Shown piece by piece: positions 1 through 64,000 of a stretch of 64,000 bases of DNA. This DNA comes from Terebella lapidaria (taxonomy: Eukaryota > Annelida > Polychaeta > Terebellida > Terebellidae): positions 22,469,402-22,533,401 of the forward strand of contig OX424567.1 in NCBI GenBank assembly GCA_949152475.1, read 5' to 3'. The number at the start of each line of letters is the position of its first letter. Within the stretch, counting starts at the first letter, position 1. A program made the translations under genes and the position numbers. The notes beneath the pieces are model-generated. The model was given only the letters and a program-made list of their open reading frames with translations. It was not told where the DNA came from and made no database searches.

Positions 1-639
1 TAAAACATATCCTTGTCGCAGCAGTATAGCGACTAGCTGGGCACTTCGATAAACAATGCTACACGCAACTCAAATCACGGCAACATATGACATTTCCAAT
101 TTATTGGATACTAACGTTGCAAACATATCCATTACCAATTCATAGTTCCAACGGCATCGCAATAGGCCACGACCCCTTGGCAACCACTGGAATGGTCCCG
201 CAGAATTTTGTTTGGGATTGCGGCAAATAATTCTTCTGTTTACATATTCGTTTTGTAAAATTTAACACCATATAAAGGAATGAATATTATAATGCGATAC
301 TAAATAAACTTAACTTGGCCATACATGCGTCAGAAACAGACCATCATTCCACTTTCAAAGGATTGTGCTTTTGAACATGTCGGTTTTGTTTGTGGGACTT
401 TTACGTTTTGGCGCGTTTTTTTATGTCTTTTGATTGGCTAGCTAAAATGGGGGCGGGGCTTGAATATCACCGGAACTATGAAATAACTATGAACTATGAA
501 CTTCACCATGAACAGGCTTCACTGCATTTGAGCACAACTCAATGCACTCTATGAGATGACGTCAGCTCCAAGAAAAAACACGTCATTATCTCGGCAAAGT
601 GCTTCCAGACATTAGTCCGGGGGCAGGGCAGAAAAGCTT
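1..639. other. Intergenic, no gene seen
   Basis: I see no supportable gene here. Bases 8-45 resemble, with substitutions, stretches near 48,130 and 61,353 (shared core ATCCTTGTCG then GACTAGC/GTCGCTAGC), so this is probably old repeat. The short open frame at 539-736 has no recognisable domain. Confidence 0.4.
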
Positions 640-960
640 GCATCGTGGTCCGCATGCATTTTTTTTTGCATTTTTGCAAAGATAACAACATATATATCAA
701 TAATCCGATTGATGCCACTCTGTCATCCTTGAGCATTTTTCGTACAGCTCATGAATATGCAAATTAGGGTAGCCATTATGAAAAAATGTATATTTGATGA
801 TATCTTGAGAAGTATTAGTCCTAGATTATTGTTTGAGGTGTCCTTGCCCATGTTTTCATGGTCAAGGATTCAGTTGGAAACAAAATTAATTCCGTAATAT
901 TTAAAATAGGTTCACAAATATGCAAATTAGGGATAATGATTACGAAAAATGTTTTTAGGT
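640..960 (+). repeat. Left arm of a diverged inverted repeat
   Basis: This stretch matches the reverse complement of 16,845-17,145. Shared blocks include GTGGTCCGCA, TTGATGCCACTCTG, CATGAATATGCAAATTAG and a block around GTTTTCATGGTCAAGGATTC. The two arms enclose the whole 16-kb block of duplicated pseudogene and retroelement. They may be two inverted copies of one dispersed repeat, or the long ends of a large element. I see no target-site duplication outside them. Confidence 0.6.
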
Positions 961-1465
961 CGTTTAATGTTCATGGCTAATTTAGATGAATAAGCAATGT
1001 TTTGTGTGAAATATCTATGGTCGGACGGTGACTATTAAATAGCATATAAATAAATGAATAATAGATATCAGACTGTGATCGAATGAAAAAACATAGGTCT
1101 GAACGATGTCGGTTGTATGAAAAATTTTATATGCATAACCACATATTTCTTGTGAAATGGCAGCTTGTCGTGTCATTGAAAGAATGTTCCAATAGATAAA
1201 TATTTGATATGATATCAGTTAACATGAATATCGATAAAAAATTTACAAAAAAATGTAATATATGTCAACGGTCATCAACTTCTTGTATTCACTCTTCAGT
1301 GATTGTCGTTTTTTCCAGTGTGTTGTCTAAAACAGGTATGAAGAATATCATAGTTATTCATATATATGTGCATCTCATATTACCATGGATAATGATGAAT
1401 AGAAGAACGTAATTCGAAAACCAACTGTCAATCGAACCAGAATCGTACCACAGTTTGTAGCCGTT

Positions 1466-1881
1466 TCATTCGGTATCTGAGTCATCTGACACAGTTTCAT
1501 ATGTTGCAGCTCGGTTGTTCTTGCAATCGACTCCACCCTGACATCCACAGAATATGGTGCAAGGCAGACGGGCTGCTGTACAACTGCACCGTGTAGTTTG
1601 ACATGGTGTTTCAGTGGAGCAGCCACACCGAACCATTTCCAGGATCTCGGGTGGTGCCAATACGACATCTGTTGGCAGCATAACGGGAACTAGTGAATGT
1701 GTGGCATCATCGCGAGTCCACCCATGCCGAACTGGATCCAAATCAGCGTCCAATCTGACTTGGACGCTGATTTCCAGATGGCTGTTTGCAGGTGTGCTCG
1801 AAGCACATTCTGTTCAAAAGAATCCGTGGTTGGTGGCAATGCCTTCAGGTCTGGATCCTTGCTGAGCTTTGGTTTCGCCAT
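1466..1881 (-). pseudogene. C-terminal tesmin/TSO1-like CXC module
   Basis: The last 40 or so codons read CGCSTETPCQTTRCSC, then CTIFCGCQGGVDCKN. This is the cysteine spacing of CXC (tesmin/TSO1-type) zinc-binding, DNA-binding modules. Just upstream, in another frame, is the conserved stretch ALPPTTDSFEQNVLRAHLQT, typical of the segment before the CXC in this family. The two pieces are joined only by a frameshift near 1,760, so the gene is broken here. The frame ends in an acidic tail (SDDSDTE) at 1,466. Confidence 0.72.
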
Positions 1882-2035
1882 TCTGTTGGATCACATTTCC
1901 CTGCGCACATCAGACAAACAGGCTGAAACATGTAAAGCACTATTAAGCGCCGGGGCGGTATTTCGGGCCATTACGGTAGTACTCTTGCTGCCATACCAAG
2001 CAGCAGTGAATTTTGTGGCTTCGGTGATCACACAT

Positions 2036-2521
2036 TCAACAGGTTCTTCCACTGATCCAAGCTTGTGCAATGAATGACTGTTTCTTAGTGTTTTTTATTG
2101 CAGTCACTTTCCCTTTGCCCCACAATTGTGCAATGCTGTCACATCCTGTTAGTGCATGAAGACCAAGTAAGTCCGGCACGATGTTTTTGTGATTTTTCAC
2201 AGTTGCTCCGATATCCACCAATGGTCGTCCTGAATTTGTTGACTCCATCAGTAAACGGCATTGTAGTCGCAGTTTCATGAAATGATACACAAGGAGGATG
2301 AAAACATCTGTATCATCACAAATGACTTTTATCGTCTTGGCTCCAGTTTCAACAATAACAGCCAGATGGTGGATCATGATCACGTCTGCTTCTTCGTGGG
2401 TTGTTGTTAGGTCCATGCGATGTTGTTGTTTTCCATTGTGAACCTCTATGGGTGTTTGTTCTTGACCTGTCAGAACAAGTGCATGATTTTTTCTCTGTTG
2501 AGCCTGATATACACAAATCAA
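2036..2521 (-). pseudogene. PIN/FEN1-like nuclease domain segment
   Basis: The frame contains THEEADVIMIHHLA, then VICDDTDVFILLVYHF, then GLHALTGCDSIAQLWGKGK. The acidic pairs (EEAD, DDTD) and the GCD/GKGK helix resemble the metal-binding core of PIN/flap-endonuclease-like folds seen in expanded invertebrate families. It continues in the same frame from the upstream exon (2,528-3,225), and only a single TGA at about 2,525-2,527 interrupts it. Downstream the frame is lost near 2,036. The assignment rests on motif resemblance, and catalytic competence is not implied. Confidence 0.6.
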
Positions 2522-2527
2522 TTCTCA

Positions 2528-3225
2528 GCATATAAGGTCGATGAGCTGACTTTTGTTCTGGGTGACATTCAATACCACCTTCTGTGGTGGAAGTGGAGTC
2601 TGCATATTTAGCTTATGCTTTCTTGTTGCCTCTTGTCCTGTTCGTGTGGTTCTCGTCACTGATTTGATACTGAACTCATAATATCTGTTGAAAACCAGAT
2701 GAACATCAGATGAATCGAGTTTTCCTAAGACATACTCTACAAAACTGTTCACAAAATCTTGCACAGTTGCTCTGTTAGGCCAGTGGATGATCCAAAGAAC
2801 TGCACATCCATCAATGATGATGATATCAGGAGCAGGAACGATGCTTTGTGAGACTTCCACCTGGAGCATATTCTTTAGTGTAGACTTTTCTCTTGCTATT
2901 CTCATCTGTCCTTTATCATCAAACATAGAAGTGGGTACAGGTGCCAGTTCATACTGCATGATGTCAGCAACCTTGATGTCACGACTTTGCTGCAAACACA
3001 TTACTCTCGAGTAGATCAGATTTAGGTCACATATTTCTGATGATCCTACTTTCAGCACTTTTCTTGTCACAGCCATGGTGGTCACCTGCTTAGACAATAC
3101 TGATTGGAACCCAGTTGGCCAGCTTTCTTCGTACGCTTTCATCTGTTCATAACCGATCTCAACTGATTTGTGGGCATTGACTTCTCTTGGTCCGACTCTG
3201 CCAGTAGCGATATTTATGATGCTAC
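2528..3225 (-). pseudogene. Internal exon of the PIN/CXC gene
   Basis: The frame begins at a clear acceptor (TTACCATATCAG at 3,226 on the minus strand). The upstream exon ends at 3,383 with CAAG before GTATTATC. Splicing joins the frames in phase to give PNEQPQGSIINIATGR. The exon holds about 230 codons with conserved text such as IIIIDGCAVLWIIHWP. It ends at an in-frame TGA, after which the PIN-like segment continues in the same frame. Confidence 0.65.
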
Positions 3226-3382
3226 CTGATATGGTAAGAAAACAAACACTTAATATACAATATTCGGATATATAATGGTGTATATACATGAACATGATTG
3301 TGTCCAGATATCAAGGGACAATAATAGGCATGTGTACAATGAATATGTCAATACATTACTTCAAACAAATTTTTGATAATAC
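3226..3382 (-). other. Intron in the PIN/CXC pseudogene
   Basis: This 157-nt intron has donor AAG|GTATTATC and acceptor ATATCAG|GTAGC. Removing it restores one reading frame across the two flanking conserved segments. Its presence shows the locus is a decayed genomic copy, not a retrocopy. Confidence 0.65.
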
Positions 3383-4077
3383 CTTGTGGTTGTTCGTTTG
3401 GATCCAGTGGGTCAATGCACAGCTGTAGTTTGTCCCTGATTTTCTGCCGATCATCTGCATCAGATATGATACGAGCAGAACGTTCTTCTTTGTGCAATGT
3501 TACTTCTTCAACTGCGTTTCCATCTGCCATATCTGTGAGATCATGAACGATCTGACTGCAAGCATGCATGCTGTATACCCATTTCTTCAGCGATGATGGC
3601 TTCAAAGTTAGACCAATGATTCCATTTGGACCATGTCCATAGCGCATGAAAGTGGTTTCTATGTACATGTCAGACCACATTCCATTCCACAAGCCCTCTT
3701 GTGACGCATCACATGTTCCCCTGCTATGAACTTTTGAAGAATTTCGCCATCTAATTTCTCCATGGAGTAGAGGTAGTACAACCCGTACTGAGCATAATTG
3801 TAATGACCAGCTGCGAAGAAATATGGCATCATTTCTTTCAATGCCCAAAGATGCATTGGCCAGTCACCTTCTCATTCGGCACGGACGAAAGTCATCATGA
3901 GGAGAACTGGCTTCACAAGATTTTGAATCCAAAGCTGTGCTGTCATGCTGTCAGAGGCTTTCATATTGAGTGTGTTCATCAGGTCATCAAAGTTGTCTGT
4001 GTGCAAAAGGGTTGCATGTAATACCTCTTCTGTAACAATCCGCAGAGCTCTGAAGTTTTGTGGAAACTTCTTACCGT

Positions 4078-5574
4078 TCAGCATATGGGCAACACTACCA
4101 AATGCACATCTTCCAGACCACTTTCGGCCATCAAACTTCCAACACAGCCAATGAAACTCATCAGAGTGTGCATACCACCTAATCTGGGAATGAACTGAGT
4201 GAACCGATCAGGATATACCCAGGAGATGTTGACTGCGACCTTGTATAGTTGCTGGTCATTCGTGAAAACAGTCACGGATTGTCCGCACTCTCTTGTTAAA
4301 CGTTGTGCTTCGGTCATTGCTGTCAGCATAGTATCAGGGTCAACGGGGTCCATATCGATGAGAGGTGTGTAGATTGCCCTGGTTGCCGGTTGTGGTGATT
4401 GGCCTTCTTCTCTAAAGAGACTTGTATTGAAACCACCAAACTCAGGTGTGTTCTGCTTGGAGGTGACGTCTTTCAAGAATGCGAAATCAAGCTGATGTGC
4501 CCTTGTAATCTGAATTACTTGTTGTGCCAACAGTCGCAAAGGTAACACAACCCTTTTCGCCTCATTGACAGGCATCTCTGGTTTCTTTGGTCCCCTGTAT
4601 CTTTGCACCACAATATCTTCACATACAGGGGCTTTCATTTCGTCACGTGTCAGGCGCCTGATAGGTGGCTTCTTTTCTACATTGGATAATTTCTCATCAT
4701 CCTTTACTGTCAATAATACTGCCATTGAGTGGGTCGAAATCAACCCATTCTGAGATGAGATATTGGCATCGAAGTTGTCGGCAACGATCTGAACCAGTCC
4801 GTGGGTTTCATTTTTGTGTCCTCTAACGGAGGCTTGTGCAGCTGCTGCTCTTGCTGCAGAGGCCTTGAAGCATTTCAATTCATCATAGGAACAGGTGACA
4901 CGATAACTGTACAACTGTTGTACAAGGCTCTTTCGACTGACTAATACTGCCAGCGCTAATTGTAGTGTCGTTGGTTTATTGTACATGACATTTGTGATGA
5001 TGTTCCCAATGAGAGCTGCAGGAAGAGTACGGTGTAGCTTTTCTGACACCTTACAGAGCAACTTCTGAAGTGTCGGACTCACTTTATTCAGGGTATCTTC
5101 AAGGTTGATCTGTGTTTCAAAGCAGTTTCCTTTACTTGACAAAGCTTTAGATTCTGTTGCAATCTTCTTGGCAATTCTATCTACTGAAATTTCCTCACCG
5201 TCTTCTATGTCTAATGCAACTGCGTTGACCAGTCTGGCAGCTTCGCTCCGAAACAACAGCAAACTGCTGATGCCTATGCCTGATAGGATGACAATGTCAT
5301 TTCCAAAAATATCAGCAAGTCTGGAAAGTAGTGTCCGCCTGGAGTATAACTTCCCTCCATTATCTGTGTATATTTTGTGTACCTCCACTGAGTTGTGTAC
5401 ATGTACCATATCAGCTCTCATCAGTGATACCAGATTAGTCAATGCAGTGTCATCATCCGTGCCGACAGGATCAATATGTGCAGCAGCTGTGACAGATTTT
5501 GGTGACATGAATATTTTTCTGCAGTCATCGTGATATCTGGCTTCAGCGGCATTGAGATCGCTCACTGTTCCCAT
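4078..5574 (-). pseudogene. Main body of the zinc-finger/PIN/CXC gene
   Basis: This is the longest open stretch in the window on this gene (498 codons). It starts with MGTVSDLNAAEARYHDDC, whose YH-x2-C completes the N-terminal Cys/His module. It then runs as a mostly helical region with no motif I can assign, and near the end has an aromatic, family-conserved stretch (WVYPDRFTQFIPRLGGMH). The frame upstream (5,578-5,820) is the same frame, cut by one TGA at about 5,577-5,579. The duplicate at 13,146 has CGA at that codon. At its 3' end, near 4,110, a frameshift diverts the frame from the conserved continuation (FGSVAHMLNGKKF). Confidence 0.68.
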
Positions 5575-5577
5575 TAG

Positions 5578-6066
5578 TCATAATTTCACTTTATATGCTG
5601 TGTCTTCTTGACGATCATCACAGATATTCAGGATTGTTTGTTTGAAAGAACGGTGTTCACCTCGATGCAGAGTTTGACATTGAGAAACTTTACGCCATCG
5701 ACTTGGGTTTTTCTTATCAGCCTCCGTAATGCAAGCATCACCACAAAAAATGCAGTGTTCCTTGAAGTTGAACATCTCGCCCATAGACTGTCTATCGCTT
5801 GGTAGCAATTGCTTCTTCACATGTCTTTGATTTGTAATTGATACGCTTCAAATGACGTCTAATGTGTGTTTGAGACGTGTAGGTCGACACACAGTCTCTA
5901 TGGCATTTGATTTGAAGATTTTCATCCTGCTCCATAAGTTCCAACAGATAACATCTTTCCTGGCTATGCTTGATTGAATGATACTTTGAATTCGACTTGG
6001 CCCAGCAGTAACTAACGGCTTGTCATACTTATCTGCTGTACATGGTTTGAAGAAACATTCTTCCAT
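5578..6066 (-). pseudogene. N-terminal Cys/His zinc module, frameshifted
   Basis: The module is spread over three frames. These are CTADKYDKPLVTAGPSRIQS (5,966-6,066), then KCHRDCVSTYTSQTHIRRHL (about 5,850-5,915) in a second frame, then EHCIFCGDACITEADKKNP (about 5,700-5,780) in a third. The pattern C-x2-C, CHRDC and YHDDC is typical of the N terminus of this gene family. The same two frameshifts recur in all four copies in this window, so the unit was already broken before it was duplicated. Confidence 0.62.
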
Positions 6067-6109
6067 CTTTTCCCTCCAGCTCTACAATGTAATCAATTGT
6101 TATATGTCT

Positions 6110-6344
6110 TACGACATGTTGCTAATTTATGCCCAAAATATAATGCTAAAGGTCATGTGGGACGAATGTTACATTCATTGTAAAGGTGAAAATACATCAG
6201 CACTATGTTAACTTTGTATTGGATTTGGCCTACAAACATTTATTATACCATCGATAGCACCGATACGTGCTATTACTAATCATATTTTGAAATATTTCAA
6301 ATTTCGTACGCCACCGCCAATACGTTTCGCTGTTAATGCGCTGC
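6110..6344. other. AT-rich spacer, no gene seen
   Basis: This spacer lies between the zinc-module fragment and the minisatellite. It is present in all four copies and has no domain-bearing open frame. It includes TACCATCGATAGCACCGATACGTGC and CGTACGCCACCGCCAATACG in two adjacent segments. Confidence 0.45.
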
Positions 6345-7009
6345 AAAATATGGATTAGGGGAGGTGGGATAATAAAGTGCGCATATAATAAAATACAATA
6401 GGGGAGATAATAAAATACAATTTGATATACCGTATATATTATATTTTTACTGCCGCCTGCCTGTGTGTTTTACCTTTACATATAATGATGAATGAGGGAG
6501 AGGGGGGAGGGGGTGATAAATTACAATTTGATATACCATATCTGTATTTCTACTGCCGCGTGCACATGTGTTTTGCATATAATAATGACTGGGAGAGGAG
6601 GGGGTTGGGGGTTGTAACAAAGTATAATTTGATATATCGTACATTGTGTATTATTTCTAGTGCCGTGTGCCTGTATGGTTTACCATTCATATAATATTGG
6701 CGAAGGGGAGGGGGGGGGGGGAGGTAATAATTATTGAAGGTAAGTACAATTTGATATACTGAATCTATATATTTCTACTGCCGCGTGCACGTGTGTACTG
6801 ACACTGCCTATAATAATGACTGAGGGGGGAGGGGAGTAATAAAGTACATTTTGATATACCGTATCTACTGCCGACTGCCTGTGTGTTTTACCATTACATA
6901 TAATATTGACTGAGGGAGGGGGGAGTGGGGTGGGGGTGTGGGAACTAATAAAGTACAATTTGATATACCATATATATATTTTTCGACTGCCGCGTGCCTT
7001 TGTGTTTTA
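6345..7009 (+). repeat. G-rich minisatellite, about 100-125 bp unit
   Basis: Imperfect units repeat the order AATAAARTACAATTTGATAT, CTGCCGCGTGCCTGTGTG, TTTTACCATTACATATAAT, GACTGAGGGAGGGGGGAG. The TTTGATAT core recurs at about 6,421, 6,528, 6,628, 6,750, 6,850 and 6,958. Each unit carries clustered G runs that fit quadruplex-forming sequence on the plus strand. Short frames that repeat here are artefacts of the repeat. Confidence 0.85.
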
Positions 7010-8408
7010 CGATCATCACAGATATTCAGGATTGTTTGTTTGAAAGAACGGTGTTCACCTCGATGCAGAGTTTGACATTGAGAAACTTTACGCCATCGAC
7101 TTGGGTTTTTCTTATCAGCCTCCGTAATGCAAGCATCACCACAAAAAATGCAGTGTTCCTTGAAGTTGAACATCTCGCCCATAGACTGTCTATCGCTTGG
7201 TAGCAATTGCTTCTTCACATGTCTTTGATTTGTAATTGATACGCTTCAAATGACGTCTAATGTGTGTTTGAGACGTGTAGGTCGACACACAGTCTCTATG
7301 GCATTTGATTTGAAGATTTTCATCCTTCTCCATAAGTTCCAACAGATAACATCTTTCCTGGCTATGCTTGATTGAATGATACTTTGAATTCGACTTGGCC
7401 CGGCAGTAACTAATGGCTTGTCATACTTATCTGCTGTACATGGTTTGAAGAAACATTCTTCCATCTTTTCCCTCCAGCTCTACAATGTAATCAATTGTTA
7501 TATGTCTTACGACATGTTGCTAATTTATGCCCAAAATATAATGCTAAAGGTCATGTGGGACGAATGTTACATTCATTGTAAAGGTGAAAATACATCAGCA
7601 CTATGTTAACTCTGTATTGGATTTGGCCTACAAACATTTATTATACCATCGATAGCACCGATACGTGCTATTACTAATCATATTTTGAAATATTTCAAAT
7701 TTCGTACGCCACCGCCAATACGTTTCGCTGTTAATGCGCTGCAAAATATGGATTAGGGGAGGTGGGATAATAAAGTGCGCATATAATAAAATACAATAGG
7801 GGAGATAATAAAATACAATTTGATATACCGTATATATTATATTTTTACTGCCGCCTGCCTGTGTGTTTTACCTTTACATATAATGATGAATGAGGGAGAG
7901 GGGGGAGGGGGTGATAAATTACAATTTGATATACCATATCTGTATTTCTACTGCCGCGTGCACATGTGTTTTGCATATAATAATGACTGGGAGAGGAGGG
8001 GGTTGGGGGTTGTAACAAAGTATAATTTGATATATCGTACATTGTGTATTATTTCTAGTGCCGTGTGCCTGTATGGTTTACCATTCATATAATATTGGTG
8101 AAGGGGAGGGGGGGGGGGGGGGGGAGGTAATAATTATTGAAGGTAAGTACAATTTGATATACTGAATCTATATATTTCTACTGCCGCGTGCACGTGTGTT
8201 CTTGCACTGCCTATAATAATGACTGAGGGGGGAGGGGAGTAATAAAGTACATTTTGATATACCGTATCTACTGCCGACTGCCTGTGTGTTTTACCATTAC
8301 ATATAATATTGACTGAGGGAGGGGGGAGTGGGGTGGGGGTGTGGGAACTAATAAAGTACAATTTGATATACCATATATATATTTTTCGACTGCCGCGTGC
8401 CTTTGTGT
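7010..8408. repeat. 1.4-kb inner tandem unit, second
   Basis: This is a second copy of 5,610-7,009 at an offset of 1,398 bases. It includes the broken zinc module (7,010-7,464, minus) with the same frameshifts. It differs by isolated substitutions, for example CCTTCTCC against CCTGCTCC near 7,326, and CCCGGCAG against CCCAGCAG near 7,399. Confidence 0.85.
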
Positions 8409-8560
8409 TTTACCATTACATATAATATTGACTGAGGGAGGGGGAGTGGGGTAGGGTGTGGGAACTAATAAAGTACAGTTTGATATACTATATATATATA
8501 TATACATTTTTCGACTGCCGCGGGCCTTTGTGTTTTACCTCTACATATAATGACTGGGTG
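7743..8560 (+). repeat. G-rich minisatellite, second array
   Basis: This array has the same units as at 6,345-7,009, plus at least one extra unit. A (TA)n run lies near 8,490 and an uninterrupted G run near 8,105. After 8,560 a non-repetitive piece leads to the (GT)n at about 8,684-8,698. Confidence 0.8.
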
Positions 8561-8806
8561 AGGGGGATAACACTTCACTTTAGTACATACCTGCAGGGAA
8601 TTTCCTATCTTGAAGTATCCTGTGCATGTAGATGGGTTGCACCAAACAAGAAACACATGACATTTGATTGAAGAATAGCAAACATGTGTGTGTGTGTGTT
8701 TTGGAGAGTATAAAAAATGCACTGGCACAAGATAATTGTAAGAGTAACACATAACATAAAACAGCAATAAAAATTCAATGAGCGACATTGAACAAATTTT
8801 GTTGGA

Positions 8807-11120
8807 TTATTTAAGTTTGCTTCTGACTAAAAGTTCTTTAAGATTTTGATGCTTCTTGTAAGCTGTTGCTATTTTAATATCACCATCAGTATTTTTGTTG
8901 AGTTGTTTCATATGCTTTTTAACAATTTGGGCTGAAAGAGTACCTGTTTTTGAGAAGGGTACTATATACACCATGTCGAATTTATTTTTACTTTTGTTCA
9001 AAGGGTCATACTTTGTAAATTTTTGAACGTTGAGGCCATGAGGTTCGAAAGTGCCTAGAGTATCAATCCAACAATATTCCCTTTCAAGTCGCCATTGTTT
9101 GTTTAAAAGTTCATCACCAAGATCGGAAACCTGTTCAATTGGTAAAAGAGAAAAACATTCAATGGAAAATTCAGGTTTGCTGTGAAATTTAGATAGATGA
9201 CTGTATAATGCATTTTCCTCATTGCAGCTAGTTATTGCAGCACGGTGACGATTGTTTCTGAATTTGAGTGATTTACCGGTTTCACCTACATATTGTTTTT
9301 CGCAAAGCTTACAAGTGTATAGATAAATTATGTTTTCTGAGTTGCAATCCAAAGCTGAGTTGATTGAGTAGGTCTGTTCAAAAACTGATCCCGAGAAATT
9401 TTGACAATTTGGAACTAAATGACATGTCTGACATTGTCTAGAATTACAAGGTTTTGAGCCAGACGAGCTGGAAGTGGGCAATTGAAAATCAGCACCTAGT
9501 CTTTCCTCACTGTTCAAAATTCTCAATGTTTCATTCTTGATTTTGCGAAGCCAACGTTTTGAATAGTTACGTTTCGAAAGTGCCTTGAATAATATTTGAC
9601 AAGCTGATTCAACATCATCTGGATATGAGCAAATTTTGAAAAATGGAAAAACTTGGGACTTGATTAGTCCTTTATAAGTGTGTTTTGGATGAAAAGAGAG
9701 CTTATGCAACAACTGATGAGTATCCGTTGGCTTGAAGAAAACTTTTGCTTCTAATGTGTTTTCTTTGCTCCTGAACAAAGTAGTATCCAAAAAATTAACT
9801 GAATCAGTACTAATTTCAGCTTTGAAGTTGATTGATGCCCTATGAGAATTGAAAATTTCGAGAAACTGGTGAAATTTGGAAATGCCATGTGGCCAAATGA
9901 GGAAAATGTCATCTAAATACCTATAATAGCAATCTGGTTTGAATGGACACTTTTGTAAAGCTTGCTTTTCAAATTCAGCCATATAAATATCTGCATAATG
10001 AGGTGCATATTTCTGACCCATGGCTGTGCCTGAAACTTGTAGGAATGTCTTACCGTCAAATTCAAAGTCATTACATTTAAGTGAAATTTCCAATAATTCT
10101 ATTATACCTTTGAATAGTTCATTGTTTGCCAAAGTCGGGAATGCATTTTTAATTGCTTGGATACCTTCTTCATGATTTATATTAGTATACATACTTTCAA
10201 CATCTAAAGTGATTAGTAAAGAATTTGGATTTAGTTCAAGCCCTCTAACTTTATCTAAAAAGTCATACGTGTTTTTTTATATATGACGGATGCTTATTTG
10301 CTTGATCTTTTATATATGAATCAATATACATAGCTACTTTTTCAGATTCACTGCTGCAGTCCGAAACAATTGGGCGCCCTGGAGGCATTACATTTGGAAT
10401 TGGCCAGGAGTCTTTGGGTTTATGAATTTTAGGTAGCATATAAAATCTTCTTTGACGAGGGCGTTCTGGTGGTAAAAGAAATTGGAATACTTTTTCAGAA
10501 AGGCATCCAGAATTGCGTAATCCTTTTAAAATTTTTGTTATTTTTGCTGAATTTTCTAGGTAAAGAGGAGTGTCAATTTCTCTGTAATGAGCTGGATTGT
10601 ATAATTGACGAAAGCCTTCATTAATATAATTTTGCCTATCCATAATTACGACTGCACTACCTTTATCTGCTTTTTTAACTACCAAGTCTACGTTATTTTG
10701 TAAATTCTTTATAGTTTTATATTCCATTTTCGTTAGGTTTTTGGTTTCTGGTTGAATTTTCAAGTTTTCAATTTCCTTAGATATTGCCGAAATGCAATCT
10801 AAAACGGGCTTGTCAATCATGGAACTCGGTGGAGTCCAGGTAGATTTTGGAGTGAATTTTGATCTATTTGTGAATGAATTTGGACGGTGAGAAAAATAAT
10901 TTTGAAGTTTGAGTTTTCTACTAAAATCTTGCACAGCTTGTTTAATTGGATCCAATGTTATTTTGGGTGTGGGAACAAATGTCAAACCACGATTTAGAAG
11001 AGCGATTTGTGTGTCCGAAAGTGTAAATTTGGAAAGGTTTACAACATTATTAGTCGTACTGGAGTTCGGTGGACTCTCAGAATGATTTAGTTTAAATGAC
11101 TGAGCCAGAATTTCAACATT
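8807..11120 (-). CDS. ORF2: reverse transcriptase + GIY-YIG endonuclease (one frameshift)
   Basis: The reverse transcriptase part starts at about 11,120 in a frame with no early AUG. It carries VVKKADKGSAVVIMD, FYMLPKIHKP and GRPIVSDCSSES (10,263-10,985). After one frameshift it continues with MYTNINHEEG, GTAMGQKYAPHYADIYMAEF and the catalytic YLDD of YRYLDDIFLIW (residues 92-95 of the 3' segment). A Cys-rich linker (CNSRQCQTCH) follows. The GIY-YIG nuclease comes next: IYLYTC and YVGETG at residues about 289-305, then FRNNRHRAAI and a later Glu and Asn (QWRLERE, HGLN). These are the Penelope-like RT and nuclease in their usual order. The break lies in a run of seven T (A on the coding strand) at about 10,271-10,277; one base fewer restores the frame. 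Product: element-encoded RT/endonuclease for target-primed insertion. Confidence 0.88.
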
Positions 11121-12811
11121 TCATTGGCCGTTTGTTCAGTCCAATGAATGTTATCTGTCTGTGTAGAAAACTTGATTGGATCCAACTGTTTAACAACTGT
11201 GAGATTGCTGAAACGTGAACTCATGTCATCCAAAGCCCTGTTAATCATATCCAAGTTGCGTTTCTCTACAGACGGAAGATTGTCTGAGTAGTTAATTTTT
11301 GGAATGAGAATTTTGGAGTGGGGGAAGATTCGGAAAGCACTGCTGAGCATATTCCTCAGTTCTGGAATTGAAGTAACACTTGGTTTGGAGCTTCGATTGT
11401 TCAGGCCTACACTTAAGATTAAGTTTTGGGGGGCATCAAATGATTTTTTACAGGCCGTGAACATCATTCTTAGATGGTTGAACAAAGCTCCAGGATAAGA
11501 CACAACTTGGATATCACTGACAGGGGATTTGGTGATGCGAGAAAGGTTAGAAGAGCCGAGGATGACAGTGGAGGAGGTTAGTTTAGGAAGGGCCCAAAGA
11601 GTTTTGGGTCCTCTGATAGTGGAAGGAGAGACATGGAAAGAGGTGTTAGGAGAGTTTTTAGGAGAGACAAAGCGAGTGCGTTTGCCTTTGGGTAGAGAGG
11701 AGGGTGAGAGTTCAGGAGAAGAAGGAGAGCGCGGACGCCGTTTGGGCGTGGCACTAAGGCGGTTATCAGGAGAAGAGCGAGAGAGAGGTGGCCAATCATC
11801 AGATGATGATAGACAAGGAGGGTTAGAGAGGGTATCAAGGAGTTGGAAGCGGTTAGAAGTGGACACAGAGGGAGGGGTGTTATTTGAAGATGGAGGTGAA
11901 GAGCGAGAGGGTTTAGGATTGTTAGTAGGAGAGTTGGCACGTTTTAGGTCCATTAGGAGGCGGCCAAAGAAGTTAGAGCCTTGACCATGACGGTTAACAC
12001 CCCAGTGGCTGTCAGGAACTGGATGGACAATGTGACACCCTTCAGGAAGACCCATCAGAGTGTCACGGAACAATTTGCAAGAATTAAACTTAACTTGAAG
12101 AAGTTGACGCATGATTCCATTTTTACTTTTATGCCAGAATGGGGACAGGCTAGGAATTTCACTAGCCAAACGTTTGGCCACTCCTGCATGGGGAGCCCTG
12201 AGGATCCGATTGGCTAGGTGTTGACAGTCATGGTACCGGGCTTTGTGATACTGATAGATGTGCTCAAGGCTAGGGAATCTCATACCACGATAGGATATAT
12301 TACATGGGAAGAAATTACTAAGTGGGTGTTTGTGACCTTTTACCTCGCAAGTCTGAGGTTTTGATTGAGAGTTAGAATTTGGAATAGGGGAATTTGGAAG
12401 AGTAGAGGTTTTGAATTTCTGGATGGTGGAAGCCTGAAGTTTTTTGCCGAAATGAGATTTAGCCTGCTGAATGACGAGAGCTACCGAATTTGCAATGTCC
12501 GAATCTGATAAACCTAAAGAGGAAATGTGGGCCAAAAGGTTTTGAATTGAGCTCTCATAGTGTTCCACCAAATGTTTGGTCACGTTTTGTACCCAATTTT
12601 GATTAATTTTGGAGATTTTTTGTTTGATTAGGGGACCAGAACAAGCAGGTTTAATGAAGTCATCCAGGTGTTGTTGTTTTTTACTGAAAGCCCTGGTGAC
12701 TTGGCCTTGAGACTGCTGGAGCATTAGTGACAGGTGGTGAAAACATTGAAGAAGAGTGTAAAAAGAACGGAAGTGAGGAGGTTTAGAAAGAGCCATGATA
12801 CGTTTCAGCAA
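11087..12811 (-). CDS. ORF1: NADAR (YbiA-like) + SGNH-hydrolase-like protein
   Basis: An intact 574-residue frame. Residues 1-150 are helical and basic with no motif I recognise. Residues about 155-292 match the NADAR/YbiA-like fold (N-glycosidase-type enzymes acting on ADP-ribose or riboflavin-pathway substrates). Supporting text is HPLSNFFPC, then FPSLEHIYQYHKARYH, MRQLLQVKFNSCKLFRD, and DSHWGV..GQGSNFFGRLLM. Residues 295-405 are a Ser/Pro-rich linker. Residues 413-574 look like an SGNH esterase fold: block I GSSNLSRI (Ser420/421), block III GLNN (469-472) and block V DNIHW (Asp553, His556). SGNH/esterase domains are known in CR1-type LINE ORF1s; I know of no established NADAR-SGNH pair in a Penelope-like element. 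An internal start at MALSKPPHF (residue 6) is also possible. Its role in the element is unknown. Confidence 0.82.
   Translation of the reverse strand: MLKRIMALSKPPHFRSFYTLLQCFHHLSLMLQQSQGQVTRAFSKKQQHLDDFIKPACSGPLIKQKISKINQNWVQNVTKHLVEHYESSIQNLLAHISSLGLSDSDIANSVALVIQQAKSHFGKKLQASTIQKFKTSTLPNSPIPNSNSQSKPQTCEVKGHKHPLSNFFPCNISYRGMRFPSLEHIYQYHKARYHDCQHLANRILRAPHAGVAKRLASEIPSLSPFWHKSKNGIMRQLLQVKFNSCKLFRDTLMGLPEGCHIVHPVPDSHWGVNRHGQGSNFFGRLLMDLKRANSPTNNPKPSRSSPPSSNNTPPSVSTSNRFQLLDTLSNPPCLSSSDDWPPLSRSSPDNRLSATPKRRPRSPSSPELSPSSLPKGKRTRFVSPKNSPNTSFHVSPSTIRGPKTLWALPKLTSSTVILGSSNLSRITKSPVSDIQVVSYPGALFNHLRMMFTACKKSFDAPQNLILSVGLNNRSSKPSVTSIPELRNMLSSAFRIFPHSKILIPKINYSDNLPSVEKRNLDMINRALDDMSSRFSNLTVVKQLDPIKFSTQTDNIHWTEQTANEMLKFWLSHLN
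11090..11096 (-). promoter_or_regulatory. Candidate -1 ribosomal frameshift heptamer TTTAAAC
   Basis: On the coding strand the last sense codons of ORF1 are CAT TTA AAC followed by TAA. They form T TTA AAC in the zero frame, a perfect X XXY YYZ slippery heptamer. A -1 slip reads TTT AAA then CTA AAT, which is the open frame of ORF2 and has no early AUG of its own. A short stem (GAGT with ACTC) lies about 13 nt downstream; I cannot predict a strong pseudoknot by eye. Confidence 0.65.
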
Positions 12812-12826
12812 TTAATTTTGAAAGTA

Positions 12827-13636
12827 TTAAAACCAGAACGTGTTTGATTTGGATGATAAAACCATGTCATTTCCAAAAATATCAGCAAGTCTGGAAAGTA
12901 GTGTCCGCCTGGAGTATAACTTCCCTCCATTATCTGTGTATATTTTGTGTACCTCCACTGAGTTGTGTACATGTACCATATCAGCTCTCATCAGTGATAC
13001 CAGATTAGTCAATGCAGTGTCATCATCCGTGCCGACAGGATCAATATGTGCAGCAGCTCTGACAGATTTTGGTGACATGAATATTTTTCTGCAGTCATCG
13101 TGATATCTGGCTTCAGTGGCATTGAGATCGCTCACTGTTCCCATTAGTCGTAATTTCACTTTATATGCTGTGTCTTCTTGACGATCATCACAGATATTCA
13201 GGATTGTTTGTTTGAAAGAACGGTGTTCACCTCGATGCAGAGTTTGACATTGAGAAACTTTACGCCATCGACTTGGGTTTTTCTTATCAGCCTCCGTAAT
13301 GCAAGCATCACCACAAAAAATGCAGTGTTCCTTGAAGTTGAACATCTCGCCCATAGACTGTCTATCGCTTGGTAGCAATTGCTTCTTCACATGTCTTTGA
13401 TTTGTAATTGATACGCTTCAAATGACGTCTAATGTGTGTTTGAGACGTGTAGGTCGACACACAGTCTCTATGGCATTTGATTTGAAGATTTTCATCCTGC
13501 TCCATAAGTTCCAACAGATAACATCTTTCCTGGCTATGCTTGATTGAATGATACTTTGAATTCGACTTGGCCCAGCAGTAACTAACGGCTTGTCATACTT
13601 ATCTGCTGTACATGGTTTGAAGAAACATTCTTCCAT
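12827..13636 (-). pseudogene. Second copy of the zinc-module gene 5' end
   Basis: This duplicates 5,294-6,066. From 13,390 to 12,864 one frame reads from the C-x2-C module through YHDDC into the body. Here the codon that is TGA in copy 1 is CGA (13,146-13,148), giving KLRLMGTVSDL. The frame is cut where the retroelement begins at 12,863, adding a few foreign residues. Upstream frameshifts near 13,380 and 13,520 are the same as in copy 1. Confidence 0.7.
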
Positions 13637-13914
13637 CTTTTCCCTCCAGCTCTACAATGTAATCAATTGTTATATGTCTTACGACATGTTGCTAATTTAT
13701 GCCCAAAATATAATGCTAAAGGTCATGTGGGACGAATGTTACATTCATTGTAAAGGTGAAAATACATCAGCACTATGTTAACTTTGTATTGGATTTGGCC
13801 TACAAACATTTATTATACCATCGATAGCACCGATACGTGCTATTACTAATCATATTTTGAAATATTTCAAATTTCGTACGCCACCGCCAATACGTTTCGC
13901 TGTTAATGCGCTGC

Positions 13915-14584
13915 AAAATATGGATTAGGGGAGGTGGGATAATAAAGTGCGCATATAATAAAATACAATAGGGGAGATAATAAAATACAATTTGATATAC
14001 CGTATATATTATATTTTTACTGCCGCCTGCCTGTGTGTTTTACCTTTACATATAATGATGAATGAGGGAGAGGGGGGAGGGGGTGATAAATTACAATTTG
14101 ATATACCATATCTGTATTTCTACTGCCGCGTGCACATGTGTTTTGCATATAATAATGACTGGGAGAGGAGGGGGTTGGGGGTTGTAACAAAGTATAATTT
14201 GATATATCGTACATTGTGTATTATTTCTAGTGCCGTGTGCCTGTATGGTTTACCATTCATATAATATTGGCGAAGGGGAGGGGGGGGGGGGGGGGAGGTA
14301 ATAATTATTGAAGGTAAGTACAATTTGATATACTGAATCTATATATTTCTACTGCCGCGTGCACGTGTGTACTGACACTGCCTATAATAATGACTGAGGG
14401 GGGAGGGGAGTAATAAAGTACATTTTGATATACCGTATCTACTGCCGACTGCCTGTGTGTTTTACCATTACATATAATATTGACTGAGGGAGGGGGGAGT
14501 GGGGTGGGGGTGTGGGAACTAATAAAGTACAATTTGATATACCATATATATATTTTTCGACTGCCGCGTGCCTTTGTGTTTTAC
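13915..14584 (+). repeat. G-rich minisatellite, third array
   Basis: Same units and order as 6,345-7,009, with a longer uninterrupted G run near 14,280. It is followed directly by another zinc-module fragment (14,584-15,038). Confidence 0.8.
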
Positions 14585-15038
14585 GATCATCACAGATATT
14601 CAGGATTGTTTGTTTGAAAGAACGGTGTTCACCTCGATGCAGAGTTTGACATTGAGAAACTTTACGCCATCGACTTGGGTTTTTCTTATCAGCCTCCGTA
14701 ATGCAAGCATCACCACAAAAAATGCAGTGTTCCTTGAAGTTGAACATCTCGCCCATAGACTGTCTATCGCTTGGTAGCAATTGCTTCTTCACATGTCTTT
14801 GATTTGTAATTGATACGCTTCAAATGACGTCTAATGTGTGTTTGAGACGTGTAGGTCGACACACAGTCTCTATGGCATTTGATTTGAAGATTTTCATCCT
14901 GCTCCATAAGTTCCAACAGATAACATCTTTCCTGGCTATGCTTGATTGAATGATACTTTGAATTCGACTTGGCCCGGCAGTAACTAATGGCTTGTCATAC
15001 TTATCTGCTGTACATGGTTTGAAGAAACATTCTTCCAT
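14568..15038 (-). pseudogene. Fourth copy of the zinc-module fragment
   Basis: This copy carries the same C-x2-C text (EHCIFCGDACITEADKKNP) and the same internal frameshifts as the other three copies. Its frame runs out into the minisatellite on the 3' side, so it cannot encode the rest of the protein. Confidence 0.7.
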
Positions 15039-15316
15039 CTTTTCCCTCCAGCTCTACAATGTAATCAATTGTTATATGTCTTACGACATGTTGCTAATTT
15101 ATGCCCAAAATATAATGCTAAAGGTCATGTGGGACGAATGTTACATTCATTGTAAAGGTGAAAATACATCAGCACTATGTTAACTCTGTATTGGATTTGG
15201 CCTACAAACATTTATTATACCATCGATAGCACCGATACGTGCTATTACTAATCATATTTTGAAATATTTCAAATTTCGTACGCCACCGCCAATACGTTTC
15301 GCTGTTAATGCGCTGC

Positions 15317-16135
15317 AAAATATGGATTAGGGGAGGTGGGATAATAAAGTGCGCATATAATAAAATACAATAGGGGAGATAATAAAATACAATTTGATAT
15401 ACCGTATATATTATATTTTTACTGCCGCCTGCCTGTGTGTTTTACCTTTACATATAATGATGAATGAGGGAGAGGGGGGAGGGGGTGATAAATTACAATT
15501 TGATATACCATATCTGTATTTCTACTGCCGCGTGCACATGTGTTTTGCATATAATAATGACTGGGAGAGGAGGGGGTTGGGGGTTGTAACAAAGTATAAT
15601 TTGATATATCGTACATTGTGTATTATTTCTAGTGCCGTGTGCCTGTATGGTTTACCATTCATATAATATTGGTGAAGGGGAGGGGGGGGGGGGGGGGAGG
15701 TAATAATTATTGAAGGTAAGTACAATTTGATATACTGAATCTATATATTTCTACTGCCGCGTGCACGTGTGTTCTTGCACTGCCTATAATAATGACTGAG
15801 GGGGGAGGGGAGTAATAAAGTACATTTTGATATACCGTATCTACTGCCGACTGCCTGTGTGTTTTACCATTACATATAATATTGACTGAGGGAGGGGGGA
15901 GTGGGGTGGGGGTGTGGGAACTAATAAAGTACAATTTGATATACCATATATATATTTTTCGACTGCCGCGTGCCTTTGTGTTTTACCATTACATATAATA
16001 TTGACTGAGGGAGGGGGAGTGGGGTAGGGTGTGGGAACTAATAAAGTACAGTTTGATATACTATATATATATATATACATTTTTCGACTGCCGCGGGCCT
16101 TTGTGTTTTACCTCTACATATAATGACTGGGTGAG
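15317..16135 (+). repeat. G-rich minisatellite, fourth array
   Basis: Copy of the 7,743-8,560 array, including the (TA)n run near 16,063 and the closing segment before the (GT)n run. Confidence 0.8.
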
Positions 16136-16272
16136 GGGGATAACACTTCACTTTAGTACATACCTGCAGGGAATTTCCTATCTTGAAGTATCCTGTGCAT
16201 GTAGATGGGTTGCACCAAACAAGAAACACATGACATTTGATTGAAGAATAGCAAACATGTGTGTGTGTGTGT

Positions 16273-16844
16273 TTGTATGTATAAACTAATCTAATTTAGA
16301 AAATACAATAAATGTTACCATGGCAACTATCTCATTACACAATTTTGACCTTAACCATATTTGACCTTCAAACCTCGAAATGGACACCACAAACATTTGA
16401 ATACATGCACACAATAAATGATAGTCGTTTACCGCGTTGGTAATGCCTCGTTCACTTATTCATATTGTTGTTAATTAGCATATTCATGACATTAATTTGC
16501 ATAAACTATTGTTTAGGTCATTAATATAAGTTATTTTCAAATAAGTGATTGTATCACTGTGATACCCAGTGGAAAGAAAAGCATTGTACGATCATGGCAT
16601 TCAATGTCACATTGCATTGCCACATTACAACGCATTGTAACGCATTACAACGCAGTGATTTGTAGAGGAAGAAATCAGTCCTAATAATTTGTATATTCAT
16701 TAAGCTGATTTTAATATTTAAATATCGATTCAGTTTGTAATTAATATGTTGCCCCCAAACTTTCATTATGCTCCATGATTCTATTTACATTACTATTGCA
16801 TTACTGTACATTAGGATATCAAAGAAATCGGGATTTTTTTTGCA
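16273..16844. other. Intergenic; X-box palindrome and short repeats
   Basis: No gene seen. GTTACCATGGCAAC at 16,314-16,327 fits an RFX-type X-box. Near 16,610-16,665 the motif ACAACGCATT recurs in a short cluster. Confidence 0.4.
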
Positions 16845-17145
16845 ATTAGTGTTCCTTATTTGCATATTCATGAAACTAATTTAAATAATAGACAATCGAA
16901 AATGGTTTTATCAGAATCCTTGACCATGAAAACATAGGCATAGACACCTCAACCAACATTGTAGAACTAATACATTTCGAGATATTAACAAAATCATAAA
17001 TTGCAATAATGGCTGACACTAATTTGCATATTCATGTGATTATGCAAAATGCTCAAAGGTGCCAGAGTGGCATCAACCGGAATATATGTCGGAAGGGTCT
17101 ATTAATTACAAATATGCAAAAAAAAATCGTGCGGACCACATTGCA
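16845..17145 (-). repeat. Right arm of the diverged inverted repeat
   Basis: Reverse-complement partner of 640-960 (see there). It ends about 80 bp before the 3' end of the first lectin gene. Confidence 0.6.
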
Positions 17146-17224
17146 ACGTTACACCAAAAAAGACGGTTTGACACCTGGACTACATGGATACGTCTGAGGC
17201 ACAGGTGCACAAAACATTACATGT

Positions 17225-18713
17225 TTATGGCGCAAGTACTATCTCCCACCATTGATCCGTGCGGTCTCTGTTGGTTGCCAAACATGTATACTGCCCGATG
17301 TTCAGACCTCTCTGATTCGTAGCGCGTCCAGAAACGTCAACGCACTTCCCCGTGGCAATATTCTTGATGCTGAAGTGACAATGGACGTCGTACACAAACA
17401 CCCACTTGCAGTTATCGTTATCAGCGCAGCTATCTAGCTGGACGTTTGTACCATCGACATTCATACACTTCCCTGATGCCTTGCTGAGCAGATATCCATC
17501 ATGGTCCATCAGCCATTCTTGGTCGGTGTTTGTTACATTCAGCTCACACGTGTCACTGTTGATGTTTGCCCCATCGCTCCAAGTTGTTTCCTCGACTTTG
17601 ACACAAAAACCTGTGTCTCGATTTCTGATGAAGAACCCTGTGTAAGCAAACACATGTGTGATATACACACATACATAACATGACAAAATGACATTGGACA
17701 CAAAAGCTCACAGACACAATGTTTCACACATCGTGATTTGTTAATGGATGCATGTGATTGTGGTGAATATAGTTAGGCTCTATCGAAGTTCTGGTGATTT
17801 AGTATCACGTAAGTTACCAAGGGTCATACTATTGCTGATACAAACCATTCAGAAATGTGGATGCTGCATCAGGACACACACATGTGTATTGTTGACCAGC
17901 TGGACAACAGGTGGAGCCACCAGCACATGGGTTCGGCTGACACGGGTTTTCTGCACAACAGCAGCACATTTTTATCATTGGAATAAATAAATACAGTGTA
18001 TGTAACAACTTTCTGAATAATTTCAAAGGGATTTTAGAATATGTCATTGTTTTCATTCGTACATTACTTGCGGTCTTCCACACACTGGGCATAAAAAGTG
18101 CCATCCTTAGTCATTTTAGCACAGTAGACGAACGACGAACCATAGTTTTTAAACAATGAAGAACGTTTTCAACCATAATCAACTGTTCTCAACAGAACAT
18201 TAGATTGTGGTTTTATCAGCACAATCAGAGAAATAGTTTTTCAGGTCATTTTTTAACCCAGATCAGACGAGTTGAAAAGCACTGCGGTTTGTTCCACAGC
18301 GTAGGGAATTATATTTATCAAGTCCAGCGTTTGTACTAATGATGGGTGTACAAACCTTTCAACACATACAACATGTTGTCAAGGGGATCAAAGCTGTCTG
18401 TGTAACAGACTGAAGTCCCGTTTCTGCTACTGTCGACATCTGGGACTTCATCAAACAGTTGACAACTGTATGAGAAGCCAGCTGGGTGTACACTGGCGGC
18501 CAGACATCTCCCTGTCTGGCACCCCTCTTCGTTCCTAATAAGGCATAGCTTCTTGCACATTGCGGCACTTTTTACCGTCTGTTCGTGGACGATCCTACCA
18601 TTCAAGTCCAAGCTCTTGTAAGGAAAACCCTCGAACAAACATGTTGTATGACATCTGGTAAACGTGAGCGCAATTGGTGTAAGAATTGTCAGGAATTTGT
18701 GAAGATCCATCAC
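17225..18713 (-). CDS. Secreted PAN-EGF-ricin-type lectin, paralogue 1 (3 exons)
   Basis: Exons on the minus strand: 18,356-18,713, 17,846-17,950 and 17,225-17,637; both introns are GT-AG. They join in phase (LKENPCQPNPC and LNGFFIRNRD) to give 291 residues. Exon 1 has a hydrophobic signal-like start (FLTILTPIALTFT) and a PAN/apple-like Cys-rich domain (AMCKKLCLIRNEEGCQTGRC). Exon 2 is an EGF-like module (NPCQPNPCAGGSTCCPAGQQ) without an obvious sixth Cys. Exon 3 is a ricin-type beta-trefoil of one repeat set with QxW-type positions (TDQEW, NCKWVF, TDQWW). The predicted product is an extracellular carbohydrate-binding protein. This fold is a common lectin fold, and nothing here suggests a toxin enzyme chain. 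A tandem paralogue lies at 24.7-26.0 kb in the same orientation. Confidence 0.85.
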
Positions 18714-19630
18714 TTTGAGGTCATATCCATCCTCATACGCAGTTCAAAAATCTGATGAGAAAGACGTATCGAGTATATTTGTGGTCCCGACACTATCCCA
18801 ATACATCCAAGCCAAATATTGACGTAGGAAATGTATTAGGCATGCTGAATGTTTTTTTCAAATAATTGACGGGATGTGGTCTGTGGTATGGATTAATCAG
18901 TGGGATTAATCCATGTCAAGCATTTCAGACGTTCCGGTGACGTTCCAGTGAATTTGTTCATTTATCAGTTATCCAAGTGTTATCTAAGTTCTTCGTTACA
19001 TACAGCCAATGCCATTTGATGCCCACAATCCCCACACAGCCCAAAACTACCCCATTTATCATAAATTATATGCTTATTTGCACTGTTCATAGTGCTGGCA
19101 TGCGCACTCATCGTCCAGGTCATGTGGCAGTGTGGATTTCTGCGGATGATCTCATCACGCTGTTTCCATCACCTGCATACATGTATCACAGAAGACTACA
19201 TCTCATTTTGGGATAACTTCTTGAGCGCTGCACAACCAGAGACAGAAAATATATCTTTATTGTTATAAGCTGGAGTCACGTTCAGCATAAACCCGATGAA
19301 ATAAGCTACAGAGGAGAGATTATTTGTTTGGCTAGCAAAACTATAATCCGCCGTTAAAAATTATCAACCAATATTACACAATTCTCATACATACACAATG
19401 TATACCCGCTTGTAGGATGGGATGTATTGACTAGTATTGTGGGAAAGAAAGCCAGGTGACTTTCCGAGAGATTGATATCGGGCAACTTCGGAAGACAAAA
19501 TCTGCCAGTCGATGGTCAACAAGATAAGTTGGTGTATCATAGCAACAGTGTTCCCTACACACTATGCACATTTCTTGGCATTGGCGTTTTCCAGGTTCCG
19601 TAATGATATAATGATCGAGAAGTGCGTTTG
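18714..19630. other. Intergenic, no gene seen
   Basis: I see no supportable exon or known repeat here. A short palindromic stretch (GATTAATC/GGGATTAATCC) lies near 18,893-18,912. Confidence 0.4.
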
Positions 19631-19633
19631 CCA

Positions 19634-19811
19634 ATAGGGTCTGTAAGTCTCGTGCCGTCACGGTGTGATTCTGGGGACCAACAAACACACACCTTTTGTG
19701 TTGCCTGAGTAATTTGAGTTCTAACTGGAGTTCTACTCACATTTAACAAAAGGTGTATGTTTGTTGGTCCCCAGAATCACACCGTGACGGCACGAGACTT
19801 ACAGACCCTAT
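19634..19811. mobile_element. 178-bp near-perfect hairpin (MITE-like)
   Basis: The left arm (19,634-19,704) and right arm (19,742-19,811) are inverted copies of about 66 bp. They begin TAGGGTCTGTAAGTCTCG and pass through GATTCTGGGGACCAAC. Only one or two mismatches separate the arms, with a loop of about 40 nt between. TA stands at both outer edges. This fits a young, internally deleted inverted-repeat element. Confidence 0.6.
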
Positions 19812-20084
19812 ACCAGAGAATGAAACACAGGCTCTACATACGTGTAGGCAGATCAAGGGTGTGAGAGAGATGGGGCTGCTGTCGAAATATATTTAGAAAC
19901 AACAAGTTAATTATTTTGTGTGGAATTTATACTCAGAAGAGGCCAGCAATCCACCGATTTACATAGGAAATAACCCCAATTAACTGTGGCCTCTAAGGCC
20001 CTTCATCGGACCCCAACCGCAATGGGCATAATCGGGGCTCATTTCACCCGAAGACCTAATGGTGCAATCAGGGACATACAGTGT

Positions 20085-20340
20085 GTGAAATGTAGCTGGT
20101 TTTACTCCACACCTGGTGTAATTAATATACAACTGTCCAACAACATATTGAAACAATTTGGAATCCGAAACAAATCCTATGATTTCGGTGTATGACGAGC
20201 ACATAAGTACCAAATCACAAGCCAATAGGCTATTGAGTTTATGGTATCCTCGAAATATTAACGTCCACCAGCAGTGACACCATTTTGATGATGAGAATGA
20301 CAAACATAAATTACAATGTTTTTGAATAAAAACGAGGCCC
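20085..20340 (+). repeat. Dispersed repeat A, permuted copy
   Basis: Diverged copy of the family seen best at 52,226-52,525. Here the distal half (CACCTGGTGTAATTAATATACAACT to AGGCTATTGAG in sequence) comes first, followed by the proximal half (CATTTTGATGATGAGAATG). That order suggests a head-to-tail junction of two units. Confidence 0.55.
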
Positions 20341-20820
20341 AACCACACTACTAGCTACAACTTCCTGTCACCATTAAAGTTAAATGTTTCAGACACATCG
20401 GACTCTTCATTATCATTGTAGTTGTGAATAATTGTAAATTAAATATTCCTGAGTTAGGTCCTGGGGAGGATCCTCAAAACTGACTACGGTAGTTGAAAGG
20501 TAATCAGTTGTATTGACAGGACGCTATCAACATTAATAAGTTGAATGTATTATGACCACATCATCATTTTAGAAAGGTACCAATTTGTTGCCTCTTCTGC
20601 TTATATGCAGTCGTTCTTGTTGAAACAAGAAAATATTTTCATGTTCCTATTGATAGTTTATATTTGATGCAATATGATATACCCGGGTACATGTGTTTGT
20701 ATACGGATGTGTTTCATATATGTGTTTTACTGATGCTTCGTTGTTTCTAATAAGCAGGAGATCGAAGCATGCGTTCAATGACTGACATCTGTAGACATGG
20801 TAGAGCTTCATTGTGTTTGT

Positions 20821-21801
20821 ACTAAAGTCGGCGCATAATTGACCTTACAACTGTGATGGTTGAACACCTATTCTGTGAAGCGTACACCTCGGACAAATAT
20901 TGCCGATCATTAGTAATCCCTTCGGACAAACAACTCAAAGCATACACCGTCGTAAGGTCAATTCATTGGCGCGAACCTATCTCATGAAATCTCCGAACTT
21001 ACTGACTTGTGTTATATGAAATTCAGGTAACGTTTGAACAAGACTGTGACCAAAGTTGCTGACGTGAATTTGAAGTTTGTTCTCCACACAGAAAATAAGT
21101 ATTTCAATAAATACGATTATAAATGGGATGTTACCAATGTAACAATGAGCGTGAAAGCGGAAGGTTAAAACAGTGGTGAATGCCAATGCAACCATTAATG
21201 CAAAGAAAAATCATTGGTCTGAGTGGTGTGCAACGGTCTGAAAAGTAACCTGTGATGGCTTATGATGTTCAAAAACTGATAGTGGTCATAGTTTGTCCCG
21301 GAAAGGCTGAGACTGTTGGTGTATATTTGGGTGTGAAACTGTACGTTTTGTATATTTGACAATATACAAATAAAAATTGTATATTTGATCGCAGTATAAT
21401 GTTATCGATAAACAGACATACGAACATAATCAGTGTACATCAATATATGAATTGAGAATTTAGGGTGTCTAATTTTTTACCAACTTTGTATCGTGCCCGG
21501 CTACTTGTATCGTGCCCGGCTATGCTCACGTTGCTCTGGCCTTTGAGTCCAATTAAAATCCTCTGAGCTCAGCTCCGTTTTGGTTAAGGGACTGCCTCAA
21601 AGAAGCCATGGAACATATTTCATAAAAATGACAAAATATTTGTGATTGACTGATGAGAAACGCACACGACAGAAAAACAGCCATTGTTTTACAGTGGTCA
21701 TGATGCCGTTTTCACTATATACATTTCAAATAATACAAGTCAGTATGTTCCGAGATATGACGAGATAGGTTCGCGCCAATAAATTATGCACCGACTTTAG
21801 T
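20821..21801. mobile_element. TIR element B, copy 1 (about 0.98 kb)
   Basis: Ends are inverted: ACTAAAGTCGGCGCATAATT at the left, and the reverse complement with one change (GGTGC) at the right. Homology continues inward through GGCGCGAACCTATCTC for about 70 bp. The interior has no transposase. A second, interrupted copy lies at 50,686-52,012. I see no clear target-site duplication. Confidence 0.62.
20841..20959. mobile_element. 119-bp MITE nested in TIR element B
   Basis: Begins GACCTTACAACTGTG and ends CACCGTCGTAAGGTC (15-bp imperfect TIRs), flanked by AATT on both sides (20,837-20,840 and 20,960-20,963). The other copy of element B (near 50,700) lacks it and reads CATAATTTATTGG, which is an empty site. 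Confidence 0.65.
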
Positions 21802-22850
21802 CTTTAGTTCACATCGTGTGGTTGCATTTCAGCCCACTGACCACAGGCAGTTGAGCTATATTTGGCATATGGTGTTGTCGAGAGAATAACTCGAAGAGAG
21901 AACCTTCTGAAACTTTTGTACTATGATTGAATCAAGAACTATGAAGAGACCTGCTTCAATTTTTAAAAGTTTCTGTTGAATATGATCAGCTCTTTCGTGT
22001 ATAAGTAGTTCGGCTGAACATGATACCTGGTGAGCTGTGAATGGTACAAATTCGCTGACAGCTCATCCTCACTTGGGAACTGGGCCTGATACAGTGCGAG
22101 CTTTTGTATTTCACTGAATTTTTTTTTGTGACATTTGAGCAATTCCAAGCATAAAAACTAAATTATTGCTTCTTGTATTATTAAATTTATTAGATACATA
22201 GACCTAGAAACATTACTTGATACTGATACAATTTTCAGATTTCCTTATGGTTGATACACTTAGGCTAATGTCAGTGTGCTGCGCCTTGAGACTCTCTGAA
22301 TATTTGTTAGCATAGCACGTTGGTCAATCCCCAAAATGAAATATATTTTTTGCCGTAATCATCCATCTGGACATATGTGATTTTCGAATATCGGTGTGGT
22401 CTTCTCCACCAGATCAACACGTAAGTTGCATCATTCGTTGGGGTAGCAAAACATTTGACAGGTTGTGATATAAAATGTATTCACAGTCAACATAAGAACA
22501 TAGTAGTGTCGCCACTTTCAATGATGTTGAAACTAGAATATTTAATTTTAAATTTTTCAAATACTTTCAAAATGACGTACGCCTAAATATCCCGTAAACC
22601 CCTCATTTCACTTTGGCAACTGCATGGAATCGTCCAAGGAATCGTCTGCATGGAAGCGTCACAGTATACAAAGTAAGTGTGAAGGCCACTGGTGGCATTT
22701 TGTAAAAATTATCGCCAAATTACACCTTCAAAAATGAAATTACACATCTTCCCAGATTAATTCGTCTGTTCATTCAAATGTGTGCATCCCCATATTCACA
22801 ATTCGTCTGCTTAACCGTGTACAATCGCTCGTCTATTTATTATTGATATA
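21802..22850. other. Intergenic, no gene seen
   Basis: AT-rich sequence with no supportable exon, and no repeat I can match elsewhere in the window. Confidence 0.35.
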
Positions 22851-22854
22851 TATG

Positions 22855-23106
22855 CACTCTGTGGCCGAGTGGATGGGACCGGTGGCTCCTGAAGCAACGA
22901 AGCTCAGAGGCGGTAGGTGACGCGGGTTCGATCCCCGTCACCGGCACAAAGTAGGTGGAGTTTTCATCCTGGCAACGCAAAGGTTTCTCCATTCGAATGT
23001 GCTTCCCAAATTCTAAATTGTCACCCGACGGGGGATGGGGAAGACAGGCAGAATTGCCTATCATCATGGACCGTCGTAAAATAAATCTGATTATTATTAT
23101 TATTAT
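22855..23106 (+). mobile_element. tRNA-derived SINE
   Basis: The head has a pol III A box (TGGCCGAGTGG) and B box (GGGTTCGATCCCC), spaced as in a class II (Leu/Ser-like) tRNA. A body of about 130 bp follows, then a 3' tail of (ATT)n after AAATAAATCTG. The tRNA acceptor stem is not intact, so this is a SINE and not a tRNA gene. Confidence 0.8.
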
Positions 23107-23740
23107 ACTAATTTTCTACATTGTCGATGTATGACTGATATTTTCTGATCATATATTTCAGTCATCCCTATTTTATAACCCTTTCTTGCAGTTCCCAAAG
23201 ATACACAAATCTCAAATCATTGCATGACACTTCTAGTTTATTGGACAATGACGTTACAAATATACGCTTTACCAATCCTCCTATCAGCAGTAACTCCTTT
23301 ACTGCATTTCCGCAGAATTCAATACTATTTATTGGGATGACGTCAAAAGACCCAAAGAAAACGAGACAATCAGAGATTGCGGATCCTCGCCCTTCAGATT
23401 TGGTCACTGAAATTAAAGCTTATGACCTTTACATTTTCAACGTGGCGATAATTGGGGTCATATATCAAATGGTTGGGAATTGGCCATAGAACATTTTGAC
23501 CATATTCTCGACCACGACCTGAATTCTTGACACTGACCTTCCGAACTTCACAAGCTCCAACCTCACTCAGATTTATATTGCCTGATATTCTATTGAATAT
23601 CTTCAGTGGTTTCTGAATTATTACTACTTGAACATTTCAGCTGATGACCTTACATTCTTGACCTAGGGCGATAATTTGGAGTTTTGGACTCAAGACCATC
23701 GGTCGTACGCCATACGATCGGGAATTGGCCTAGGAAAAAT
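23107..23740. other. Intergenic, no gene seen
   Basis: Bases near 23,205-23,345 are loosely similar to 105-235 (shared order TTATTGGA, ACGTT, CAAATAT, TACCAAT, CCGCAGAATT), suggesting an old dispersed repeat. No domain-bearing frame is seen. Confidence 0.35.
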
Positions 23741-24530
23741 ACAAAAATAGGTTGAAAATTTAATATTGATCAGAACCGGAGTTAGCTCTGTGATTTTCAT
23801 TTTTTTCCGTTGCCATGGCAACCATTTTCATCCGAATTTGACAAAATTGGACGGGGACCGAGCCTGTAAAAATTTCAGATCGATCGGACGGTTGCCTTTG
23901 AGTTTTGAGCGCTGACATTTGCACTGAGACGTCGCTGGCAAAAAAATAACCGAAATAGTGACCCCCCAATTTTTCGACATCTGCCGATAATGGAGAGTTT
24001 TCGTCGTACAACCATCGCTTGTACCCTAAACAATAGGGAATTGGCCAAACAAAAATATAAAAATAACTGGAAAAATTTAATATTGATCAGAACCGGAGTT
24101 ATAGCCAATTATGGGATTTTCATCTTTTCCGTTGCCATGGCAACTGTTTTCATCCGATTTTGACAAAAATGGAAGGGGACCGAGCCACTACCATAGGACC
24201 CGAGCCCGATGAATTTCAGATTGATTGGACCGTTTTCCTTATGAGCGCAGACATTTGAGCGCAGACATTTGCACTGAAACGTCGCTGGCAAAAAACCCCG
24301 AAATAGTGATCCCCCCCTCCCCCCCAATTTTTCGACATCGGGCGATAATGGAGAGTTTTCGTACGATCCTGAATTGACCAAACAAAATTATAAAAATTAT
24401 TGGAAAAATTAATATCAAGTAGAACTGGAGTTACAGCCAATTATGTGATTTTCACTTTTTTCGTTGCCATGGCTACTGTTTTCTATTCGATTTTGACCAA
24501 ATTTGAGGCGGACCGCGACATTGCCATACC
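23741..24530. repeat. Tandem repeat of about 320 bp with X-box palindromes
   Basis: Roughly two and a half units. Each contains TTTAATATTGATCAGAACCG, GTTGCCATGGCAAC, GACGTCGCTGGCAAAAAA or a close variant, and ATTTTTCGACAT..GATAATGGAGAGTTTTCG. Units start near 23,745, 24,060 and 24,375. The third is partial and its X-box is degenerate (GTTGCCATGGCTAC). Confidence 0.72.
23809..23822. promoter_or_regulatory. X-box (RFX-type) palindrome
   Basis: GTTGCCATGGCAAC is a perfect palindrome and fits the RFX consensus GTNRCC-N-RGYAAC. It is repeated at 24,131-24,144, and in mutated form at 24,463-24,476. It may simply be part of the repeat. Confidence 0.45.
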
Positions 24531-24534
24531 GCAT

Positions 24535-24640
24535 GCATAGTTATGCGCGTGGACAAACATAACAAACAAACAGGGAGACAGACCCAAATGCAATACCCTC
24601 TCCCCCTATCGGGCGAGGGTAAAAAATTCATTATATAGGT
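24535..24640 (-). repeat. End of a dispersed repeat with a GC-rich hairpin
   Basis: On the minus strand this reads TACCCTCGCCCGATAGGGGG followed by a TGTCTCCCTGTTTGTTTG block and CACGCGCATAACTATGC. The start folds as a short stem (TACCCTC with GAGGGTA). I have an impression of similar sequence at the ends of invertebrate interspersed repeats but cannot name a family. Confidence 0.4.
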
Positions 24641-24696
24641 AAAGTGCTTCCAGGCATGGACATTTCTAATAGGCACAGCCACACCACACTGCATGA

Positions 24697-25969
24697 CTAA
24701 GACGCAGGTATTATCTCCCACCATTGATCTGTGAAAGTTTTGTTGGTTGGGTCACACGTCCACTGACCGACGTTCACTCCTCCCTGACTCCCCGCATTTC
24801 CAGCAACGTCCACGCACTTCCCCGTGACAGCATTCTCCATTCTGAAGTGACAGTGGGCGTCATAGACAAACTTCCATTCGTGGTCGTCACCATCAGCGCA
24901 GCTGAATATGCGAATATTCCTCCCATCGGCAGGATTTCTCCGTCCATCTACATCCATACATTTCCCAGACGCATTGCTGCGAAGCTTTCCATCAGAGTCC
25001 ATGAGCCATACTTGGTCGGTGTTTGTGACATTCAGCTCACACGTATCACTGTTGATGTTTGCCCCATCGCTGACTCCCGGTGTCCCAGCTACGTTGATGC
25101 AGAACCAGGTGTCCCGATTTCTGATGAAGAATCCTTCATGAACAAACAAATAGAAACACACTCAAAACGTGAAGGCACATGCCTGTCGAATTTGCAATAA
25201 TAAATATGTTGCTGTAACGAACCATTTGGGAATGTGGACGCTACATCGGGGCACACACATATGTATTGTTGACAAGCCGGATAACAAGTTGAGCCACCGG
25301 CACAAGGATTAGGCTGACATGGAATCTCTATTAATGGCAAAAAACATTTTGAAAACTCAATATCAATATTCTCATATGTATCATGTATAGCCCAGAGAAA
25401 ATGACATTTGACAATCGAAAAAGAAAACTGTTATTAGCACACAGACGCAAACTACATGTACATTCAAACTACACAACACAGCTTGAGTTAAAAAATGGAG
25501 ATACGCCAAAGAGTTAAATGGGAGACCAGGTATGAACATCATCCCAGTGATATACCACTCAAGAGCTGCAAAGAACACGAACATTGCACAAAGTTTAATA
25601 AGCAAATTTGTGTACGTACACACCTTTCAGCACATACATCACACTATCCCGGGAACCTAAGCTGTCCATGTCACTGCCAGTCTGTGTCCCTACGCCTGGG
25701 ACTTCATCAAACAGCTGGCATCTGTATGAAAATCCAACTGGGTGAACATTAGCGGCCACACACCTCCCTGTCTGGCACCCCTCCTCATTCATGAGAAGAC
25801 ATAGCTTCTTGCACATCGCCGCACTTTTTACCGTCTGTTCGTTAATGATTCTTGTGCCATCCATTGACAAGCCCTCATACGGAAAACCCTCGAAGCGACA
25901 TGTTGCATGGCAGCAGGTAGTAGCGAGCTCAGTGGCCATGAGGATCGTCAGGAATTTCTCAAGATTCAT
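24697..25969 (-). CDS. Secreted PAN-EGF-ricin-type lectin, paralogue 2 (3 exons)
   Basis: Exons on the minus strand: 25,624-25,969, 25,223-25,327 and 24,697-25,133. The introns are GT-AG with the same phases and the same 105-nt middle exon as paralogue 1, giving 295 residues. Exon 1 has a signal-like start (FLTILMATELATT) and a PAN/apple-like domain (AMCKKLCLLMNEEGCQTGRC). Exon 2 is EGF-like (IPCQPNPCAGGSTCYPAC). Exon 3 is a ricin-type trefoil segment with TDQVW, DHEWKF and TDQWW. The frames are intact, so it is probably functional and secreted. It arose by tandem duplication with 17,225-18,713. Confidence 0.86.
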
Positions 25970-25984
25970 CGCTATAAACTTAAG

Positions 25985-27463
25985 TAACCCATATGATTGA
26001 ACATTCAGAGCTGAAATAGAAAAAAAAAACAGTATCGTGAAATGACTCCGAATGACGACTTTAGAGCGTTCATACCGAAATTAATTGTCTCTCCGCATGG
26101 GAGACTTCTTAAACGCTCTCTGAGATTCCCATGTGGGGAATACTCTGCGACTGGGGGGAAAACCTGCTGTCGGAGAGAAAATACTTGAAACGTTTGTTTC
26201 ACAGTGTTGGACGTGAACAATTCAGTTAATCAATATAATCTGACGAATATTTCCCTCAAATGGAGCAAATTTCTCGTCACTATCGCCGATTTACTTAAAT
26301 ATTTTCATGTCAGTGTGATTTGAGAGTACACACTTCAACACGGTGTGCATTCAGTCAATTGGGTGTTAGATTCGTCCATATACTTTCGTGCCATCGCTCA
26401 CATCGCATGTTTATCCCGTATGTCAGTCACTAATTTTCCTTGTTTCCGTGCGGGAATATTAGCACATTTGTTTCACATGCATAAAATATCATATATGCAT
26501 TTATTTTCACTGTCCCACAATCAGCTACTTTACCGCTCACAGAGGGCTGAATGCAGAGAATCGAACGTGATATTGATGGTTGACATTGTGTAAAAGCCGG
26601 GAATGGGTTCCGAGTTCAACACCACCGGCTTCCAGGGTGATACTCCAGTGCCAAAAGAGTGGGCATATTCGATCAAAGAATACTATTCCTACGAACAAAC
26701 ATTCCTTTTACACATGTATTCGTCCTGCATGGACATCGTATATATGCACACGAAAATAAATCAGAGATTTGACAGTTCTTGAAAGGAACGCGTTATTGGC
26801 TTCGTATCCGGGGAGATCTGGTGCTCTGTAACAGGTATGATTCTTGGTGATTGATTAATTGACCCATAGAAAACTACCGCTGGTGCACTTCTCGCAGCTC
26901 TTCTACAAAATAGCGATGGGCGACTAGAACTCCAGCACTGAGGAAGTAGGATTAACTTAAATTATTAAAGGCCACTTCCTTGTTGAGGCGTACCTATTGA
27001 CGTTTATCACGCCCGCAACTTGGAGGCAATACGGTCATTTCTGTCTCGTCAATGATCTTCATTGTTTGGGCACGAGCGGTAAACTAAAATTGAAAATCTC
27101 CTTTGTGAAGTGAGTAGAACTCCAACTGAGTATCTAAATTGCCGGGGTTTCATTCATGTGTCATAGCATATGCACGCATTGTGTGAGGCGGAGTGAATGG
27201 TGCTCGTTGACATTATTCAGTGGACGATTATATATGTTCAGGATGATACACTAGTAGAAAATCTTTGTAAATAAGAGGGACATTCTATAGTTCCATATAC
27301 AGAGTCCCAAGACTTTGATGGTGATCATTTCCAATCATAAAACACATTCAAACCGTTCAGAACGTACTGAGCCGCTAATAGGCTAACAAGGAAAAAAATA
27401 ATGAACGATTCGTCCATTCAAATGAATATTTCGTCATAACTACGATCAATGAGAAATTGCTAT
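25985..27463. other. Upstream region of lectin 2; no other gene seen
   Basis: This contains the putative promoter region of the minus-strand lectin gene. I cannot assign a TATA box or start with confidence. The short frames at 26,005-26,220 (minus) and 26,345-26,593 (plus) have no recognisable domain. Confidence 0.35.
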
Positions 27464-27469
27464 GAAAAA

Positions 27470-28442
27470 TACGGAAGCCCAGATAGGACATTTGCCCCGA
27501 TAGTTTATCTCGCCTCGGCGAACTGTTATCTCGCCTCGGCGAACTGCTAACTCGCCTCGGCGAACTGCTAACTCGCCTCGGCGAACTGCTAACTCGCCTC
27601 GGCGAACTGTTATCTCGCCTCGGCGAACTGTTATCTCGCCTCGGCGAACTGTTATCTCGCCTCGGCGAACTGCTAACTCGCCGTTTGTAAGGATTACATA
27701 ACTGGCAACTTAGTAGTTGGCCTCGGCGAACTGTTAACTCGCCTCGGCGAACTGTTAATTCGCCTCGGCGAACTGCTAACTCGCCTCGGCGAACTGTGGT
27801 TGCCATTTAGGTGTGTTACACAACTGGCATTTTAGTAGTTGGCCGAGGCGAGTTAGCAGTTCGCCGAGGCGAGTTAACAGTTCGCCGAGGCGAGATAACA
27901 AATGGCCGAGGCGAGATAACAGTTCGCCGAGGCGAGATAACAGTTGGCCGAGGCGAGTTAGCAGTTCGCCGAGGCGAGTTAGCAGTTCGCCGAGGCGAGA
28001 TAACAATTGGCCGAGGCGAGATAACAGTTCGCCGAGGCGAGATAACAATTCGCCGAGGCGAGTTAGCAGTTCGCCGAGGCGAGTTAGCAGTTCGCCGAGG
28101 CGAGATAACAATTGGCCGAGGCGAGATAACAATTCGCCGAGGCGAGTTAGCAGTTCGCCGAGGCGAGTTAGCAGTTCGCCGAGGCGAGATAACAATTGGC
28201 CGAGGCGAGATAACAATTGGCCGCGGCGAGTTAACAGTTGGTTGATAAGAGACCAGTTAGTATTTCGCCGAGGCGAGTTAGCAGTTCGCCGAGGCGAGTT
28301 AGTAGTTCGCCGAGGCGAGTTAGCAGTTCGCCGAGGCGAGTTAGTAGTTCGCCGAGGCGAGTTAGCAGTTCGCCGAGGCGAGTTAGTAGTTCGCCGAGGC
28401 GAACTTAACTTATGGGGCAAATGTCCTATCTGGGCTTCCGTA
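27470..28442. mobile_element. Foldback element 1: 973 bp, perfect 29-bp TIRs, 6-bp TSD
   Basis: The left end (27,470-27,498, starting TACGGAAGCCCAGATAGG) is an exact inverted copy of the right end (28,414-28,442). The element is flanked by GAAAAA on both sides (27,464-27,469 and 28,443-28,448). The inside is a minisatellite of 21 bp, TCGCCTCGGCGA plus ACTGCTAAC. It runs in one orientation at 27,507-27,800 and in the other at 27,838-28,408, so the whole folds back on itself. It encodes no transposase and is therefore non-autonomous. TACGG termini with a 6-bp TSD recall the IS3EU superfamily as I remember it, with low certainty. Confidence 0.82.
27507..28408. repeat. 21-bp inverted minisatellite inside foldback element 1
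   Basis: The unit TCGCCTCGGCGAACTGCTAAC has variants ACTGTTATC and ACTGTTAAC. The core TCGCC..GGCGA is itself an inverted repeat. Orientation flips at the spacer about 27,800-27,838. Shorter spacers of related sequence (TTAGTAGTTGGC) occur at about 27,700-27,722. Long open frames on both strands here only reflect a unit length divisible by three. Confidence 0.85.
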
Positions 28443-29480
28443 GAAAAAGCACTGACTACGCCTTCACCGAGGACGGCAATGTTGTCGCCACAATCCGACA
28501 GCGTCTGATCTGATATCACGTTTTATGCCATGAAAACACAAATTTACTGTATATGTGCAAGAACCAATAAAATAACGGATCATCGTCGGAAGGTTTAATT
28601 GGTGCAAAGCTCTACTGCCGTTTTTTTCAGTGTCCATTCGAGGCTAGAATATGTTGTACAACTAGGCTTTTTGTTTATTTAAAATAGTTTGTGCACAAAC
28701 CATTCGGGTATTTTGGGCACACACTATAGTTTCACACAGTGTCCATGGCTTTCGGCCTGGGGTGCAGATTTGCAATAATTTAACATATGTAATTAGGTGC
28801 AAGATTGAAAGCTTTGCCATTGTGAGGAATTCATGTTCTTTGAAGGAATTCAGCACACAATATCCCGTATAATCCACGTTTGTACATAGAACAGTAATCT
28901 CCGGGTTTGTTATTGTCATGTGTAAGTAGAAAGCAGACCAGTGCCATAACGCGTTCGAATAGAACCATTTTGTTGCTCACACCACGAAATACGAAAATAA
29001 GTTTATTCAACGGTTCGAGAGATAAATTGAATATGATGATGTACAAACAAAGGAGATAGCAAAGTGACTACCGAGAGATGTAGGAGAAAACTATTCGAGA
29101 GTTGAATGCTCATTTTTCAGGCGTATTATTGCCCATGTTTTTCATTAAAATAAACTGCAGAGCACATGTAGGATGGAGTGGACAATTCGGATGATCATTT
29201 TGTTACGGCATACCCAAATCATGATGAACCCAATAAACATGTCATGTTGTAACATTCTACATGCAAGCCACATTTACAAATCATAATGTACCTAATGTAA
29301 GGAAAAATGCACCAATTTATTGTGCGGCGTTAGCCGTACTATATCTGTTAGTGTAATTTTGACCCCATGGTACTACTGGTGAGGAGCTTGTCCATGCATG
29401 GACTTATTGCTACCGAATTAAGTCAGCGATGACATTATCCATATTTTATGTCATAATCTCAGATTACAACAAAGTTAAGT
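28443..29480. other. Intergenic, no gene seen
   Basis: I see no supportable exon or RNA gene and no repeat matching elsewhere in the window. Confidence 0.35.
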
Positions 29481-29482
29481 AG

Positions 29483-29935
29483 CAAATATTGAACAAAGAA
29501 AACACACACCTTGGTCATTTGTGGAAAGTGCAACTAAAACACATTTTGGCAAGAATAATGGACGAATCGACAAACAAATGTGAGTAACAATCAATTTTCG
29601 CATGGACAAGCTCGGCACCAGTATTGGAGGTACTATGGTAGTGTAAGACCATCTACGAGAATTGTTCTCTGTGAGAGGGAAGTAGAGAGTTATTACAATA
29701 CGAGTTCGAGTTACAATACGATTCGAGTTCATTGTTTCATATTGTTATCAAAGCGGACATCTTTGTTGTTATCAAACTAATCAATAGGCTTTAAGTTGAT
29801 TTCCAAATATTGAGCAAGGGAAACACACACCATAGTCCTTTGTGGAAAGTTCAACCAAAACACATTTGGGCAAGAATAATGGGCAACTCAACAAAAGAGC
29901 AGGTGAGAATCAATTTACGCATGGACATCAAAATA
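29483..29935 (+). repeat. Direct repeat of about 115 bp, two copies
   Basis: 29,483-29,610 and 29,806-29,930 share AGGAAACACACACC-type text, TTTGTGGAAAGT, CAAAACACATTT..GCAAGAATAATGG and CGCATGGACA, with an offset of about 322 bases and moderate divergence. This is old local duplication. Confidence 0.55.
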
Positions 29936-30713
29936 TTCGACAGGTTGTCATAACACTCAGGTTCACAATTAGAATTTTCATATCACATAGAAACAAGACC
30001 CACAATATTTTGTTTGGTTGTTTAACCAGGAAATGGGTTTCGTGTCTACTTATCCTTGATTTTTTTTTTCGTGTTCACTCAGCCTCGAGTACTGGTTCTA
30101 CTCTCCTTTGTCCCTGTGGCCGCACACGTAACCTCAAGTTCTGCTGTTGTGATGCTTGTTCTATATGTGGACTACTTTTATAATTTGGCTATGCTGGATT
30201 CGTGAACATGGCGTTCAAGATTGACCAGTGCGTTCTGGATACATGTGCTTCCCAGGCTCCGGTATTGAATCATGACAAGGTGAGGTTATGTCCATGGGCA
30301 ATTGATCGGAAATGACCCTTGGCATTAGATGTCGAGCAATGACAATTCTAAACAGCATGATGTGATATTCGTAAATGTCCTTGGAAATAGGAGGCTGTGA
30401 AGGGTTAAGACAGGAGTACGGGTTCCTGGAACAGGTTGACATCAACACCAAACACCTTCGTAGTGGGGAAATGTGCTGACGCCATGTCCATAGTGACCAA
30501 GAAACAATGATCCAAGATCATTGTGGATATTACAGCTCCAGCTATTTTCCAGGGTTAGTAATACTCATGAATTCCTAGTTAGCTTATGTAGTGAATTGTA
30601 TTCCGTGTTAGTCTCTCTTCTGTTAATAAATCTGTCCAAGAAAAATAACCTAAATTTCGTTTATTATGTCCTTATTAGAATATCTTAGTGTTTCCTGGTT
30701 GAATTGTTTGGTA
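29936..30713. other. Intergenic, no gene seen
   Basis: No supportable exon. The open frame around 29,842-30,183 overlaps the direct repeat and has no recognisable domain. Confidence 0.3.
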
Positions 30714-30865
30714 TGCCTCTGGTGACGCCAGTGTGTCTTTGAATAACCTATTTGGTCGGGCTTTGTTTCTACTCCAACATATTTTATTTTACGTTTGTTG
30801 TTGTTGTCATCACCAAGATCTAATTGTATTCGTGGTAATAAGATCTAATTGTATTGGTGGTAATA
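30714..30865 (-). repeat. Dispersed repeat A
   Basis: Contains GACGCCAGTGTGTCTTTG, TTGGTCGGGCTTTGTTTC and ATTTTACGTTTGTTGTTG, ending GTGGTAATAA, in reverse orientation to the 52,226 copy. A short internal duplication (AGATCTAATTGTATT twice) is present. Confidence 0.65.
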
Positions 30866-30867
30866 AA

Positions 30868-31210
30868 CTGCGTTTAAGAAATTCTATGGACGTCATCATG
30901 ATCTGGTGGATAAATACAGCAAATCCATGTCTGCCATGCAACTAGATCTATTTTCATGTTAATTTTGGGGAATTCATGACGGATGCCACTAGTGGGGCAG
31001 GAAATGCTCACTCTTTCCGGAACACCTGATTTCACCTCCTAATGGCCATTTTTGGGGGTTCATGAGTTTCCCTGTCATTTTTGTTTTCTCTCACTTCGTA
31101 TGCCTGATATGACTTTCTGTCCCCGGACTATGAGATTGGATAACGGACCCTGTTTTGTTTGCTCGAAATACTTAATACTGGGTATTGATTCCACGTCTAT
31201 TTCACCAGAA
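30868..31210 (+). repeat. Dispersed repeat D
   Basis: Matches the reverse complement of 47,368-47,700 (for example GGGGCAGGAAATGCTCACTC, GATTTCACC, TATGAGATTGGATAACGGAC). A third, partial copy lies at 56,536-56,622. The 47.4-kb copy is a clean insertion relative to its paralogous segment, so this is a mobile repeat of unknown class. Confidence 0.6.
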
Positions 31211-31729
31211 ATGGATATTGTCACGAGAACTATCTCATAACTTTTTTTCTAATTCAATCCCTGGAGTCATTCATGGGCCTTTTGGGTTATTTTATTGTAC
31301 CTGTAATGGTTAATTTTCCAAAATCAGTTCAATAATTTTTCGAGTTGACGCATTGGACACCCCGTATCGACTCCGTTTACATGTCAGAGATTTGTTGGCT
31401 GTGATTCGCCATTGTGCAGATTTCGGTCATTTTGATATGGACAAGGCAGGTTGATAGCAGACATTAAGGCGGTTTCAGTAAAATACAGTGTGCGAGGAAA
31501 ACACCCAAGACAGAGATCTCCTACAAAAGACCCTTGAGACGTGGAAGTGTGTCTCCAGTGTATATGGTGCAAAATTCCGTGTCATGCAATTCGTGTTCGT
31601 CTGTAATTTCCTCATTATAAAACCAATGCATTATCATTGTGCTTGCGATTTACCACGATAACGCATGTACAAACAAGAGATTGGTCGGAACATCTAGCTT
31701 AAGATACTACTTTTGGTAAAGAAACCGAA
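31211..31729. other. Intergenic, no gene seen
   Basis: No supportable exon; nothing repeated that I can match. Confidence 0.3.
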
Positions 31730-34700
31730 ATATGGAACATTTGTGTAGAGGCAGACGTAACATTTCACGTGTCTTTTCGAAAAACAATAGTGTCTTTTTG
31801 CAAGTGTCAAATTTAAAATCTGATCATGACCAATAATAATACTTAACTTTAGCTATCAAGAAGTGAAAACATCATATTTAGATCGATTTATTATGTCATT
31901 CTGAAAGATACAGCACATAAGTGGGAAATACCATAAGTTTTCGTGATATGGTTTTTCGTGTCTTTTTGGTTACGTCTGTTTTATATCACTGTATGAGAAT
32001 AGTACAAATTTAGAACATTTAATTATGCCTGCAACTTTGCAGAAAGATCGAACACTAATGGAAACAAACAAGATTTTGTGTGATATAATTAGGTTAGACG
32101 TTCGAATACGTGTATCAAAAGATTGATGTTGTAGAACAGTCTAATTTGTTAAGTCTGTACAAACAGACATAGGTATCAAAATATGGCGAAGAACATTAGT
32201 GTACTTTTCACGACTTTCATTGTGTTTTACTACTCAAGGAGTTTTGTCGTAAATCGGCAATGAATCTCAACAGTCGCGTCATTAGCACGTGGCAGGCGCC
32301 AAACTTGAAGCTGCATGTCAGGTAAGCCACTGATCGAAGTGGTTACGTCCTTCAGTCGACACAAGTATGCGACAAATATCATGTAAAAACAGCATCAATA
32401 TTGAGAATAAAGCAGGTAGAGTACGTTTATAGCTGAAAGAAGGATTGTCTACTTCCAAACGATACATTTTCAGACAAGAAAGATCCGTTCACAACCGACT
32501 TTTGTGCCCTACACTGTGCCAGCAAATGCACCGTATATCAGTAGCTACTAGTGAGTGGTTTCCATGTTACGTCTGATTTATTTATGCTTTATTCACTATA
32601 TATGCATGTGTAACATTTTTACCTTAATTTTAGGAGATCGATATCAATTTTAGTACATATAGAAGGGACTATTGAGGTTACATTCGCATTATATATATAC
32701 CAATTCGCGTGGTTATGAAAGACGCAACAAGGACACGAACACCAAACGTGTACATTGTGTCCCTTTTACGTCTTGTCTTCAAAGTAGTTGGTTGCTTCAT
32801 AGTTCGTCACAACTACCATCACGTGGATAATCAAGTTGTAGTTTTCTTATTATACAATACCCATAAAACTGTTCAATGTTGTATTTCTATTCTAAAATTT
32901 TATGTAGATAGTATTAGGTGTTCGAGACGTAACTAGGACACAACTGGGTCGTGTCTTGTTACTTCGACAATCTTGTCATGAATACAGAATATATGCAATG
33001 ATTTCTGACAAGAGAATCGTATAAAAGTGCGCTGCTTCAAAATTTAACCAATTGCCATCATTTTATCCCACTCTTTACACACATAATCAGTATTGATTCC
33101 AGAGTGAAGGAGGACGTAACAGAGACACAAAACCTTTGCTTGCCCGATTGCTTCTCTTTTACGTCTGTGCACAATTATGGCCGTGACCATGTCACCATAA
33201 ACAGTATGTGGAGAGAACATAAGGTGTCTGCTTCAATTATCTGGTATTGTTTCTCCAGTAACTTTTTTGACTTGTGTATACAATAGTAAAATTTTAAAAA
33301 TATTTGTCAGATAGATGTAATAAGGAAATCAGTTCCCTACTTATCTGGCAGCAAAGAATCGATTGTGTTTTCGTATTGTATTCATGCATCATTGGCAATA
33401 TATTTACATTTTTATTGTAATATTCTGCTAAATTAAGAAAGGAGGTGTATTCTCAGTGTTCAAATACAAACAGATCCATTTTAAATCCATATCGTTCTAA
33501 TAAGACGTGACAGGGACACGAACACACCAGTTACACACTTCATCTTACATTGAGCTCTAAATACGCTGATATAAACATAAAGTATTGTATTGCAGTTCTA
33601 ATACACTAGAATAGTGGAAGTAAAACATGAAATTAAGGTGTCTATTCTGTTTCGTTTTCAACCTGCATCTAGTGAGAAGATGTAACGGTGACTCTTTGCC
33701 GATAGTGTCTCGTTACATCTGAAAAATATCTTCGAAAACCGCACGATTAAATGTTCTGTAAAACCCAAAACAAGTTCGATTGTGATCTAATTGTTCAAAC
33801 GACGTTGTTTTATTTCTAATTGACACGGCGCTTGCATTACCAGAAGGAATGTGAGGGGACGTAACATGGAAGTGATACCCCATACGTAGTCACTGTCTGA
33901 ATGATGTCACAACAACCACTGCGGTTCAAGAAAAACTGAGTGATTGCACTCATATGGCATAGTTGGCCGAGTTTTTTTAGTTCTTAGACTTGCAACATCA
34001 ACACTTTAAGAACATTTGTCTAGCAGATGTAACAAGTACACTACTTTCACGCTTACCAGACAGCAGAAAAGTAAATGCGTTCTTTTGAGTTCATCCATGT
34101 TTAATTGAAGATATTAACATCTCCATTATAGATATTTCATTAGAATAAAAAAAATGTTTTTTTAATTACAAAAACCCTCATAAATCCATTGTAAACCCAA
34201 AATTACCCGAATAGACGTTACATGGACACGAACGCATAAGTTACACATGTTATCATTTGTTGTGTCATTGCTACGTCTTCGACATAGTTTTGCCTTACAC
34301 TGACCTATAAATAAGCTGGTATAACTATAAATTATTGGGCAAAAACCAAATACACTGGATTATTAGACAGAAAAGAGGAAATCAAGGTGTGTATTTCTTT
34401 TCGTCCATTACCTGCATTTAGTGAGAATACGTAACGGGGATACTTCCCTGATAGCGTCTTGTTACATCTGGCAGGAATTTTGAAAATTCACACCCTTGAA
34501 TGTTTCGCAAGACCTGAAACAAATTTAATTGTAATCCAACTGTTCAGGAGCGATTACTTTTTTTCTACTTGACACAACAATTGTTTACTAGACGGTATGT
34601 GAGAGGACGTGGAACATGGAAATGAAACCACAGAGAGACAAGTTCGCGTCCATGATACGCCTATACGCGATCACTGTCCAAATAATGTCATAACCAGCAC

Positions 34701-34880
34701 TGTGTGTGGGAAGGATGAGTAATTGTACAAATATGCAGTCACGAATACCCCGTGTATGAATCATTTTGATATATGTGCAGTTCACATTGTTGTACGCTGT
34801 TTCGCTGAAAGATGTAACAAAGAAACGAGTTTGACTAGCATCTTGTTCATTTCCATATTGACATAAAGGAAAAAGGTCAC
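31730..34880 (+). repeat. Diverged satellite with higher-order period of about 715 bp
   Basis: The motif RGAYGTAACANGGACAC or its complement recurs about every 155-215 bp from 32,565 to 34,810, and more sparsely before. 33,497-34,210 aligns along its length with 34,213-34,900 at an offset of about 715 bases, so roughly four short units make one higher-order unit. Several motif pairs face each other as imperfect hairpins (32,924-32,966 and 33,675-33,720). Confidence 0.6.
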
Positions 34881-35097
34881 CGATGGCAAGTTATTGCATT
34901 TTGTCTTCGCAAAGTTGGCTCTTTCGTACTGTTATGACCTGCTTGGCATCAGTTTGCTGTATGATGGATCCTTCTCATTCTTGGTATCAGTATAACGAAT
35001 AACTCCTACAGTTTGGTGTATGTTAGCTGCAGCGAATACGAAACTGCATTCGTTTCTCTTGTTGTTCCCTTCATGGTTGTTGTTGTTGGTAATTAAT

Positions 35098-36570
35098 GCC
35101 AAGCACAGGAAAGAATATGCCAAAAAGCTGACTTTCGGTGAAGAGAAGAAGTCTGCAAATGAGATAATGCAGAATCTAAAAAATGCTACACCCAAAACCA
35201 GACAAAAGCTAAGGACACACCATGGAGTCATCTTCACTCCCAAATCCAAAACAAAGATTGAGACAGATGCTCGTATCACCTACAGGGTTAAGACAACACT
35301 GAGGGAGCTAAGAAAAGACAGAACAAGGGCCGGCCAATCCAAATACAAATGGTATTCAAGAAGTGTTGCCCGAAGCCCAGTAGAAGATGTCGGAGCAAAA
35401 AAAAGGCTCGATATCCGATGCCATTTTTGGAAATGGGCTACACTATATGAAGCTGATGAATGTGGGACACGCTGTGATGCAATGAGTGAGGAAGACAAGG
35501 AAGACGTTGCACAGTTCTATGTTGACAGCAGTGAACAACTACCATGTAAGAGTGGTATAACAAGCAAAGATGTTCAAAAGTGTGTTTTGAACAAGACAAT
35601 ACAGGAACTACACACAGACTTCACCAAAAAAGTGGCCGAAGGATCTCCCTCAATGCATTCAGAAAATTACGACCGAAACACTGTCTGAGTGTATCGATGA
35701 ATAAGTTTGCCTACTGCCTATGTGAGTACTGCATCAATGTAGAATTTACATTGAAAACATTGAAAAATATCACTCAAATGCATGGTCGTCAACTTGATAT
35801 CAACTCCAAGAATGACGCTTCCAACAAGAGCATCTGCACAGAGAGACAAACATGCCTACTGAGAACTTGTAATGCCTGTGGAGTTGAAAAAGTAAAAGAC
35901 ATCTCAAGCAAGAACCTCCGAGATTTCCTTGATGACACCTGCACATGGCAAGCGTGGAAGAATGCCATTGTCAAAACCACTAACATGCAGAAAAAAAATT
36001 TTTGACGATGTTACTGGTACAGTCCAGGACTGCATGAACGATCTTTGCAGACAGATGGAGACGTTTTCTCTTCATATCTTCACTGACAAATGGCAACGTG
36101 ACCAACTGAAGCAGTTGAGGACAGCACCAGCTCCACACTGGCTTATTACTATAGCAGATTTCGCCGAGAACTATCGGTGCGTCAACCAAGACGAGATTGC
36201 AGCCGCCTATTAAAACTACACCCAGGCAACCTTGTTTACAATGATGTTGTATTACAAGTGTCCTCACTGTGACGAAACTGTGGAAGAATCACTAGTGACC
36301 ATAAGTGATGATCTAAAGCATGATTTACATGCAGTGCAAACTGCCAACAGGATGATGTTGGAACACCTGAAGGAGAAACGTGACTTCGTACCAATCCACC
36401 ATGTGCAGTTCACTGACGGTTGTTCCTCTCTGTTCAAGTCCAAGAAACCTTTCTGTTTCTCAGTGCCTAGGAATGGAAAGGGTATATTTCGGGTCAAGAC
36501 ATGGAAAGAGCCTGTGTGCCAGCCTTGGAGGCATCGTTAAGAACAAAACAGAACAGCTAGAAAGCTAGAA
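35098..36570 (+). pseudogene. DDE/RNase-H-like transposase-type protein, broken
   Basis: Successive frames carry an N-terminal region (ATPKTRQKLRTHHGVIFTPK, VGAKKRLDIRCHFWKWA), then LRPKHCLSVSMNKFAYCLCE with a CEYC-type Cys pair. A core follows: WLITIADFAENYRC, YYKCPHCDETVEESLVTISD, QFTDGCSSLFKSK and YFGSRHGKS. The acidic positions of DFAENY and TDGCSS look like the first two catalytic acids of an RNase-H-like nuclease. Related proteins of unknown role are common in corals, molluscs and fish, and look element-derived. The frame breaks near 35,640, 36,000, 36,213 (TAA) and 36,480. A start cannot be fixed; a possible acceptor (CAAGCACAG) lies at 35,109. Confidence 0.6.
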
Positions 36571-37690
36571 ACGGGAAAATCAGAACTGCTCAAGAACTGT
36601 ATGACTTTTGTCAGCAGACATTAGTTCAAGGAGATAATGTTTCAGATTGCTCACACAAAAGGGGGTCGTTCCTCTTTGCGGAAGATATTGAACGACCCAA
36701 ACCACAAAAGCTGCAGGGACTTGGTGGAACACGTGGAATGTATCAAATCAGATCACCAGGACCAGGTGTGGTACAGGCGAGGCAGTTTGCTTGTTTCTGC
36801 CAGGGATGTCTTGAAGGAAAGAAGTGCCTTACTGAACATGTCAACACTAACTGGTGGCCAGTGCACAACTTGGTGAAGAGAGCAGGACAGAAGCTCAGAA
36901 CACAAAGAGAAAATAAAAAATCCTGCACGAAAAACCTGAAGGGGAAGAATGTAAAGAAAAATGCAAACAAGAACAATTCTGGCCATGCGCAGAAGGATGT
37001 TGGCAGGGATCAGCACAAAAGGCTTGACGATAGCAAACAGAATATCTGTACAAACAAGCAGAACCGGAAGAGATATGCTCCTGTTGGCAACGAAGAATCC
37101 ACAGAGATAAGAAACCAGGAGAGATAAACAGAACCCAAACAAAATAAATGTTGGTAAAGAAGAGCAAAAAGAGATCAAACAAAGGAAACAGGAAAACGGC
37201 ACAATCAAACAGAACCCGAAGATAAATACTTCTGTTGGCAACGAAAACACAGAGATAGGAATTAGGAAAAACCCCAGGAGAAACAATCAGATTCGAAACA
37301 GAAGGAATGTTGGTAATGGAGAGCACAAGGAGATTGAGGAAAACAAACACAGAAACTGACAGAAAGAAGGTTTAACGAAGGAAAACACTTAGAGCATCCA
37401 ATCGGTGTGAAACAAAACCGTAAGAGGAGAAAGTCTGTTAGCGATGAAGAAGATGTAGAAGTTGAAAGAAGCAAACAGAGCAGCGATATCAGTATACACA
37501 AACAGAAGCGAAAAACAAGAAATCCTGATAGTGATGAAGAACACGTAGAGGTTGAAGAAAGCCAACAGAGCACCAATATAACCAAACAAGAAAAAACACT
37601 GGTCCTCGAATTATGCATACAAGAAAGCGCCCATATCACAGCAATGACACCGGGGCTGCACAAAAAGCATCAAGACTTGACATGCTGATC
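36571..37690 (+). pseudogene. Cys-containing C-terminal segment and Lys-rich tail of the DDE-like gene
   Basis: 36,738-36,900 reads PGVVQARQFACFCQGCLEGK, a conserved Cys cluster that follows the DDE-like core in this family. From about 36,900 to 37,600 the sequence is A-rich and encodes Lys/Asn/Gln-rich text with recurring KQNRKR and EEVEVE-type pieces, cut by several stops. I infer a low-complexity nuclear-type tail that is now decayed. Confidence 0.5.
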
Positions 37691-38390
37691 CAGTTGAACA
37701 AATGCAAATGTCGAACAACACTGAAGAAAAAAACTAGTAAATTATTGACATGTGTGGATGCATTCTCCGAGTCTGTTCCCTCAAGCATCATCGAGTTGAG
37801 GAAGGCAGTTGATTCGTCTAGTCTAGAATTACTGCCTAACGATACTTGCTAGGATTTGTACGCAGTGATGATCACCGCAGATGAGAACTGTTTATCACGA
37901 TGTCTGTTTGCTTATGGTGATGAGTAAAAGTACGTACATATGAAGATTCGGCTACTGCACGAAATGCTATACCATCAAGAGTTCTATCTCAGTGCATATA
38001 GTCACTTGGCAACGTATAGTGAACACTTTGTCCAAGGAATGACGCTGAAGAGTCAGTGACAAAGACCTAAACTACATTTATGCCAAAAAGAACTGGAGGC
38101 AGCTTCGAAAGAAGGATTGATACTTACATACATGGGTATGTGGCACTTGGCAGCATATGCAACTGTGCTGAAGAGGAGCATCTTTTCCATGTATCCTAAG
38201 TATGCTGGACATAGTGTCAGGCCCGAATACCACAGACTGTTGGAGCCGAGAACGGGCACTCCAGGTGCCACAGACCCCATTTTTGTCATGTCCGGAGAGC
38301 AGATGGCGTTCAAATCATTTTGTTCCCCTCATGAAGATCGACGACATCCCGATCGCTGATTTGGAACTATCGCTTGATGACTCCTAACTA
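37691..38390 (+). pseudogene. Vertnin/OTU-like domain, broken
   Basis: The segment reads MITADENCLSRCLFAYGDE, a stop, KIRLLHEMLYHQEFYL, then YMGMWHLAAYATVLKRSIFS, MYPKYAGHSVRPEYHRLLEP and, in another frame, RWRSNHFVPLM. This layout (D-x-N-C near the start, a YMGxW helix, then NHFVPL with a conserved His) is that of vertnin-like OTU-fold domains. Stops at 37,850, 37,925 and 38,058 and a frameshift near 38,300 break it. It follows the DDE-like gene on the same strand without another promoter-like break, so the two may have formed one protein or one element. Confidence 0.55.
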
Positions 38391-38612
38391 CATTTCCCCA
38401 ACTTATCCAGTGTGATCGATGATGTGATGTCTCAGTTTGACAACATGGTTGAAAATGAGTTACACGAGTCCCTATCATCCGACCAGGAGTCCGCAGCATC
38501 TGACCATCCACAGGAGTCTGCAGGAGGCGACCGTCCTCAGAAATCCGCAACAGCCGACCTTGCTCAGGAGTTCGCAGTAGCCGACCATCCTTGTCCATCA
38601 ATTTGTCTTTGA
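38391..38612 (+). pseudogene. Acidic Ser/Ala repeat tail
   Basis: Imperfect 10-residue repeats (DQESAASDHP, QESAGGDRPQ, KSATADLAQE, FAVADHP) close the reading frame at 38,612. They are probably the C-terminal tail of the preceding broken gene. Confidence 0.45.
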
Positions 38613-39405
38613 ATCAACCTGCAGTCGCCAATGACGACGATTTGACAACCTCTCCTGTCCATTGGAAATTGGGGCTAGCGTTTCTCAGCCAATCCTCCAT
38701 CACAAACATACAGTTGATGCCGATATGCCGTTATCCGAAAGAACAACATGTGAAATGAAATGGATAAAATGTGCTGTGCAATGAAATGAGCCGTTTTACG
38801 CGATGTGTAACATTTGTGCCCCATGTTTGTGTCCCACATTTGTGCAGCGAATGTTACATATATTCCTGTTGCTCGTGGTTGCATCCCCCGGGTCTAGATT
38901 CCACGCTTTTGTTTGACTATAATTGTGGTTACTTATCGACCTTTCTTATTTTTTATATTATTATACACTGAATAAAATTTAAGGAACGTCATTGGTTTAA
39001 ACCCGTCACGTGATCAAATAATATATTTGATATATTATTTTTTTAATATAATTTTTGTCAGATCACGATCTGCCATGAAATAGTCTCCGGTAAACTCCCG
39101 GTAGTGAGATAGATCGTTTGCCGGACCCTGTTCACAACACGTAACAACACTCACAATGCGGAAACCGCAGACAGTCATCTTGAATTTCAGCAACTGTGCC
39201 GCACAACCTAAAACACTATCATCCTTGCCCCAGATTCATATTCGTGATGTGTAAAAAAAAATTAAAATCATTATTCTTGAGTTCATTGGTGTTTTGTAGC
39301 CTGTTTGAAACAATATGTATATGTGCTCTCTGGAGCTGGGGATTGTATAATGTAAGCATGCGCCATCAACCTTCGAATTCGAACGGCGTTGTAATTTCAT
39401 TTCGA
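38613..39405. other. Intergenic, no gene seen
   Basis: No supportable exon. 38,810-38,866 has an imperfect hairpin (GTAACATT..AATGTTAC). An AT palindrome lies near 39,012-39,055. Confidence 0.35.
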
Positions 39406-40692
39406 GAAAATGTCAATAGATCTATATTTTTGTCAAATTATTCACTACATGGACACCAGGTTTTGTGCTGGAGGAATCATTCCTGCGACTAACACTATTC
39501 ATATATTTTTCAGATGTAATCTTCCACCCCCAAAAAAGAGTGATTGAATGAGTGTATTTTGTTTTGACCTATTGATAGCTATCGCCAAGTGGACGGTGCT
39601 GATTGTTCCAGATCAAAACATTCCAATATAGCCGAGGGATATATAGCAATCAGTTTCCTCTCTGGCCCTGGTATCAACTAGTACGTATATATCGTATCAT
39701 GCACCCTTAGAGACGTCATATGAACTTTGATGTTCGCGAGCTTTATAATTGAATCATCCTTCATATCGAATCAGTTATTCCTATCATGAGGTGATATGAC
39801 TGAGGTTCTATCGACTAGTTATGTTCTACTGAAATGGAGAGCCAAGAACATACATGTATACTAAATATACCGTGAGCAGAATTTTTCCAACCAGATTATG
39901 TTCTGCCCATTCTTGGTACGGTATTCGGACGGTATTCAGTCGACTGGCTCAAGACTGACAAGTTGGCAACTTACCCGATTTAGCCATCCTGGGTCCGAAC
40001 TCTGTGCATTTGCTTGAGTTTAAATAGTGCCACGTGTATGAAGCACATGCATATGAAATAGGCAACACCAGTTGTTTGATATCTACTATCGAGGTTTGTT
40101 CAATTTATCACAACAAACATTCTAATCAAACACACACAATCAGGATGTTGGTATCACATATCCTGAAGTTTTGCGTTGAATTTTGCTACTGCTACCGTCT
40201 TAATTTCTGCTCTGATTCAATTATGTCTTGTACCTCTAAATTGCATGGAGACGTAGCCTATTTGGTCTGCGCTTCCAGTTCCAGGCATATTGCATGAGCC
40301 GTTGTGCAGGGTCCAATTTGCGGAAGAAGTGCATTTCATATGTTGTTGACAAAATGCCTCAAACTCCAACAACAATTTCATCAAAGGATACAAGAAAAGG
40401 TCATTTTTGATGTACTACCTGACACTGTCAGCATCTACTTATTACGCCTCCAAATTGTCTGCAGTCAGTATCGAGGACACCAATATCTATGCATAGAATA
40501 TGGCTTTTCGAGTATTGGTAGCAAAATGTTAGATTTCGGATTCAAAGCCCCGCTTGTAGAACGAATGACAACGAATGATCGCTGCCCGAGTTGTCCTTGA
40601 AAACCTCCATGGAACACTGGGGTAGAATAATGGTAAGGGATTAAATAAATAAATGCTTCACGATATGCGTAGATAGGTGTATCGATAGGCTT
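39406..40692 (+). repeat. Segmental repeat X, left part
   Basis: Colinear with 56,380-57,927 plus 59,179-59,285, for example ACTAGTACGTATATATC, TCCGAACTCTGTGCATTTGC and CATATCCTGAAGTTTTGC. It lacks the 56.5-56.9 kb and 57,933-59,173 insertions of the other copy. It ends at the TA target site of the pogo element. No gene seen. Confidence 0.72.
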
Positions 40693-41094
40693 ACTGTAAA
40701 CGTATAAAATTTCGCGATGTATTACTTATAATGAAAAAAAAAAACGCGAAAATAAATACACGCGAATACACGGTTATCCAATGGGGGGGGGGGGGGGGGG
40801 ACCATTCACAACAGTCACGTTCGTCGGGAGCTTGTGCGTTGGTTGCATCTTCACATGGTTTCGTGACAGAATGTTTGACGTTTTCTTGGACGTATGTTTG
40901 ACATTTTCTTGCACGTATCATTTTGCATGTAAGTATCATTTTGTTGACGTTCTCTTTACACGTGTATACTTGGCACGCCAACGTGGTCTGTCAGTGATTT
41001 TCAGTCCAGTGGAAACCGTCGTTGGGACTGTTGTGATTCATTTTGTGGCTGCACTAATATCTACTGTATACTACTTGTAGGTTCAACATTCAGT

Positions 41095-43982
41095 ATGCAG
41101 AAATCAATTTTGTTTTTTTTTTCACGGCGGCCCGATGATCCGAGATACCCGGAACCTGCAAAGGAGGACGAAAAAATTATGTACGACTGTGCAAATAAAG
41201 CATTCAAACAATGCGAGATGCAACAACATACTAGTAGTAAATCTACCAGTAATAAGGCTAAACGGGGTGCCTATAATGTCATTGATCCGGAGACAAAGGC
41301 TAAAATAGGCCGTTACGCACTGGAACATGGTAATACGAGAGCAGCAAGAAAGTACAGCACAGAACTGGGCCTCCATTTGGCTGAATCTACTGCACGTGAA
41401 TACAAAAAAACAGTATAAGAAACAGCTCAAAATACAAGGCGGGAACCCAGAAGACGTGACATCCCTAGGACATGCTGGCAGGGGTCGACCATTATTAGTT
41501 GGGGACAGACTGGAAGGACAAATATTGCAGTATGTGCAACGGCTTCGGGAGCAGGGTTGTCCAGTCAACCGAACGATACTGATTACAGCTATAAAGGGAA
41601 TAGTACGTTCTCATGATCCTTCCCTTTTAGAAGAACATGGAGGACCGCTGAAGCTCGGCTTGCAATGGGCACAGTCATTTTTTCGACGTCATGGCTATGT
41701 TCAAAGAAAAGCCACAAAGGCTGCTCGAAACTTGCCAAAAGATTTTGCGACAGAGAAAGAAGCATATTATGGACGTATAAAAGAAGCCTGTCAACAAAAT
41801 CAGATATCAGACCCTGGACTAGTCCTAAATCTTGACCAAACCGGAATCAAGCTAGTCCCAGCATCACAGTGGACAATGAACAAACAAGGTCAGTTTCAAC
41901 ACATACATTATCACAAGTCCCAGTATACATATAGGTACCCATAAATACTATTAGTATTGGTATACTAGTACTAACACTAGTATCCCCCTATACCTTGTGT
42001 TAGTCGTGTAATAACATCTATACTGTTAATCGTCAATGTTACTATATTATAAATAGGAGAAAGTCAAGTGGACGTTAAAGGGTTGGACGATAAACGTGAA
42101 GTAACTGCATGGTCTGTTGACAATCGCAATGTCTGGCCATCTACTACCACTGCAAATCATATACAAGGGAAAAACTGACAAATGTCATGCTCAAGGTGAA
42201 GTATACTAGTAATCAACGCCTTTAACTTTTCATTATCCAAAAAAAAAAAGACCAAAAATAATAGCTTATCGGCGCAAATGGGCCAGTAAGCTAAAAACTG
42301 TACCTACATGTAATGATCCAGTCATAGGCTAGTGTCCACCGCGGTCATCCACTCCTTTCACACCTCCGATCGTGGCATGGAATAGAAACCTGAAAAAATA
42401 TGAATGAATATTAAAATGATTCGTTCGTGACTTCGTCTGTATGTACCAGTACAGACATTGAAGTACAATAGGTATAAAATAGTATTACAATATACTAGTA
42501 TGACCCCCAAAGTCGTATGATATATACAGTACTAGAATATAATACATGTAAGTATCAATCTATTACCACCAATACATCCAAATTTTGATGATTCCAATAA
42601 CAAACATAAAATACAACATTTTGTAATAGAAACAAAGCCCGACCAATTGCTTTATCAAAAGACACACTGGCGTCATCAGGGGCAGACAGTGTGGTAAATG
42701 TAGTTGTTTCTACTGTACACCTGATGGAATTAGTATACAACTGCCCAACAACCCAACAACCAAAAACATATTAGTACATGTACAGTACCAGTGACTACGT
42801 GTATCCTACAACATTGAAGTACTAGTAGTTTCCCTCTTGAATCATTGATTCTTTTACTCCAGGCATCAAGTTTCCATTTGATTGGAACATCACACACTCC
42901 ATCAACCACTGGAGTACACGTGATACAATGTTGGAGTACGCAGAAAAAATTTTGGTTCCATACTTTGTCAACTTTCGAAAAGAACATCGTCTGGCAAAGG
43001 ACCAGAAAGGGCTTGTTATCCTAGATGTATTTGCTGCTCACCGTGTCGACGAATTCACCGACTTTCTGGCCAAGAACAATATTTGTGTAGTCTATGTGCC
43101 GCCCGGTTGCACGGGTCAGTTACAACCATTGGACGTGGCCGTGAATGACATTTTCAAAAGAAAACTATAAGACAAGTTTTCTGAATGGTATGCGGAGAGG
43201 ATGAGTTCCCGGGTGGCAGCCGGAAAATCCTTGGACGAGATTGATAACTCTTTGACGACTTCACTGGTAAATTACCTCGTCATAAACTCGTCATTATGAC
43301 AAACTTGTGGGTTGTCTTCCCAATAAACATTTTTTTGACGAGGGTAAAGTCAGCCTTGTCAAAAACTCGTCGCATTGACAACTATTATGTCGTCATGCAA
43401 TGCCACATACTGACACCGTTTTTATGTTCAAAATCAGGCATATCAAAGCAGACTTGCAGTATGCTTACACCACAACTACTTGATACGTCGTCAAGTGCAT
43501 TTGACACAGTTTTGACTTTGGGCAGAATTGCTCTGGACTCTGAGTCCGTGCAATGCATGGCCCATCTCTCGTGAGATTCATATGATTTGATAAAGCGGCA
43601 ATAGTAGGCTAATTATTCCAAATTTGCAGTATCGATGACGAGGATTTGACAAGTCTATGGTTGTCAAATTTTGTCGCCGACAAGGCAAAAGTGCTTCGTT
43701 TTCTCACAGTCAAATTGACAGTCGAAAACTTGTCATTTTGACAATTATATGACGAGGTTATTTTTTCAGTGTAGTACGTCTGCACTATAGCATTCAGTTA
43801 CCCATAGACTGCTAGTAGTTTTCAACATGTTGAATGTTGGTATGCATTTCCAGATAAAACCACTGAACGCGAACTGGTTGATTGCTGTAGTTTCCGATCT
43901 CTCCACGAAACATGATCTCATCAAATCCGCATTCACACGTGCAGGGATAATGCACGATGATGTCCTGTGTATCCTTTCATGA
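41095..43982 (+). CDS. pogo-type DDE transposase, 4 exons, slightly decayed
   Basis: Inferred exons are 41,095-41,888, 42,057-42,195, 42,863-43,266 and 43,854-43,982. All junctions are GT-AG and join in phase (MNKQ-GESQVDVKGLDDKRE; KTDKCHAQ-GIKFPFDWN; TTSL-IKPLNANW). There is an N-terminal psq/CENP-B-like helix-turn-helix (VIDPETKAKIGRYALEHGN), then RGRPLLVGDRLE and a second HTH (LQWAQSFFRRHGYVQRK). The catalytic core has LNLDQTGIKLVPASQWTM, LVILDVFAAHR and GQLQPLDVAVNDIF, which are the three acidic positions. Lesions: one extra A in an A7 run near 41,404-41,410, a frameshift near 42,132, and a TAA at 43,168-43,170. The frame closes with TGA at 43,980. Role: cut-and-paste transposition of this element. 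Confidence 0.82.
42547..42765 (+). repeat. Dispersed repeat A, inside transposase intron 2
   Basis: Begins TGTAAGTATCAATCTATTACC and continues as the 52,226 copy, ending at ACAACTGCCCAACAACC. It lies wholly in the intron 42,196-42,862, so it is compatible with transposase splicing. Confidence 0.75.
43262..43771. mobile_element. 510-bp TIR element forming most of transposase intron 3
   Basis: Left end CACTGGTAAATTACCTCGTC and right end (complement) CACTGAAAAAATAACCTCGTC, with homology for about 40 bp and many TTGTCA/TGACAA motifs inside. The splice donor of intron 3 (CACTG|GTAAAT) lies within the left end. I see no target duplication, perhaps because the left copy is under coding constraint. 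Confidence 0.6.
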
Positions 43983-44046
43983 TCAGTGTTTGCCGTCTAC
44001 ATTATTTCGGTTTATACAGTACTAGCGGTGTACACTATACCAGTAT

Positions 44047-45044
44047 ATGAAAACATCTTTAACAAAATATGCTTTAGATAAGCTTGACTCATCTACAAAC
44101 GGCGAGTCACAGTCCCCACCGTCTCAGCCGTCCAACTCACAGTCCCTGCCGTCTGAGCCGCCCAACTCACAGTCCCCGCCGTCTGAGCCGCCTGACTCAC
44201 AGTCCCCGCCGTCTGAGCCGCCCGACTCACAGTCCCCGCCGTCTGAGCCGCCCGACTCACAGTCGCCGCCGTCTGAGTCGCAGCCTGTGTCGTCCAGTAA
44301 CGTGAAATTATCAAGCCGTTTCTGCGACTGATGTGAACTCCGACCAAACTAATGACAACCACCTTAAAGCTTTCAACGAGGCCTCCAACTCGTTCAAAAT
44401 CGACGGCTTAACTCCGGCGGATGGGAACTGTCTGTTCTGGGCCGTTTTCAGGCAGCTAGACCTTGCAGGGCGTGATGCAGTGTCTCATAAAGATCTTCGG
44501 CAGGCAACTGCCGATGCCATGGCCAGGCTTTCCGAGGTTGGAATCAAATCTTCGCATATACTAGTACCTACCAAGTACTTGCACAATGAATCAATACATC
44601 ATACCGCAGTATACTAGTACCACTATGCATACATACTAGTATGTGATTTTCTATTACTCAGGACAGATACCAGTATATACTAGTAAACGAGTACTAGTAT
44701 CGAATCACACTCAATGATGTCACGTGTTTTGTCATTGTGTTTTCAAGGACGAAAGAGAAGAACTTGCCGGATTCATGACGATCCCGTTCAACGTGTATGT
44801 CCGGAACATACGCAGGAATGGAGTATATGCAGACCACATCACGCTCGAAATCTTGTCAAAGATTTTAATGTGTTCCATCCGTGTGCTGTCGCTCACCGAG
44901 AAAGGCATTTGTGAGACGATTATCGCCCATAGGTCGCTGAACGTGTCACGTGTCACTCTGACGGTTGGATACTTTCCTGACCAACAGCACTATGTTAGTG
45001 TAGTTCGACGGGAAAATGACCGGCCGGCAGAACGACTCGTGTGA
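44047..45044 (+). CDS. OTU-type cysteine protease encoded in the pogo element
   Basis: From 44,047 a Ser/Pro repeat region of 30-bp units (SQSPPSEPPD) leads, after one frameshift or a missed splice near 44,310, to the OTU domain. The first OTU exon ends about 44,563: FKIDGLTPADGNCLFWAVFR holds the Asp and catalytic Cys of DGNC. A 184-nt GT-AG intron (44,564-44,747) joins it in frame to DEREELAGFMTIPFNVYVRN, NGVYADHITLEILSKIL and GYFPDQQHYVSVV, which holds the catalytic His. The family consists of deubiquitinases. It may be a separate gene or a C-terminal extension of the transposase by splicing from 43,970. OTU domains occur in several selfish elements; one inside a pogo-type element is unusual to me. 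Confidence 0.75.
44102..44283 (+). repeat. 30-bp coding minisatellite
   Basis: Near-identical units TCACAGTCCCCGCCGTCTGA plus GCCGCCCGAC, about six copies, encode SQSPPSEPPD. Identity between neighbours suggests recent slippage. Confidence 0.8.
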
Positions 45045-46371
45045 TAATTGTCTCACAAATGCCTTCCTTGGTTGATATCGCCACCGTTAGTTCATGTGTT
45101 CTGGCAGAAATAAACAATCAGTAGATTTATTGAGTATTGACCGTTTGTGTTTTGTTCACTCTCTGAACATACTAGTATACTAGTATGCTAGTATTGCAAC
45201 ATATTAGTACTAGTATATCGTGAACATACTGTACAAGTATTGTACTACTAATCATTTGCAGTTTATGGTAAACAATCATTTGCAGTTTATGGCAAACATG
45301 CATCTATGATCAATAATATTTGGGCTCTGTGTATTGAACCGGTACAATTACTTACCAGTTTGAAATACCTGATCCCACACCCAACATGCAAACGCGAACT
45401 TAAATCCACGCAAACATGCTGAGATGTTGAAAAAACGCGAACATTGATACACGCGAAATTTTATACGTTTACAGTAGTTTGCAAATTGATGTGGTCTAAT
45501 TCTAGAATAAGCATAATGCAACAGTAGAACGAGTGAATCAGCGTATGCATGATAGGTACTGCTGCTGAACCGTTCGATGAAGATTGAGTATATTCTACGG
45601 AAAACCAGGATATGTCCAAAATATGACCGACAAATCAAAACGTCTATCATACTTGTTGCATATCATACGAAAGTTAATCAAGAGAATATTAGTCAGTTTT
45701 ATTTCATATTAAAGATTTATATCAATCACCTTCTCTATACAAACGGACACATAATGATACATTTTCACTTTGCAGAAAAAAAAATCGGTTTCAATAATTT
45801 TACTGAACACTCTTGAATAAACAAGTTGTCACACCAATCATGACATAGTCCATGAATACAAAACAGTTTATTTTGTCCTGAGATTTATGTCGACACTTCT
45901 ATTCAGCCAGAAATGACCAAAACGATTGCCTCCGAAAATTACATAACATACATTTCTAGATGGATTCGTTCCATTGTCCAGATATGCCTGCTCCAGTCAG
46001 CGAATGCCAGTCAGGAATCCGAGACGCCCAAATACTTAGTCTATCAGAAGCTGACTTGACTCACATACACAAAGTATCGATGACAAAATATAAAATATCT
46101 TCTGATATTATTAATATTATTATCAAACATACATTTTTAAAATTTAAATGGCGTTGTTCAGCATACTGTCTGACGATCGTTCTTCAGTTTGGCTGAAATC
46201 TATCGAACGGTTATTCAATTTATCACGAATCGGCACATGTACAAACATGTCAGTGCGTGAAAAAGTACATTATATATATATGTTTGAATAGTTGTTTATC
46301 TAGCCTCTTGACTGTCTTCAAAGCCGCTTCTGCTGGGAAACCCAAATGTGTTCTGGGTAAAGGAATGTAAG

Positions 46372-46545
46372 TATCAATCTGTATCCATCAATACAGCCAA
46401 ATTTTGATGATTCAAATAACAAACGTAAAATACAACATTTTGCAATAGAAACAAAGCACGACTAAATGCTTTTTCAAAAGACACACTGGTGTACCCAGGG
46501 GCAGATATTATATTAAATGTAGTTGTTTGCAAACTCATTTGGATT
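46372..46545 (+). repeat. Dispersed repeat A
   Basis: Copy starting TGTAAGTATCAATCTGTATCC. It is shared with the paralogous segment at 60,493-60,670, so it predates the segmental duplication. Confidence 0.7.
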
Positions 46546-46565
46546 TGAATGACGAATGTTAATAA

Positions 46566-47114
46566 AGGAGGACTTCCTATCAATGTGTATTGGCTTCGAC
46601 CAATGATTTTACGGTTAAAACTTCCATATAGCAAATATATCTCAATGCATTTGAATGGAGAAGACTCTAAGATTCGTTCACATAGGAAATATGTATATAT
46701 TTGTTCAGTACACAAATCGTACGGAGGATATAACATCAAAAACACCGAAAATCTGCAGGGTTTTTCCACTCGGCAGTGCATGAATGACAGAAACGTCATA
46801 CATGACGTAAATTTCTGTGACGTCATTGTTTTGATAGATGTCTCGACTGGCGGCTCATTTCAATGGAACCAAAGATGCTGGAAGTGCTCCGTTGCCCGAG
46901 GCATCATCAAAACAATGACGTCATCGTTTGCTACTCATTCATTCTTCTCAGTTGGAAGGCGTGGCCGCTAGTTTAGTTTCTTTTTCGATTTTACATTCGA
47001 TAGTAGCTTTAAAAATATGATCTCTTCGATTTTGAAGGCAACTGAATGAATACTCCATGTTCGTGAAACTCTTATGTTACCAAATTGCGTTTGAGTTTGA
47101 TAGGAAGTCCTCCT
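46566..47114. mobile_element. 549-bp TIR element with 7-bp target duplication
   Basis: The ends are AGGAGGACTTCCTATCAA and its exact complement, flanked by TTAATAA on both sides (46,559-46,565 and 47,115-47,121). The paralogue near 60,690 reads GGTAATAAAAGTAC without the insert. The 140-codon frame through it has no recognisable domain. Confidence 0.75.
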
Positions 47115-47365
47115 TTAATAAAAGTACTAACATACTGGTTAATTGAGTTTTGGAAGAAAATACGCTCTTCAACCACTAGTATATGTATAGCATATACCTA
47201 CAACTGTATGTAAGACTAATTGGTAATAAAGCCTTCTCAGTCGCCCTCTAAGAGGACCCAATTGGACATCAATGATGGATAGTTAATAGAGAAATATCAA
47301 TGAATAATAGCAGAATGGTTCAGTGACTTCCAGAAGAAAACCGTTGTCATATGCCCTCGACTGAA

Positions 47366-47702
47366 TAAACATGGAAATAATACCCAAGTCTTATAGTATC
47401 CGAGCAAACAAAACCAAGTCCATTATCCAATCTCAAAGTCCAGTGTCAGGCAAATTCGAGAAAATTTTAATGGAACTTCAAGAACCCCCATATATGGCCA
47501 TAAAGGGGTGAAATCAGGTATTCTGGAAAGAGTGAGCATTTCCTGCCCCACATGTGGCACCCGTCATGAATTCCAAAACATTAACATGCAAAAAGGTCTT
47601 GTTGCATATATGTAACAGATTTTGTGTACTTATCAACCAGATTGTGATGACGTCCATAGAATTTCTTGAGAGCAGTTATTAGTCTTGGTAAAACAAGACA
47701 AT
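47366..47702 (-). repeat. Dispersed repeat D, insertion relative to the paralogue
   Basis: Lies between CCCTCGACTGA and TTTCACCGCACGTGGGG, which are adjacent in the other copy (60,925-60,960). Reverse complement of 30,868-31,210. Confidence 0.65.
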
Positions 47703-49003
47703 ATTTCACCGCACGTGGGGAGGAACATTGGGGAGGAACATTTGAACAACAACATTACATGTAAAAATAACCCGTCGTTACCTATGAATTCAGTTTTGTT
47801 TCTCAGTGTTATTATCTTATTTATGTACTTGGTTGACACGGAGACCTCGTCTGGTAATGTACCATCGCATGGCCTTCAGCTTCTGGGATATCCATGTATT
47901 TGCACTGTAGCATACGTGTTATATATGTATGAAATAGGCTGGTACATGCAAACATCAGTGGGCGTATGAAATATCTTGTGACACAATTGGAGGGTACCCA
48001 CCCCTTTGATGTCCAGAATCCACTGTTGAGAACAATCATTTAAGTGATAGACCCCGAGGTAACATGACAGAGTGAATTATATAACTAGTCTTAGTTGGAA
48101 TACAGTTCATTATGATATGAATCATTGAGTAATCCTTGTCGCAAAGCTGTAGTCGCTAGCCTGGATCTATTAATTCCACATATTTCACACTTTTTGTTAA
48201 TGCTGCCCAGTGTTTTGATAACCTCTTGCAACTACTACCTTTTGCAGTTTGCTTATGTCATTTTATCAACATATATAATTATGTTAACATGTATAACTCT
48301 ATAATGAAGCCAAGCTAAGCGCTAAATGAATCACTATGTCTATGAACGAAATGTTCAATCATTTTTGGGTTTAATTGAAATAGAATACAAACAGATGGAC
48401 AGCATCGAATATTTCTTCGGGGGTGAATTCAGTTCTTTATAGCACGCTGTTGTGTCTGATGCCGGTGGCCAATCGACCTTTATGTCTTCGTCCTAATGTG
48501 AAAAATGGTATTATCCAATACTTAATGTAATAAGGTTGAAGGTTGTGACATTTATGTACCTAATTCATACGATTTGATATACAAGGATAGATCCATTACT
48601 GAACCTGTCGTCCAAATGAGGAAATCTGACCAAAAATAAGGAAACCAAGAAAGGAAAATGAATGATAGTTCCCATACAGTTTTTGATGTGTTTGAAGCAT
48701 TCAGCTCCCTAGCTTGTGCAATTGTCAGGCTGTCTGACAATCCTAATCAGGTTCATCGCTTGGCTAGTCAGAAACAGTGAGCATTTTGCTATGTAAAACT
48801 GCATGTTTTATTTATTTGAGAGTATATTTTTTGTGTACCAATGGTAATTTGCCTAGAAACTTTCAAGTCAACACGCCAGATCCGTAAGTATATTCAGGAA
48901 GGTGTCTCAAACTCTCAAATTGAATCCCATGTATGCCTTCTTCAACATCGCAGCCCGTGATATGAACCATCAGGATATACCCAACTATGATCTTTGATAG
49001 ATG

Positions 49004-49303
49004 GCTTGCGATGCTTCATTAAATGAGAAAATGGCAATATATTTAGGTCAAATTATTCACCACATGGACACCAGGTTTTGTGATGAAGATAATCATGTGT
49101 ATGTATGCACAGTTATTCATGCCACCAACACTATATGTATTTTTTCACATATAATCTTCCACCCCAAAACAGGGCGAGAGAATAAAAGTATTTTGTTTTT
49201 GCTCTGTTAATAGCTATCACCAAGTGGTCGGTGCTGAGTGCTGCAGATCAAAGCGTTCAAACATAATTTATATTGTATCAGAGATATATGCCGAGAGATA
49301 TAT
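49004..49303 (+). repeat. Partial repeat X unit, left of the 7-kb element
   Basis: Matches 39,410-39,660 and 56,365-57,035 (minus their inserts). It stops in GAGAGATATAT at 49,303. The matching continuation ATATATGGCTATCAG is at 56,332. Confidence 0.65.
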
Positions 49304-50029
49304 CGACGGGTGAAAGTCAGAAGGTCGTAAACACCATCTGAGTGATTTTACAGGAGAAGGTATATTTCGTTTGTGATGATATACGGCCATAACCGAGAAC
49401 ATCTTTTGCACACACCACTTGTGTTAAAGTACAGTGCGGTGAATTAATCTATTCTGAGGGGGAAAATTGTCGGTATTTTAAAATTATCGAGTGATTTCTC
49501 GCTTACGACCTTCTGGCGTTTTCGTTCGAAGTGGCATCTCAATAAATTTGAACTGCCAGAAGGACGTAGGCACCACAGTAAAATTAGATTTTTCATTGAT
49601 TGGAAACACTTTCAAACATTTATTTATGAATAATTAAGGATGCCATACAACAAAAGTTCATTGTATGTACGTTTCGAATCAGTATGTTGCAAATGGTGCT
49701 TGCGACCTTCTGACTCGTAGAAAATCTATGGAATCAGCAAAATCGTTAAACGCCAGAAGGTCGTATCTAGTTTTCACAAGGACAAAACTCGGTTGCCTCT
49801 CAAGTTACAATAATGACACAAAGCCAGGACACGTACTATGAAATACTCTAAAATAATAACCCATCATTCTAAATATGCAACAGTGTTTATATATCTGAAT
49901 CGAAAAAAGGTCGTAAACGCCAGCAGGAATCGCCAGAAGGTCGTAAGTGCCAGAACCAGTACTGTGACTTAGCTCATCACAATGGCGTAATTACTTCATA
50001 TATATTCAAATTTGGGTGAATTTTGTTTG

Positions 50030-50175
50030 TGGTACACACTCTCTGCCCCTGATGACGCCAGTGTGTCTTTGGATAAACTATTTGGTCGGGCTTTGTTTTT
50101 GTTGCAAAATGTTGTATCTTACATTTGTTATTGGCATCATCAAAATCTGAATGTATTGATGGTAATAGATTGATA
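50030..50175 (-). repeat. Dispersed repeat A
   Basis: Reverse-orientation copy from CTGATGACGCCAGTGTGTC to AATAGATTGATACTTACA. Confidence 0.7.
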
Positions 50176-50685
50176 CTTACAATCATTACAGTTTGAATTA
50201 TCCGACACAATGCTTGGCGATTGAGAATTTAGATGTATACTCTGATTTTTTCTAACTCGTTTACAGTGTTTTTCGCTGATATTCTTGCGATGCTAAATGC
50301 ATCGTTCTATAACTTGGCATAGTTCACCTGCGAGTCAAACGGCAATTTTCTATCGAATTTCAGACTTCTATGGAAATTGAAAAAGTTTGAAAAGGCAGTC
50401 TACCGCAATATTAAATTTAGTCCTGTCAATCAAGTTCTGGGTCCGCATATAATTTTGTGCATTTTTTTGGTTTTGTAGCTGTGTAATCTTTCAATATGTT
50501 TAGTTTAAATCATATTTATTCAAAAATTAAGCATTGACCAGCAGGGCAAGCCCTATTTCAAGATCTCTGCGTGTGCAAATCTACAAGATGCATAGGCAAA
50601 TCTTCACAAAATAAGTCGGCTTTAAAAATTGATACAAAGAAACATATATACATCAGAAGTATATACAATACTTACAACGAAAAAC

Positions 50686-52012
50686 ATTAAAGTCGGCGCA
50701 TAATTTATTGGCGCGAACATATCTCATGAAATCTTGGAACTTACTGGCTTGTATTATATGAAACTCAGGCAACGTTTGAACAAGACTGTGACCAAAGTTG
50801 CTGACGTGAAGTTGAAGTTTGTTATCCACACAGAAAATAATTATTTCAATAAATACGATTTTAAATGGGAGTTTACCATTGTAACAATGAGCGGGAAAGC
50901 GGAACGTTAAAACAGTGGTGAATGCCAATGCAACAGCTCATTAATGCAAAGAAAAATCATTGGTCTGACCAGTGGTGTGCAACGGTCTGAAGAGTAACAT
51001 GTGATGACTTATCCTGTTCAAAAACGGAGAGTGGTCATATTTTGATATCCCGGAAAGGCGCAGAATCTTGGTTTATATTTGGGTGTGAAACTGCACATCA
51101 GGCCGAACAGGACAAAAATTATATATTTGATTACAGTACATTGTTATCTCGCTAAACAGACGAACATATTCAGTTTTCATCAATATGAATTGAGGATTTG
51201 GGGTGTCTAATTTTTTTACCAGCTTTGTATCGTGCCCGGCTGTGCTTACGTTGCTCTGGCCTTTGAGTCGAATTAAAATCCTCTGAGCTCAGCTCAGTTC
51301 TGGTTAAGGGACTGTCTCAAAGAAGCTATGGAACATATTTCAGAAAAATGACAAAATGTTTGTGCTTGATTGCGCTTGACAGCGCATATGCCTATATTCC
51401 TTAACAAATGAGCCAAAAAACCCGTAACCTGCAACACATGAACTATTTGGTCGGGCTTTGTTTCTATTGCAAAATGTTGTATTTTACGTTTGTTATTGGA
51501 ATCATCAAAATCTGGTTGTATTGGTGGTAATAGATTGATACTTACATGTATGCATGTATAATATGTATGCGCGTAACATGAAGTTGTCGTTCAAAATCAT
51601 CGACGAGATCCACATTGATCGGGTCGTCATACATATGGGTGAATCTAGCAGTTCAGATTCGGACTGAAGAATTACCGTGGATATTGTGTGATTGTGATTT
51701 CTGTAATGTGAAATATATTCAAGCACGAGTAATAGAATGAATTTTTATCATTACATTTTCTTTGAGAAGGCCCCTATTCAAATCGGCTATTCCATTGATT
51801 TGTCTCAATCCCATACAGCATCAAAATGGCAAGCTAGAATTCCCATGTTAAAACCCCATAAGGATATATGTTTTCCTAGATAGACCGAAGAGAAACGCAC
51901 ACGACAGAAAAACAGCCATTGTTTCACAATGGTCACGGTGCCGTTCTCACTTAATATAAATTTCAAATAATACAAGTCAGAATGTTCCGAGATATGACGA
52001 GATAGGCAAGAT
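50686..52012. mobile_element. TIR element B, copy 2, interrupted
   Basis: Matches 20,821-21,775 without the nested 119-bp MITE. It is interrupted at about 51,365-51,890 by sequence that includes a truncated repeat A, then resumes (AACGCACACGACAGAAAAAC). The right TIR is lost after GACGAGATAGG. Apparent peptide similarity between 50,653-50,928 and 20,977-21,195 is due to this shared repeat. Confidence 0.62.
51440..51546 (-). repeat. Dispersed repeat A, truncated
   Basis: Starts at TATTTGGTCGGGCTTTGTTTC without the upstream half and ends at GATTGATACTTACATG. Confidence 0.65.
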
Positions 52013-52225
52013 AGATTTTAGCAAGATAGATGGTAATAAATAGGACAATAAAACTTATCACAATAAGTTAAACAATGTGATTTAAGTTACATAATATAAT
52101 CCAACTATAATACATGACACAATTGTAACGCAGAATTATCCATTATCACGAAATCTCAGAGAATATCAGGATAATACGTAACTATGTACACAAAATACGT
52201 GTCAATGTGTCTTCTGGATCAAATG

Positions 52226-52525
52226 TAAGTATCAATCTATTACCACCACTATAGCCAAATTTTGATGATTCCAATAACAAACGTAAAATACAACATTTTG
52301 CAATAGAAACAAAGCCCGACCAAATACTTTATCAAAAGACACACTGGCGTCATCAGGGGCAGACAGTGTTGTAAATAGTTGTTTCTACTGTACACCTGAT
52401 GGAATTAGTATACAACTGCCCAACAACCTATGAAAATAATTTAGAAATCCGAAACAAACCCCAAGGAATAGATATATGACGAGTACATAAGTACCTAATC
52501 ACAAGCCAAAAGGCTACTGAGTTTT
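52226..52525 (+). repeat. Dispersed repeat A, longest copy
   Basis: Runs from TGTAAGTATCAATCTATTACC through AACAAACGTAAAATACAAC, ACACTGGCGTCATCAGGGGC, GATGGAATTAGTATACAACT and ATGACGAGTACATAAGTACC to AGGCTACTGAGTT. On the minus strand it keeps a frame of about 40 codons containing PDDASVSFDKVFGRALFLLQ, which recurs in other copies. Confidence 0.75.
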
Positions 52526-52529
52526 GAAA

Positions 52530-54880
52530 GATAAGTAGTTTAGGTGAAACCGTTCATCTAGGGTATCAAGATCATAGTCTTATATTTTTGAAGGCATCGA
52601 AAATCATACAAGTCAAAAGGTCAGGGTACGTAGGAAGAGCCATATATACAAATTGAAAAAAACCTTAACAAGTCCTGTCGGAATGGCCTAAAAATTCCAA
52701 AATTGCCAATTTCTCGTCAAAAATATTTGCTTTGACCCATCAAAGGTGAAATGTGAGGTCAACAGTGAAATCGTGAAATATAATATCCTATTTACATGTA
52801 CCAAAAGCTAAGATCTATCTTCGAATGTTTTATTAGTACAGTCTGCATTTTTGCGATAAATGTATGAGGGACAAATGTGACTAAAATTTCGCAAATTCCA
52901 AAAATCCAAGTTTAGTTCCCAAAAGAATTTTTTGCTGGAAATGGCTTGAAATATAAACATTTCCTCCCTGACTCGTCGCAAAATGAAAATGGCCGCCCAG
53001 CCTACCAGCAATTAAACATATTCAATAACAATTATAATAAGTAACAACGATGATGGGTCCCATTTTAGGTGCCATTAAAAAAATTGTCATCTGTTCAAGA
53101 CCTTCCATATTAAGTCTAATTTTGAAGTATATGTTAATTTGGCATTGACAGTTTATGTATAATAATAAATAATATAATTGAAATAATAATATTTCAATGA
53201 TGATTCCCATTTCAGGCGACATTTAAAAAACTGCCCTATGTTCAAAGAGCAATACGTATCATAATCAATTATATAACAATGATGGTTATCATTGTAGGCG
53301 ACATTTAAAAAAAAACACTGTCCTGTGTTCCAAGAGCTTCTAAGGTAAGTGTGAATTTTGAGGTGTCTTGGTTTGGCATTGAAACCTTTTGTAGAAAATT
53401 ATGGGGAAAATAATCAAAGTAACGGTCAATGGATTGCTTCTGTACACATCCAATGGGTAAATGCGACCAGCATGATTAATAGTACTAGTTCTGTAAGTGA
53501 AGTAATTTGGGCACATTGGAGTATCAATTCAGTTGGTACTATCCATAACCATAATATTATCATCTAATAATTACCAATGCAGAAGGGCTATGGGTGTTAT
53601 GGGGTTTGGCTGACATTTTAAAGTAAATTGTCGTCATTCAAGTACTCAGGGGAGATGTATGATTTGTACTTCAATTGATACTTCGGTATAATACTCCGTT
53701 GACACTTGCAACTAGATGTATCAGGGGAGCACAGGGGTCACGGACCACCACCACCTTGTGGACTGTGCCCTCTCAAATAGAACTTTCAGTAGCCACAACT
53801 ATTGGTGTAACTATTGGTGTACTGATTTAACATGAGTTCTCGAATAGAGCTTCAGTGACTAGTGTCAGAAGGGTGCAAGAGACGTGAATAAAACATTTTG
53901 TCCCAGTGGCCCTAACCCACTTCCCTTGTGCAGCTTTTATCCTCCAGCCCCTCCCCCCCCCCCCTTCATATTTCTATATATGACCCTGACTGGGGATATC
54001 GGCGTCCTATTATGAAAAGCTAAAACCCCACACATTCTATTCTTTAAGATATGGATGTCAAAAATACCCCATGCTGTACCACTGGTCACTTTCGAACTTG
54101 CCCCGTTCTAGCAAAATCCGCCAAATAATGAAGGTTTAAATAGTGTGGAAGTTTGTTGACATTTAATTACTTTTTTTTACAACCAGGGAAATATGCTACA
54201 CCCAGAAATACATTATTAAGCTCACTATAAATTATTTCAACCAGGAATGAATTATTTTTACCGGGAAAGTTAGAAACGTAAAATTAATTACTTGGGAAAA
54301 AGCTGCCAATTGTTTGCTTGCTGATTTATGTCATCTATCGATTCAATTTGATTTACTCTCGTAAAATTGCTAATAAATTTTCCGTGTTTTAAGTCATACA
54401 TTTCCGTTTCAAATTAATTATTTCCAGTGTGAATGATGTTTTCCCGGTTTGAATATTTTTTCTCTGTTTCAATAATTTATTCCAGAATTTATGCACGGTT
54501 TACGAAACAAAAATTAATTGAAATAAAGCTGGATGACACAAATAAGCTTCTATTCATTTGGCACCGAAGCATGAAATTTCTTCGGCAGTGGCCTTTATAC
54601 AGTAGGCATTAACTTGTGAGAAACACAGCTACTGGTTATACACAATGAAATCAAATACATCGTGTATAACGTTATTCCAAAATGAGTATCATCGCTCAGG
54701 TTAAAAATTGTATTGTTCATATTTGATGTATTCTCTAAAAACATGTATAGGCGATTCAGTGGCATGAAATCATGCATTTGAAGGATGACCTCAAACTCGT
54801 ATTCAAGCAGACAAGTTAAAAATTAAAACATTAGAGTCAGTAAGCCTACTAACTCATGTATGTGGAAGCATGCGTTTGGC
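52530..54880. other. AT-rich interior of the 7-kb element; no gene seen
   Basis: No supportable exon. Degenerate local repeats (GGYGACATTTAAAAAA near 53,216 and 53,298; AATTATTTNNACCAGG-type motifs near 54,230-54,480) are present. Nothing resembles a transposase. Confidence 0.35.
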
Positions 54881-55049
54881 GTTTAAGGCGTTCTGGCTGA
54901 AACCAACATTGTCGCTTACGATCTTCTGGCATCCACTGTGCACCGTGCTGGGTGCAGTTGCGACCTTCTGCCTAAAATCACTGGCGGTTACGACCTTTTG
55001 CCGATCACGCTTTTCACAGTTTGGCGCTTACGACCATTTCAAACATATC

Positions 55050-56187
55050 TACGGAAGCTCATATTCGCCACATAGAGGACCGCAAATTTTTAATTACAGT
55101 GTAATAACGCTGTAATACAGCGTTATAACGCTCTAATTTAGAGCGTTATAACGCTCTATTTTAGAGCGTTATTACGCTCTAAATAAAACCGTTCACCTTC
55201 CTAGCATATTTCCATTATCGTGATTTGTAATAAACATATCTAGATCAGAATAATTTTGAGATTTCCCTACAAATGATTGAGCTGAGGAACTAGCAGGTCC
55301 GATGATGTCTCTGGCAGTGTAAATTACAGCGTTATAACGCTCTAATTTACAGCGTAATTACACTCTAATTAGAGCGTTATTACGCTGTATTAGAGCGTTA
55401 TAACGCTGTAATTAGAGCGTAATTACGCTGTAAATTAGAGCGTTATAACGCTGTAATTTACAGCGTTATAACGCTCTATTACAGCGTAATAACGCTGTAA
55501 TTAGAGCGTAATTACGCTGTAATTACAGCGTTATTACGCTGTAATTAGAGCGTAATTACGCTGTAAATTACAGCGTTATAACGCTCTAATACAGCGTAAT
55601 AACGCTCTAATTAGAGCGTAATTACGCTGTAAATTAGAGCGTTATAACGCTGTAATTTACAGCGTAATAACGCCTAAATTACAGCGTAATAACGCTGTAA
55701 TTAGAGCGTAATAACGCTGTAATTAGAGCGTAATAACGCTGTAATTAGAGCGTAATTACGCTGTAAATTAGAGCGTTATAACGCTGTAATTTACAGCGTA
55801 ATAACGCTGTAATTAGAGCGTAATAACGCTGTAATTAGAGCGTAATTACGCTGTAAATTAAAGCGTAATTACGCTATAAATTAGAGCGTTATAACGCTGT
55901 AATAGAGCGTTATAACGCTGTAATAGAGCGTAATAACGCTTTAATTTACAGCGTAATTACGCTTTAATTTACAGCGTTAATACGCTGTATTACAGCGATA
56001 TAACGCTGTATTAGAGCGTAATTACGCTGTAAATTAGAGCGTTATTACGCTGTAAATTAGAGCGTTATTACGCTGTAAATTAGAGCGTTATTACGCTGTA
56101 TTACAGCGTTATAACGCTGTATTACAGCGTTAAAACGCTGTAAAGAAAAAAGTGCATTCCTCCATCTGGCGAATATGAGCCACCGTA
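55050..56187. mobile_element. Foldback element 2: 1,138 bp of hairpin units, 6-bp TSD
   Basis: The left end is TACGGAAGCTCATATTCGCC and the right end (complement) TACGGTGGCTCATATTCGCC, with homology for about 35 bp. CATATC flanks both sides (55,044-55,049 and 56,188-56,193). Most of the interior is AGCGTTATAACGCT, AGCGTAATTACGCT, AGCGTTATTACGCT or its complement AGCGTAATAACGCT. These are separated by GTAATT, CTAATT or GTAAATT linkers, and a 130-bp unrelated spacer lies at about 55,183-55,325. No coding capacity. Termini and TSD length match foldback element 1. Confidence 0.82.
55083..56142. repeat. AGCGTWATWACGCT palindrome array
   Basis: Dozens of 14-bp palindromes or near-palindromes at a pitch of about 16-18 bp, in four variants differing only at the two W positions. 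Each can form a stem in single-stranded DNA or RNA. Confidence 0.85.
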
Positions 56188-56331
56188 CATATCACTATTT
56201 AGGATGTTTAACTGTACAAAAACATGAATGAACACTGCAAATGAGTAGCAAGGCTGAATAGGCATTCATTTGGCAGGAAAACTCATTTTCGACAAAAATG
56301 TCGCTTACGACCTTCTGACTTCCACCCGTCG

Positions 56332-57927
56332 ATATATGGCTATCAGTTTCGTCTCTGACCCTCGAATGAGAAAATGGCAATATATTTAGGTCAAATTATT
56401 CACCACATGCACACCAAGTTTTGTGATGAAGATAATCATGTGTATGCTTATATGCACAGTTATTCATGCCACTAACACTATATGTATTTTTTTCACATAT
56501 AATCTTCCACCCCAAAACAGGGTAAAATATAAGTATATGACTTTCTGTCCCCGGGCTATGAGATTGGATAACGGACCCTGTTTTGTTTGCTCGGTATACT
56601 TAATGCTGGGTATTGATTCCACGTCTATCAATCTACTACCATCAATACAGCCAAATTTTGACGATTCCAATAACAAACGTAAAATACAACACTTTGCAAT
56701 AGAAAAAAAGCCCGACCAAATACCTTATCAAAAACACACTAGCGTCATCAGGGGCAGAGTGTGGTAAATGTAGTTGTTTCTACTGTACACCTGATGGAAT
56801 TAGTATACAACTGCCCAACAACCTATGCAAATAACTTAGAAATCCGAAACAAACCCCATGGAATAGATATATGACAAGTACATAAGTACCTAATCACATG
56901 CCAAAAGGCTACTGAGTTGAAAGAATGAAAGTATTTTGTTTGTGTTCTGTTGATAGCTATCACCAAGTGGTCGGTGCTGAGTGTTGCAGATCAAAGCGTT
57001 CAAACATAATTTATGTTATATCATTGCCGAGGGATATATATATGGCTATCAGTTACGTCTCTGGCCCTGGTATCAACTAGTACGTATATATCATATCATG
57101 CACCCTTAGAGATGTTCATATGAACTTCGATATTCGCGAGCTTTATAGTTGAATCATCTTTCATATTCAATCAGTTACTCCTATCACATTCCAGTTATGC
57201 TCTACTAAAATGGAAAGTCAAGAACATACATGCATACCAGTACGCAGATTTTTCCAACCAGATTATGTTCTGTTCATTGTTGGTTTAGGAGTCGGACGGT
57301 ATTCAGTCTACTGGCTCAAGACTGAAAAGTTGGCAATTTACCCAATTTAGCCATCCTGGGTCCGAACTCTGTGCATTTGCTTCAGTTTAATTAGTACTAC
57401 ATGTATGAAGCAAATGCATATGAAAAAGGCAACATTGATAGTCATTTGATATATGATATCAAAGTTTGTTTAATTTATCACAAAGAACATTTCAATCAAA
57501 CACACACAATCAGGATGTTGGTATCACATATCCTGAAGTTTTGCCTTGAATTGTGCTATCCTCCTAATCTCTGATTCGATTATGTCATGTACCGCTAAAT
57601 TGCATGGAGACGTAGCCGGTTTGGTCTGCGTTTCCAATTTCAGACATGCTGCATGAGCCGTTGTGCAGGGTTCCAATTTGCAGAAGAGGTGCATTTCATA
57701 TGATGTTGACAAAATGCCTCAAACCCCCAACAACAATTTCATCAAAGGATATAACAAAGGTAATTTTAGATGTACTACCAGACATTGATAACATCCACGT
57801 ATGGGGCCTCACTTATCGAGGACACCAATACTAGTATCTATGCATGGAATATGGCTTTTCGAGTATTGGTAGCAAATGTTTGGTGACGGATTCAAAGTCT
57901 CGCTTTTGGAACGAATGATCGCTGCCC
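56332..57927 (+). repeat. Segmental repeat Y, left part
   Basis: Begins with 31 bp that continue the unit at 49,303. At about 56,368 it restarts as the copy colinear with 39,406-40,600. It contains the repeat D fragment (56,536-56,622) and repeat A as one insertion. No gene seen. Confidence 0.7.
56624..56920 (+). repeat. Dispersed repeat A
   Basis: Copy lacking the first bases, joined directly to the repeat D fragment (CCACGTC|TATCAATCTAC), suggesting that A and D can be parts of one larger element. Confidence 0.7.
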
Positions 57928-57932
57928 TAGAT

Positions 57933-59173
57933 CACGGTGGCTAGGCGTTACGCGTTATTCAGGGAGTGCCGCGTAAAATCCTGAGTATTACGCGTTATTC
58001 GTGAGGAAATGGCAGCCTCTGGCTGACCCCCAGCAGGAAAAAACATACAATTTCGCTAATTATACCGTTTTGAAATGTCGGATTTGGGTTTGTACGGAAC
58101 ATTACACATATTCATGATTGTTGTTGAGAGTTTAAATCAAAGAAATTAGCGAGAACTTCGGCTGCACAATATCTCTCCTCGGTTTTGGGTTTGAAAATGT
58201 TATGTATCGGCATTAATGTAGATAGAATGACAGGTCTATGATATTGAAAATATGGGCTTCACATGTGTCTGTCTTCAAAATGTTTCACAATGGTCGCAAG
58301 CGGCACGAATCTAGGTTGAATGTATCATTTGTTCATTTGCTATACTTTACGCGATTTGCCTGAGGGCATTACGCGTATGTGCATGAGTAAATAGTTTGTT
58401 GAGGTTGGAATATTTCTTGTTTTAATGCGAATTTTTCTCCAGTTTTACTGCTCAATCGATGGAATACATTCAAGTTCAAAAGATAATGTTTTCACTTGCT
58501 GACCTTCTGTGTAACAGCCACGAAAACTCATAATATTTCCAAATTCAGATTTATGAAGATTGGGAGGAATATATGGAGTATAATGATAAATGAGAAGTAT
58601 CGTCAGTACTTGGAACATGTGCAGCCTCCAATCATACTTCAAAAATCTTTATGTATGCGCTGCCAGCTCTACCATCCCCGACAACGCTCACATGTTTCCT
58701 CATGCTGTAACGCGTGTGCAGATTTTCTTCCTCAGTCTGATACGCGTAAACAATAAAAAGCTTTCCCGTTCTTAAAATACTATATTAAAACAACTGGATG
58801 CATGGTGTAACAATAAAGAAATTTTTTTCCGAGCATTCTATGATTTACCAACACGCACTTTGTTGGTTTCAATTGATAGCCGATGATATTTTCCAAACGA
58901 GTCGCAAGGGTGCGGGTGTTGTCACGAACTTTGTGTCCATTTTCGTAAAATATAACGATGTATGCAATTAATAATAGTAGCATACGTAATGTTTGCTCAT
59001 TGGGATGTTCCGTGGAAACAAAATTTCAGGAAGAAAATGACCTTTTTCTTTAATTTTTCTCATTTGAAGTGGGGACCTGCGTCGTTGCCTGTGCCATTAC
59101 CTCACGAATAACGCGTAATACTCACGATTTTACGCGGCACTCCCTGAATAACGCGTAACGCCTAGCCACCGTG
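57933..59173. mobile_element. 1,241-bp TIR element, Transib-like ends
   Basis: The ends are inverted over about 75 bp with one or two mismatches, starting CACGGTGGCTAGGCGTTACG. TAGAT is duplicated on both sides (57,928-57,932 and 59,174-59,178). The paralogue at 40,580 is uninterrupted (GCTGCCCGAGTTGTCC). A 5-bp TSD and a terminal heptamer CAC-GTG resemble Transib-superfamily elements, whose ends are related to the RAG heptamer CACAGTG. No transposase is encoded. TTACGCG motifs recur inside (58,346, 58,370, 58,740). Confidence 0.78.
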
Positions 59174-59441
59174 TAGATGTGTCCTTGAAACATATATGGA
59201 ATACTGGGTAGGATAATGGCGATGGATTTCCTGGAAAATCAAGAAATGTTTCACGGTGTGTGTAGATAGGTGTATCGCTAGGCTCAGTTTGCAAATTCAT
59301 GTGATCAAATTCTAGAATAAGCATAATGCAATAATAGAAGGAGTGTATGATCGTATGCATGATAGGTACTGCTGCTAAACCGTCGATAAAAATTTGAGTG
59401 CATTCTACGAAAAACCGGAAAATGTCCAAAATATGATTGAT

Positions 59442-59755
59442 GTAAGTATCAATCTATTACCACCAATACAATCATATTTTGATGATGCCAAAGAGAAACG
59501 TAAAATACAACATTTTGCAATAGAAACAAAGCCCGACCAAATAGTTTATCCAAAGACACACTGGCGTCATCAGGGGCAGACAGTGTGTTGAATGTAGTTG
59601 TTTCTTCTGTAGATCTGATGGAGTTAGTATACAACTGCCCTATACTACAACCTATGAACACAATTTAAAAATCCGAAATTAACCCCATGGAATAGATACA
59701 TGACAAGTACAAAAGTACCCAATCACAAGCCAGAAGGCTACTGAGTTGATGGTAT
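59442..59755 (+). repeat. Dispersed repeat A
   Basis: Full-length copy inserted after CAAAATATGAT. Copy X at 45,625 lacks it (CAAAATATGACCGACAAATC), so it is a later insertion. The minus-strand frame (APDDASVSLDKLFGRALF) is open. Confidence 0.72.
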
Positions 59756-60492
59756 CAATCGTATATGATTGATAAATCATAACGCCTATAATACTTGTTG
59801 CATATCACACGAAAGTTAGTCTAGGGAATATTATTCAGTTTTATTACATATTAAAGATGTATATCAATCACCTTCTCGGATACATGATACATTTTCACTT
59901 TTCAATTTCAGAATGAAATTTGTTACAATAATTTACTGAACACTCTTGAATAAACAAGTTGTCACACCAATCATGACATATTTCTTGACTACAAAACAGT
60001 TTATCTTGTCCTGAGATTTATGTCGACACATCTTTTCAGCCACAAATGACCAAAACGATATCCTCCCAAAATTGCATAACATACATTTCTAGATGGATTC
60101 GTTCCACTGTCCTGATATGCCTGCTCGATTCAGCGAATTCCAGACAGGAATATGAGACACCTTTTTACACCTGTATATCAGAAGCTGACTTGCCTCACAT
60201 ACAGACAGTATCAATGACAAAATATATAATATCTTCACATATTTTTATTATCAAACATACATTTTTAAAATCTAAATGGCGCTGTTCAGCATATTTGTCT
60301 TACGATCATTCTTCAACTTGCTTGAAATCTATCGAACGGTTATTCAATTTATCACGAATCGTCACATGTACAAACATGTTAGTTCGTGAGAAAGTACATT
60401 ATATATGTTCGAATAATTGCTAATCTCGCCTCTTGGCTGTCTTCAAAGCCGCTTCTGCTGCAAAACCCAAATGAGTTTTGGTCAGAGGAATG

Positions 60493-60670
60493 TGGGTATC
60501 AATCTGTAAACATCGATACAGCGAAATTTTGATGATTCATACAACATTTTGATGATTCATACAACATGTTGCAATAGAAACAAAGCCCGAACAAATACTT
60601 TTTCGAAAGACACACTGGTATCATCAGGGGCAGATATTATGTTAAATGTAGTTGTTTGCAAACTCATTTG
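60493..60670 (+). repeat. Dispersed repeat A, diverged
   Basis: Counterpart of 46,372-46,545 with a small internal duplication (TTTTGATGATTCATACAAC twice). Confidence 0.65.
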
Positions 60671-62225
60671 GATTTAAATGTTGAATGGTAATAAAAGTAC
60701 TAACATACTGGTTCAGTGACTTCTGGAAGGAAATACGCTCTTCAATCACTAGTATATGTATAAATGAGCATATACCTATGTACGAATAATTGGTAATATA
60801 GCCTTCTCAGTCGTCCTCTAAGAGGACCCAATTGAACAATCAATGATGTTCTTTTAATAAAAAAAAAATATCAATGAATATTAGCAGAATGGTTCGGTGA
60901 CTTCCAGAAGAAAACCGTTGTCATATGCCCTCGACTGATGTTTCACCGCACGTGGGGAGGAACATTTGAACAACAACATTACATATAAAAATAACCCGTC
61001 GTTACCTATGAATTTAGTTTTTTTTCAGTGTAATTATCTTGTTTATGTACTTTGTCGACACAGAGACCTCGCCTGGTAATGTACCACCTCATGGCCTTCA
61101 GCTTCTAGGATATCTATGTATTTGCACCGCAGCATACGTGTTATATATGTATGAAATAGGCTGGTACATGCAAACATCAGTGGGCGTATGAAATATCTTG
61201 TGATACAATTGTAGTGTACCCACCCCTTTGATGTCCAGAATCCCCCGCTGAGAACAATCATTTCAGTGATAGACCCCGAGGTGAGATGACGGAGTAAAGA
61301 TATAACCAGACTTAGTTGAAACACAGTTCATTATGAGATGAATCATTGAGCAATCCTTGTCGTAAATCTGTAGTCGCTAGCCTGGACCTATTAATTCCAC
61401 ATATTTCGCACTTTTTGTTAATGCTGCCGAGTATTTTGATGACCTCTTGCAACCACTACCTTCTACAGTGTGCTTATGTCATTTTATCAACATATATAAT
61501 TATGTTACCATGTATAACACAATAATGAAGCCAAGCTAAGCGCTATATGATGCACTATAAACTATGAATGAAATATTCAATCATTTTGGGGTTTGAATAA
61601 AATAGAATCCAAACTGATGGACAACATTGAATATTGTTCGGGGGTAATTTGATCTATTGCAGTACGCTGTTGTGTCTGTAGCCGGTGGCTAAATGCCATC
61701 TGTGTCCTCGGCCTAATGTGAATAGAGGTATTATCCAATACTTCATGTAATTTGGTTAAAGGGTGTGACCTTCATGTACTGAATTCATAGAATTTGATAT
61801 ACACGGACAGATCCATTATTTAACCTGTCGTCCAGATGACGAAATCTGACCAAACAAGGAAACCAAAAAAGGAAAATGAATGATAGTTCCCATACAGTTT
61901 TTTGATGTGTTTGAAGCATTCCGCTCCCAAGCGTGTGCCATTGTCACTCTGTCTGACAATCTTAATCAGGTTCATCGCTTGGATGGTCAGAAACAATGAG
62001 CCTTTCCCTATATAAAACTGGCATGTATTTTTTATTTGAGAGTATATATATGTTTGTGTATGAATGTTAATTTTCGTGTAAACTTGAAGTCAACACGCCA
62101 GATCCGCAAGTGTATTCATGAAGGTGTCTCAAACTCTCAAATTGAATCCCATGTGTGCCTTCTTCAACATTGCAGGCCGAGACATAAGCCTTGGTGCTGT
62201 CATTTCCAGCACGATGCTACAAGGT

Positions 62226-62525
62226 GCACTGGGTGTAAACCTGATGTAGGTAACTAAGTTACCTACATCCCAAGATGGCCACGGGCAAGAACACTCCAAA
62301 TTGCAATTGGTGATTACAGATGATTTACGAGGTTTTGGTTGAAGAACTGTGTATAATTACATAGTACTGATGATATTTCTTGGCATACAATCGCCCTTGT
62401 TCGTTTATTAGGCTGGAAACATGCGTTTAGAGCGATTGTATTTTCCGAAGGGATGTAGGTAACGGTAACGACAGGATGTAGGTAACAGTACTCGGACAAA
62501 ATTTAATGATGTAGGTAACGGTTGT
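62226..62525. repeat. Cluster of GATGTAGGTAAC motifs
   Basis: Direct copies at about 62,243, 62,454, 62,475 and 62,508, and an inverted one at about 62,260 that makes GATGTAGGTAACTAAGTTAC into a palindrome with CTACATC. Unknown role. Confidence 0.5.
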
Positions 62526-64000
62526 TGAACATATGCTTTGGCTGAAAACTAAAACACTGAAAATACTCTAAAAAAAACTGAAACTGAAAATCTGATGGAA
62601 TTTTGATATGCTACCTCATAACCGCCAAACTAGGGATATATTTACAAGAATATTGGATGCGAAATAGAAAAGGTGGCCTGTCTCGCCCATAGTCGACTTC
62701 TGGTGAATCGACAGAGGACCGGCCCGGATCGTTTTCCCATCTCATTATGTAGAGATCTATAGGCCAAATAGGCTCACTTTTTGTTCACACACTAATCATT
62801 TCGAAAATTCAAGCCTTGTTACACTCTTGCCAATATTTCATCTACATGAATTATTGACGAAATAATCCCAACAAAAACACTGCTGTTTTCATGTGTCACT
62901 GTTACATTGTGTAGTTTTTATACACTCCGCAGTATATCGCAAAAACGGTGCGATTATCAAACATATGATCGGGATAGTACGTAATTCATGCATCCATGTG
63001 TTCTCCATTGAGAGGTGTGAGCGCCGTCGAGCTCAAATCATTAGAAATTATAGCTCGAGCACCAGCCCATGTAGCACACTGTCCTCTATCAATATAACTA
63101 ACTGAATGAATGTCATATTTGATCCGTCGAAACATACTGAATCTTCATTGAATTTCCCAAAATGTGAGTAGTATTAGTGGAGTACAATGTTCTACATACA
63201 ATTCTTTGATGGGGCTAATTTCAACGTGGGGTAGACTGCACACGTTTCATGTTTTGGTGATAAAAGTATAGAACATTGTAGGAAATTGCCGTTTGAGTCC
63301 CAGATGAAGAACATACGTTATATGCCCTGTTATGATACGATGCCATTCATCGTCGTGGAAATGTCCGCAGAAAACGATGTAAACAAGTTAGAAAAAATCA
63401 TAGTATGCCTGTTCATCCCAAATTGCATCCTATTAATTCACTTATTGACATGCAATCTTTTCAGAGTAAACTCCACCTGTGCAGATTTAAAATGTGTCAG
63501 ACGAATATATGACATGCATTGAGTGGATGAGTAGTATTAGTACAGTGTGCACTGCTACATGGGCCAAGGAATTATGGTACCCGCACAAGATTTTGTGCAT
63601 TTGCTTGATTTTTGAGAGCAGCCTATTCGTGTTGAATACACCCCAAATGTCTTCTGGTCAAAAATTATAAAAAAAATACTTCCATTCCCGGTGGGTGTAC
63701 ACATGACCAAACACGGCAATCTGATCAAATTCCCGAGATCCTGTTTTCGGCTGAAATTTAACAATGGACTAGATTGTCAACTTTTCCAATTTTCGCCATA
63801 GAACTCTGAAATTTGGTAGATAATTGCCGCTTGACTCCCATGTGAAATATGCCAAGTTATAGAATGAAACCATGCAGCATCGCAGAGATACATGTATCCC
63901 CAAAAACGGTGTAAATGGGTTAAAAATCCGAGTATAGGCTTACCTATACACATAGTTTTACTTGCATTACACTTGCAAAAACGTGTCAAATGCACTGATA
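62526..64000. other. Intergenic, no gene seen
   Basis: No supportable exon. 63,280-63,400 and 63,815-63,935 share a diverged direct repeat (AATTGCCGYTTGANTCCCA, later AAAACGRTGTAAA). GAGTAGTATTAGT occurs at 63,165 and 63,529. Confidence 0.35.

What the first reader, a model, noticed from the sequence alone, without database searches (positions are those of the whole stretch)
11087..12811. Penelope-like retroelement whose ORF1 is a NADAR-SGNH protein
Seen: one intact frame with a NADAR/YbiA-like domain (SNFFPC, SLEHIYQYHKA, SHWGV, GSNFFGRLLM) and an SGNH-type domain (GSSNL, GLNN, DNIHW), directly upstream of an RT plus GIY-YIG frame. Known: NADAR domains act on ADP-ribose-type N-glycosidic bonds and appear in ADP-ribosylation conflict systems; SGNH esterases occur in CR1-like LINE ORF1. 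Inference: a retroelement that carries an enzyme able to erase or process host ADP-ribosyl signals during insertion.
Basis: partly seen in the sequence, partly recalled or inferred. Interest (0 to 1): 0.9.

Follow-up and report, generated by a model that had tools for sequence, protein, structure and literature searches.

The report
Penelope retroelement carrying NADAR-esterase protein
A jumping gene of the Penelope kind, sitting in an animal-like genome, carries a first protein that fuses an ADP-ribose-processing enzyme domain (NADAR) to an esterase-like domain; the same fusion is found in related elements elsewhere, so it looks like a real, conserved piece of this element's machinery, although what the NADAR domain acts on is not yet known.

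The parts
8702..12860 (-). Penelope-like element insertion (about 4.16 kb), as bounded by the two flanking direct repeats
   Evidence: self-blastn repeat edges 5291-8701 / 12861-16274; edge sequences
11087..12796 (-). ORF1, 569 aa from first ATG (open frame reaches 12811)
12395..12796 (-). ORF1 residues 1-134, N-terminal helical domain shared by NADAR-bearing and NADAR-less ORF1s
   Evidence: alignments, AF2 model
11921..12361 (-). ORF1 residues 146-292, NADAR domain
11612..11920 (-). ORF1 residues 293-395, Ser/Pro-rich linker, mostly predicted disordered
   Evidence: pLDDT under 50 over 292-364 and 366-383
11090..11611 (-). ORF1 residues 396-569, SGNH (GDSL-esterase-like) domain with S416, G436, N466, D548, H551
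11087..11120 (-). 34-nt overlap of the ORF1 end with the ORF2 frame
   Evidence: overlap compatibility test
10263..11120 (-). ORF2 first piece (N-terminal part and first RT blocks), ends at a frame change
8807..10276 (-). ORF2 second piece: RT palm/thumb, Cys-rich linker, GIY-YIG endonuclease
   Evidence: Pfam RVT_1 and GIY-YIG; 929 homologues, 120 listed
9821..10228 (-). RVT_1 match
9056..9331 (-). GIY-YIG match
5291..8701 (.). 3.4-kb direct repeat copy 2 (downstream of the element on the minus strand); holds part of ORF T; more likely duplicated target DNA than a pseudo-LTR
12861..16274 (.). 3.4-kb direct repeat copy 1 (upstream of the element), 99.7% identical to copy 2

Best explanation
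It is a two-ORF Penelope-like element (PLE). ORF1 encodes a gag-like ribonucleoprotein protein: a helical N-terminal domain (assembly, inferred), a NADAR domain, a disordered linker and an SGNH domain that may bind lipid or act as a weak esterase (inferred from ZfL2-1). ORF2, in a frame overlapping the end of ORF1, encodes the telomerase-like RT and GIY-YIG nuclease that make the insertion. Most likely mechanism of the NADAR part: it sits in the element's RNP and removes ADP-ribose from guanine bases of the element's RNA or new cDNA, or from nearby nucleic acid, so that host ADP-ribosyltransferases cannot block reverse transcription. Shown here: domain anatomy, frame overlap, presence of the same architecture in relatives, invariant ligand-site residues. 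Inferred: RNP membership, catalysis, substrate, benefit.
Against: The acid needed in C7 NADAR is not an acid in 13 of 14 distinct PLE rows (P0015 has E one residue before the His). Whether H258 replaces it depends on the alignment: joint MAFFT and one of three HHalign runs put H on E, the other two and the hmmsearch alignments put it one residue off. Of nine phage NADARs aligned here 8 have Glu and one His in that column, so His is not general in phages. The R79 phosphate-binding site is variable, Ser in the window. Domain identity is no strong sign of selection: for P0002-P0008 NADAR is 55-59% identical to the window, but the linker, where aligned, is 48-55%. Eight ORF1s of the same family lack NADAR, so it is dispensable in some lineages. 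The window copy has a broken ORF2 and reads Leu where relatives start ORF2 with Met. No host transferase was linked to the element and the host is not identified. SGNH Ser and His are lost in P0009, P0010 and NADAR-less P0022.
Confidence: 0.4

Rival explanations
1. The NADAR domain has lost hydrolysis and works as an ADP-ribose or nucleotide-binding module, for instance tethering the RNP to ADP-ribosylated chromatin or repair sites, or simply as a structural part of the ORF1 particle.
For: Essential acid not kept as an acid in 13 of 14 distinct PLE rows while E178, K185, W221, W265 are invariant; SGNH of the same protein shows catalytic loss with the domain retained in P0009, P0010 and P0022.
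Against: His at this site is described for gp30.3-type phage NADARs (PMC11543638, PMC11125620, passages), and T4 phage NADAR is an active hydrolase (PMC11833690, passages); H258 is invariant in 15 of 15 rows.
Confidence: 0.3
2. The NADAR domain acts on free ADP-ribose derivatives or RNA-repair by-products made by host immune or repair enzymes rather than on nucleic-acid adducts.
For: Proposed for phage NADARs in PMC9503650 (passages); YbiA acts on riboflavin intermediates (stated in PMC11543638, passages).
Against: The domain is built into an ORF1 that by position and architecture should travel with the element's RNA; NADARs of invertebrate RNA viruses tend to be embedded in polyproteins with the RdRp and are argued there to target macromolecular ADP-ribosylation (PMC9503650, passages).
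Confidence: 0.2
3. ORF1 is not part of the Penelope element: a host NADAR-SGNH gene or another element lies next to the RT by chance.
For: No second copy in the window by self-blastn; the whole genome could not be searched; the linked contigs themselves were not seen.
Against: Overlapping frames compatible in relatives, contig-length linkage, one insertion bounded by the same repeat edges, known SGNH ORFs in PLEs (PMC5408684, PMC3905857, passages).
Confidence: 0.04
4. NADAR was gained twice (main clade, and P0011/P0012/P0015) rather than once with one or two losses.
For: On the N-terminus+SGNH tree the NADAR label needs two changes, forced by starred branches.
Against: The 14 PLE NADARs are one side of a branch against 14 other NADARs, support 94/97, not starred, and share H258. 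P0015, YbiA and two phage rows have long branches.
Confidence: 0.2

Closest known systems
SGNH/GDSL ORFs of PLEs (Neptune-like of fish and molluscs, bdelloid Athena/Terminons; PMC5408684, passages) and the Penelope esterase aligned in PMC3905857 (passages)
   Same: A PLE-type RT associated with an extra ORF holding an SGNH domain
   Different: No NADAR domain mentioned in the passages seen; bdelloid Athena is endonuclease-deficient
NADAR domains in retrotransposons: Ectocarpus Gypsy Pol and Crassostrea gigas Tx1 LINE ORF1 (PMC12477816, passages)
   Same: A YbiA-type NADAR captured by a retroelement, in ORF1 in the Tx1 case
   Different: Different retroelement classes; no SGNH fusion in the passages seen; a LINE-like ORF1 met here (P0023) keeps Glu where the PLEs have His in the MAFFT alignment and lies outside the PLE NADAR branch
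ORF1 esterase of CR1/L2 LINEs, ZfL2-1 (PDB 4c1b; PMC3905857, passages)
   Same: SGNH domain at the C-terminus of ORF1, profile hit 1.5e-7
   Different: Coiled coil before the esterase, no NADAR, LINE-type element
NADAR hydrolases YbiA, P. nicotianae NADAR (8bau), DarT1-linked C7 NADAR, phage gp30.3-type/T4 NADAR
   Different: E125/D171 acid absent in 13 of 14 distinct rows; fused inside a retroelement ORF1
NADARs inside polyproteins of invertebrate RNA viruses (PMC9503650, passages; nidovirus-like rows)
   Same: NADAR carried as a domain of a protein of a selfish RNA-using element
   Different: RdRp viruses, not retroelements

Membership tests
Penelope-like element (PLE) | Telomerase-like reverse transcriptase | tested here: met
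Penelope-like element (PLE) | C-terminal GIY-YIG endonuclease in the RT ORF | tested here: met
   GIY-YIG E 2e-4, 22 bits against cut-off 22.6; P0029 and P0026 0.0013 and 0.0018. Precomputed PF01541 is absent in the 18 closest rows and present in part of the other listed rows
Penelope-like element (PLE) | Tandem arrangement with pseudo-LTRs | tested here: inconclusive
   3.4-kb direct repeats flank the element, but a 499-aa frame (ORF T) runs through the end of copy 2 and breaks off just past copy 1, which points to target DNA; ORF T has no Pfam match and no relative in viral contigs
Penelope-like element (PLE) | Hammerhead ribozyme motif | tested here: inconclusive
   In 4000-18000 one Rfam match at E up to 5, a sub-threshold snoRNA; no hammerhead. 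The 5' end may be short
Neptune clade of PLEs | Placement on an RT tree with named PLE clades | not testable with these tools
   Homologues carry no clade names; clade not assigned
NADAR (PF08719) | Sequence profile above curated cut-off | tested here: met
   59.6 bits against 35.1; match at E up to 0.01 in 15 of 23 rows of A3
NADAR (PF08719) | YbiA/NADAR fold | tested here: met
NADAR hydrolase, YbiA subfamily | Catalytic Glu in the last strand (Asp in BC4488, His in phage gp30.3 type; PMC11125620, passages) | tested here: not met
   Val-His in the window; His invariant in 15 of 15 rows, Glu only in P0015, one residue before it. A His-type member is possible but alignment-dependent
NADAR hydrolase | Guanine-ADPr hydrolysis | not testable with these tools
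   needs an assay
SGNH hydrolase | Fold and Ser-Gly-Asn-His residues | tested here: met
CR1/L2-type ORF1 esterase | Sequence homology to the ZfL2-1 ORF1p esterase | tested here: met
   profile A3 against 4c1b 1.5e-7

The most novel reading that the evidence does not exclude
PLE ORF1 NADARs are an anti-defence enzyme of retroelements: a single ancient capture, with the catalytic Glu swapped for His as described for gp30.3-type phage NADARs, that strips guanine ADP-ribosylation written by host pierisin/CARP-1-type transferases from the element's RNA or cDNA. That would be a eukaryotic retroelement counterpart of NADAR antitoxins against DarT1, and imply that guanine ADP-ribosylation limits transposition in invertebrates.
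Probability: 0.2. Interest if true: 0.85.

Novelty: new variant of a known kind. Interest (0 to 1): 0.6.

Why it matters
It joins two separate observations (SGNH ORFs in PLEs and NADAR capture by Gypsy and Tx1 retrotransposons) in one protein, in a third retroelement class, with a family deep enough to test by biochemistry. Capture of the same uncommon ADP-ribose enzyme by three classes of retroelement and by invertebrate RNA viruses suggests that ADP-ribosylation is a recurrent obstacle to RNA-based selfish elements, which would make the question of what guanine ADP-ribosylation does in invertebrates directly testable.

Tried and rejected
Chance frame: rejected. Host gene beside the RT: rejected, see rivals. 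Pseudo-LTR reading of the 3.4-kb repeats: entertained first; disfavoured because ORF T runs through the end of copy 2 (5577-4078) and stops 34 bases past the end of copy 1. It is not excluded, since ORF T has no confirmed homologue; whether the duplication is biological or an assembly joining of two alleles is open. Hammerhead ribozyme: none by Rfam. Relatives of ORF1 (A2): 8 pattern matches in viral contigs and 42 in genome contigs, none confirmed; P0023 and ORF T: no pattern match in viral contigs. A profile search of ORF1 found no further PLE ORF1 and did not list P0009 and P0021, only the best 7989 candidates being scored. RT profile against PDB sequences: no hit, hence the fold search. 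A pierisin-like reading of the nearby ricin-B exons was looked at by eye: no transferase domain in the frames given to Pfam. The fold of the N-terminal domain alone was not searched. RT and ORF1 trees of linked elements: P0031 and P0072 lie in one RT group of 4 (100/100) and their ORF1s P0003 and P0008 pair with 94/94, but the A2 tree is weak; too few pairs for a co-inheritance test. Contig linkage is by equal length and source only; lengths are those of the longest contig of 90%-identity clusters, RT rows with two sources were coded by one of them, and only 120 of 929 RT hits were listed. P0001 was dropped from the trees as a near-copy of the window; P0023 was left out of A3. The label LINE for P0023 rests on recall of ORF1 motifs, not on a call.

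Full report
What is there. On the minus strand an open frame of 574 codons runs from 12811 to 11087, with its first ATG at 12796 (569 aa). Its product hits Pfam NADAR (PF08719, 6e-16) and, by sequence, the solved NADARs 2b3w and 8bau. The frame is far longer than composition explains: longest frames in 1000 mononucleotide shuffles average 106 and reach 241. Downstream on the same strand are two frames, 11120-10263 and 10276-8807; the second holds RVT_1 (3.8e-11) and GIY-YIG (2e-4, just under its curated cut-off). Aligned relatives cover both pieces as one protein, and P0026 is a 708-aa protein 98% identical to the second piece, so this copy has a frame change while relatives with one frame exist.

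Family. A search of 5.8 billion proteins gave 23 ORF1 homologues. Fourteen of the 23 have the same architecture with NADAR (P0001-P0013, P0015), eight have the same N-terminal and SGNH domains without NADAR (P0014, P0016-P0022), and one (P0023) is a LINE-like ORF1 with NADAR (LINE label from recall). A profile search, capped at 7989 candidates, added no PLE ORF1. For P0002-P0008 identity to the window is 55-59% for NADAR, 52-58% for the N-terminus (20% in P0008, whose N-terminus is divergent), 47-54% for SGNH and, where aligned, 48-55% for the linker, so identity alone does not single NADAR out.

Unit. ORF1's last codons lie inside the ORF2 frame by 34 nt. I tested for 23 ORF1 tails (window and P0001-P0022) against the 111 of 120 listed RT proteins that start with Met whether one DNA can encode both in overlapping frames: 22 pairs are compatible, all with six residues in the same frame and all in five RTs (P0030, P0033, P0071, P0072, P0074). 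The pairs are not independent: 20 of them combine one shared tail, found in five ORF1s, with four RTs. Permuted tails gave 0.06 on average, at most 2 in 100 rounds; internal six-residue pieces gave none in 100 rounds. In the window itself the position reads Leu where those relatives have the starting Met, so how ORF2 starts in this copy is not established. Two of these four pairs are also overlap-compatible (P0006/P0033, P0008/P0072), though not uniquely; the other two RTs are listed from a later start and could not be tested. The contigs themselves were not seen, so the linkage is strong but indirect.

History of the NADAR domain. On a tree of the N-terminus and SGNH domains of 22 ORF1s the NADAR label needs two changes. 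On a tree of 28 NADARs the 14 PLE domains (window, P0002-P0013, P0015) are one side of a branch (94/97, not starred), with the LINE-like, oomycete and two bacterial-type domains on the same side of a starred split from nine phage domains and YbiA; P0015, YbiA and two phage rows have long branches. One old gain with one or two losses, depending on the root, is favoured over two gains.

Active site. Relative to P. nicotianae NADAR (PMC11543638, section 12 read) the equivalents of E43, K50, W89 and W133 are invariant (15 of 15 rows) and D130 is kept in 13 of 15; R79 and R93 vary. The E125 acid, essential as D171 in C7, is not kept except in P0015; an invariant His (H258) is at that place in the joint MAFFT alignment and in one of three HHalign runs, and one residue off in the other two and. 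gp30.3-type phage NADARs are described with His there (PMC11543638, PMC11125620, passages), and T4 phage NADAR hydrolyses guanosine-ADPr RNA (PMC11833690, passages); but of the nine phage NADARs aligned here 8 have Glu and one (L004) His. The SGNH triad is intact in the window but Ser and His are lost in P0009 and P0010 and in NADAR-less P0022 (P0013 lost the Ser and is truncated).

Mechanism. ORF1 is best read as the element's gag-like RNP protein, by position and by analogy with SGNH ORF1s (PMC3905857, PMC5408684, passages). The most likely job of NADAR is to remove ADP-ribose from guanine bases on the element's nucleic acid, because NADARs were the only hydrolase family that did this on RNA (PMC11833690, passages) and because guanine-modifying transferases exist in invertebrates such as clams and butterflies (PMC11209040, passages). 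The bacterial NADARs tested on uracil adducts had no or negligible activity (PMC13036486, passages), so the base matters. In human cells the PARP-family protein ZAP restricts LINE-1, but its zinc-finger domain suffices (PMC4441479, passages). None of this is shown for PLEs. A binding-only role remains a serious rival.

Novelty. In the open-licence PMC library, searches for Penelope-like + NADAR (2 papers; one of them, PMC6679389, seen as a listing only), NADAR domain + retrotransposon (1 paper) and DUF1768 + retrotransposon (0 papers) found no NADAR in a PLE. PMC12477816 (passages) reports NADAR in Gypsy and Tx1 LINE elements. So this is a new variant of a known kind.

Noticed in passing
window 5291-8701 and 12861-16274: 99.7% identical 3.4-kb direct repeats flanking the element, each with 1.4-kb tandem units that contain a fragment of ORF T; origin (giant target duplication, older tandem duplication or joined alleles) unexplained.
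   Followed up: partly
window 2036-5577 (minus): ORF T and three further minus-strand frames without Pfam match, perhaps a multi-copy gene or another mobile element into which the PLE inserted.
   Followed up: partly
window 17225-18743 and 24697-26080 (minus): Two related stretches (74-79% identical pieces) with ricin-B lectin exons (Pfam in the first) and a PAN-like exon (0.0044, under the cut-off, in the second); an EGF-like Cys-rich stretch judged by eye.
   Followed up: partly
window 41309-41944 (plus): Frame with a Tc5 transposase DNA-binding domain (5e-5).
   Followed up: no
window 27505-28402 and 55318-56143: Tandem arrays of 21-bp units (two halves in opposite orientation) and of 22-23-bp, partly palindromic units.
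   Followed up: no
proteins P0009, P0010, P0022: SGNH catalytic Ser and His lost while the domain is kept, in both a NADAR-bearing and a NADAR-less lineage: SGNH catalysis looks dispensable in some of these ORF1s.
   Followed up: partly
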